Below are positions 1 through 44,077 of a stretch of DNA of 44,077 nucleotides, piece by piece. Position 1 is the first letter of the stretch, and every line of letters starts with the position of its first letter. This stretch comes from Vulcanimicrobiota bacterium (lineage in GTDB: Bacteria > Vulcanimicrobiota > Vulcanimicrobiia > Vulcanimicrobiales > Vulcanimicrobiaceae). The stretch lies in the NCBI GenBank assembly GCA_030038215.1, contig JASHPI010000148.1, positions 1 to 44,077 on the forward strand, written 5' to 3'. The notes below the pieces were generated by a model. It searched no databases, was not told the origin of the DNA, and worked only from the letters and a program-made list of their open reading frames with translations. The position numbers and the translations under genes were made by a program.

Positions 1-223
1 TATTGTTGACACCGCCGGATTCCGTCGTAGCGTAGAGGGTACCTCCAACATCTATGAGGTTAGAGGGTTGCGATCCATCTGATCCACCGCTGAATCTGTA
101 AAGCACTTGAAGCTCCGGTGACCCGACTGTTTGCCCGGATCCCGCGGGAGCGTCGCAGAAGCAGAATATGATGCCGGCTACTTGCACCGTGAAAATGAGT
201 GCCCGTAACGCAGGTTTCAACAC
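1..223 (-). CDS. GloVer-repeat secreted protein, N-terminal part (runs off left edge)
   Basis: A minus-strand frame is open from a GTG at 223 to the window edge (74 full codons). The start is supported by a GGAGGA Shine-Dalgarno seven bases upstream. The N-terminus (MLKPALRALIFTVQVAGII) is a basic stretch followed by a hydrophobic helix, so a signal peptide is likely. Then comes one unit, VLYRFSGGSDGSQPSNLIDV followed by GGTLYATTESGG. This matches the consensus of GloVer tandem repeats (LYxFxGGxDGxxPxxxLIxxxGxLYGTTxxGG), which build beta-propeller-like extracellular proteins of unknown role. More repeats should follow to the left of the window. It stands alone; the nearest gene lies beyond a 240-bp gap. 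The family call rests on one visible unit. Confidence 0.7.
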   Translation of the reverse strand, partial: MLKPALRALIFTVQVAGIIFCFCDAPAGSGQTVGSPELQVLYRFSGGSDGSQPSNLIDVGGTLYATTESGGVNN

Positions 224-269
224 GGAAGCATCCTCCAATAGAAGCGCAAGTTGGGTCAGTCAACCGCAC

Positions 270-288
270 CAACTACATTTCGTAGTTG
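270..288. promoter_or_regulatory. Perfect inverted repeat upstream of the GloVer gene
   Basis: CAACTAC-ATTTC-GTAGTTG is a perfect 7-bp inverted repeat with a 5-base spacer, about 47 bases upstream of the GTG start at 223. It lies in the otherwise empty 224-465 gap. It could be an operator or a 5'-UTR hairpin of the GloVer gene; no convincing -10/-35 pair was found beside it. Confidence 0.3.
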
Positions 289-465
289 CGCTGCCCTTCG
301 GTTCAGAAGACTGGCCAACAATTTCCGACAGCCCGGGTGTGTTATTTGCCTTTGCCACGCGCTTACACCTAATGTCCTATGCGACATCCTTTCCAGCGCC
401 CGCATGCTCTGCTCTCGCAAGCAAAAACAAGACACGCGGCAGGCGTATCGAACACTCGTTCGCCT

Positions 466-684
466 ATGGCGCGGCCCCCGCAGTTCGAGCGTCCCGACCC
501 CTCCTTAGTGAAGGAGTCGCTCAAGCGCCTCGACCCTCATGATCGGGCGCGGCTTCTCGCCTGGCTTCTGATCTACTTTGAGGACGACGGAGCCATGTTC
601 TCACCACAGATCCGCCGGCGCCGCAAGCGTATTACACTCGACGGCGTTGAGTATTGGCTGGTGCGCATTCCGAAGCGAGTCTGA
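466..684 (+). CDS. Small conserved-looking hypothetical protein
   Basis: A 72-residue product if started at the ATG at 466; the frame is open further upstream to an ATG at 379, but that extension is low-complexity. The core reads as a coherent small basic protein: PDPSLVKESLKRLDPHDRAR, then a hydrophobic/acidic helix (LLAWLLIYFEDDG) and a basic tail (IRRRRKRITLDGVEYWLVR). The alternation of helix and short beta strands suggests a small DNA-binding or antitoxin-like fold, but no family is recognised. Neither start has a strong ribosome binding site. A GC-rich hairpin (705-725) follows the stop. The codon pattern fits a real gene better than the overlapping frames do. Confidence 0.5.
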   Translation: MARPPQFERPDPSLVKESLKRLDPHDRARLLAWLLIYFEDDGAMFSPQIRRRRKRITLDGVEYWLVRIPKRV

Positions 685-704
685 GCTACGCGCACGAATT
701 GCGG

Positions 705-725
705 GGCGGCGGGGTGACCGCCGCC
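705..725 (+). terminator. GC-rich hairpin after the small hypothetical gene
   Basis: GGCGGCGG-GGTGA-CCGCCGCC forms a perfect 8-bp stem with a 5-base loop, 20 bases after the stop at 684. There is no T-tract after it, so it is at best a non-canonical terminator or an mRNA 3'-end stabilising hairpin. Confidence 0.35.
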
Positions 726-848
726 GGGGCTGTCGGTAAACGGGTTCGAGCACTTACGAGTTACTTGTCCGGCTGTCCGTTCTCCCGTTCGGGGCTCGGC
801 GTTACAATGGGGACTAGGGCTTGCGTTCTCATCAAAGGAGCATGGATC

Positions 849-1313
849 ATGAAGCACTGGAACTTGGCGCGTGGCACCGCCCTCGGGGCCACCATCCTGT
901 TCGCGGCGTGCAGCGGTACCAGCAACGCCCCCAGCACGCCAGCGACCCATCCACCGCTCGGCGACCAGGGTGCAGCGCAGATTGTCGTCGCAAACGATTC
1001 GCGCGTAGAGATAGCCCCTGATGAGGTGGATGCCGCTCCTTGCTGGGAAATCGATCCGCCGTTTCCCACGGTCGCACGTGATACGAAGAGTCAGCCAGTG
1101 AAGCTAGCTGACAATTCCTGCTCGTCCCAGGACTCTCTATTGGAAGTCTTATACGACGGCGAAAGCGGAGCCTGCGGGTTCGAAGTGATGGCCGTGGTAG
1201 AGGATGGCCGCCGTGTGCACTATGCGTACTCGGTGGTACAAGCGTCCGACACCAAATGCACGGTGTCGACAACCTCCAGCGGCGCGCTCTTCACCTTCGC
1301 GTTAAAGTCGTAG
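849..1313 (+). CDS. Small lipoprotein, function unknown
   Basis: A 154-residue lipoprotein. A basic N-terminus (MKHWNLARG) and hydrophobic helix end in a lipobox (LFAAC at about residue 20), followed by a Ser/Thr/Pro/Asn linker typical of anchored lipoproteins. The start at 849 is chosen because AAAGGAG ends eight bases before it; the ATG at 842 is out of frame. The mature part has four further cysteines (in APCWEI, NSCSSQ, GACGFE and TKCTVS), which could form two disulfides outside the cytoplasm. The C-terminal half is predicted beta-rich (YDGESGACGFEVMAVVEDG). No family is recognised. It is convergent with the hydrolase at 1320, with a six-base gap between the stops. Confidence 0.8.
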   Translation: MKHWNLARGTALGATILFAACSGTSNAPSTPATHPPLGDQGAAQIVVANDSRVEIAPDEVDAAPCWEIDPPFPTVARDTKSQPVKLADNSCSSQDSLLEVLYDGESGACGFEVMAVVEDGRRVHYAYSVVQASDTKCTVSTTSSGALFTFALKS

Positions 1314-1319
1314 CGCGCT

Positions 1320-2696
1320 TCATTGCATCGCTGCCGCGAACTTTGCTTGCACCCATCGCGGATTTTCGATGAAGAACCCGTGGCTGCCGGGAAACGGGCA
1401 CGGCGTGAAATTTGCGCTGCCGGGTTCGGCTAGGTTTAAGCCGATCGCGAGTGCGCGATCGTAAGTCCACTGCGTAAAGATGTCCTCGTAGTCGTCGAGA
1501 ATGACGACCTTCCCGGTAAGATGCAGCCTGGCGCAGTCCCGCGCCACCGGTTTATTCGGATTCGAGGTATCAGTCTTGCACATGCCGCCGTCCGTGATGC
1601 TTTGCAAGATCTTGTTGTATGCAGTGCAATCTTCGGATTTGAATCCTGGCGCAGCTTTAGCGCAATAGGCGACCGTGAAGTCGTTGTCTTGATAACGCTG
1701 CTCGACGTAGGTATTCCCGCTGACACCGTCGGTCTTGTGCCACGGGAAGGTGTAGAGCGCCGTGGTCGCGTTCACGAGAAAGCCCCGGCATCCGTTAGGA
1801 CCCGTACAGTGCGTCGTCACGCTCAACGTTACGGCCTGATTCGAGATGGTCGCAGTGCAGTTGCTGTTCGTACCGTTGTTGTCCGGCTTCTGCCCGACGT
1901 ACGGAAATAACAGCTCCGTAGCGTCTTTCCTAATCTGCTTTGCTAACGTTCCCTTCGCGGTTTCCGCCGCGTTGAAGAGGGTGGTCACGCACGACGCATT
2001 GTTCGCTCCAACCTGCCCCTGCAGGCTCCCACCGGGCCCGGCAGCCAGGAGCAACACATTGCGAATCTTGCGCTGCGGTCGAGAGACTGGGGACAGGAAC
2101 GCGTACTTCAAGGCAAATGCGGTTCCGAGGGACCAGCCGAGCAAGCTGACATTATCTGTTGGAACGGCGTACCGCTTAGCAATTCCCTGAAGCATTGCAT
2201 CCACATCGCTCGCGACGGCATCGTGGCCGGCATTCGGACGATAGGCAGTCAGTCCGACACCGGGATAGTCGAAGAAGACCAGCCGGAAGTCGTGACAGAG
2301 CGAATCGGGGCCGTCTTGATCGCGACGATAGCCGATGGTCCCGACGATCTTCGGGCTGTAAGTGCTATTTGTTACGAGCTGCGTCGGCCAGTCCGCAATC
2401 GTCTGTCCTGTTCCCGGGAAAAACACGATGACGTCGCTACCCCTGGCGGCGTCGCCGACGACGGTGTACTCGAGAGCATCCCCCGTCCTCGGGTTCTTGA
2501 CGACGGCCAGGTGCTTGTTGAGATCGCGCATGTAGCGTAGGGCGCTGCATGGAACTGGTGCGGTCGTTGGCGCCGGGGGAACAGGGCTTCCAGATGGGGC
2601 CGCGGGTACAGTTCCGGAACTCGAGCTGCACGCAGTCGCGAGTACTGTGAGAATTGCGGGAATGACCGAAAGACGGACTCGCACGGACAGGAGCAC
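1320..2696 (-). CDS. Alpha/beta-hydrolase lipoprotein
   Basis: A 458-residue exported hydrolase. The N-terminus has a hydrophobic segment ending LATAC (Cys23, lipobox), then a Ser/Pro/Ala linker to about residue 48. The catalytic domain has a HGG-like strand VIVFFPGTGQ (89-98), a nucleophile elbow LGWSLGTA with Ser189, an acidic region VVILDDYED near 397-405, and a late histidine in GSHGFF (His439) as the expected triad base. This is the fold of esterases, lipases and tripeptidyl-peptidase-like hydrolases; the substrate cannot be told. The start is a GTG at 2696 with no close ribosome binding site. A good GGAAGGAG lies about 24 bases upstream, but no standard start codon falls between them in frame. 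Several cysteines suggest disulfides. An inverted repeat (2743-2757) lies just upstream. Confidence 0.85.
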   Translation of the reverse strand: MLLSVRVRLSVIPAILTVLATACSSSSGTVPAAPSGSPVPPAPTTAPVPCSALRYMRDLNKHLAVVKNPRTGDALEYTVVGDAARGSDVIVFFPGTGQTIADWPTQLVTNSTYSPKIVGTIGYRRDQDGPDSLCHDFRLVFFDYPGVGLTAYRPNAGHDAVASDVDAMLQGIAKRYAVPTDNVSLLGWSLGTAFALKYAFLSPVSRPQRKIRNVLLLAAGPGGSLQGQVGANNASCVTTLFNAAETAKGTLAKQIRKDATELLFPYVGQKPDNNGTNSNCTATISNQAVTLSVTTHCTGPNGCRGFLVNATTALYTFPWHKTDGVSGNTYVEQRYQDNDFTVAYCAKAAPGFKSEDCTAYNKILQSITDGGMCKTDTSNPNKPVARDCARLHLTGKVVILDDYEDIFTQWTYDRALAIGLNLAEPGSANFTPCPFPGSHGFFIENPRWVQAKFAAAMQ

Positions 2697-2742
2697 GATT
2701 TTTCTGCGGTGCGGCCGCGCTCCTTCCGAGGTTTAACCGCCT

Positions 2743-2757
2743 CCACGTGAAACGTGG
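2743..2757. promoter_or_regulatory. Operator-like palindrome upstream of the hydrolase
   Basis: CCACGT-GAA-ACGTGG is a perfect 6-bp inverted repeat with a 3-base centre, 47 bases upstream of the GTG start at 2696. Its size and place fit a dimeric repressor or activator site, but no matching regulator is encoded nearby. Confidence 0.35.
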
Positions 2758-2807
2758 CTAGGGGGCGACCGCGATGAAATCCCAGCAATCGCGCGCACTC
2801 GGCGCTA

Positions 2808-3205
2808 TTACCATTCTGCCTGAAGGTTGCAGTATCCAACGATGGTCGGCTCCTCCGAGACGTTCGCATTCATCGCTTTGCAGGTGATCGCATACGTCGA
2901 GCTGTTCGCAACGATGACGCGTGCGGCTGCCGTTGCTTGAAGGGCAGAGCCGTTGTCGTCTCTCCGCACGGCGGAGCGCCGGCGATCTCGTTCGATGGCG
3001 AGCCTTCGCGGGGGCTTGAACCGTCCGTCTTGCCGTCGGATACCGTGCCGCTCGACGTGCTCATGATCCAGCTATACGTGGGGTCCGAAGGCGTCGTAGC
3101 GGTGGCAGCGCGAGCGCGTCTGCGATGAGCGAGTCCGAGAAAAAGCAGAGGCTGAAAGTTTCGCGACAGAAACGCCAAGTGCATAGCACAGCGCCGAACG
3201 GCCAT
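2808..3205 (-). pseudogene. Probable decayed beta-sandwich (Ig-like) surface-protein fragment
   Basis: This fills most of a 600-bp stretch (2697-3296) that has no intact gene. Two minus-strand frames each give half of a plausible secreted beta-sandwich. One reads TPSDPTYSWIMSTSSGTVSD and onwards to about 2945. The other, shifted by one base, reads NGSALQATAAARVIVANSST, then YAITCKAMNANVSE, ending NLQAEW and a TAA at 2808-2810. A single-base change between about 2930 and 2990 would join them into an Ig/PKD-like domain (Y-x-W near the start, Y-x-I-x-C near the end). No start codon with a ribosome binding site is seen. It could be a genuine decayed gene or an assembly error; the domain assignment is tentative. 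Confidence 0.3.
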
Positions 3206-3296
3206 ATTGCGTTCGGCGACGCTACCGTAAGTCTAAGGCGCTCGCGCAAGGCGCGCCAAGAAAGGAACCTAACGCGCACGGCAGGTAGAACCGGCC

Positions 3297-4424
3297 GTGA
3301 TTAGTCGCAAGTCATTCGTGGCGCTCGCGGCGTCCGCTGCCACAGTCCCCGCGCTCGCGGGTCAAGTAACGAACACAAAACGGACCGGCCGCAGGGCGCT
3401 AGTGCTCATCGGCGGTGCGAACCGTGGCGCTTACGCCGCTGGCGCCATACAAGCTTTGGTCGAGATTCAGGGGATTCGTGACGGGGAACCGCTCCATTTT
3501 GATATGGTGTGCGGCTCGTCGATCGGTGCGCTCAACGGCTTCATGGTTGCAACGGCACAATATAGCGCGCTCGCGGCGCTATGGAGAGGCGCCGTCTCGT
3601 CCCGAAAGGTGTTCCGGCTAAAGCCGCAATTCGCTGCAATTACGGATCCTCAATCGGGCGTACTCGATCTTGGTCTGGCCGCCTTCAGACTCTCAACTGG
3701 ACTCGTTAATAACGTCACTGGAATCCTCGACCCCACGCCCATCGAAGCGCTGCTTGCCGAATACGTCGATCCCGCGGTGGCGACTCAGATGCCGTTCTAT
3801 ATCGCTACGACGAATATCACGACGCAGTCCAGCCAGCTCTTCGTACGCCGGGCAACGACGAGCGACGGAAAGGAGAAGCAGGCTATAAATGACGCCTTGC
3901 TCGCGACTTCAGCCAAGCATATTCGCGCCGTAAACGATGATCTGCTTCGCAGGGTGCTCTTTGCTTCGGCTGCGATACCAATTCTCTTCGATCCTATTTT
4001 GATTCCTCGAGAGGACGAGCCACAGGTTCTGGATGCTTACGTCGATGGCGGGGTTACGCAGAACGTACCGATCGACGTCGCGCTCAAGTGCGCGGACACG
4101 CTGAACGTTATCCTGTTTGCACCGCCACCGAGTGATGTCAACGAGACCTACGACAATGCGCTCGACATCGGACTTGGCATGTTTACGACGATGCAGACCC
4201 GCACTCTAGTGTATCAGCTACGCCTTGCTTATGCCGTGGGGAAAACGCATTTGCCATTCACGCCATATGTAATTCGCCCCAAGCACGAGCTACCCGGCCA
4301 CGGTGCCGATTTCAACAATCAAACCAACCTTGAAACAATGTGGCAGCTCGGCTACGCGGACATGTCGCGCGGGTGGGCTCTGTTCGTTCCTCCACCCGAC
4401 TTGCCGTTCAGCTCCATCTACTAA
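3297..4424 (+). CDS. Exported patatin-like phospholipase
   Basis: A 375-residue patatin-family lipid acyl hydrolase using a Ser-Asp dyad. The oxyanion-hole motif is GGANRGAYAAG (39-49), the nucleophile elbow is GSSIG (Ser75) and the dyad aspartate is in DGGVTQNVP (Asp250). The N-terminus (MISRKSFVALAASAATVPAL) looks like a signal peptide with a weak twin-arginine flavour (SRKSF), so the enzyme probably acts in the periplasm or outer membrane and not as a cytoplasmic defence effector. The start is a GTG at 3297 with only a weak AGG upstream. The 3' end overlaps the reading frame of the truncated primase on the other strand, which suggests that a recombination breakpoint lies at or near the patatin stop. 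Confidence 0.9.
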   Translation: MISRKSFVALAASAATVPALAGQVTNTKRTGRRALVLIGGANRGAYAAGAIQALVEIQGIRDGEPLHFDMVCGSSIGALNGFMVATAQYSALAALWRGAVSSRKVFRLKPQFAAITDPQSGVLDLGLAAFRLSTGLVNNVTGILDPTPIEALLAEYVDPAVATQMPFYIATTNITTQSSQLFVRRATTSDGKEKQAINDALLATSAKHIRAVNDDLLRRVLFASAAIPILFDPILIPREDEPQVLDAYVDGGVTQNVPIDVALKCADTLNVILFAPPPSDVNETYDNALDIGLGMFTTMQTRTLVYQLRLAYAVGKTHLPFTPYVIRPKHELPGHGADFNNQTNLETMWQLGYADMSRGWALFVPPPDLPFSSIY

Positions 4425-4940
4425 GCACCAGGGCGCGGCGCCAAAGACGCGCATTGGATTCGCGTCGGGCTTAGCCCAATAAGACGGATGGCTCGTGTGT
4501 GCGTGCTTGCGGATACGCGCCCTAGCGTCGGGTCCGTACTCGATCCGGATCCCGCCCTTAGGTGTGCCGTTATCCCAAAGCTCGGTGTTATCTGAGAATC
4601 CGTGCTTCTTGAGATGATCGAGCGGCAACATCTTGAGCGCCGCCAGATCGGCCAGCGCGCTCATAACCGAACCTCCAACCACCGCGGCAGCCTCGCTACG
4701 ATCACGTGCAAGACCCAGCTCAATGACGAGGTCGAGTACGCCGCCGCGCGCGGAGCAACCGAAACAGGTGTAACCTTTCCCGCTGGGCTGAACGCGAAAC
4801 GACGGAGTACTGTCGTCGTGAAGCGGACACTGCATCATGCCTTTGGTGTTAGGTTGCTGCTTTACGCCTGCGAGACGGAGAACGTCGGTGACTCCGACGC
4901 GATCGACAACCGATCCGCTCTTCTTGAACGACGAGATCAT
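4290..4940 (-). pseudogene. Truncated CHC2 zinc-finger DNA primase (mobile-element remnant)
   Basis: The N-terminal part of a DnaG-type primase. The CHC2 zinc ribbon is complete: CPLHDDSTPSF, then YTCFGCSARGGVLDLV, giving C-x2-H-x17-C-x2-C. It is followed by the usual helical linker (ALADLAALKMLPLDHLKKHG) and the start of the region before TOPRIM (GGIRIEYGPDARARIRKHAH). The frame then runs into the antisense of the patatin 3' end and stops at 4290, with no TOPRIM catalytic domain. Full primases of phages and plasmids are several hundred residues longer. The start at 4940 is preferred over the ATG at 4970 because it forms an ATGA overlap with a small upstream frame. No helicase, integrase or other phage gene remains nearby. 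Confidence 0.65.
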
Positions 4941-5104
4941 TGCGCACCAGCCCGGGCAATTGGTGCCCATGCAGTGACGCGATCGCGCGAGCCCCTTTTT
5001 TCAAGGCGAACGAGCACGTGTTTTCTGACGAGTTCAGTCGGACTCACATGCTGTTCAGCCGAAGCTCCAAGCGCAGCCACGACGCAGGCGCCCCAGAGCC
5101 GCAA
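4937..5104 (-). CDS. Possible 55-residue peptide coupled to the primase remnant
   Basis: A short frame starts at a TTG (5104) and stops with a TGA that overlaps the primase ATG in the form ATGA, the usual sign of translational coupling. The N-terminus (MRLWGACVVAALGASAEQ) looks like a short hydrophobic leader, followed by a charged segment (LVRKHVLVRLEKRGSRDR). The frame is closed by a TAG ten codons or less upstream. There is no strong ribosome binding site and no known family. It may be chance; the only positive evidence is the overlap and the coherent composition. Confidence 0.2.
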   Translation of the reverse strand: MRLWGACVVAALGASAEQHVSPTELVRKHVLVRLEKRGSRDRVTAWAPIARAGAQ

Positions 5105-5130
5105 GACCCACGAACGTCTAGTCTAAGTCG

Positions 5131-6165
5131 CTACTCGCTGACGGCTTCACCCGAAGAAGTCGCCGGCGCAATGTCGCGCGGAATCGACCGTAAGGGACCA
5201 CCGCCGGCCGCATAGTTCCAATAATCGAAGCGGTGGTTGCAAAAGTTGTTTCCACCGGAAACGACGTTGCCTTCGATCCAAGGGTCGTAGACTCTGTTCC
5301 CGGTCTTGCCACCGCACGAGTCGGTGAGCAGCACCTTGCCCACGACCGTTGCAACCGACCCCGAGACCTCTACGCGATAAAGTCCGGTAGCCGAGCTGGA
5401 GTAGGAGTAGATGGTGAGGGTGATGTAGCGGCCATCCCAGCCTACACCCCCGCCATCACCATTGATGGTCGCGCCTTGCAGGGTGATTTTCTTGAAAGCA
5501 CCGGCGCCAAACGGTAGCTCTTGAAGCCCGGACTTCAGCCCCGACGGCGTCGCTAGACCCTCCGTGAAAAGATTACCAGCCGCGTCATACGCGGGCGGGG
5601 CCGGGCACCCATATGGCAGCCCGTACGTTTTGGGCCGGTGCGAGGGGTTCTTGTATTTGTAGATTGCGACGGAGCCGGGCGTGCTGAAAGAGTTGGTGCA
5701 GTCGTTCGAGACGGCTAGTTCGCCGCTCGTCGGGTCCACCGCACAGCCATCGGGATTATTATAGGCGTCATCAAAGGTGGCGATCGGTTTCGTGCCGCCG
5801 TGCCGGTACTCGACAACTCTGCCTGTCACGAGGTAGGTGTCGGTGATGAAGACGTCGCCGGCTTTATCCGTGCACTCGCCCGCCGGCTCCGAGAACCCCG
5901 TTAACTTTCCGACTACCTTGGTGGGATTGTCGTAGCCGAAGACGTAGACGGCGGCGCCCTTTGAGGAACCCGTTGCCGATCCGGAGACGTAGAGGAGGCG
6001 GCGATGGACGGCACTCGGGTCCATCCAAGACGGCCCCAGGCCCGCGTCGAACCCGACGCTGCTGCCTGCCGCCTGCGGCGGGGTTAGGCCGCCGCTGCAC
6101 CCTGCCAAAATCGCAATCACACACGTTGCGAACAAAGCGCGCCGAATCGACGACGAGAGGACCAT
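5131..6165 (-). CDS. Beta-propeller-like surface lipoprotein
   Basis: A 344-residue lipoprotein. The ATG at 6165 is chosen because AGGAGG sits eight bases before it, and it gives a clean signal peptide (MVLSSSIRRALFATCVIAIL) with lipobox LAGC. The mature protein is a repeated beta-blade pattern: LYVSGSATG, AAVYVFGYDNPTKVVGKLTG, GDVFITDTYLVTGRVVEY, GCAVDPTSGELAVSND, GSVAIYKYKN, AGNLFTEGL. This is typical of NHL/SMP-30-like six-bladed propellers found as families of secreted proteins in soil bacteria. It has no visible enzymatic site and probably binds something outside the cell. Six or more cysteines could pair. It ends just upstream of the primase remnant and is not in an operon with the kal gene on its other side. 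Confidence 0.85.
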   Translation of the reverse strand: MVLSSSIRRALFATCVIAILAGCSGGLTPPQAAGSSVGFDAGLGPSWMDPSAVHRRLLYVSGSATGSSKGAAVYVFGYDNPTKVVGKLTGFSEPAGECTDKAGDVFITDTYLVTGRVVEYRHGGTKPIATFDDAYNNPDGCAVDPTSGELAVSNDCTNSFSTPGSVAIYKYKNPSHRPKTYGLPYGCPAPPAYDAAGNLFTEGLATPSGLKSGLQELPFGAGAFKKITLQGATINGDGGGVGWDGRYITLTIYSYSSSATGLYRVEVSGSVATVVGKVLLTDSCGGKTGNRVYDPWIEGNVVSGGNNFCNHRFDYWNYAAGGGPLRSIPRDIAPATSSGEAVSE

Positions 6166-6202
6166 CGCAGCACCCTCCTCAGTGGCATTAGCCACCCTCG
6201 AA

Positions 6203-6613
6203 CTAGTCTAGGACGCTTCGTCGCTGTTTCGCTTTCGGCGTAACGCACGTGCCGCTCGCGCGGCAGACGACGATCGGCGCTTCGAGAACGTCGGCGGCGC
6301 TCGCCCCTTCTTCAGGGAGCGCTGCGATGACCTTGCGGGCCTCGAACTCCATCCTGCGCGACGTCCGGCCGGACTGAACGATCCGCCCACGCGCTTCGAT
6401 AAAATCGCCGGCGTAGACGGGCGCGAGAAACTCCACGCTATCGTACGCGGCAAAGAGACCTTCGTCGCCGTCCATGCGGATCAACAGCTCGGTCGCGACG
6501 TCCCCGAACAGTGCGAGAATGCGCGCACCGTCGACGAGATTGCCGCCGTAATGCGCGTCGTGCGCGCTCATGCGCAGACGAATGAGGGCGATTAAGTCTT
6601 CGCTAGCTGCCAT
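6203..6613 (-). CDS. kal: 3-aminobutyryl-CoA ammonia-lyase-like hotdog protein
   Basis: A 136-residue hotdog-fold protein. The family signature is nearly unbroken: [20 protein letters not shown] (10-29), [20 protein letters not shown] (35-54), [20 protein letters not shown] (57-76) and [16 protein letters not shown]. In lysine-fermenting bacteria Kal removes ammonia from 3-aminobutyryl-CoA to give crotonyl-CoA. The other lysine-fermentation genes (kamA/D/E, kdd, kce) are absent here, so its real substrate may differ. Its ATG lies inside the 3' end of the MazG-fusion gene (22-base overlap), so it is probably translated from the same mRNA. It ends the long minus-strand run. The family call is firm; the physiological role is inferred. 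Confidence 0.85.
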
Positions 6614-7776
6614 AGTTCCTCGAGCTCGTCGAGCGAAAGGTCGGAGAGCGTTCGTCCCTCGGCCGCGGCGCGCCGTTCCATGAAGCCGAAACGCCGGTAG
6701 AACTTCTCGTTGGCGTCGCGCATCGCGCTTTCAGCGTCGATGCCGAGTGCGCGCGAGAGATTGACCAGCGTAAAGAACACGTCGCCCAGCTCCTCGCGTA
6801 CCCGTGGATCGTCTTCTTTATGCCGTCGTGCCTGGGCGAGCTCGTTCAGCTCCTCTGTGAGCTTGTCGAGGATGCCGGCGACGGCCGGCCAATCGAAGCC
6901 GACCCGAGCGGCCTTCTCCTGCATGCGCTGGCCGCGCTGCAATGCCCCGAGATGCTTGGGAATGCCGTCCAGCCGGCTCTTGCGCTCGCGGCCGGTTTTT
7001 TCGAGCGCTTTGAGCTGCTCCCAGTTGCGCCATTGCGCGTCGACGTCTTCGATCACGGCGTCGCCGAAGACGTGAGGATGACGGCGCACCATCTTGTTGG
7101 CCAGCGCGTCGATGACGTCGGCGATGCTGAAGCGGCCGACCTCGGTCGCGAGTTGGGCGTGAAAGAGAATTTGAAGGAGCAAATCGCCCAGCTCCTCGCA
7201 GAGCGCCTCGAGGTGACCCTCTTCGATCGCTTCCACGACTTCGAACGTCTCCTCGATCAAGTAGGGGATCAGCGTGCGATGCGTCTGCTCGCGATCCCAG
7301 GGGCAGCCCCGGCGCAGGCGCGCCATGACCACGACCAGATCGTCCCAGGAGTAATGTGCCGACTGCGGCGGAAGCGGAACCAGCGGCATCGCGATCGACG
7401 CGGAGAGCGTCGCGCGCGGGACGCCCGGCACGATTTCGGTGTCAATGCCGCGCGCTTGGAGTGCGCGCAGCAGAACGGGCAATCCAGGAAAATCCGAGAG
7501 CGGATTGCCCAGCACGCCGAGGCCGAGATCATGCTCTTGCGGCGCCGACGCCACCCGTTGCACGAAGCGCCCGATCTCCTCGCCGCCGCCGCGAACGAGC
7601 AACGCCGGATCGTCGACCACTCCGCGAACGGCTGCGACGCCGTTTCGTTCGAGATAAGCAGTCAAATCGGGCGGTGCCAGCAACAGCACTGCGCGTCCAA
7701 TGGCGCGCAGTGCGTCGAGGCTGCCGATCGTCAGAAGTCCAGGATCACCCGGACCCAGACCCGCGATGCGAACCAT
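6592..7776 (-). CDS. mazG: Shortened TP-methylase-MazG nucleoside triphosphate pyrophosphohydrolase
   Basis: A fusion resembling Bacillus YabN: an N-terminal tetrapyrrole-methylase-like domain plus two MazG repeats. MazG hydrolyses (d)NTPs to NMP and pyrophosphate. Residues 1-140 carry the methylase start ([16 protein letters not shown]) and [20 protein letters not shown]. MazG repeat 1 begins [19 protein letters not shown] and has [11 protein letters not shown] and [15 protein letters not shown] (metal-binding Glu/Asp). MazG repeat 2 has [11 protein letters not shown] and [20 protein letters not shown]. The methylase part is about 75 residues shorter than in YabN; its second half seems missing. 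The start is ATG 7776 (a GTG directly before it is also possible). It is co-transcribed with the foldase upstream and kal downstream. Confidence 0.92.
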
Positions 7777-7812
7777 CACGTGAGGATGGTTGCAGCCTCG
7801 CGGGCGATTCGC

Positions 7813-8769
7813 CTACTTGGTGCTGTTCGGCGCGGGTGAGGCTGCCGGTGCCGCGGCCGCGGGCGGCGCCGCCGCAGCCGCCGGCGGCGGGAAGAGGTCG
7901 GCGAATCGGGCGTCGGTCACTTGGATGTTCGCCTTCTGCTGGAGATTCTGGAGGAACGGCTGAATCAGCGGCGACTCCTGCTGCTGGCGCAACATGTCCG
8001 TGATGCGATCGGTGGCGCTGGCGAGTGTCGCCTTTTGGCCTGGATCGCGTGCGGTGACCTGAATGATGTGATAACCGAACGGCGATTTCACCGGCGCGCT
8101 GATCGCACCGACCGGCTCCGAAAAAGCCACTTTGTCGAAGGCCGGAACCATCTGGCCGCGGCGGAACGTTCCCAGGTCGCCGCCTTTGTCTTTGCTTCCC
8201 GGATCGATCGAGTACTGCTTGGCAAGCGCGGCGAAGTTCCCGCCGGCCTTAAGCGCCGCCTCGACCTTATTCGCGGTCGCGAGATTCGGCACGAGGATAT
8301 GGCGCGCGGTGACTTGCTCGGGCTTGTCGAAGGCGGCATGGTTCTTATTGAAGTACGCCTGGATCTGCGCGGGCGTGATCGTCACGTCTTTAGAGAGCGC
8401 CTTGTCGAGAATCAGTTGCTCGCGCAGCGCTGAGCGCACGTCGTCTTCGGTCAGTCCGCGCGCTTTGAGCATCTCGTCCCACGAACCGGCCGGGAAGTTG
8501 GCCTTGAGCTGCTCTTCGCGCGCTGCGACGTCTGCGTCGCTCACGCTGATGTTGTTGTTCTTTGCATACTGCTCGATCAGTGTGTCCTGCACCATCTGCT
8601 GCAAGACTTGGCGCGCGACCGGGCTGGCTTCAAGACGGGCTTGGAAGGCGGCCTGGCTGATCGGCTGGCCGTTGACCGTCGCAACCGTGCCGCCACTTGC
8701 GCATGCCGCCAGCGACATGCCGATGAGAAGGCCGGCAAGGCCCGCGGTTATGCGTTGGGCTATCGACAT
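7813..8769 (-). CDS. Parvulin-type peptidyl-prolyl isomerase foldase lipoprotein (PrsA/SurA-like)
   Basis: A 318-residue extracytoplasmic folding catalyst. The ATG at 8769, with GGAG five bases upstream, gives a signal peptide ending SLAAC (Cys23), so it is membrane-anchored. Residues 28-150 form the SurA_N-like chaperone module (VNGQPISQAAFQARLE, ITPAQIQAYFNKN). Residues 155-245 form the rotamase: ARHILVPN, LAKQYSIDPGSKDKGGDLG, RRGQMVPAFDKVAF and SPFGYHIIQV. These include the two active-site histidines (HIL and YHI). The C-terminus is a low-complexity Ala/Pro tail (from about residue 293). Its likely role is folding of exported and outer-membrane proteins such as those encoded at 19.6-22.5 kb. 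Confidence 0.93.
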   Translation of the reverse strand: MSIAQRITAGLAGLLIGMSLAACASGGTVATVNGQPISQAAFQARLEASPVARQVLQQMVQDTLIEQYAKNNNISVSDADVAAREEQLKANFPAGSWDEMLKARGLTEDDVRSALREQLILDKALSKDVTITPAQIQAYFNKNHAAFDKPEQVTARHILVPNLATANKVEAALKAGGNFAALAKQYSIDPGSKDKGGDLGTFRRGQMVPAFDKVAFSEPVGAISAPVKSPFGYHIIQVTARDPGQKATLASATDRITDMLRQQQESPLIQPFLQNLQQKANIQVTDARFADLFPPPAAAAAPPAAAAPAASPAPNSTK

Positions 8770-8805
8770 CGTAACTCCGTAGGAGAGGAAATCAGTGCGT
8801 GCTAA

Positions 8806-8824
8806 GCGGGGCCCTAGGCCCCGC
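8806..8824. terminator. Strong hairpin between foldase and anti-sigma genes
   Basis: GCGGGGCC-CTA-GGCCCCGC is a perfect 8-bp stem with a 3-base loop in the 112-bp gap between 8769 and 8882. There is no T-tract on either strand. It may reduce read-through or protect mRNA ends, and marks the only real break in the minus-strand run. Confidence 0.4.
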
Positions 8825-8845
8825 ATTCCGTCGCCTGGTTCGCGC

Positions 8846-8878
8846 GGCGCGGCACAGGTCCTGTCGGCACGCCGCGCC
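8846..8878. terminator. Second GC-rich hairpin, directly after the RsbW-like gene
   Basis: GGCGCGGC (8846-8853) pairs with GCCGCGCC (8871-8878), an 8-bp perfect stem. The loop contains its own palindrome, ACAGG-T-CCTGT. It begins four bases after the stop of the minus-strand gene at 8882. It is terminator-like but lacks a T-tract. Confidence 0.4.
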
Positions 8879-8881
8879 AGG

Positions 8882-9292
8882 TCAACTCGCGCGGTGGACG
8901 AAGCCGAAATTCAAGGAGATCGGCAACCAAGCCGTCACTTCCGTTCCGCCACCGGGCGGGCGAGAGACCTTCATGGTGCGTGAGACGGTGTAGACGATGT
9001 AGAGCCCGCGGCCCGACTCCGCCATCGGATCGGGCAGCGCGACGGCTCCCTCCCATTCGAAGCCCGGCCCGGAGTCGCGGACGCGCAGCACGGCGATGCC
9101 CCGATCCCAAGAGAGCTCGATCGCAATCGGGCCGGGAGCGTGGCGCACGACGTTACCGACCAGCTCGCCGAAGACTATCGCCGCGGCGTCCAAATCGGAG
9201 TGTCCGTCCGCGTGGCTGGCTAAATAGTCGAGCAGATCGCGCCGCGCATCGTAGGCGCGGCTTGCATCCGCGGACTCGAAGCGCCATCTCAT
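8882..9292 (-). CDS. RsbW/SpoIIAB-like serine kinase (anti-sigma factor type ATPase)
   Basis: A 136-residue GHKL ATPase of the HATPase_c_2 class. The N box is in IVFGELVGNVVRHAPG (Glu43, Asn47), the G1 box is RDSGPGF (Asp73) and the G2-type loop is ESGRGLYIV (92-100). Such proteins bind a sigma factor or phosphorylate a STAS-domain antagonist in partner-switching cascades. Its ATG overlaps the stop of the PP2C phosphatase gene (ATGA, 4 bases), so kinase and phosphatase are made together. No STAS protein or sigma factor is encoded in the window, so the target must be elsewhere. Confidence 0.9.
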   Translation of the reverse strand: MRWRFESADASRAYDARRDLLDYLASHADGHSDLDAAAIVFGELVGNVVRHAPGPIAIELSWDRGIAVLRVRDSGPGFEWEGAVALPDPMAESGRGLYIVYTVSRTMKVSRPPGGGTEVTAWLPISLNFGFVHRAS

Positions 9293-10677
9293 GCCGCACT
9301 CGTGTCCTGTACGGCTTGGAGCTGGGAACGGCGGATGGTGAGAATCGCGACGTCGTCGCGCCCGCGATGCTTTCCCAGGATGCGATCGCGAATTGCCGGC
9401 GCAGGCTCGCGCCGTTCGCTGGTTCGCAGCGAGGCGAGGACGCGGCGCAGGCGGGCTTCACCCTCGATGACGTTGCGCTCGTTCTCGATGATCCCGTCGG
9501 TGTAGCAGACCAACATCTCGCCGGGAAAGAGTTGCTCGTTGCGACAGCTGACCTGCAGCCGTTCGGTCGCGCCCAGCGGAGGCGCGCTGCTGCTCAGCTC
9601 GCGGATTTTGCCGGTGGGCGGCACGATCAACGCCGGCGGATGGCCTGCCGTCGCGAGCGTCACCGCGCCGCTGCGCGCGTCGATCGCTCCACAGAGCGCC
9701 GTGACGATGTGATCGCCCTGCGTGCGCAGCACGTCGTTGGCGCGCTCGAGGATCGCGGCCGGGTCGTGCTCGATTGAAGCCAGGGTAAAGATCGTCTGGC
9801 GCACTCGCCCCATGACGATTGCCGCCTCGAGTCCGTGACCGGTGACGTCACCGATCGAGAAGACGTAGCGCCGCTCGTCGAGCGTGAAAACGTCGTACCA
9901 GTCGCCGCCCATCGCGGTCACCTCTTCGGCTGGAACGTAGGTCGCGTTGAACGACACGTACGGCGAGGATGGAAGGGCCTGCGGCAGCTGCGCCCGGTGG
10001 AACGCATCGACGACGCGTTGCAGTGATTCGACGTGGCGCTCGGCGCTATCGTACCCCGCTAACACTCGATTCTGATAGCGCAACCACGCGATAGCCGAGA
10101 GGAGAACCAAACCGATCAAAGCCAGCGAAATCGACCAAATCGTTCGCAGCTTCCCGAAAAGGTCGTCGAGCAGCGAATCCGAGCGCGCGTCGAGCGCGCT
10201 TCGCAGCAACTCGGACTGCCTGCGGAACTCGTCGATGATCGCTTTTCCGCGCAGCTGCGGGTGCGCCGCCGCTTTGGGGTGAGACGCTCGAAGGGAAGGC
10301 GCTGCGACCGTCTGTTCCCAAAGCACGTTGAGTGCGGCGAGACGCTCGGCACGCCGTTGCAGCAACGTCGAGCGAAGCGGTGCAAGCTCGTTGCGGAGCG
10401 CCGCCAATGCGCTCGGCATGCGAGCGCGCGCGGCGCTGTAAGGCGAGAGCAAAATCTGATCGCCGGTCGCCACGTAGCCGCGGATGCCGCTCTCCTCGTC
10501 GATCTGCAAACCCAAAACGGCGTCCTGCGTCATCGTTGCTTGCCGCAGTTGGCGGTATTGCGCCGTCGCATTGGCCGCCAGACGCGCATTGACCAGATCG
10601 GCCGCGATCAAAATCAGCAGAATGATCAGCGCCATCACGCCGATCGCCGCTGGGGCGATTCGCGCAGCGTGTTTCAC
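9289..10677 (-). CDS. CHASE3-domain membrane PP2C (SpoIIE/RsbU-like) phosphatase
   Basis: A 462-residue sensor phosphatase. The first transmembrane helix (11-31) is followed by a CHASE3-like extracytoplasmic helical domain with the typical QIDEESGIRGYVATGD (59-74). The second helix is at 181-200, then a short coiled linker, then a SpoIIE domain: GGDWYDVF (257-264), GDVTGHGLEAAIVMG (276-290), ATAGHPPALIV, LVCYTDGIIE and GRDDVAILTI. The Asp residues of these motifs bind catalytic metal. It should dephosphorylate the STAS partner of the RsbW-like kinase in response to an outside signal. The start is GTG 10677, ten bases after the mfd stop. Confidence 0.93.
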   Translation of the reverse strand: MKHAARIAPAAIGVMALIILLILIAADLVNARLAANATAQYRQLRQATMTQDAVLGLQIDEESGIRGYVATGDQILLSPYSAARARMPSALAALRNELAPLRSTLLQRRAERLAALNVLWEQTVAAPSLRASHPKAAAHPQLRGKAIIDEFRRQSELLRSALDARSDSLLDDLFGKLRTIWSISLALIGLVLLSAIAWLRYQNRVLAGYDSAERHVESLQRVVDAFHRAQLPQALPSSPYVSFNATYVPAEEVTAMGGDWYDVFTLDERRYVFSIGDVTGHGLEAAIVMGRVRQTIFTLASIEHDPAAILERANDVLRTQGDHIVTALCGAIDARSGAVTLATAGHPPALIVPPTGKIRELSSSAPPLGATERLQVSCRNEQLFPGEMLVCYTDGIIENERNVIEGEARLRRVLASLRTSERREPAPAIRDRILGKHRGRDDVAILTIRRSQLQAVQDTSAA

Positions 10678-10687
10678 AGTGCGGGTC

Positions 10688-14082
<3,395 letters not shown>

Positions 14083-14086
<4 letters not shown>

Positions 14087-15450
14087 CGTACTCGTGAAAT
14101 CTTCGGGCTGCCGTTATCGGTTCTTTTGAGAACCACGATGCCGTCGCGGTCGCTCGTCACCGCGTAAGCGCCGCGCGCAACCGCAAGCCGCACGGCCGCC
14201 GCGTCGACGTCGCGCCAGCGCTGCGAATAGTGCGTTTGATCGTAGACGAACCATCGTTGTCCGGCGAAGTCGAGGGTCGCGTTTGGATCGAGGCCGAGAT
14301 GGGCGAAGATCTCGTCCTCGGCGCCAACGTCGGCTTGTGCGGGCAGCCGCCTCAGCGTCGCTTCCAGCAGGGCGTCCCGTGCATTCGGACGCCGGTACAG
14401 ATAGTACCAATACTCCATCGGACTTGCAAAGATTGAAACCCACACCGACACGACCGCGGCTGCGGCGAGCACCCCTCGGGCGAGCTGCGGTTTTCGGGCC
14501 GTCATCAGAGCGGCCCCGTCGACGAATCCGGCCAGCGCGTAGCCTGTCAACAGCGCGCTATAGTGTGCGCCGGGCGCGAGCGTGACCGGCTGCCGGGCGG
14601 CAAGGATCTCAACGAAGGGCGGGATTAGAAAGAGTCCGTAGCGGGAGATGCACGGAAGAAAGGCGAGCGGCGCGAAAACGATCAGCACGTACCGTGCACG
14701 CGCAAGCAGCGCGTTCCAAATGAAATCGTGCCCCGCGCTTTGGCCGGCGTACCAATTATAGAATTGCAGCGAGCCGTATGGAACGTGCGGATTCAAGCCG
14801 GCGCGTACGACGCCGAAGTATGCCAACGACATCGCAATCGCCAAAGCGGAGATGCCCCATCCGGCGCGCCTTGCCGCGACGTCGGCGCGCGCGGTGACCG
14901 CAAAGAACAACCCGTTCGCAGCCACGAGGACGAACTGATCCTCCTTCGTGCAGAGCAGAAGCAGGGCCGTGACGACGGCTAAAGCCCAGCGGCGTGAATC
15001 GAGCGCGTAGACCAATGCGGCAGAGAAGAGCGGTACGAAGGCCATCTCGTGAAAATCGCCGACGCCGTTGGCCCAGAGGATCGGATAGAGTGCCGCGATT
15101 ACGACCAGAAAAAAAGCGGCCGGCGGCCTGAAGCGGGCTCGCGCCAGGCCCCAGATCGGAAAGAGAACCGCGGCGACGAGGACCGCCTGTAGGTACTCGA
15201 GTCCAGGCGGTCCCCAGATGCGAACGAACGGCCAGCCGATCGCGATGACCGGCGACCAGTGAACGAGCAGATGGTTGACGTTTCCCTCCGCGGTGCTCGA
15301 GAATCCGTGGCCGAGGCCGGCGATGACCTGCGTGAAGATGCCGAGGTCGACGTCATTGCGGAAGATGGCGTAGCGCCAATGGACGATGACACAAAGCGCC
15401 GACGCCAACGCCGCAAAGATCAGCGCGACCAGCGCATTCCATCGCGCCAC
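14083..15450 (-). CDS. DUF2079 polytopic membrane protein
   Basis: A 455-residue protein with about ten transmembrane helices. The DUF2079 hallmarks are present: an early NDVDLGIFTQ (32-41), NHLLVHWSPVIAI (59-71), GVGDFHEMAF and LCTKEDQFVLV. DUF2079 proteins are predicted GT-C-fold integral membrane glycosyltransferases; the early Asp and DFHE/KED motifs would lie on the outer face. The role here is inferred to be periplasmic glycan modification with the neighbouring GT-C, ligase and GT2 genes. The start lies six bases after the stop of the upstream gene. Confidence 0.85.
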
Positions 15451-15456
15451 GTCGTG

Positions 15457-16749
15457 TTAACCTCGACGCCTTGGCCGTATCAACAGCGCAAGAAACGGCG
15501 AAGACGCGCCCACGCCGAGCGCGATCGCTGCAACCGGGTTCGGCGCGCCGATCGCATCTGGAGCGTAGCGCAGCAGGGATGTGAACGAGAGTGCGATCGC
15601 GACCTCGCCGGCGCGCGACTGCGGTGCCAGCGCCGCGATCGCGATCAGCCAGAGGCCGTACCACGGATACGGATTGGGAAGCAGCGCCCATCCGCCCAAC
15701 GCGAGCCAGATCCAGCCGTCGATGTTGCCGCGGTGCAGGCGCGCGATCGCGTAGGCTGCCAACGTCGTGGCGACGACGAGCGCGACGATTGGACCGCCGA
15801 CGGCTTGCAACGAAGCGTATGGGGCGTAGTGGCCGTTCGGCATCAAGTGCTCGGCGACACCGGAGACGAGCGGCCACGACAGGGCGGCGGCGATCGCCAG
15901 ACCTGCGATCGCACCGGCGCGCGCGCGCACGTTTGTAATCGCGAGTGCGACTGCGCCGGCTGCCCCCGGCGATTTCACTGCTGCCGAGAGGGCAATGGTG
16001 GCGGCTCCGACGCCCAGCCAACCGCGGCGCGCGAGAGCGAAACCGCCCAGCGCGATGGCCAGCGCGAGCGCGTCGTTATGTCCTTCCGCGGCGCACCAGA
16101 TCGCGACCGGATTCAATCCGATCGTGGCGGCCGCACGCAACCGTTGGACGCGATCGCCGCGATAGGCGTGGTAGGCGAGGAACGCGCATGCCGGCAGCGC
16201 GGCGGATGCGAGCACGCGCATTCCCTGTAGTGCGGCGAGCGTTCCGAGCGGTGCACCCAGCGTCACAATTGCGCGCGCCAGCGCGACAAAGGCCGGTCCG
16301 TAGACGCAAACCGGCAGCGGATTACCCCATTGCCAGATGGCGGCATCGAAAATCGCATTGCCGCGCGCGAGCGGCTCGTGCGCGTACGGATTGGCACCCA
16401 GACGCGCAAGCTCGCCATAGGCTGCGTACGCGTAAACGTCGCTGGAGAATATGACCGGCATGCACCATGCAGCGGCAAGCGCCGCGGCGGCGACCGCGAC
16501 GATGCCGGCGATCGAGAGATCGTCTGGGTTTCGCACGATCGTCCAATAGACGGCGCCGGCGCCGACCAGCGTAACGACAAGCACGCCGAGCAGCGCTGCG
16601 CCGAAGGCATTCCAGTTGGTGACGACGACCAGCGGCTGCGCAAAATCCGCCGCGAATCGCGCTGGCGCGCGCGACAGCATCGCGCGCGAAATCAGCGCGG
16701 CGGCCAAGAGCGCAGCGGGAATCAGCAGCGCGCGAGCGGGAGCCTTCAC
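15457..16749 (-). CDS. GT-C mannosyltransferase-like membrane protein (MptA/MptB or GT87 type)
   Basis: About 430 residues with some ten to twelve transmembrane helices. The start is GTG 16749, whose bases overlap the upstream stop as GTGA; a longer Cys-rich extension to 16794 is unlikely. The first extracytoplasmic loop has FSSDVYAYAAYGELARLGAN followed by PYAHEP. This closely matches the D-x-Y-x-Y-x-x-x-G-x-x-x-x-x-x-x-x-PY motif of polyprenyl-phosphate-mannose-dependent alpha-1,6-mannosyltransferases such as MptA/B, where the Asp is catalytic. Later landmarks are NPVAIWCAAEGHNDALALAI and LLPNPYPWYGLW. It would use a lipid-linked sugar made by the GT2 at 18044. Confidence 0.85.
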   Translation of the reverse strand: MKAPARALLIPAALLAAALISRAMLSRAPARFAADFAQPLVVVTNWNAFGAALLGVLVVTLVGAGAVYWTIVRNPDDLSIAGIVAVAAAALAAAWCMPVIFSSDVYAYAAYGELARLGANPYAHEPLARGNAIFDAAIWQWGNPLPVCVYGPAFVALARAIVTLGAPLGTLAALQGMRVLASAALPACAFLAYHAYRGDRVQRLRAAATIGLNPVAIWCAAEGHNDALALAIALGGFALARRGWLGVGAATIALSAAVKSPGAAGAVALAITNVRARAGAIAGLAIAAALSWPLVSGVAEHLMPNGHYAPYASLQAVGGPIVALVVATTLAAYAIARLHRGNIDGWIWLALGGWALLPNPYPWYGLWLIAIAALAPQSRAGEVAIALSFTSLLRYAPDAIGAPNPVAAIALGVGASSPFLALLIRPRRRG

Positions 16750-18047
16750 TCGCGTGCAGCAGCAGCTGCCGCAGCACCGAGCAGCAGCATCCACGCGGCG
16801 CCGACTTTGGGATAGAAGAAGAGATAGTCGACGCTCTGATGGACGGCCAACGCGATCGTCGCCGCTAGCGCCGCCACGATCCAGGGAGAGCCCTCGCGCA
16901 GACGCTCGACGATGGGTTTACGGCAGAAGCTCGCGATGGCCGCCGCCAGCAACGCGAGCGTCGCGGCAAAGAGTGCGAGACCGCCTTCGGCCAACGATTG
17001 CAAGTACCAGCTGTTGGCGTGCGTACGAACGCCGAAGACGCCGTATTGCGCGAGCTCCAGCTGGTAGTTGCCGGCCCCGACGCCGAGGATCGGATACTGC
17101 CGCCACATCCGCCAAGCCGCTCGCCATAGCTCGCCGCGGTTACCGACACCGCCGGCATAGAGTGTCGGCTGAAGTGAGACGCGCAACACGCCGGGCGTGT
17201 GCGCGTAGATCGCCCACCAAAGGGTCCCAACCAGCCCCGCGATCAACCCATAGACTGCGGGGCGCAGCGCGCGCAGGCGACCTTTTCCGGCGACGAGGGC
17301 GAGCAGCCCGGCGACGATCGCCAGGCCGATCAGCCCGGCGCGCGAGAAGGTGAGCACGTCGGCGCACACGACCAGGACCAGCGCGACGTCACCCAGCCGC
17401 GACCGGCGCACCAGCGCCCACGCCCCGAGAATCGCGGTCGCGACCTCGAAATAGGCCGAGAGCTGATTCGGCCCTTCCAGCAGTCCGGCGATGCGCGGGA
17501 TGATCGCGGCGCCGATGTAGAGTCCTGACGGCGCACCAATAATTTCTTGCGCCAGGGCGGACAACGAGACGACGATGGCTGCGATCGCAACGGCGCCGGT
17601 CAAGAGCGCATCGTCGCGATCCAGGTCGTAGCAGAGATAGGCCGCGAGGAAGAGCAAGATGTACTGAGCGACTTTGAGCGTCTCGCGTATCGTTGCGCCG
17701 CGATGAGCCGCGTCAACGAGCGTCAACGCCGTTATGAGGAAATACAGGCCGAGCGCGCCGAGTAAGATCGGCGCCGGCCGCCGCCGGAGGCGCTGCAGGT
17801 TGCCGCCGTACGTAGCCAGACCGAGCAGGACACCCAGGAGCGCAGCTTTCGGAATCGTTGCGGTTGTGCCGAAAACGTCGCGATAGAGCGCGATCGGCAC
17901 CGTCAGAATCAACGCGCAGAATCCGTACGCCGCGCGGTGCGACGTAAGCAGCGCCGCCGCGACGAAGATAGCGACGAAGAATGCCGCCGACCAAGGATCC
18001 AACGCAACCGGAAAGACGAACTGGTCGACGACAGGCCGATAGGTCAA
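16746..18047 (-). CDS. O-antigen ligase/polymerase-like protein (Wzy_C family)
   Basis: A 433-residue protein with about twelve hydrophobic helices and the large outside loop of the WaaL/Wzy family, including GVGNRGELWRAAWRMWRQYP and ILGVGAGNYQLELAQYG. The nearby RTHANSWYLQSLAEGG holds the conserved His. These proteins transfer or polymerise undecaprenol-linked glycans outside the inner membrane. The start is a TTG at 18047 overlapping the stop of the GT2 gene (TTGA). Ligase, polymerase and protein-glycosylating roles cannot be told apart from sequence. Confidence 0.88.
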   Translation of the reverse strand: MTYRPVVDQFVFPVALDPWSAAFFVAIFVAAALLTSHRAAYGFCALILTVPIALYRDVFGTTATIPKAALLGVLLGLATYGGNLQRLRRRPAPILLGALGLYFLITALTLVDAAHRGATIRETLKVAQYILLFLAAYLCYDLDRDDALLTGAVAIAAIVVSLSALAQEIIGAPSGLYIGAAIIPRIAGLLEGPNQLSAYFEVATAILGAWALVRRSRLGDVALVLVVCADVLTFSRAGLIGLAIVAGLLALVAGKGRLRALRPAVYGLIAGLVGTLWWAIYAHTPGVLRVSLQPTLYAGGVGNRGELWRAAWRMWRQYPILGVGAGNYQLELAQYGVFGVRTHANSWYLQSLAEGGLALFAATLALLAAAIASFCRKPIVERLREGSPWIVAALAATIALAVHQSVDYLFFYPKVGAAWMLLLGAAAAAAARE

Positions 18048-19000
18048 GATCGCTCGATGTCGCTGACGAGATAGAGCGGGCGACCCTTCACCTCGTCGTA
18101 AACGCGACCGAGATACTCACCGAGAATCCCGAGGCTCATCAGCTGTACGCCACCTAAGAAAAGCACGGTGACGATCGTCGAGGCCCATCCCGGCGTATAG
18201 CCGGGCGGTTTCAGGCTGAAGAGTTTGAAGGCGACGATGATCAGAGCGTAGATGAAGGCAATCGCGCTGACCATGAAGCCGAAGTAGGATGCAAAGCGTA
18301 ACGGAATGTCGGAGAACGACGTGATGCCGTCCATGGCGAAGCGAATCATCTTGGTAATCGGGTATTTCGTCGTTCCCGAATAACGCACGTCGCGGTCGTA
18401 CTCGACGGCAACTTGATTGAAGCCCACCCAGCTGACCATGCCGCGCAGGAACCGATGGCGTTCCGGCGAGCGGCGCAAGGCTTCGACGACGCGACGGCTC
18501 ATCAGCCGGAAGTCGCCGGCATCGACCGGAATGTCCACCTTTGTCAGCCGCTTGATGATCCGATAGAAGGCGCCTGCGGTGAACAGCTTAAAGGCGCTCT
18601 CGCCTTTGCGCGTGCGCCGGACGGCGTACACGACGTCATAGCCCTGACGCCACTTGGCAACGAACTCGTCGATCAGCTCGGGCGGATCCTGCAGATCGCC
18701 ATCCATCAGCACGACGGCGTCGCCGGACGCCACCTCGATTCCCGCCGTGGCTGCCAGTTGATGACCGAAGTTGCGCGACAGATTGACGAGCACGAGGTGC
18801 GCTCGCCCTTTCATCTCGTTGCGAATTGCGGTCAGCGTGCCATCGCGGCTGCCGTCGTTGACGAGAATGATCTCGTAGCTGAGATCGCTGGGTAGACGCG
18901 CCAACGCCCCGGAGATGCGCTCCAAGAGCGGGGCGACGTTTCCGGCCTCATTGTAGAGCGGAACGACGATGCTGAGAGCCGGGTGATCGGAGTCCGTCAT
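18044..19000 (-). CDS. Bactoprenol-linked GT2 glycosyltransferase (GtrB/DPM1-like)
   Basis: A 318-residue protein. The GT2 domain starts LSIVVPLYNEAGNV (9-22), then VNDGSRDGT (48-55) and the nucleotide/metal-binding MDGDLQDPPELI (99-110). Two C-terminal helices (about 240-262 and 272-298) and the end GEYLGRVYDEVKGRPLYLV are characteristic of GtrB/YfdH/YkoT enzymes. These transfer a hexose from NDP-sugar to undecaprenyl phosphate on the inner face, supplying GT-C enzymes. The first gene of the minus-strand run; ATG 19000 fits the homologous start, though the ribosome binding site is weak. It is divergent from the lipoprotein at 19081, with an 80-bp shared upstream region. Confidence 0.93.
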   Translation of the reverse strand: MTDSDHPALSIVVPLYNEAGNVAPLLERISGALARLPSDLSYEIILVNDGSRDGTLTAIRNEMKGRAHLVLVNLSRNFGHQLAATAGIEVASGDAVVLMDGDLQDPPELIDEFVAKWRQGYDVVYAVRRTRKGESAFKLFTAGAFYRIIKRLTKVDIPVDAGDFRLMSRRVVEALRRSPERHRFLRGMVSWVGFNQVAVEYDRDVRYSGTTKYPITKMIRFAMDGITSFSDIPLRFASYFGFMVSAIAFIYALIIVAFKLFSLKPPGYTPGWASTIVTVLFLGGVQLMSLGILGEYLGRVYDEVKGRPLYLVSDIERS

Positions 19001-19080
19001 GAGGTCGCACTCTTTTTCAACACGTTGCGCGCGCCCGCTTGCCCAGCGGAACGCGAGGCTCGGGCGAGAAGCAACGCGCC

Positions 19081-19626
19081 ATGCCGCACCTTCGCTGGGG
19101 ACTCGCCATCGCCGCCTGCTGCTTCTGCCTGGGCGGCTGCAGCCGCCCAGGCGGCGCTTCGGCGCAACAAGCAACGGTCGCCGCGCCGTCTCCGGCGAGG
19201 ATGCGGGCAACGTCCACGCCGGTAGCGACCGTCGCGCGAGCCACGCCCACGCCTGTCCCGGCGGCGACCGCAACGCCGAGCGCCGCGGTCGTGCTGCGTA
19301 TCGCGAGGCCGCGAGCCAGCCTCGTTCCCAACTTGCCGCCCGACGCCGCGCCGCAAATCCTCAGCGTCGCGATCAACCGGCACGCGGTGCAGCCCGGAGA
19401 TCGCGTTACCGGCAACGTGCTGACGAGCTCAAACGTCGCCTCGGTCGAAGCGCGCATCGGCGGATACGCGGTCACGCTCGACAAAGTCGGCGTCGGACGC
19501 TTCACCTTCACCTACACCGTCGGCCCGCTCCCGTGGTTCATTCACGGGAACTACACGATGCAAGTGATCGCGCGCAACACGCGCGGCGACGCGGCGCGCC
19601 GTTCGATACCGCTGAAGGTTCGTTAG
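19081..19626 (+). CDS. Lipoprotein with C-terminal Ig-like beta-sandwich
   Basis: 181 residues. ATG 19081 gives MPHLRWGLAIAACCFCLGGC, a signal peptide with lipobox LGGC; an in-frame ATG at 19039 adds only a polar extension. A long Ala/Thr/Pro/Val-rich linker (about 25-75) would span the periplasm. The C-terminal 90 residues form a beta-sandwich (ILSVAINRHAVQPGDRVTGN, VEARIGGYAVTLDKVGVGRF, YTMQVIARNTRGDAARR), similar to bacterial Ig-like or cell-surface domains that bind partners. Its stop overlaps by four bases the stop of the convergent gene at 19623. It is possibly a partner of the outer-membrane pair, but this is inference. Confidence 0.8.
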   Translation: MPHLRWGLAIAACCFCLGGCSRPGGASAQQATVAAPSPARMRATSTPVATVARATPTPVPAATATPSAAVVLRIARPRASLVPNLPPDAAPQILSVAINRHAVQPGDRVTGNVLTSSNVASVEARIGGYAVTLDKVGVGRFTFTYTVGPLPWFIHGNYTMQVIARNTRGDAARRSIPLKVR

Positions 19627-20501
19627 CGAGAAACCTGCGGCGGCGGCTTGCCGGGCGCGGGCGGTTGCGGCGGCGGCAGGCCGGGCGGAAGGTTCGGGAA
19701 CGGCGCCGGATTGTACGGCGTCGGCATCACCTGCGGTTGCGGCTGGCTGGCGCCGCTGCTGATCGAGTCTTGCCATCCGTAGACGCTGTCGCGACGCGTG
19801 AGCACGTCGGCATCCTCCACGACGAATGCGCGCGGCGCGCGCGACAGTCCGTTCTGCGCGACCTCGGCCGATTGAAAGGAGCCGCGATCGTAGAGGTAGC
19901 GGAAGATCGTACCCGAGTTGATCCGCCGCGTAATCTGATAGTGCATCGCGTCGGTGCGGTCCATCGGAATCGCTTGCGCGTTCCAGCCGCTCGCGTCGGT
20001 GGTGATGTAAATGGTCGACGTCAGCGGCGTGTTCGGCGGGACCTGCACGATAAACGTGACGAGCACCGGCATCCCCGAGAAGTGCGCGCCCGGCGGAATC
20101 GTTACGCCGGGTTCGGGAGCCGGCGCGCCGTTGGGAATGAGATCCGGGTTGGGAGCCGGCGTCGAGAGCGCCACCGCGAAGCGCGCGACGTCGGCAAAGC
20201 TGCCTTGGGGCGGAAGCGGGCTGCGCGAAAGATCCAACTCGGTTACGGTTCCGGCCGCGTTGAACGTCGCGCGCGCCCAGATGCGCGGCGCCGGGCGGAT
20301 CGTCGTCGCGCCGCCGGTCTGCGCATCGCGCAGCACGATGTCGGGAGCGACGCGGAAACCGTCGCCGGTCGTGAAGAAGACGAAGCCGTCCTGATAGGCG
20401 AGAAGCTGGCCGCTCACGACGATCGTCGAGCCGGCGCCAACGAAAAGGATCGCGAGCGACAGGAGCATGAGCGGGGCGACGAGACGCATTTTCGGCATCA
20501 T
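19623..20501 (-). CDS. Exported protein with CBM20-like domain and Pro-rich tail
   Basis: 292 residues. The ATG at 20501 overlaps the stop of the LptD-like gene (ATGA), so the two are coupled. An N-terminal hydrophobic helix (7-27, signal or anchor) is followed by a beta-rich region that begins VVSGQLLAYQDGFVFFTTGD. Residues 145-245 read like a CBM20/E-set domain: VTFIVQVPPNTPLTSTIYIT, DASGWNAQAIPMD, YQITRRINSGTIFRYLYDRG, then RAPRAFVVEDAD. These are the strand order and the Trp and RYxYxRG positions seen in starch-binding domains. The last 45 residues are Pro/Gln-rich. It probably binds glycan in the periplasm or at the outer membrane. Confidence 0.8.
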   Translation of the reverse strand: MMPKMRLVAPLMLLSLAILFVGAGSTIVVSGQLLAYQDGFVFFTTGDGFRVAPDIVLRDAQTGGATTIRPAPRIWARATFNAAGTVTELDLSRSPLPPQGSFADVARFAVALSTPAPNPDLIPNGAPAPEPGVTIPPGAHFSGMPVLVTFIVQVPPNTPLTSTIYITTDASGWNAQAIPMDRTDAMHYQITRRINSGTIFRYLYDRGSFQSAEVAQNGLSRAPRAFVVEDADVLTRRDSVYGWQDSISSGASQPQPQVMPTPYNPAPFPNLPPGLPPPQPPAPGKPPPQVSR

Positions 20502-22498
20502 ATAGGAAGCAGCTGGATCACGAAATTCGGACTCCAAAACTGCTCGCGATAGGGATTGGCGTAGAAGTAGAACGTACGCTCGACGTCCAGCATCATGTGC
20601 GGCAGGATCTTGGCGCGCACCTCGCCGGTCGCGTCGTAGGGCGGCTGGCCGAGGTACCACGGGTAGATGTTTTGACCGATGATATTATATTGCGGTTGCG
20701 GCGGCGGGAACAGACCGGGCACCGGAATCGGGAAATCCTCGTGGTGGCGCACCAGCAACGAGGCGTTGAACTCCGGGTGGGGCACGTAGTTCATGCCGAC
20801 GCTCAAGGTCCGCAGCGTCGCCAGACCTTGGAACGCGAGAAACGATGCGGGGCACGAGGGTGAACCGATTGGAAACACTTGCGAGCACGGCGCGTACCCG
20901 CCGTTGATGTAGTGATCGCCGATGTTCATCACTTGGTACCCGACGTAGGTATTGAAGGCTCGTGAGAACTGCCGGCTGACCGTCGCGGTGGTGGTCGTGG
21001 TGTCGATGTAGTGCGGCAGCGAGTTCCACTGGCGCTGCTTGTTGAAGCTGGCGTTAAAATAGTAGGTCTGGTACGGATTCTCAGGATTGTTGAGCTTGAT
21101 CGACTGCGTAAACAGGTTGAAGCCGAAAACGGTGTTCCAGATCGTCGTATAGACCGGACAGAAGTATTTAGGCGGCGACGCGCCATACTGTTGGGGGCAA
21201 GGCGCACCGTATGCCTGTAGGCCCGGAACCGTAATCGGCGTCTTCTGAAAGCCGAAGTAGCTGGGTATGTACGGGAAGCCCTGAAGATATTGTTCGCCGA
21301 CCGAATCGTGATTGAAGCCGTAGCCTTCGTAGATCTGCTCGAAGATCGGCAGGTCGCCGATGCGGTTCTGGAAGCTCGAAGCCGTAATCTGCAGCTGCGA
21401 CGGGTGGTTGAGGCTGCCGCCCTGATGCGGCGGTGAGTAGAGCGAGCCGGGACCGACGACGTTGTAGTTGGTCAGCTGCGACGTCGCCGTCACGTAGGAG
21501 TGCGGGAGCGCGTAGGTCGCGTTGATATAGCTGGTCTGTTGGGCCGCGATCGGCATGCTGAGCCAATGCTGGGCCGTATAGACCTGGGTAAACGTTGATA
21601 TCTGAAAGCGACTGCCGAGCTTCTCGTAGAGCATCATGTTCCACCACTTGATGAAATTGGTCGCCGGATTCACCGAGAAGATCGCGTACTCGTGATCGCC
21701 GACGAAGTGCTGCTCGATCGAGAAATACGTGTGATAGGTCGGATCGTAGCGCAGGTGCAGCGCGGAGAGCGTGTTGGTGTTTCCGGCGAAGTTCCAAGTG
21801 AGGTCGGCGCTGGCTCCCGAGAGCGAGTTGGCCGCGAAGTATTGGTTCGGCGCGAAGTTGACGACGTAAGTTCCCAGCGGAACCGGGGCTCCGGCCAGAT
21901 AGGTTCGCGCGCCGATGAAGCGCGCGTAGGTTCTGGTACCAATGACTGCGCCGGTTGAGGTAATGCTCGGACGCTCGCTAATGAGCGGAAAGTAGAAGAC
22001 GTCGCCGGGCATGATGCGTCCCTTCGCCGGATGCGCCAGGTCGCCATTGAGGAAGGTCCAGCGATCGGGGGCGGTCGTGATCGGAACCAGGTAGATGCGA
22101 CGAAAATCGAGGAAGTCGGCGATCGCTGCACCACTGACCTGACCGGTCGCGTCGCGCATGGTCACGTGCCCGGCCAGCAGAAAGCGGTTCAGCTTCAAGT
22201 CCATCGAGAATGCGTCGCCGCTCACCTCAAAGCCGTCGCTTGTTTGCAGCCGCACGTTCCCATCGGCCTCGATTAAAAAACGATTGTAATAGAAGTCGAT
22301 TCGATCCGCACTGAGCCGTAGGATCGTTGTCGGTGCGGGACTTGCGCTTGGCGTTGGGCTGACGGCGCTTGGCGCCGGCACGGCGGGAGCCGCCGCGGGA
22401 GTGGGCGCGCTGGGTGCCGGAGTGGCGGCGCGCGCTGCAACGCACGCGAGGATGAATGTCAGCGTCGCCAGCGACGTCGACAGCGCGAGTCGTCTCAC
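20498..22498 (-). CDS. LptD/OstA-like outer-membrane beta-barrel protein
   Basis: 666 residues. Signal peptide 1-24, Ala/Pro/Ser linker (25-57), then an OstA/LptA-like beta-jellyroll: LRLSADRIDFYYNRFLIEAD (60-79), GNVRLQTSDGFEVSGDAFSM and LNRFLLAGHVTMRDATGQVS. The rest is a long run of alternating polar/aromatic strands (for example FAANSLSGASADLTWNFAGN and TVSRQFSRAFNTYVGYQVMN) ending with hydrophobic residues, as expected for a barrel. LptD inserts lipopolysaccharide into the outer leaflet. The barrel is Tyr/Asn/Pro-rich and diverged, so export of another lipid or glycan is possible. Start GTG 22498, weak ribosome binding site; divergent from deoB. Confidence 0.82.
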   Translation of the reverse strand: MRRLALSTSLATLTFILACVAARAATPAPSAPTPAAAPAVPAPSAVSPTPSASPAPTTILRLSADRIDFYYNRFLIEADGNVRLQTSDGFEVSGDAFSMDLKLNRFLLAGHVTMRDATGQVSGAAIADFLDFRRIYLVPITTAPDRWTFLNGDLAHPAKGRIMPGDVFYFPLISERPSITSTGAVIGTRTYARFIGARTYLAGAPVPLGTYVVNFAPNQYFAANSLSGASADLTWNFAGNTNTLSALHLRYDPTYHTYFSIEQHFVGDHEYAIFSVNPATNFIKWWNMMLYEKLGSRFQISTFTQVYTAQHWLSMPIAAQQTSYINATYALPHSYVTATSQLTNYNVVGPGSLYSPPHQGGSLNHPSQLQITASSFQNRIGDLPIFEQIYEGYGFNHDSVGEQYLQGFPYIPSYFGFQKTPITVPGLQAYGAPCPQQYGASPPKYFCPVYTTIWNTVFGFNLFTQSIKLNNPENPYQTYYFNASFNKQRQWNSLPHYIDTTTTTATVSRQFSRAFNTYVGYQVMNIGDHYINGGYAPCSQVFPIGSPSCPASFLAFQGLATLRTLSVGMNYVPHPEFNASLLVRHHEDFPIPVPGLFPPPQPQYNIIGQNIYPWYLGQPPYDATGEVRAKILPHMMLDVERTFYFYANPYREQFWSPNFVIQLLPI

Positions 22499-22565
22499 TT
22501 ACCGCCGACGTTTTTTCGGCGACGGCCCGAAAGGCCTGCGTTGGAAAAGACCGAAGCGCGAGCCC
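22499..22565. promoter_or_regulatory. Divergent intergenic region with T-loop hairpin
   Basis: The 67-bp gap between the divergent lptD-like and deoB genes must hold their upstream signals. CGCCG (22503-22507) pairs with CGGCG (22517-22521) across a loop of ACG and six T. No convincing -10/-35 boxes were found, and deoB lacks a clear ribosome binding site. Confidence 0.25.
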
Positions 22566-23684
22566 ATGCCGCGCGTGGTGACGATTGTTATCGATTCGGG
22601 CGGAATCGGCGCGCTCGCCGATGCGAGCGAATACGGCGATGCGCCGGGCGCGAACACGATCGGCAACGTCGCGCGGAGCGTCGGCGGATTGCGTCTGCCC
22701 AACTTCGAGCGCCTGGGCCTTGGCCTACTGACGCCGGTGCGCGGCGTCGCAGCGGTGGAGGAGCCGCGCGCGCGAATCGCGCGCTTGCGCGAGCGCAGCC
22801 GCGGCAAGGATACGATCACCGGACATTGGGAGATGATGGGCATTCTGACGAGCGTGCCGTTTCCTACCTATCCGAATGGGTTTCCACCCGACGTCGTCGA
22901 GGGTTTTACCCGCATCGTCGGCAAGCCGCCGCTGGGCAATAAAGCCGCCTCGGGTACCGAGATCATCGAAGAGCTCGGCCCGGCGCACCTGGAGAGCGGG
23001 CGCCCCATCCTTTATACCTCCGCCGACTCAGTCTTTCAGATCGCGGCCCACGAGGAGGTTATCCCTTGCCCCACGCTGTACGAATGGAGCGAGCAAGCCC
23101 GCCAGATGCTGCGGTCGCCTCACAACGTAAACCGGGTGATTGCCCGCCCTTTTACGGGAGGACCGGGGTCTTTCCGACGAACGCCGAATCGGCGAGACTA
23201 TGCAATCGAGCCGCCCGCGAGCTTACTCGACGAGTTCGGCGCTCGGCACATCGAGGTGCATGCGGTCGGAAAGATCAGCGATATCTACTGCGGACATGGG
23301 GTCTCGTCGTCCGTGCGCGTGAGCGACAATCGGGATGCGATGGAGAAAACGTTCGAGTTGCTGGAAAACGTTGACCACGGTTTCATCTTCACGAACCTCA
23401 ACGACTTCGACTCGAAGTATGGTCACCGGCGCGATGCGTGCGGTTATGCCGCCGCTCTGCAAGAGTTGGACGCGATGATCGACGGCCTGTTGGCACGGCT
23501 TCGTCCCGGCGACGAGGTGATCTTCACCGCCGACCACGGGTGCGATCCCACGGCGCCCGGCTCCGATCATACGCGTGAATTCGTTCCGTTCATTCACTTC
23601 GGCAGGACCGCCGGTGCGATGCTGGGCGAGATCGAAGGTCTGGATTTCGTCGGCGCAACGGTTAAACAGGCCCTGCTGGCATAG
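22566..23684 (+). CDS. deoB: Phosphopentomutase
   Basis: 372 residues. DeoB interconverts ribose (or deoxyribose) 1- and 5-phosphate in nucleoside salvage, with two Mn ions. Landmarks: VVTIVIDSGGIGALADASEY (4-23; metal Asp10, with SGG where SVG is usual), GKDTITGHWEMMG (80-92; Thr85 is the position of the phosphothreonine in the Bacillus enzyme), TSADSVFQIAAHEEVIP, HNVNRVIARPFTG, SDIYCGHGVS, NLNDFDSKYGHRRD and FTADHGCDPTAPGSDHTREF (metal His/Asp). It is slightly shorter than the usual 390-400 residues. It is the first gene of the plus-strand glycan run; the next gene begins two bases after its stop. A ribose-1-phosphate enzyme next to AftD-like genes may be only a housekeeping neighbour. Confidence 0.95.
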   Translation: MPRVVTIVIDSGGIGALADASEYGDAPGANTIGNVARSVGGLRLPNFERLGLGLLTPVRGVAAVEEPRARIARLRERSRGKDTITGHWEMMGILTSVPFPTYPNGFPPDVVEGFTRIVGKPPLGNKAASGTEIIEELGPAHLESGRPILYTSADSVFQIAAHEEVIPCPTLYEWSEQARQMLRSPHNVNRVIARPFTGGPGSFRRTPNRRDYAIEPPASLLDEFGARHIEVHAVGKISDIYCGHGVSSSVRVSDNRDAMEKTFELLENVDHGFIFTNLNDFDSKYGHRRDACGYAAALQELDAMIDGLLARLRPGDEVIFTADHGCDPTAPGSDHTREFVPFIHFGRTAGAMLGEIEGLDFVGATVKQALLA

Positions 23685-23685
23685 C

Positions 23686-24330
23686 ATGCAGGCTACGATA
23701 CCGGCGGCAGTCGCCCGCCAAGTCCCAGACTCATGGCGCTCCGGGAAGCGAATGACCGATGTCATCGTCGGAAGCCTCTTTCTGATCGTCTCTGTGCCGG
23801 TCGTCGCCGTCGCCGCCGTCGCGATCATGTGCGTGGCCGGTGGAAGCCCGTTCTTCACGCAAGAGCGCGTCGGCATGCACGGTCGCCGCTTCAAGATGTA
23901 CAAGTTGCGCACCATGGTCAATGGCGCGGACGCGATGCGCCAGAGCGTGATGCATCTCAACGAGGTCGACGGACCCGTTTTCAAAATCCGCAACGACCCG
24001 CGCCTGCACCCGCTCGGACGGTTCCTGCGGCGCACGAGCATCGACGAGCTGCCCAACCTCATCAACGTCGTCTGCGGCGAGATGTCGCTCGTCGGCCCGC
24101 GCCCCGCGCTGCCGTGCGAAGTCGAGCACTATGACGCGTTCGCAGAGCGCCGGTTGAGCGTACCGCAAGGGGTCACGTGCCTGTGGCAGATCAACGGGCG
24201 TAGCGGCGTTTCGTTCGAGCACTGGATGGAGCTGGACAATCGTTACGTCGATACGTGGACGCCGTGGAGCGATCTGGCGATCATCGCCAAGACGGTGCCG
24301 GCGGTGCTGCGAAGGAACGGCGCTCATTAA
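23686..24330 (+). CDS. Polyprenyl-phosphate sugar-1-phosphate transferase (WbaP/PglC-like PGT)
   Basis: 214 residues, the small monotopic PGT core. A re-entrant membrane helix (24-52) is followed by FTQERVGMHGRRFKMYKLRT, VFKIRNDPRLHPLGRFLRRT, SIDELPNLINVVCGEMSLVG (catalytic Asp120-Glu121 dyad) and PRPALPCEVEHY, then PQGVTCLWQINGRSGVSFE. It transfers a sugar-1-phosphate from an NDP-sugar to undecaprenyl phosphate, the first committed step of a lipid-linked glycan. It starts two bases after deoB and its TAA overlaps the probable murJ start. The sugar specificity is not readable. Confidence 0.95.
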   Translation: MQATIPAAVARQVPDSWRSGKRMTDVIVGSLFLIVSVPVVAVAAVAIMCVAGGSPFFTQERVGMHGRRFKMYKLRTMVNGADAMRQSVMHLNEVDGPVFKIRNDPRLHPLGRFLRRTSIDELPNLINVVCGEMSLVGPRPALPCEVEHYDAFAERRLSVPQGVTCLWQINGRSGVSFEHWMELDNRYVDTWTPWSDLAIIAKTVPAVLRRNGAH

Positions 24331-25951
24331 GTCCTCGCATCTGCGCCTTGTCCCCGAGCCGCGGCGACATCCCCGAATCTCAATTGCCGGATCCACGCTC
24401 TTCATCATGGGTGCCACCTTGGCGTCGACGATCCTGGGCTTCATGCGCGAGGTCGTCAGCGCGAAGTACTACGGCACCAGCTGGCAGATGGACACGTTCT
24501 TGGCCGCGGCCACGATCCCAACGATCCTGTTCGGCGTTTTCAATGGCGCGCTCATCAGCGCGCTGGTGCCGACCTTCTCCGACTACCTCGCGCATCGCGA
24601 AGAGGACGAGGCCTGGCGTCTGGCCAGCACCGTCCTGAATATCCTTGCCATCGTCGTGACCGCCTGTGCGATCGTCGGCTTCTTTACCGCGCGCTGGTAC
24701 GTGCCGCTGATCGCGCACGGTTTCCCGGCGCCCCAGTTGGGCGTCGCCATCCGCATGACGCGCTGGTTGATGCCGAGCATCGTCGCCGTAAGCTTGAGCG
24801 GCGTGCTCTCGGCTATGCTCAACGCATACCATCGCTTTCGCTCGGCGGCACTGGTCGGCGTTGCGGTCAACGCGGTGACGATCGCAACCGTCGTTCTCCT
24901 GAATCATGGCATCGGCATCTACGCGCTCGTTTTGGGAACGGCTCTGGGGTTGACGGCGCAAATGCTGGTGCAGTTGCCCTCGTTTCTCTCGATCGGCAAG
25001 TATCGACTCGTGATCGACCTGCATCATCCGGGTCTCAAGCGGATTGGCGTTCTACTCGGGCCGATTATCGTTGGCTCCGCAGCCGGGCAGTTAGCGCTGT
25101 TCTTCGACCGCTTCTTTGCCTCGACGCTCTCGCCCGGCTTCATTGCCGGAATGAACTACGCAACCAAGCTGGTCAACTTTCCGCAGCAGATCTTCGCGGC
25201 GGCGATTGCGACGGTCATCTTTCCGTTGTTGGCCGCGCAGTTCGCTCGTGAGAACCGGCGGGGCGTGGCGCGCACCGTCGTCACCGGCTTGCGTCTGGTC
25301 AATTTCATCACGATTCCCTCGGTCTGTGCGTTGATCGTTCTGGCGCGGCCGATGGTGCAGACGCTCTTCGAACGCGGAACCTTCGAGGCGATTGCGACCG
25401 ATCTCACCGCAGGGCTCTTACCGTACGCGGCCATCGGTTTGATCGCGCTGGCCGCCAACGTCGTGCTGACGCGCTGCTGCTTCGCGTGTCGCGAAACAGT
25501 TTGGCCGGTCACCATTTCGGTCGTGACCGTGGTGGTGAACGTTCTGCTCTCGCTGGTGTGGCTGCCGAGCTTGGGCGCGCGCGGCTTGCTGCTTGCGAAC
25601 TCGACCAGTCAAACGATGCAGGCCGTTCTGCTGCTGATGGTGACGGCGCGTCTGGTTTCAGGCATCGATTGGGGCGTGCTGCTGGTCTCGACGGGCAAGG
25701 TCGCGCTCAGCTCGCTCGCGATGTTCGCGGCGTTGCACTGGATCAACGCTCTGGGCGTTACGCCCGAGGCGACCCTCGCCTCGCGAGCCTGGTTCCTCTT
25801 CGGCCAGATTGCAATCGGCGGGACGATCTTCATAGCCGTGGCCCGCGTGCTCGGCGTCGAAGAGCTCGAACTAGCCTGGCGCACGTTTGTCGCGAAGTTC
25901 GAGCGCAACCTGGTCAGCCCGCCTGAAAACCGCGAAGCTCCGATCGCGTAG
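24326..25951 (+). CDS. murJ: MurJ/MviN-family lipid flippase with probable ATT start
   Basis: About 541 residues, with some 13-14 helices of the MOP-superfamily MurJ family. It flips lipid II or lipid-linked glycans. Landmarks: GFMREVVSAKYYGTSWQMDT, VFNGALISALVPTFSDYL, MNYATKLVNFPQQIFAAAIA and ARPMVQTLFERGTFEAIAT. The first ATG (24407) falls in the middle of the first helix (ISIAGSTLFIMGATLAST). The only in-frame candidates that keep the helix are an ATT at 24326, whose TTA overlaps the upstream TAA with GAAGGA nine bases before it, or a CTG at 24341. I annotate the ATT. Whether it serves peptidoglycan or the local glycan is open. Confidence 0.9.
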   Translation: MKSSHLRLVPEPRRHPRISIAGSTLFIMGATLASTILGFMREVVSAKYYGTSWQMDTFLAAATIPTILFGVFNGALISALVPTFSDYLAHREEDEAWRLASTVLNILAIVVTACAIVGFFTARWYVPLIAHGFPAPQLGVAIRMTRWLMPSIVAVSLSGVLSAMLNAYHRFRSAALVGVAVNAVTIATVVLLNHGIGIYALVLGTALGLTAQMLVQLPSFLSIGKYRLVIDLHHPGLKRIGVLLGPIIVGSAAGQLALFFDRFFASTLSPGFIAGMNYATKLVNFPQQIFAAAIATVIFPLLAAQFARENRRGVARTVVTGLRLVNFITIPSVCALIVLARPMVQTLFERGTFEAIATDLTAGLLPYAAIGLIALAANVVLTRCCFACRETVWPVTISVVTVVVNVLLSLVWLPSLGARGLLLANSTSQTMQAVLLLMVTARLVSGIDWGVLLVSTGKVALSSLAMFAALHWINALGVTPEATLASRAWFLFGQIAIGGTIFIAVARVLGVEELELAWRTFVAKFERNLVSPPENREAPIA

Positions 25952-25969
25952 AGACCTCGACCGTGCGGG

Positions 25970-25994
25970 GAAATTGTTGACTAGAGTCAATTTC
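25970..25994. other. Bulged inverted repeat between murJ and the GT2 gene
   Basis: GAAAT-TGT-TGACT-AG-AGTCA-ATTTC: two 5-bp stem segments separated by a 3-base bulge on one side, beginning 19 bases after the murJ stop in the 88-bp gap to the next gene. A TTG within it (25977) is also a possible start for the following gene. It could be a weak terminator, an operator or an mRNA processing site; there is no T-tract. Confidence 0.3.
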
Positions 25995-26039
25995 TTGGAG
26001 CAGGCCAGCCTTCCTGGAAGAGTAAACCCTTCGTTGCCG

Positions 26040-26843
26040 ATGCTCTCGATTCTCATGCCGGCCTACAACGAGGCCAGCTCGATCGCACGAAATGTTTGCG
26101 AGACGGTGGAGACGATGCGAGCTTTGGGCATCGACTTTGAGATCCTCGTCATCGACGACGGCAGCATGGACGGCACGGACGTGGCCGCGATCGACGCGAT
26201 GCGCGCCTGCCCCGAGCACGTGCGCCTCGTGCGGTGCACGCGTAACGAAGGAAAGGGCAACGCGTTGGTGTGCGGGGCCGAGTATGCGAAGGGCGAGTAT
26301 GTCGCTTTCCTCGACGCGGACATGGACCTGCATCCCGAACACCTAGCCGGCTTCTTCGACATCATGAACGCGCGTCAAGCCGATGCCGTCATCGGTTCGA
26401 AGTTCCATCCCGGTTCGATCGTCGATTATCCGCTCGAGCGGCGCATCTACAGTTTCTTCTACTTCGTTCTGGTCCGCTTGATGTTCGGGCTTCCCGTACG
26501 CGACACGCAAACGGGAATCAAGCTCTTTAGGCGCGCGGTCCTTGAAACCGTGCTCCCGCGCTTGCTCGTCAAACGCTTTGCATTCGATCTCGAGCTGCTC
26601 GCGAACGCGCATCACTTCGGCTATCGCATTGCCGAGGCGCCGGTGAAGATTAACTTTCAGCGCCTCGGCAGCCGAATACGCTTGGATGCCGTTTGGAACG
26701 TCTTCTTAGATACGCTCGCGATCTTCTACCGCATGCGTATCCTGCATTACTACGACCGCATGCCGGCGACCGGCAACTCGAAGGCCGGCTCGCAAGAGGT
26801 TGTTGTCCGCGAGTTCGATACCAGGCCGATCGAGACCATTTGA
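26040..26843 (+). CDS. GT2 glycosyltransferase, DPM1-like
   Basis: 267 residues. Starts LSILMPAYNEASSI, then VIDDGSMDGTD (38-48), GKGNALVCGAEYAKGEYVAF, and the metal-binding LDADMDLHPEHL (91-102). The DTQTGIKLFRR motif marks dolichol/polyprenol-phosphate-sugar synthase relatives. It lacks clear C-terminal membrane helices. It probably makes a polyprenyl-phosphate sugar or transfers a sugar on the cytoplasmic side, feeding the GT-C proteins downstream. The ATG at 26040 is the simplest start; TTG 26034 sits at a better distance from GGAAGAG. Its TGA overlaps the next gene's TTG. Confidence 0.9.
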   Translation: MLSILMPAYNEASSIARNVCETVETMRALGIDFEILVIDDGSMDGTDVAAIDAMRACPEHVRLVRCTRNEGKGNALVCGAEYAKGEYVAFLDADMDLHPEHLAGFFDIMNARQADAVIGSKFHPGSIVDYPLERRIYSFFYFVLVRLMFGLPVRDTQTGIKLFRRAVLETVLPRLLVKRFAFDLELLANAHHFGYRIAEAPVKINFQRLGSRIRLDAVWNVFLDTLAIFYRMRILHYYDRMPATGNSKAGSQEVVVREFDTRPIETI

Positions 26844-27913
26844 CCTCTCGTACCGCGCTGGTGCCCCTGTTGTCGGGGCTCGGCGACGCCCTGAGCGCCA
26901 GCCCGATTCTGGCCGGGCTCGCGCGCTCGTCGTTCGCCGTCGACGTGCTCGCCATGCCCCGCGCCGAGGCCGAGTACGCCCATGCGTTACCGATCGTTCG
27001 CGAAGTCGTTCGGCTGCCGCTTCTCGAGCGGCCGGTACAAGCGCTGAGTCCGCTGCTTGGACTGCGGCGGCGGCGCTATGACGTTTGCGTCTTGCCGTGG
27101 CCGCACACGCGCTGGCAGTACGCGTTCGTAAGCCGGCTGGTTGGAGCCAAGTCGCTCTACATGCACGATTACGGCGGGATGTCGAAGCTCATCGCTTCGA
27201 CCGCGCCGGGCAGACTCGTGGCGCTTCGCGGCGGCCATCGCATCATGGAGAACGTGCGGCTGGCTCAGGCCATGGAGCTGGACCTCGGCGATACGCACGC
27301 CTACGTCGTTCCCGATGCGTGGCGACGCGAGCGCATCGCGGGCACGCTGGGCGTTCACCCGGGGTCGATGACCTACAAAGGAAACGAGGCGAAGCGCTGG
27401 CCGTACGAGCGCTTCATCGAACTGGCGCGAGTGCAGGCCGGCCGGGGCCGAAGCGTGCGCTTCTTTCTCGGCCCCAACGAGACCGACGAGGCGTTGCGCG
27501 CCGGGGAAGATCTGCGAGGCGTCGAGCGCATCACCATCATTCGGGAAAGCCTTGCCGACGCCGCGCGCAGCCTCTCCGAGTGCGAGGCCTTTGTCGGCAA
27601 CGACGCCGGTTTCACGCACCTCGCCTCGGGCCTCGGCGTGAAAACGCTGGCATTGTTCGGCATGACGAGCGAGGTCCGCGGAATTCCCGTCGGATCCGGC
27701 GTCGCGTTCCGGCCCTCGGCCTGTCCCGCCTGTCACGATGAAGGCATGCACGGCTTTGACTGCGTGCTCCGCCTCGATTATCGCTGCATCGTGAAGGACG
27801 TCGAGCTGAATGCCGTGATACGGCAGGTCGACCAGCTCTTCGAAGCACGGGCGATCGAACAGCATCTGAGCTTGGAAGGACCGTTCAAGCTGTACGGAAA
27901 GATCCGCTCGTGA
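26840..27913 (+). CDS. Family 9 glycosyltransferase (heptosyltransferase-like)
   Basis: 357 residues. The start is TTG 26840, overlapping the upstream stop (TTGA). The N-terminal Rossmann start is LVPLLSGLGDALSASPIL (GLGDAL is the acceptor-side GT9 motif). The C-terminal half has GVHPGSMTYKGNEAKRWPYE and FVGNDAGFTHLASGLGVKTL followed by ALFGM, which is the D-x-G-x-x-HLA-x-x-x-G NDP-heptose/sugar binding motif of WaaC/WaaF relatives. A cysteine pair (SACPACHDEG) lies near the end. It adds a heptose or other sugar to a lipid-linked or core acceptor in the cytoplasm. Its TGA overlaps the GTG of the AftD-like gene. Confidence 0.92.
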   Translation: MTSRTALVPLLSGLGDALSASPILAGLARSSFAVDVLAMPRAEAEYAHALPIVREVVRLPLLERPVQALSPLLGLRRRRYDVCVLPWPHTRWQYAFVSRLVGAKSLYMHDYGGMSKLIASTAPGRLVALRGGHRIMENVRLAQAMELDLGDTHAYVVPDAWRRERIAGTLGVHPGSMTYKGNEAKRWPYERFIELARVQAGRGRSVRFFLGPNETDEALRAGEDLRGVERITIIRESLADAARSLSECEAFVGNDAGFTHLASGLGVKTLALFGMTSEVRGIPVGSGVAFRPSACPACHDEGMHGFDCVLRLDYRCIVKDVELNAVIRQVDQLFEARAIEQHLSLEGPFKLYGKIRS

Positions 27914-30900
27914 AGCAGGAGGCTGCACCGGAGCTTTCCGAGCGCGACCGTTTGCCGCGCGCGCCGTTGCGTGCGCGTCCCTCGCGCGTGCCTTGGCCGC
28001 TGCCGTCGCGGTGGCACAAGCCTCTGGTCGCGGGTCTTTTCGTCGCGCTCGCGCTGCTAGCGACGGCCGGCTACGGAAGCGGGCTGCAGCTCAACGACGG
28101 GAACGTCGTGCTTCACCTCATCCCGTTCAAGTTTCTCGGGCAGCTCTTGCATGCATGGAATCCGTCGTTCTCGCTCGGCACGCACACCGGATATTGGGTT
28201 CCATACCAGACGCCTTACGGCTGGGCATACGGACTCGCCGCGCTCCTCCACCTGTCCCAAGAGCTCGCGCAGCGGGTCTGCCTGTTCCTCGTGTACCTCG
28301 GTTGCCTCGTCTCGATGTACTACTGCTTGCGCAGCGTAACGCCACGGCTCGACGAGGTCGCCAGGCTTGCGGGCTCCTGCGCGTACCTGTTCAACATGTA
28401 CGTTGCGCTGAATTCGCAGGCGCAGATCGTGTGGCTGCTTACCTACGCCACGCTTCCGGCGATGGTAGGCGTCACGGCACGCGCCATGCGTGGCGAACTG
28501 GGCGTCTGGCGCGCCGCCCTCGCAATCGCGCTGCTGGTCTTCGTCGGCGCCGGCGTCAACCCGCCGTTGCTCGCGATTAACGTCATCGTCTTGGCAATCT
28601 ACGTCGTCGTCGCGATTGTTTTCGCTTCTAACCCGGCCGCGCAGGCCAGGCAGGCGCTGCCGTTCGCTGCTGCGGCGTCGGTCGCCAGCCTCGCGATCAA
28701 TCTCTATTGGCTCGTGCCCTTCGTTGATTTTTTTCGCTACGTGTGGCTGAACGGCGTGCTGAGCGAGGCGCCGTCGATGCACAACGCCGCGACTTCGTTC
28801 TCCAACGTGCTGCGCGGGCTGGGCCACTGGGCGACGTTCGTTTCCTTTAGCGACCGGCCATACTATCCATGGGCCTCCTCGTACGCCGCCGGTTTCTTCA
28901 GCGCGGCGCTGTGGCTCGTCCCGATCATCGCGCTGGTGGGCGTGGCGTTCAAACGCAACCGCTCCGTCGCCACGCTCTATTTCCTGCTGGTCACGATCGT
29001 CTCGGTTCCGTTGGTCGTAGGCTACTATAAAGACGAACTCGGGAATGCCATCACCTCGCCCGTCTACGATCTGTTCTACCGGAATTTTCCTGGATTCCAG
29101 ATGTTTCGCTTTTCGTACAAATGGGTCGCGGGCGTCGAGTTCGGGATGTGCGGGCTGTATGCGCTTGCAGCCGGCGCCATCCTCACGGCGTCGCGCGAGC
29201 GATTGACCCAGAGCGCGGCGTCGATGCGCGAGCGCTTCGCGTGGACCGTTCCGGCGGCCGGGGCGGCCTTCGTGCTCTTGCCGATTCTGCTCTTCATTCC
29301 GGTGCTGCAAAAGAAGGCAAACTATCCCGGCCCCGTGATTCCGAGCTGGGAATATCGCGAGAATCAGCTGCTGGGCAACGATCGGAGCCATCGCGTCGCG
29401 ATCTTTCCCACGCAATTTCTCGAGCAGTTCGATTGGGGCTCGCCCGAGTTCTACATCGAGGACGCCTTCGTCGATCGGCCGATCATCTACGGGCGTCTGG
29501 GAAGCGAAGCGTCCGAGGGAACCGATCGCTGGATACGTGGAGCTTATCGCGCAACCCGTGAGGCGATGCCCCTGGCGGTCGACATGTTTCGCGTGCTCAA
29601 CGTCGACACGATCCTGCAGCGCGATGACTTCATCTCCGCGATCGACTTCAGCTTTCCCGAGCTCTGGGTTCCGAACAGCACGACGCTCACGCACGACTTG
29701 CTCCGTCGCGTTCTCGGGGCCCGGCCGGTTCGCTCGTACGGACCGCTGCGCGTCTATCATCTCGCGGGAGCGCTTCCCTTGTTGTACGGCGTCGTGCATC
29801 CGAAACTGACCGCGCTCCCGCCGTTTACCGACGCTTACCTGGGCGACATTCCCGCGATGGCCGCAGGGAGGGCCGAGTTCACGCTGCCCGCACCTGCCGC
29901 TCCCGAAACGATGGCGCTGATCGAGTCGCTCGCGCCGATTCTCCCCGGGACGGACCATCAGGTGCGCGATCTGGCGGTCGAGCAAAGCCTGGCCGAGAAC
30001 GGGATCAAGATCCATCCGCCGTCGGCCGACATCACCCTCGCGATCCCGTTTACCGTCAAGAGGTCCGGGCGCTACCTCGTCTTTGCCCGCGAGGACTCGC
30101 CGCTGTTCTACCGGCCCGCGCCGCGCAGCATGGGCATCGACGGTCAACTGCTCTCCCAACAAAGCTCGGGCGGCGCGTGGACGGATTTCGGAGCGATCGA
30201 CCTGGATGCCGGCGATCACGAAGTCTCCGATGGATTTCCGGACGCAAGTCTGACGGTCGCGCTCGTGAGGCCCGACGCGCTGCATGCCTGGGAAGACCGG
30301 ATCGGGGCGCTGCAGCGCGCACTTCCCAACAATCTCGCGGGGACGCGTTTCGTGAACGGACCCCAAACGCGCGTCTCCGTCGCGCGCGCCGGTCGCTATC
30401 GCATCCGCGCGAGGGCCGCGAGCCCATTATATTGGCAGGACGGCGACGAGCGCACGCACCTGCTTCGAGACACGCGCTCGGCCGGCAATATTCTTACAGG
30501 CCTCTCGTCGACGCTCCCGTACACCCTGGGCAACGGCACGGCCGGGACCGACCAAGTGACGATGCCCGAGTCCTGGTACAGGGATCCCGCGGTCTACCGG
30601 TGGCAGCGCGGCGACCCGATGTCGTGGTTTCTCTTTTCGGGTGACGCGCACGTCCTGGTCTTCGTCCCGGGGAGAGACGGCGTCTTAACGCGTGTGCGGA
30701 TGCACGTCGGCCGGCTGCAGGTCTCGCCGGTCATGCGCGTCGCGGTTGACGGTCGCGCGCTGCGCAGCGTCACGCTCTCCGGAGAAGCGGCGCGCGCCGA
30801 CGAGTACGATACACGCCAAAGGCTCGCCGGTCCAGGCCTCGCGTCGCTCGACTTCACGCTGCCGCTGCGTCCCGGTTGGAACGACGTTGCGTTCGGCTTC

Positions 30901-31836
30901 GATCCGCTCGCGGGCGAGCGCACGGATCTCGGAACTGGTGTGATCGCTGCCGCGGTGGCGCCGGATCTCTCTTTTACGCGCGTCGCGCGCCTGGCTCCGC
31001 TGCGTGCGGGTGCGCCGGTCGTGGCGGCTCCGAGCGTGGTCGGCGTAGCGGTGCCCCAGAACGGCCTTTTGGGCGATCCGAATCTCACGGGCAACGCCGT
31101 AGACACCGGCGGGCGCACCGTTCTTGCCGTAGCACTCGCCGGCCGCGCAGGCGTGGTCTACCGCATCATTCCGATCACGTTAGACGGTGATTTCGACCTG
31201 AGTTTCCTGCACGCATTTCCCAATAGTTGGAACGACGCTTCCGAGCGGATCGTGGGAGTGTGGTTCGTCGCCGGAGCGTCGCAGCCGGTCCTATGGAAAC
31301 TCTCCTATCGCCTGCATGCGATGCCGGCAGTGACGTTGCGCGATCGGAATGCGTTCGCAAGGCTCCCGGTTCGGCTCGACGGCAAACTCATCGGCGCCCA
31401 GCCCGTGTTTCTCTCGCGAGGCGAGCATCTGGTGGAGAGTGCCGAACCCAAGCTCAAAATCGAGCGGCTGACGGTCGAACCGGTTAGCCTCCCGAAAGCG
31501 CGACTGTTTGCGGTCTCTTGGAAGCGGCGCTCGCCGACCCAGCTCACCGTCAGCGTCAAAAACGCGACTCGTCCATTCCTGCTCGTCTTCGGCGAGACGT
31601 ACCATCCAGAGTGGCAGGCAACCCTCAATGGGAAGACGTTGGCGCACGTCGCCGTGAACGGCGTCGCGAACGGGTGGCTCGTACCGCGCCTGGCCGCGAG
31701 CGGCTCCGACATCATTCTTTCGTTCACGGCTCAGCGCAAGTATAACGACGCCGCTGTCGTCTCGCTCGTCAGCCTGATCGTGCTTCTCGCGCTTGCATTT
31801 GCTCCCCGGCGCTTGCGCCCGGCGCGCGCCTCGTGA
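27910..31836 (+). CDS. Giant AftD-like (DUF3367) GT-C membrane glycosyltransferase
   Basis: 1308 residues from GTG 27910. A basic N-terminus, then about a dozen helices to about residue 450, then some 800 outside residues and a last helix (about 1280-1300). The first outer loop reads LQLNDGNVVLHLIPFKFLGQ, LLHAWNPSFSLGT and YQTPYGWAYGLAALLHL. This fits the AftD/DUF3367 pattern of Asp + DPxxFL + LWxP + FG + YxxP, where the early Asp is catalytic. The outer part contains beta-sandwich modules (SGRYLVFAREDSPLFYRPAP; AGRYRIRARAASPLYWQDGD) like carbohydrate-binding modules. It ends with ETYHPEWQATLNG and VNGVANGWLV. In mycobacteria AftD adds arabinofuranose from decaprenyl-P-arabinose; here the sugar is unknown. 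Confidence 0.85.
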   Translation: MKQEAAPELSERDRLPRAPLRARPSRVPWPLPSRWHKPLVAGLFVALALLATAGYGSGLQLNDGNVVLHLIPFKFLGQLLHAWNPSFSLGTHTGYWVPYQTPYGWAYGLAALLHLSQELAQRVCLFLVYLGCLVSMYYCLRSVTPRLDEVARLAGSCAYLFNMYVALNSQAQIVWLLTYATLPAMVGVTARAMRGELGVWRAALAIALLVFVGAGVNPPLLAINVIVLAIYVVVAIVFASNPAAQARQALPFAAAASVASLAINLYWLVPFVDFFRYVWLNGVLSEAPSMHNAATSFSNVLRGLGHWATFVSFSDRPYYPWASSYAAGFFSAALWLVPIIALVGVAFKRNRSVATLYFLLVTIVSVPLVVGYYKDELGNAITSPVYDLFYRNFPGFQMFRFSYKWVAGVEFGMCGLYALAAGAILTASRERLTQSAASMRERFAWTVPAAGAAFVLLPILLFIPVLQKKANYPGPVIPSWEYRENQLLGNDRSHRVAIFPTQFLEQFDWGSPEFYIEDAFVDRPIIYGRLGSEASEGTDRWIRGAYRATREAMPLAVDMFRVLNVDTILQRDDFISAIDFSFPELWVPNSTTLTHDLLRRVLGARPVRSYGPLRVYHLAGALPLLYGVVHPKLTALPPFTDAYLGDIPAMAAGRAEFTLPAPAAPETMALIESLAPILPGTDHQVRDLAVEQSLAENGIKIHPPSADITLAIPFTVKRSGRYLVFAREDSPLFYRPAPRSMGIDGQLLSQQSSGGAWTDFGAIDLDAGDHEVSDGFPDASLTVALVRPDALHAWEDRIGALQRALPNNLAGTRFVNGPQTRVSVARAGRYRIRARAASPLYWQDGDERTHLLRDTRSAGNILTGLSSTLPYTLGNGTAGTDQVTMPESWYRDPAVYRWQRGDPMSWFLFSGDAHVLVFVPGRDGVLTRVRMHVGRLQVSPVMRVAVDGRALRSVTLSGEAARADEYDTRQRLAGPGLASLDFTLPLRPGWNDVAFGFDPLAGERTDLGTGVIAAAVAPDLSFTRVARLAPLRAGAPVVAAPSVVGVAVPQNGLLGDPNLTGNAVDTGGRTVLAVALAGRAGVVYRIIPITLDGDFDLSFLHAFPNSWNDASERIVGVWFVAGASQPVLWKLSYRLHAMPAVTLRDRNAFARLPVRLDGKLIGAQPVFLSRGEHLVESAEPKLKIERLTVEPVSLPKARLFAVSWKRRSPTQLTVSVKNATRPFLLVFGETYHPEWQATLNGKTLAHVAVNGVANGWLVPRLAASGSDIILSFTAQRKYNDAAVVSLVSLIVLLALAFAPRRLRPARAS

Positions 31837-32225
31837 ACGCATCCCGCGTCGCGCGGCTGACGGGACGTACGATCCGCGTCGCAATCGCGGTCGCGGTCGC
31901 CGCGTTTGTCTTGGCGGCCTTCGTTCCGCAGACCGCAGGGGAGCTTTTTTCGACGATCGGTTATCTCGCCGTCGTGCTTGCCTTTCTCACGCTTGCCGTC
32001 ACATGGTTTCTTCCGGCCGCCGCGCCCGATGCGGGCAGGCCGGCCCGTCAGCCGGCGAGTCGCGTGGTTTATGCGAGCGTCATCAGCGTTACGCTTGCGT
32101 CGATGGTCGGCGCTGCGCTTGTTTCGCAGCCGAGCGCCGAGGGTTTAGCCGCCCTCGCGTACGTGGGGCTCGTCGGTGTCGCGATCCTGATCGCCCTTCG
32201 ATGCTGGCTGCACGCGCGAAGCTGA
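31833..32225 (+). CDS. Small four-helix membrane protein
   Basis: 130 residues from a GTG overlapping the previous stop (GTGA). Four hydrophobic helices (about 16-34, 40-60, 80-98, 105-124), separated by a Pro/Ala/Arg linker (PAAAPDAGRPARQPASR). No motif or family is recognised, and it does not show clear GtrA features. Its 3' end overlaps the next gene by 25 bases. Its place between two AftD-like proteins suggests a small subunit or helper for them, but this is inference. Confidence 0.75.
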   Translation: MNASRVARLTGRTIRVAIAVAVAAFVLAAFVPQTAGELFSTIGYLAVVLAFLTLAVTWFLPAAAPDAGRPARQPASRVVYASVISVTLASMVGAALVSQPSAEGLAALAYVGLVGVAILIALRCWLHARS

Positions 32226-34522
32226 CTTTCCGCGCGAACAACCTGGCCGCCGCGGCAGCCGGCCTGGCTTTCGCCGCCTTCATATGCGCCAAGGGGATTC
32301 CGACGCTTCGGCACGATTGGAGCTGGCCGATCGATCGAGCGGCCGTTCCATTCTTTTTCAGCGCCGCCGTCAACGGCTGGCTTTCAGCCGGATTCGGCTT
32401 CGCCAATGCGCACCCGACAACGTACCTTTTGGCCTTGCCGATCGGTTTGGTCATGTGGCTTTTCGGTCCGCTCGCGGCGCTGGCGCTGTTTGCCTTCGTC
32501 GTCGGCGCGCTTTGCATGCGCGCCGTTGCCGCCATGGCCGAGCGCTGGCGTTGCGCGCCGCCGGCTGCGATCGGCCTCGGATTATTCGCGCTCTTCAATC
32601 CCTGGGTCTACAACCAAGTCGTCGCGGGGCATCTCGTGATGGTTTTCGCATACGCGGCGTTCATCGGTCTTTTGGCCGAAATGCTGCGCGGCACGGATGC
32701 ATCGTGGGTGCGCCTCGCGCTCTGGCTGGCGTTGATTGCCGCGCAGCTGCAACTCTTCATCCTTGCGATGCTCGCGCTGGTCGCGTTCGCAAGCGCAAGC
32801 AAGAAGTGGCAGCCGCTCGTCGCGGGCGCGCTCATCGCGCTTCCTTGGGTCATCGGCGTCGTGGCCGACCGTTCGGCGCTGCTGGGTATCCCGTACACGG
32901 TAACGTGGCAGGCGAATCAGTCGATCGACCCGTTGGCATTGCTGAGCCTGGGCGGATACTTTGCAGGCTACTCCGACAGGCTCGGTCTAGCGGCGCAAAT
33001 CGCGGTGTGGAGTACGCTCGCTATCGCGCTCACGGGCTTGATTCTTGCGGCGCGCCGCTCGCGCCCGGTGATCTGGGCTGCGCTCGCGGCGGTCGCGCTC
33101 TATGTGGCCATTCTCGGACTGCGTGGCCCGGCCGCCGCTCCGTATGAATGGCTGGTTCGTGACGTCCCCGAGACGGGCGTCTTTCGCGAGCTTTACGATC
33201 TGGCCGGGATCCTGGCCGCTCTGTTCGTCCTGCTCGCCTGTGCGGCCGCAGCGGCTTGGAAACCGATCGGCTATGCGACCCTCGCCGCCGGCGCACTCTT
33301 GATCGTGACGTGGATGATTGCGCCTCCCAGCGATCTCTGGATCGCGGGGCACAGCTACCCGCATCCGGACGTGCGGGCGCGGGCCTTCACGCGGGTCGCA
33401 TTCCTGCCGGCCTTTCAGCCCGTAGGGCTGCGTGCCGGCGGCGGCGCGGGCGCGGATCCCGATATCTACGAGCACCCCGGCGACGTCAGCGTGTTGAATG
33501 AATACTTTCCAACCTATCCGGTCGACATGGCGCTCGCCCAATACGAACAGAGCCGCGATCCGGCGGCGTTGCGCGCTTTGGGCGTGACAACCATCATCGC
33601 GCGTCCGTGGCTGGTTTCCCGATCGAACGGACGGATCGGCTTGGCCGCGCCTTCGTTGCTCCCGTCGCAGTCCGTGCCCCCGAGCGGGCCGCCGGGCGCA
33701 TATCTGAACGATGCGACGCCGTTGATATCGAACTGCGAAGCGCCTCGCGTCGTCTTGCTTCCGGGCGAGCTGGGCGCGTGTAATATTTTCTTCGGCGACA
33801 CGAAACGATACGGCCCGGTGCGTCCGCTCGAAACACTGAACGATTCGCTCGATCCGCGAACGGATTGGATCGACGCTCGGCTCGCCTTTGGGGAAATGCC
33901 GTCGGTGGCGCAAGGCATCGGAGGAACGCTCACGCAGTCGCATCTGCCATACCCCGTCGACCCCGGCGCCAACGTGTTGGTCTACGTGCATGGAATCTTG
34001 ACCGATTCTGCGGGGCGCATTCTAACGGTCCGCCGAGATGGATTTCGCTGGCTAACCCTGCCGTCCGATGCCAAGGCCGTTCAATGCGTCGGTCTTTGCG
34101 TGCTGGTAGCGCAGACCCGCGCGCTTCCCAAGCTGCCTGCTCGAGCCGGGCCTACGTCGTCCTGGGCCTGCGACTTTCGCAAGCTTGCGCCATGGCTCTA
34201 CGTCGTTAAGAGCGGGGCTCGCCCAGCTCGGCTCTTGCGCTTGAACGAACGCTACGATTCGGGCTGGATTGCACTAGACGGGTGGCAGGTTCTGCCCCAT
34301 CTGCGCGTCGACATGGCGGCCAACGGCTGGCTTTATCGAGACCAATCGTCAACGACGATCGTCCTCTTGCAGGCAACCTCGCTCTTGCAGTTGGTAGCCG
34401 AAATCCTCGGCATTCTCTGCGTCGCGTGGCTGCTCGTCGCGGCTACTCGGTATCGACCGGCAGATACGACGGCGTCTGATGCTCGAAGTACGCTCGGGAG
34501 TACTTGGACTCGATCGGTGTGA
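32201..34522 (+). CDS. Second AftD/YfhO-like GT-C membrane protein
   Basis: 773 residues from ATG 32201, which lies within the end of the preceding gene. About eleven helices lead to about residue 390, then an outside region and a final helix (about 735-757). The first outer loop carries LRHDWSWPIDRAAVPFFFSA and FGFANAHPTTYLLALP, placed like the catalytic loop of the 27910 protein. Residues VGLRAGGGAGADPDIYEHPG and VDMALAQYEQSRDPAALRAL begin the outer domain. The end, NERYDSGWIALDG and DMAANGWLYRD, repeats the Y-x3-W ... ANGWL module of the 27910 protein, so the two share a common C-terminal design. The gene overlaps the convergent phosphoesterase by 80 bases. Confidence 0.8.
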   Translation: MLAARAKLTFRANNLAAAAAGLAFAAFICAKGIPTLRHDWSWPIDRAAVPFFFSAAVNGWLSAGFGFANAHPTTYLLALPIGLVMWLFGPLAALALFAFVVGALCMRAVAAMAERWRCAPPAAIGLGLFALFNPWVYNQVVAGHLVMVFAYAAFIGLLAEMLRGTDASWVRLALWLALIAAQLQLFILAMLALVAFASASKKWQPLVAGALIALPWVIGVVADRSALLGIPYTVTWQANQSIDPLALLSLGGYFAGYSDRLGLAAQIAVWSTLAIALTGLILAARRSRPVIWAALAAVALYVAILGLRGPAAAPYEWLVRDVPETGVFRELYDLAGILAALFVLLACAAAAAWKPIGYATLAAGALLIVTWMIAPPSDLWIAGHSYPHPDVRARAFTRVAFLPAFQPVGLRAGGGAGADPDIYEHPGDVSVLNEYFPTYPVDMALAQYEQSRDPAALRALGVTTIIARPWLVSRSNGRIGLAAPSLLPSQSVPPSGPPGAYLNDATPLISNCEAPRVVLLPGELGACNIFFGDTKRYGPVRPLETLNDSLDPRTDWIDARLAFGEMPSVAQGIGGTLTQSHLPYPVDPGANVLVYVHGILTDSAGRILTVRRDGFRWLTLPSDAKAVQCVGLCVLVAQTRALPKLPARAGPTSSWACDFRKLAPWLYVVKSGARPARLLRLNERYDSGWIALDGWQVLPHLRVDMAANGWLYRDQSSTTIVLLQATSLLQLVAEILGILCVAWLLVAATRYRPADTTASDARSTLGSTWTRSV

Positions 34523-35792
34523 ATGCGCGGGGCTTTTGCTTATAGTCGAAGACCCTGCCGATGCTCGTCGCGCTCTGGTCGGTCGTCCCGAGCCTTCCAA
34601 GGTTCCAATTGTTCTCGATGTACTTGAGGATGCTGCCGAAATAGTACGTCGTATGCGAAATGCGGCCCTCGGGAACGTAGGGCGAGACGATGATTACCGG
34701 AACGCGAAAGCCCGGACCGCCTTGATCGTCGCGCGGCAACGGCGGCGGAACGTGATCGTAGAAGCCGCCCCAGTCATCCCATAAGATGATGATGGCGCTC
34801 GACTTCCACGCCGAGCTCTCGCCGATTGCGTCGACTACTTGCGCGATCCAGGAAGGCCCCGTATCGGAACCCAGTGCCGGATGATCGGAGTTTACGGCGT
34901 CCGGAACTACCCACGCGACCGAAGGCAGCGTTCCTTTACGGGCGTCCTTGAGAACGTTGGTTTCTGGCACCGAAATGTTCGTCGACCACTCGGGACCGCG
35001 GCGTACGGCGGCGATCGCATCGAATCCGTCCCAGTTGTCGCCGTCGCCCGGATCCTTGCCCGGCGGCGAGTAGTACTTCCACGAAACGTTCTTGGCGTCG
35101 AGCAAGTCTCGAATCGTCCGATACTTGAGGCACGGGAAGGGCCCCTGACCCGGCCGCAGCTTCAGACCCGTGGTGATGAGCGAGGTGACCGTTCCGCGCG
35201 GCGCATCGCATCCCCAGGGAGCGCTCGTTGGGAAGTTGATCAGACTGTCCTGTGCGGAGATTCGAGTGGCGCCGGCGATCAGATCTTGATGCGCCGTGAA
35301 ACTGCCGCTGCCCTGAGTCTGAAACATGTGGTCGGCCAGGACGTACTCTTTCGCGAGGTTCCAGTACGGCTGAATCTGAGCCGGATCGACGTAACGGTAG
35401 GGCCATGCGCCGGCCGGCTTGCCCGACTGGAAGTGGACCAGATCGAAACCATCCATCTTGCCGCCGTCGTACTCTACGACGAACGAGGCGTACCCGTGCG
35501 GCGGGTTGCGATGAGTGGCGAGGTCTCCCTCGTAGAGCTCGACGCGCTCGCCGTCGTGCATCAAACCGCTCTTCGTTCCATCTGCGCCGGGAAACGTAGC
35601 GAAGAGATTATCGAAGCTGCGATTCTCTTGGATCAGCACGATGATGTGCTTGATGGGACTCGCCGGGCTCGGAGTGGCGACGTCGGTTGGCGCCATCGAA
35701 AGCGGCACCGGCGAGATCCCGGCGTGGCATCCGGCACTGCCGAGAAACGCCGCCAAGGCGATCGTCAAAAACGAACCGGCCCGGCGCATCAC
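34443..35792 (-). CDS. Exported AcpA/phospholipase C-type phosphoesterase
   Basis: 449 residues. Hydrophobic leader ending SAGC (Cys22, an imperfect lipobox), then a Pro/Ser linker. The catalytic domain starts IKHIIVLIQENRSFDNLFAT (47-66); Glu56 and Asn57 are the metal ligands seen in phospholipase C/acid phosphatase AcpA relatives. Later landmarks: YVLADHMFQTQGSGSFTAHQ (metal-site His), WVVPDAVNSDHPALG, and ILWDDWGGFYDHVPPP with the second metal site. It hydrolyses phosphate esters or phospholipids outside the cytoplasm. An alternative start is the second Met at 35789. It may strip phosphate from lipids or glycan carriers of this locus (inference). Confidence 0.92.
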   Translation of the reverse strand: MMRRAGSFLTIALAAFLGSAGCHAGISPVPLSMAPTDVATPSPASPIKHIIVLIQENRSFDNLFATFPGADGTKSGLMHDGERVELYEGDLATHRNPPHGYASFVVEYDGGKMDGFDLVHFQSGKPAGAWPYRYVDPAQIQPYWNLAKEYVLADHMFQTQGSGSFTAHQDLIAGATRISAQDSLINFPTSAPWGCDAPRGTVTSLITTGLKLRPGQGPFPCLKYRTIRDLLDAKNVSWKYYSPPGKDPGDGDNWDGFDAIAAVRRGPEWSTNISVPETNVLKDARKGTLPSVAWVVPDAVNSDHPALGSDTGPSWIAQVVDAIGESSAWKSSAIIILWDDWGGFYDHVPPPLPRDDQGGPGFRVPVIIVSPYVPEGRISHTTYYFGSILKYIENNWNLGRLGTTDQSATSIGRVFDYKQKPRAFTPIESKYSRAYFEHQTPSYLPVDTE

Positions 35793-35860
35793 CCGCGCGA
35801 GCTTCGGTGATCCGCGAGGCGCTCCTCGGCGCTTTTTTGACGCAGGTTAACTTTTAGAGG

Positions 35861-37270
35861 TCAGCCTTCGGCGATGCTCGTTACGGTCGTGACCAGCGAC
35901 TCCTTGCCCTCGCGAGCGGTTTTCACGGCCATGCGCACGTAATCGAGTGCTTCAGGCAGCCGCCTGAGGTAGCCCGTGACGAAACGCCACGAGAGAAGGT
36001 GCCGAAGCGATAGGTAGTCGGCTTCGTAGAGCAGCAGCAGATTCGTAACCACGAAATGGCGCATCGCGCTGTTTTTGTTGATGTGGACGCGCCAGCGCTT
36101 CGAGATGTCGATGTTGGTGAAGACGTTGTTGCGCAGCGCCGCGGACAGAACAGCCGGACTCACGGTGATGACGCTGTCCCATATGTGCGGCATCTCCGAG
36201 CCTCGTTCGATCGTCTGCCGGCCAAAGTCCACGCACCAGAACTCGCGCTGCTGGTTGTCGATCGTAAAGACCCAGCGTGCGTGCTTGAGGAGCGGCCGCA
36301 GCCAGCGCGTTGCTCGGAAGAAACGGTTGAAGTAGCGGGCGAAGTCCTCAAAAGCGAGTTGTTTGGTTTCTTCCGAACGGTAGATTTTCTCTAATCGGAC
36401 GCTTTCTGCGACGGCCCTGGCTTCGGCGTAGGCCACGACGTCGTTCACGACAGTGTCGCTGAGTTCGAAACCGGACTCCGACGACCACCGGCTGCCTACG
36501 GGCATAACGACGAGCGTCGTCTCGGGAAAACGATGCACGCGTGCCTCGAAATAAGCCTTCATCTGCGGGGCCGTCACCATGAACCGGTTCTCGTCGCGAA
36601 CGTCACGATGCAGGTGGCAGATGCCGCTCGCAAACGGGACCGCGTATCGCGGGCGCAGCAGCTGCGCGGCCGAGACGAATGCCTGCATGTATGTATTCGA
36701 ATCCACCGGTAGCCGGTCGGCCGGATCCTCGAACGTGTAACGCGTTGGATACGACCACGCCGGCGAATGGCTGCGAAGCATGAAGTCGACTTTCGGGTAG
36801 CGAGCGGCAAGCGTTCGCCAGAGCGACGGCAGCGGCTTTGCGTCATTGAGATCGACGATGACGGCGCCATCCGCCTGCACGACCGCGACGCTATCGTCTT
36901 GGAAGCTCACTTGATAGCTTGTCAGCGTGAATCCGTCGCCGAGCTCGATGCTCTTTCCGTGCTCCAGCTCGATGACGCGGCTGCGCCCAAGCTCGGCCAG
37001 CTGGCTAGGCAACCCGGAGATCGGGAATTTCGGTACGACAATCGTCGTGTTGTCGCTGAACTGCTTGAGCGTCTTAGGATCGAAGTGATCGAAATGCCAG
37101 TGCGTCACGTAGACGTAGTCGGCGTTGAAAATATCGGCGTCGAAGCGAGGTGGCGGGCAATGCCACCAAGATGCCCAATACGTCGGCTCGTTGAGCCAAG
37201 GGTCGATAACCAAGCGTTTGCGGCGAGCGGATACTTCTAAACACGCGTGACTAATGATCCGGAACTCCAT
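35861..37270 (-). CDS. MBL-fold metallohydrolase resembling CMP-Neu5Ac hydroxylase family
   Basis: 469 residues. The metallo-beta-lactamase core occupies residues 1-250: ISHACLEVSARRKRLVIDPW, LNEPTYWASWWHCPP, and the metal motif THWHFDHFDPKTL (His57, His59, Asp61, His62), with later His candidates in GICHLHRD. The PWL-x(8)-SWW signature is shared with the CMP-N-acetylneuraminate hydroxylase group, but the Rieske iron-sulfur motif of true CMAH is absent. A C-terminal domain of about 200 residues is predicted alpha/beta (VFTNIDISKRWRVHINKNSA). No export signal, so it is cytoplasmic. It is divergent from the aminotransferase at 37363 and may share regulation and pathway with it. Confidence 0.82.
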   Translation of the reverse strand: MEFRIISHACLEVSARRKRLVIDPWLNEPTYWASWWHCPPPRFDADIFNADYVYVTHWHFDHFDPKTLKQFSDNTTIVVPKFPISGLPSQLAELGRSRVIELEHGKSIELGDGFTLTSYQVSFQDDSVAVVQADGAVIVDLNDAKPLPSLWRTLAARYPKVDFMLRSHSPAWSYPTRYTFEDPADRLPVDSNTYMQAFVSAAQLLRPRYAVPFASGICHLHRDVRDENRFMVTAPQMKAYFEARVHRFPETTLVVMPVGSRWSSESGFELSDTVVNDVVAYAEARAVAESVRLEKIYRSEETKQLAFEDFARYFNRFFRATRWLRPLLKHARWVFTIDNQQREFWCVDFGRQTIERGSEMPHIWDSVITVSPAVLSAALRNNVFTNIDISKRWRVHINKNSAMRHFVVTNLLLLYEADYLSLRHLLSWRFVTGYLRRLPEALDYVRMAVKTAREGKESLVTTVTSIAEG

Positions 37271-37362
37271 GCCATTTTCTTCGTTCTGCCGCGTGCTACC
37301 ACCCGCGCGCCGGCTTGGAAGGCTCTCGTAACCGGTGCCACGAAGCGCGCATCGTGGCGACG

Positions 37363-38472
37363 ATGCAAGTACCGTTTGTCGATCTCAAGGCGCAGCTGAA
37401 CGAGTTACGCGAGGAGGTCATTCCTCGCATCATGACCGTGATCGAAGACTCGAGCTTCATTCTCGGACCCGACGTTGCGACTTTCGAGGAGAACTTTGCG
37501 GCTTACGTAGGCACGCGTTTTTGCGTCGGTGTCGACTCGGGCACCGCAGCCCTTCAGCTGGCATTGACGGCGATGAACGTCGGTCCCGGGGACGAGGTGA
37601 TCGTTCCGGCCAACACGTTCATTGCGTCCGCGGTTGCCGTTTCGGAAGTTGGGGCGCGTCCTGTCTTCGTTGACGTTGATGCAAGCTATTTAATCGATCC
37701 TGCGCTCCTCGACGCGGCGTTGACACCACGCACGAAAGCGATCATGCCGGTCCATCTTTACGGTCAAGCCGTGCCGATGGATCCGATCCTCGCATTTGCG
37801 CGCAAACACGGACTGCGTGTCATCGAGGATGCATGTCAAGCGCATGGCGCGCGCTGGAACGGACGGCGCGTCGGCAGCTTCGGAGATGCCGGCTGCTTCA
37901 GCTTCTACCCGGGGAAGAATCTGGGCGCATATGGTGACGGCGGCGCGGTTGTCACCAACGACGTAACGATTTGCGAGGGCGTCCGGCTGATGCGCGATCT
38001 CGGCCAGCGAAGAAAGTACGAGCATCTCGTGCGGGCCGGCAACAGCCGTCTGGACTCGGTGCAGGCTGCGGTCCTCGACGTCAAGCTGCGCCACCTGGAT
38101 CGATGGAACGATGCGCGCCGCCGTCACGCTAATTCGTATGACGCCAAGCTCAAGCAGATCGGCATTGCGCCGCCATTGCGCTTGCGCGACGAGGGTCACG
38201 TCTATCATCTCTACGTGATCGAGGTGGAGGACCGCTCCGCGGTGCGAGACGTTCTCGCGCAGCGCGGTGTAGCGACCGGCGTCCATTATCCCGTACCGAT
38301 CCATCTTCAACCCGCGTACGCCGACCTCGGCCTGGAACGCGGCTCGTTTCCGCGTACCGAGCGCAGCGCCGACCGCATCCTCTCGCTCCCGATGTTCGCC
38401 GAGCTGACCGAAGGGCAGATCGACGTCGTCGTCGAGGGGATCGAAGCGGCCGCGCATTTGGTACGCGCCTAG
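37363..38472 (+). CDS. DegT/DnrJ/EryC1/StrS sugar aminotransferase
   Basis: 369 residues from ATG 37363 (QVPFVDLKAQ is the usual family start; GTG 37354 is an alternative). It is a fold-type I PLP enzyme that aminates keto-sugar nucleotides. Landmarks: GVDSGTAALQLALTAMNVGP, GDEVIVPANTFIASA, MPVHLYGQAVPMDPI, VIEDACQAHGARW and GCFSFYPGKNLGAYGDGG, with the PLP lysine at Lys185. The end reads TGVHYPVPIHLQPAY. It resembles WbpE/QdtB-type enzymes acting on 3-keto sugars, which suits the dehydrogenase encoded 17 bases downstream. No acetyltransferase follows, unlike the WbpA-E cassette. Confidence 0.94.
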   Translation: MQVPFVDLKAQLNELREEVIPRIMTVIEDSSFILGPDVATFEENFAAYVGTRFCVGVDSGTAALQLALTAMNVGPGDEVIVPANTFIASAVAVSEVGARPVFVDVDASYLIDPALLDAALTPRTKAIMPVHLYGQAVPMDPILAFARKHGLRVIEDACQAHGARWNGRRVGSFGDAGCFSFYPGKNLGAYGDGGAVVTNDVTICEGVRLMRDLGQRRKYEHLVRAGNSRLDSVQAAVLDVKLRHLDRWNDARRRHANSYDAKLKQIGIAPPLRLRDEGHVYHLYVIEVEDRSAVRDVLAQRGVATGVHYPVPIHLQPAYADLGLERGSFPRTERSADRILSLPMFAELTEGQIDVVVEGIEAAAHLVRA

Positions 38473-38489
38473 GCTCCTAACCTTCAGCC

Positions 38490-39512
38490 ATGGAGCGCCA
38501 ACCTCTCACGGTAGCGGTCGTCGGTGCCGGTTACTGGGGTCCGAACCTGCTGCGAAACTTTCATGTCTCGCGCGCATGGACGGTCGCCGGCGTCGTCGAT
38601 AGTGACCGCGCCAGGCTCGAGAATATTGCACGGCTCTACCCGCAGCTTGCGTTGCATTCTGAGATCGACGAGATCCTGGAAGACGATCGAATCGACGCCG
38701 TAGCGATCGCGACCCCGCCTCGGACGCATTACGAGCTCGCTCGGCGAGCCATTGAAGCCGGGAAGCATATCTTGGTCGAGAAGCCATTGACCGAGAGCTA
38801 CCAGGACGCGCTCGATCTGTGCGATCGCGCCGAGCGCCGCGGCGTCCAAGTTATGGCAGACCACACGTTCTTGTATACGGGCGCGGTCGAAAAGCTGCGC
38901 GCGCTGTGCGCCGGCGGCGATCTGGGGCACATCTACTATATCGACGCGGTTCGCGTGAATCTGGGCCTTTTCCAGGAGAGCAACGTCGTCTGGGATTTAG
39001 CGCCGCATGACATCTCGGTGATCAACTACATCCTAGGCGAATGGCCTGCCGTGGTCTCGCTTCAAGCCGGTACCTGCGTTCATGCCGAGACGCCCGACGT
39101 GGCCTTCCTCACGATGTGGTATCCGAGCGGGTGCATAGCCCACATTCACCTGAGCTGGCTCTCGCCGGTCAAGGTCCGGCGCACCATGATTTCCGGCAGC
39201 CGTAAGATGGCGGTGTGGGACGACGTCGATCCAACTCAGAAAATCTACATCTATGACAAGAGCGTGGTGCTCGATCCGAGCAGTACCACGCTTGCGCAGC
39301 AGATGGTGTCGTATCGGCTTGGCGACCTCAACGTTCCATTGATCGACAGTCGGGAAGCGCTGGCGAAGTTGGTGGACGAGTTTGCGGCCACGATTCGAGG
39401 AGAAGTCGCCACGCGCTCGAGCGGGCGTTTTGGCGCGGGCGTCGTGCGAGTCATCGAAGCCGCATTGCGCTCGGCCGAACGCGAGGGCGCGAAGGAACAG
39501 GTGGGCGATTGA
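38490..39512 (+). CDS. Gfo/Idh/MocA-family sugar dehydrogenase
   Basis: 340 residues. N-terminal NAD(P) fold VAVVGAGYWGPNLLRNFH (8-25), IATPPRTHYELARRAIEAGK (73-92), and the EKPL box (97-100). The substrate domain has VVWDLAPHDISVINYILGEW, with the conserved His in the APHD motif. This sequence type, beside a DegT aminotransferase, oxidises C-3 of UDP-GlcNAc or UDP-GlcNAcA to the keto sugar that is then aminated. Its TGA overlaps the TTG start of the next gene (TTGA). The exact NDP-sugar is inference. Confidence 0.93.
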   Translation: MERQPLTVAVVGAGYWGPNLLRNFHVSRAWTVAGVVDSDRARLENIARLYPQLALHSEIDEILEDDRIDAVAIATPPRTHYELARRAIEAGKHILVEKPLTESYQDALDLCDRAERRGVQVMADHTFLYTGAVEKLRALCAGGDLGHIYYIDAVRVNLGLFQESNVVWDLAPHDISVINYILGEWPAVVSLQAGTCVHAETPDVAFLTMWYPSGCIAHIHLSWLSPVKVRRTMISGSRKMAVWDDVDPTQKIYIYDKSVVLDPSSTTLAQQMVSYRLGDLNVPLIDSREALAKLVDEFAATIRGEVATRSSGRFGAGVVRVIEAALRSAEREGAKEQVGD

Positions 39513-40498
39513 AGATTTCCTTGATCGTGGCGACGCTCAACGAGATCCGAAGGCTTCCGCGTCTGGTTGATAGCATCACCAGCCAAACCTATCCGCGCGA
39601 GTTGGTCGAGATCATCATCGCCGACGGCGGCTCTACCGACGGGACGGCCGAATATGCCGAATCGGCAGGCTGCATCGTCGTCCACAACCCGCACCGCCGT
39701 GCCGAGCCCGGGATCGTCGTGGGCTGCGCCGTGGCGACCGGCGACCTCGTAGCCAGCTTGGCCGCCGACACCGTTTTTCATGACCGCGACTTTATCGCGA
39801 AGATGGTCGCTCCGTTTGCCGATCCCAACGTCTACGTATCCGTCGCCAGGGTCGTCAGCACGCAAGAGGATTGTTTGGCGACCCGTTACATCAACGAGTT
39901 TACCGATCCGTTCAATCATTTTCTCTATGGCGACGCGGCTTCGCTCGCCACGTTTGACTTCGCGTACAAAACTAAGCGCGCCACGCCGGGGTACGTGGTC
40001 TACGATTTTCCGCTCGACGCACCGCCGCTAGTCGCCTTCGCGCAGGGGACGACGCTGCGCGCCGGGTTCGCCCGCCGGACGGGCACCGAAGAAGACGACA
40101 TCCTCCCGGTGATGGACGTTCTGCGCGAGGGCCGCGAAATCGCTTGCGTTCCCAGTGCACGCATCGAGCATCACACCGTTGCCAGCTTAGGCGACTTCGT
40201 GCAAAAGTTCGGTCCGCGCATTGCAAAGCGGCTGGAGGACCGCAGCCAGCCGCTTTGGCAGCGCGCGGCCTTCTGGACGAAGCAGCGTAAGGTGCGCGCC
40301 TATCTCTGGCCGTTTTACGCCGTCAGCGTGGTCGGCCCCATCTTAACGGCTCTCTACGGGTTGGCTCGCGACCGGCGCGCGATCTGGCTCTACCATCCGG
40401 TGATTACCTTCGCGCTGGGCATCGAGTTTTGGCGTCGTGCCGTGCCGTACGCATGGTCGCTCGCGCTCTGCCGCCTGCGCGGCGAGGCCGGACGCTGA
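39509..40498 (+). CDS. GT2 glycosyltransferase with C-terminal membrane helices
   Basis: 329 residues from TTG 39509. N-terminal GT2 start ISLIVATLNEIRRLPRLVDS (3-22), then IIADGGSTDGTAEYA (36-50) and GDLVASLAADTVFHDRDF. The last holds AAD where the usual metal-binding motif is DxD, so catalysis may rely on Asp87 alone or on a changed metal site. A basic/aromatic stretch (QKFGPRIAKRLEDRSQPLWQ) precedes two C-terminal hydrophobic helices (about 270-320). It probably adds the amino sugar to a lipid-linked chain at the inner membrane. Coupled to the dehydrogenase upstream and epimerase downstream. Confidence 0.88.
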   Translation: MKISLIVATLNEIRRLPRLVDSITSQTYPRELVEIIIADGGSTDGTAEYAESAGCIVVHNPHRRAEPGIVVGCAVATGDLVASLAADTVFHDRDFIAKMVAPFADPNVYVSVARVVSTQEDCLATRYINEFTDPFNHFLYGDAASLATFDFAYKTKRATPGYVVYDFPLDAPPLVAFAQGTTLRAGFARRTGTEEDDILPVMDVLREGREIACVPSARIEHHTVASLGDFVQKFGPRIAKRLEDRSQPLWQRAAFWTKQRKVRAYLWPFYAVSVVGPILTALYGLARDRRAIWLYHPVITFALGIEFWRRAVPYAWSLALCRLRGEAGR

Positions 40499-41493
40499 TG
40501 GCAAGGTCGGTTCTCGTAACCGGCGGCGCCGGCTTCATCGGCTCGCACATCGTCGCCGATCTTCTGCGCGCCGGCTACCGAGTTACGGTGTTCGACAACT
40601 TCTCGAGCGGTTTGCGCGAGAATCTGGCTGCTTTGAATGGCGACGTCGAGATCGTCGAGGGCGACATTCTCGACGCCGCCGGACTGAACGCGGCAGCGCG
40701 TGGTAAGGACGTCGTTTCGCATCAGGCAGCACAGCTGGAGATTACCAAGGCCATGGAGGATCCGCTGGGAGACCTGCACACCAATCTCGTCGGGACGATC
40801 AACGTCTTGCAAGCCGCGCGTTTGGGCGGCGTGGAGCGCGTCGTCAACGCCTCCTCGGCGTGCATCTACGGCCAGGCTGTCGAGCCGCCCAGCGACGAAG
40901 ACCGCCATCCGCACGATCCCAACTGGTCGTACGGCGCCAGCAAGCTGGCAGCTGAGAAGTACGCGCAGATCTTCTCCAACGATTACGGCATCGCCGTTCA
41001 CTCGTTGCGTTACGGCATTACCTATGGTCCGCGAGAGTGGTACGGCCGCGTCTTGACGATCTTTCTCAAACGCCTGCTGGACGGTAAACCGCCGGTCATT
41101 TTCGGCGCGGGCGAGCAGCTGCGTGACTTTGTTTACGTCGACGACGTGGTCCGTCTGCACCGCGCGTGCATCGAGAGCGGCCTGAGCGGTGCGCAGTCGT
41201 TCAACGGCGGCACCGGAATCGCGACGTCCATTGCGGACCTGGCGTCGCTGGCCTGCGAAGTGACCGGCACTGCGGTCGCGCCGATCGCCGAAAATGTCGC
41301 ACCGGGCGAGAGATCCGAGCTCGTCGACGGTCGTATGCGATTGCCGTCGGAGCTGAACGTGATGCACCTCTCCACCGCCAAAGCAGAGCGCTTGCTGGGA
41401 ATCGCTCCGACGGTTTCGCTGCGCGACGGCTTACGGCGCGAGTGGGAATGGCTGCTCGAGCATCCCGACCGCTGGACGACGATGAGCTACTAG
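40498..41493 (+). CDS. NAD-dependent NDP-sugar epimerase/dehydratase (extended SDR)
   Basis: 331 residues; the ATG shares one base with the upstream TGA (TGATG). The Rossmann start is VLVTGGAGFIGSHIVADLL (5-23). The catalytic Ser region is VVNASSACIYG (115-125; the Thr/Ser of the triad is in SSA) with Y145-x-x-x-K149 in SYGASKLAAEKYA. The C-terminal part has GAGEQLRDFVYVDDVVRLH and FNGGTGIATSIADLA. GalE-like architecture; it would convert UDP-glucose, GlcNAc or an acid derivative for the glycan. It ends tail-to-tail with the ATP-grasp gene (four-base overlap). Confidence 0.93.
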   Translation: MARSVLVTGGAGFIGSHIVADLLRAGYRVTVFDNFSSGLRENLAALNGDVEIVEGDILDAAGLNAAARGKDVVSHQAAQLEITKAMEDPLGDLHTNLVGTINVLQAARLGGVERVVNASSACIYGQAVEPPSDEDRHPHDPNWSYGASKLAAEKYAQIFSNDYGIAVHSLRYGITYGPREWYGRVLTIFLKRLLDGKPPVIFGAGEQLRDFVYVDDVVRLHRACIESGLSGAQSFNGGTGIATSIADLASLACEVTGTAVAPIAENVAPGERSELVDGRMRLPSELNVMHLSTAKAERLLGIAPTVSLRDGLRREWEWLLEHPDRWTTMSY

Positions 41494-42512
41494 GCGGAGG
41501 CGCGCGCCCCCATGGACGAGCCCTGGCGCAGGCCTCCATCGCTCTCTTCGAAGATCTCGCTCCAGTAGCGCATCATGACGACGCCGGCGCGATGGGCGCC
41601 GATGAGATCCGGTATCGGCTTGCCTTCGATCGAATCCAGCAGCAACGAGGCGAAGTTGATGCCGGCCGCGGTCGTAAGTGCGAGCGTTCCGGAGAAACGC
41701 GGATTCATCTCGATGATTGAGAAGCCTCCGTCGTCTGCGAGCATGCCTTGAACGTTGGCTGGTCCGCTCAACTGCGTCCTCTCGACGACGGTGCGAACGA
41801 TCCGCTCGATAGCCGGATGGTGGTAGGTGCGCCCCTTCACCGAAACGCCCGCCTTCACCGATATGCGTTCGCGCGGTACGGCGGCGACGACGCGCCCCGG
41901 CGCCGCGGCAAAACAGTCGACGGTGAACTCGGAACCCTCGACCGCTTCTTGCACGATCAAATCGCGGCGCCCGCGCGCCGCCTCATGCAGGGAGTGCGCG
42001 CTCTCGAACCGAGCCGTGCCGACGGATCCCGAACCGCGGCGCGGTTTCAGGTAGACCGGAAAACGATCGATCCAAAGGTCGGGCGAATAGACATGCGTCG
42101 CGGGCCCGGGAATGCCGATCTCGCGCAGGAAGCGAGAGAACTCGAGCTTGTCGCCCGCGCGGACGACGATCTCGCGCGCCGGCAGTGCCAATCGGCAGCC
42201 GATCGATTCGAAACGGTCGCGGGCGTCGTCGAGGGGCAGAAACTCGCTCTCGACGATGATGGGCACGAGCAAGTCGATCTCGAACCGGCGCGCCGCCTCG
42301 AGGCATCGTGGCGCAAAATCGGCGGCACTTGCCGCCGGAAGCTGGACGAACTCGTCAACGAACGCCCTGGTGGCGTTGAGCGGATCCATATCGCCGACGG
42401 CGATGAACGAAGCGCGGCCGTCTTCGCGCAAGGCCTTGATCAGCGACTGGGCGGTGACCGTTCCGCCGGCCGTGATCATGATGCGCAACGCGCGCGCTGG
42501 GCTACTGGGCAT
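41490..42512 (-). CDS. ATP-grasp ligase (carbamoyl-phosphate synthase-like fold)
   Basis: 340 residues. Pre-ATP-grasp Rossmann part IMITAGGTVTAQSLIKALRE (11-30) and PLNATRAFVDEFVQLP. The grasp domain has VYLKPRRGSGSVGTARF (P-loop-like), DLIVQEAVEGSEFTVDCFAA, and the metal box GGFSIIEMNPRFSGTLALTT (Glu and Asn ligands). The family joins a carboxylate to an amine or similar with ATP. Homologues occur in surface polysaccharide and peptide pathways, but the substrate is not readable. A shorter start at Met12 is possible. The 5' end overlaps the small lipoprotein gene by 11 bases, so they form a pair. Confidence 0.85.
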   Translation of the reverse strand: MPSSPARALRIMITAGGTVTAQSLIKALREDGRASFIAVGDMDPLNATRAFVDEFVQLPAASAADFAPRCLEAARRFEIDLLVPIIVESEFLPLDDARDRFESIGCRLALPAREIVVRAGDKLEFSRFLREIGIPGPATHVYSPDLWIDRFPVYLKPRRGSGSVGTARFESAHSLHEAARGRRDLIVQEAVEGSEFTVDCFAAAPGRVVAAVPRERISVKAGVSVKGRTYHHPAIERIVRTVVERTQLSGPANVQGMLADDGGFSIIEMNPRFSGTLALTTAAGINFASLLLDSIEGKPIPDLIGAHRAGVVMMRYWSEIFEESDGGLRQGSSMGARASA

Positions 42513-42774
42513 CGTGCGGCATCCAATGCAGTTTCAGGTCCTGCGGTTGAATCGGACCGGGGTGACGAAAGATGTAGAAGCGGCTATCCGGGCCCACGTA
42601 GACGGTGTCCTTTGTCAGCGGATCTTGGCCGTAGAAAACGATCGCGCCGGTCTGCTTATCGAGTACGGCTCGCCAGTTATATCCCGTCGGCAGATGCGTG
42701 TAATCGTAGTCGCGATGCTGACCGCAACTCGCGATCGCGAGCATCGCGGCGGCGACAAAGATCCGTTTCACCAA
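42502..42774 (-). CDS. Small lipoprotein of about 90 residues
   Basis: MVKRIFVAAAMLAIASCGQH is a signal peptide with lipobox (IASC). The mature chain of about 70 residues has alternating aromatic/polar strands (YTHLPTGYNWRAVLDKQTGA, IVFYGQDPLTKDTVYVGPDS) that suggest a small beta-sheet domain. The start is TTG 42774 or GTG 42771; neither has a good ribosome binding site. It overlaps the downstream ATP-grasp gene by 11 bases. No family is recognised. Confidence 0.72.
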   Translation of the reverse strand: MVKRIFVAAAMLAIASCGQHRDYDYTHLPTGYNWRAVLDKQTGAIVFYGQDPLTKDTVYVGPDSRFYIFRHPGPIQPQDLKLHWMPHDAQ

Positions 42775-42793
42775 GGCTGGGCACCGCGCAGAG

Positions 42794-43270
42794 TCAGTAT
42801 GCTCGAACGTTCCTCAGTCCAGCCGCCCTGAAAGCGGCGACGATCGACGTCGTATCGGCGCCCGAGTCGGGATAAACCACGACCGCGCGCCCCTCGGCGA
42901 CAGCCTGGTCGAAGTTGTCGACTTCATCGAGCGGGATTGCAAAGTTGACGAGGTAGCGCTTCGCGCTGCCCTCGTGGTGCTGGAAGTCGCCCAGCGTCGC
43001 CTGCCTTCCGCCGATTCCAGGAACCGACGTGCCCCCCGAGTCGCCCATGATGCCCACGCCGTGCGTGAGGTCCTCGGAATATTGGGCCTCTTCGCGTTCC
43101 ATGTCGTTGACGAGGTCGAGAAACTCGAGCGGCGAGTCCACGGTATCGTCGGGTGCCGCCGTGCTTACGACTTTGACCTTGCTCAGATCGATCTGCTGGG
43201 AGGAAAGCGCGCTCTCGAGCGCCTTGGGATCCGATTGGGGAAAGATGCCGACGACCAAACGATCAGCCAC
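42794..43270 (-). CDS. Conserved-looking protein of unknown function
   Basis: 158 residues from GTG 43270, with GAGGAG six bases upstream. No signal peptide or membrane helix. It begins RLVVGIFPQSDPKALESALS and ends with a second alpha/beta unit (KRYLVNFAIPLDEVDNFDQA, then AVVVYPDSGADTTSIVAAFR). The repeated strand-helix layout with VGIF and VVVYP strands recalls small general-stress (17M-like) or ferredoxin-like domains. The middle is Gly-rich (GVGIMGDSGGTSVPGIGG) and probably a loop. It is 13 bases from the aminotransferase gene upstream, so co-transcription is likely. Function is not assigned. Confidence 0.75.
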   Translation of the reverse strand: MADRLVVGIFPQSDPKALESALSSQQIDLSKVKVVSTAAPDDTVDSPLEFLDLVNDMEREEAQYSEDLTHGVGIMGDSGGTSVPGIGGRQATLGDFQHHEGSAKRYLVNFAIPLDEVDNFDQAVAEGRAVVVYPDSGADTTSIVAAFRAAGLRNVRAY

Positions 43271-43283
43271 GCGCGCGTCTCCT

Positions 43284-44077
43284 CTAACGTAGGTAGGTTC
43301 TTATGGCGTGGCCGAGCCGTTCGACGCCCAGGCCGATATTCTTCTCCGACGCATTCGAGAAGTTCAGCCGCATGCCGTCGTGCACGTCACGACCCGGATA
43401 GAAGTTGACGCCGGGCACGAAGACGACTTTCGACTGGGCCGAAATGACGAGCAGCTCGGTCGTATCGACCCCCGGCACCGTGACCCAGAGAAACATCCCG
43501 CCGCTAGGCCGAGTGAAGCGCACCCCTTCGGGCATGTGGTCGGCCAGCGCTTCGCCCATGACGTCGCGACGCCGAGCGTAGGTCTGAGCGATGCGTCGAA
43601 CGTGGGCATCGAACTTCTCGCCGTCGCTCGCGTATTCGTGGAAGATGTACTGGGCCAGCGTCCCGCTATGCAGGTCTGCGCCCTGTTTGGCCAGCACGAT
43701 CTTTTCGCGAATCTCGGCATCGCCGATGACGAGCCACGCGACGCGCATTCCCGGCGCCATGATCTTGCTGCCCGTCCCGGAGTAGATAATCGCTCCGCTC
43801 GTCGGATAGGTAATCAACGCCGGCAGATCGTTGCCCTCGAAGCGCAGCTCGCCGTACGGATCGTCTTCGACGATCGGCAGATCGAAGCTCTCGCAGATGC
43901 GCACGACGCTTTCGCGGCGGGCGCGCGAAAGCGTCCGTCCCGTCGGGTTTGCGAAGTTCGGCACGAGGTAGAGAAACTTCGGAAAGGGATCCGCGTGATC
44001 GAGCACGCGCTCGAGCGATTCGGGAATCAGACCCTCCTCGTCGGTGTCGACCGTGAGATAACGGGCCTGGTAGGCGT
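43284..44077 (-). CDS. Class I/II PLP aminotransferase, C-terminal part (runs off right edge)
   Basis: The last 264 codons are visible; the N-terminus is outside. Fold-type I aminotransferase: YLVPNFANPTGRTLSRARRE (NPTG motif), LPIVEDDPYGELRFEG (the Asp/Tyr that bind PLP), SGTGSKIMAPGMRVAWLVIG (Lys is the PLP Schiff-base residue, Arg the phosphate ligand), GGMFLWVTVPG and HDGMRLNFSNA (Arg binds the substrate carboxylate). This pattern is that of 2-aminoadipate/aromatic aminotransferases (LysN/ARO8/MocR C-domain group). Whether a GntR DNA-binding domain precedes it cannot be seen. Stop at 43284. Confidence 0.92.
   Translation of the reverse strand, partial: AYQARYLTVDTDEEGLIPESLERVLDHADPFPKFLYLVPNFANPTGRTLSRARRESVVRICESFDLPIVEDDPYGELRFEGNDLPALITYPTSGAIIYSGTGSKIMAPGMRVAWLVIGDAEIREKIVLAKQGADLHSGTLAQYIFHEYASDGEKFDAHVRRIAQTYARRRDVMGEALADHMPEGVRFTRPSGGMFLWVTVPGVDTTELLVISAQSKVVFVPGVNFYPGRDVHDGMRLNFSNASEKNIGLGVERLGHAIRTYLR

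Follow-up and report, generated by a model that had tools for sequence, protein, structure and literature searches.

Two large membrane proteins encoded almost side by side in the genome of an uncultured bacterium from soil (family Vulcanimicrobiaceae), here designated P1 and P3, are probably a pair of AftD-type periplasmic GT-C transferases that decorate an outer-membrane polysaccharide with sugars taken from undecaprenyl-phosphate donors. The observations that bear on this assignment are the family to which P1 belongs, the fold of P3, a module common to the two C-termini, the conservation of the operon and a set of conserved acidic residues.

Gene cluster and host

The window, i.e. the whole stretch of DNA analysed (44,077 bp), is a contig of a 2.35 Mb MAG that is 85% complete. 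The genomes of the genus used for comparison are also MAGs, and gene absences in them are not absolute. Close relatives of the locus belong to Candidatus Eremiobacterota and LpxC was found in 16 of the 18 genus genomes, in agreement with a preliminary description of this DNA in which the host was placed among diderms outside Actinobacteria. The outer membrane of cultured Vulcanimicrobium is described as LPS-covered (PMC9758169).

The three open reading frames that had been proposed at 27910-34522, of 1308, 130 and 773 aa, are all present, and each overlaps the next (27910-31836, 31833-32225 and 32201-34522, all on the + strand). The PGT, GT2, GT9 and flippase genes that had been placed upstream of P1 were recovered from Pfam and NCBIfam matches, the flippase being of the MurJ family. 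The features are as follows.

18044..19273, - strand: polyprenyl-phosphate glycosyltransferase of ArnC/PgfS type, TM segments at its C-terminus, which may make the donor (PgfS 9e-87, ArnC 1e-51, both below cut-off)
23575..24330, + strand: PGT (Bac_transf; PF02397, 5e-59)
24407..25951, + strand: MurJ (TIGR01695, 6e-94)
25887..26843, + strand: GT2, possible polyprenyl-phosphate sugar synthase (PF00535, 1e-29; best NCBIfam match PpgS, 9e-17, below the PpgS cut-off; synteny)
26693..27913, + strand: GT9 (heptosyltransferase family), operon partner conserved in the genus (PF01075, 8e-18; synteny)
27910..31836, + strand: P1, 1308 aa (PF11847 match; profile match to AftD chains)
28096..28098, + strand: Asp63 of P1 (LND), candidate catalytic aspartate, located in the first outside loop (conserved in alignment; GT-C rule)
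31594..31677, + strand: core of the P1 module, ETYHPEW...NGW, residues 1229-1256 (profile and motif matches)
31833..32225, + strand: P2, 130 aa, two TM hairpins (hairpin-repeat model; four hydrophobic segments)
32201..34522, + strand: P3, 773 aa, part of a longer open frame (AlphaFold model, Foldseek)
32315..32317, + strand: Asp39 of P3 (RHDW), candidate catalytic aspartate, immediately following TM1 (invariant in homologs)
34244..34330, + strand: core of the P3 module, NERYDSGW...NGW, residues 682-710 (profile and motif matches)
37315..38472, + strand: DegT/DnrJ sugar aminotransferase (PF01041, 3e-117; synteny)
38490..39512, + strand: Gfo/Idh/MocA sugar dehydrogenase (PF01408, 1e-29; best NCBIfam match UDP-GlcNAc 3-dehydrogenase NF040723, 1.6e-38, below cut-off)
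39509..40498, + strand: second GT2, conserved 3' of the Gfo/Idh dehydrogenase (PF00535, 4e-21; 22 loci)

Synteny comparison disclosed the gene order deoB-PGT-murJ-GT2-GT9-P1-P2-P3-DegT-Gfo/Idh-GT2 genus-wide wherever contigs allow, and the P1-P2-P3 run, for which a search of related genomes had been proposed, is kept across the genus. In other genus members the DegT gene lies directly 3' of P3. Only in the present genome, two minus-strand genes at 34443-37270, phosphoesterase/PLC-like and metallo-beta-lactamase-fold respectively, are located between them, and neither has a homolog in 65 related loci. The sequence coding for the P3 terminus in the nearest relative continues here at about 37310, so that approximately 2.9 kb seems to have entered within the final codons of P3, altering its C-terminal tail.

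Two further regions of the window were recorded. At 20498-22498, divergent from deoB, is a conserved 666-aa outer-membrane-type protein with no Pfam match, LptD-like by eye, the profile of which matched no solved PDB structure. A DUF2079 membrane protein (PF09852) is encoded at 14083-15450, with a 445-aa ORF without a Pfam family upstream of it.

AftD-like proteins P1 and P3

AftD is a mycobacterial arabinofuranosyltransferase (PF11847; PDB 6W98, 6WBX and 6WBY), and P1 has the same GT-C N-terminal domain and a large outer part. In P1 the N-terminal AftD-type GT-C domain is followed by outer domains, mostly of beta type, spanning about 700 residues, a module at approximately 1185-1275 and a last TM helix. 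The likeness to AftD noted in the preliminary description was borne out, as GT-C_AftD (PF11847) was the sole Pfam match of P1 (6e-15; 54.7 bits vs a cut-off of 26; residues 58-525), and the family was also found in 12 of 14 genus orthologs. A literature search for papers on DUF3367 found none.

A profile of the P1 orthologs matched the AftD chains 6W98 and 6WBX among PDB sequences (E ~1e-8) in two stretches. The first corresponds to the first part of the GT-C domain and is weak alone (i-E 0.34), and the second, stronger one is the C-terminal module, profile positions 1184-1287 aligning with AftD 1178-1282 (i-E 3e-5). Profiles were needed, single-sequence searches of PDB sequences with P1 and P3 giving nothing useful. 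The AlphaFold model of P1 (residues 109-1308, 12 sequences) is of low confidence (pLDDT 48, pTM 0.29), and the Foldseek search with it, in which AftD was the top match (3e-10), is supportive only. No Pfam CBM was found above cut-off in residues ~500-1185, one ortholog having CBM_6 at 0.046, and the middle domains of P1, for which the model is poor, are at most putative CBMs.

Asp63 of P1 is invariant in the 11 sequences that reach that point and is aligned by the profile match with Asp40 of AftD chain 6W98. In GT-CA enzymes the tip of the first juxtamembrane helix must carry an aspartate (PMC12041299), and by this rule Asp63 is a candidate for the catalytic residue.

P3 consists of a GT-C membrane domain (~1-380), a beta-type outer domain, the C-terminal module and a last TM helix. 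Its relation to AftD, also proposed earlier, was seen by fold: no relevant Pfam family, PF11847 included, matched P3 and its homologs (n = 28), and the P3 profile found no AftD chain among PDB sequences. The AlphaFold model of P3 (24 sequences) is confident (pLDDT 88, pTM 0.89), and Foldseek placed the three AftD entries first among its PDB matches (E 8e-10 to 1e-8, TMq 0.52-0.54), with 6W98 the best (8e-10, TMq 0.54). ArnT, OST, EmbC and PglB came next. Because the structural alignment covers nearly all of AftD with long gaps, P3, at only 773 aa, looks in its predicted structure like an AftD-like fold without the CBM insert; it is too short to hold three CBMs. The GT-C parts of P1 and P3 also match each other (profile-profile E 1.2e-8). 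Asp39, His144, Glu330 and Asp333 of P3 are invariant in 28 of 28 homologs.

These four residues resemble a retained active site, which argues against P3 being a non-enzymatic helper that, like MmpA, moves or anchors lipid-linked material for P1. MmpA (Rv0226c; NF053599) is likewise an AftD relative encoded near AftD, with partial homology to it and nine genes from it in M. tuberculosis, and no enzymatic role is known for it (PMC8698533). P3 does match the NCBIfam MmpA model weakly (7e-5), as do 9 of the 28 homologs (best 1.6e-7), but its score of 21.6 bits falls far short of the curated cut-off of 210; P3 is also larger than MmpA and has the C-terminal module. As the best structural matches of P3 are catalytic GT-C enzymes, a helper role is considered improbable. 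Even less probable is that P1 or P3 transfers whole glycans as a ligase or oligosaccharyltransferase, e.g. a polysaccharide onto lipid A core or protein. Although OST and PglB follow in the structural ranking of P3, AftD fits much better (8e-10, compared with 5e-3 or worse), and separate Wzy_C/ligase-type genes are present in the genome and in the window.

By profile search, a P3-type relative (E 0.001 or better) was found in 71 of 149 phylum genomes, and PF11847 in 33. At 9 of 16 loci outside the genus that had been chosen by P3 alone, the fetched stretch contained a second such large ORF; in one of them (L098) the PF11847 match of the partner is below cut-off. One P3-type locus (L124), of a kind otherwise seen in Eremiobacterota or unnamed bacteria, is from a genome labelled Rhodospirillales, possibly mislabelled or misbinned.

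Shared C-terminal module and P2

The preliminary description had assigned P1 and P3 a common C-terminal module. It is indeed present in both C-termini, each time followed by one TM helix, but is not particular to this pair, occurring also in AftD, a YfhO protein and many Eremiobacterota paralogs. The P3 sequence alone detected the P1 C-terminus in its own genome (E 3.7e-4), and the P3 profile detected it with E 6.3e-11, together with the P1 ends of 16 other genus members. With the module profile of P3, P1 orthologs scored 39-55 bits (best shuffle 9.1), and with that of P1, P3 homologs scored 12-42 bits (best shuffle 8.6), about 3,700 shuffled sequences being used in each case. Judged by sequence, the likeness of the two modules is far above chance.

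At the stretch aligned with the P1 module, AftD reads ESINPGWAA...VRVNGWQQGWVLP, the same W...VNG..GW module located just before a TM helix, and the module is therefore part of AftD itself. P1 ends about 10 residues past the position aligned with AftD 1282, whereas the AftD chain runs to 1413. Both P1 and P3, ending one TM helix after the module, are without the last membrane helices of AftD and its R1389 region, which binds ACP. Related to the module, too, is the end of a YfhO (PF09586) protein from this genus, which scored 17 bits with the P1 module profile, compared with 9 or less for shuffles of other sequences; no PF09586 match was found in P1, in P3 or among the sequences aligned with them. 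Many phylum ORFs of 700-1,500 aa, encoding large membrane proteins, carry the module. On one contig (C16 of G041, locus L087) several large AftD-like or module-bearing ORFs occur together.

P2, earlier described as a four-helix protein, does have 130 aa and four hydrophobic segments, but is better seen as the two-hairpin form of a repeat protein. Most genus members have, at this place between P1 and P3, a gene of roughly double the length (~270-400 aa) that encodes four or five TM-hairpin units. Two units are present in P2 of the window and of its closest relative, and two to five across the genus (L062-L073). Scores of the repeat model are not independent for units used as seeds; loci that were not seeds match too. 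The simple four-helix reading was thus replaced by that of a short TM-hairpin-repeat protein. No Pfam match over cut-off, and none to the GtrA family, was found for P2.

Donor, sugar and product

The preliminary description also proposed a furanose- or pentose-type product, and this was not supported. The ALO family (PF04030), which includes DprE1, was found in none of the 18 genus genomes, and UDP-galactopyranose mutase (GLF) in one of them. One of the two UbiA proteins in the present genome is heme O synthase and the other a menaquinone prenyltransferase, with no DPPR synthase among those of this 85% complete MAG. On the ALO, GLF and UbiA tests arabinan assembly was rejected as the leading reading, and the DPA donor route of AftD was not found by these tests. 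Since the C-terminal helices beyond the module are missing and the donor-pathway test failed, the right label for P1 and P3 is AftD-like, not AftD.

DeoB is usually a nucleoside-salvage enzyme. That the unit nevertheless assembles an arabinofuranose or other pentofuranose glycan like AftD, from a decaprenyl- or undecaprenyl-phosphate pentose donor, is very unlikely: P1 is in the AftD Pfam family, P3 has the AftD fold and a phosphopentomutase gene heads the operon, but the donor genes were not found, as described, the linked sugar genes encode an aminotransferase and a Gfo/Idh dehydrogenase, and the linkage of deoB with PGT and MurJ extends to loci that have no P1 ortholog (L085, L090 and L095).

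The linked DegT and Gfo/Idh genes point to an amino sugar, and by analogy with GnnA/GnnB suggest a 3-amino sugar such as UDP-GlcNAc3N.

The flippase that had been described upstream proved to be of the MurJ family; a dedicated glycan role for it was rejected, as each of the 18 genomes has one MurJ and no other (in G010 the gene is divided between two frames). It therefore probably flips lipid II, and is weak evidence for the P1/P3 pathway. The deoB-PGT-murJ block, containing the sole MurJ, was also seen in several other genera, where other glycan genes lie downstream of it. Wzy_C-type proteins were found in 16 of 18 genus genomes, with one gene in the window, and a 446-aa Wzx-type ORF lies about 10 kb from P3 in many genus members, several of the matches being below cut-off.

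For the two AftD-like transferases we infer the following route. P1 and P3 would sit in the inner membrane with their active sites toward the periplasm, each taking a sugar from an undecaprenyl-phosphate donor by means of the invariant aspartate after TM1 (Asp63 and Asp39, respectively) and adding it to a lipid-linked polysaccharide held by the outer beta domains, and the W...NGW module may close the outer part by returning it to the final membrane helix. The acceptor would be built in the cytoplasm by the PGT, GT2 and GT9 of the operon, DegT and the Gfo/Idh dehydrogenase would supply the amino sugar, and the GT2 at either 25887-26843 or 18044-19273 could make the undecaprenyl-phosphate donor. 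The product would be an outer-membrane or surface polysaccharide, probably not an arabinan. In its logic, a GT-A donor maker, a flippase and a GT-C enzyme, this route is like the multi-component transmembrane glycosylation systems (PMC8035078). A more speculative extension, which we regard as rather unlikely, is that P1, P2 and P3 are united in a single membrane complex as a split AftD-type system, in which P1 contributes the acceptor-binding domains, P3 is a minimal CBM-less AftD and the hairpin-repeat protein P2 is the dedicated carrier of the undecaprenyl-phosphate donor; it would make an as yet undescribed amino-sugar polysaccharide of the Eremiobacterota outer membrane.

AftD-type enzymes have been studied in arabinan assembly and are now found in an LPS-type diderm seemingly without an arabinose donor pathway, and therefore the family probably uses a wider range of sugars than its name implies. 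P3, compact, AftD-like in fold, free of CBMs and as yet without a Pfam family, has relatives in about half of the phylum genomes examined and would offer a simple target for asking what role the conserved C-terminal module has.
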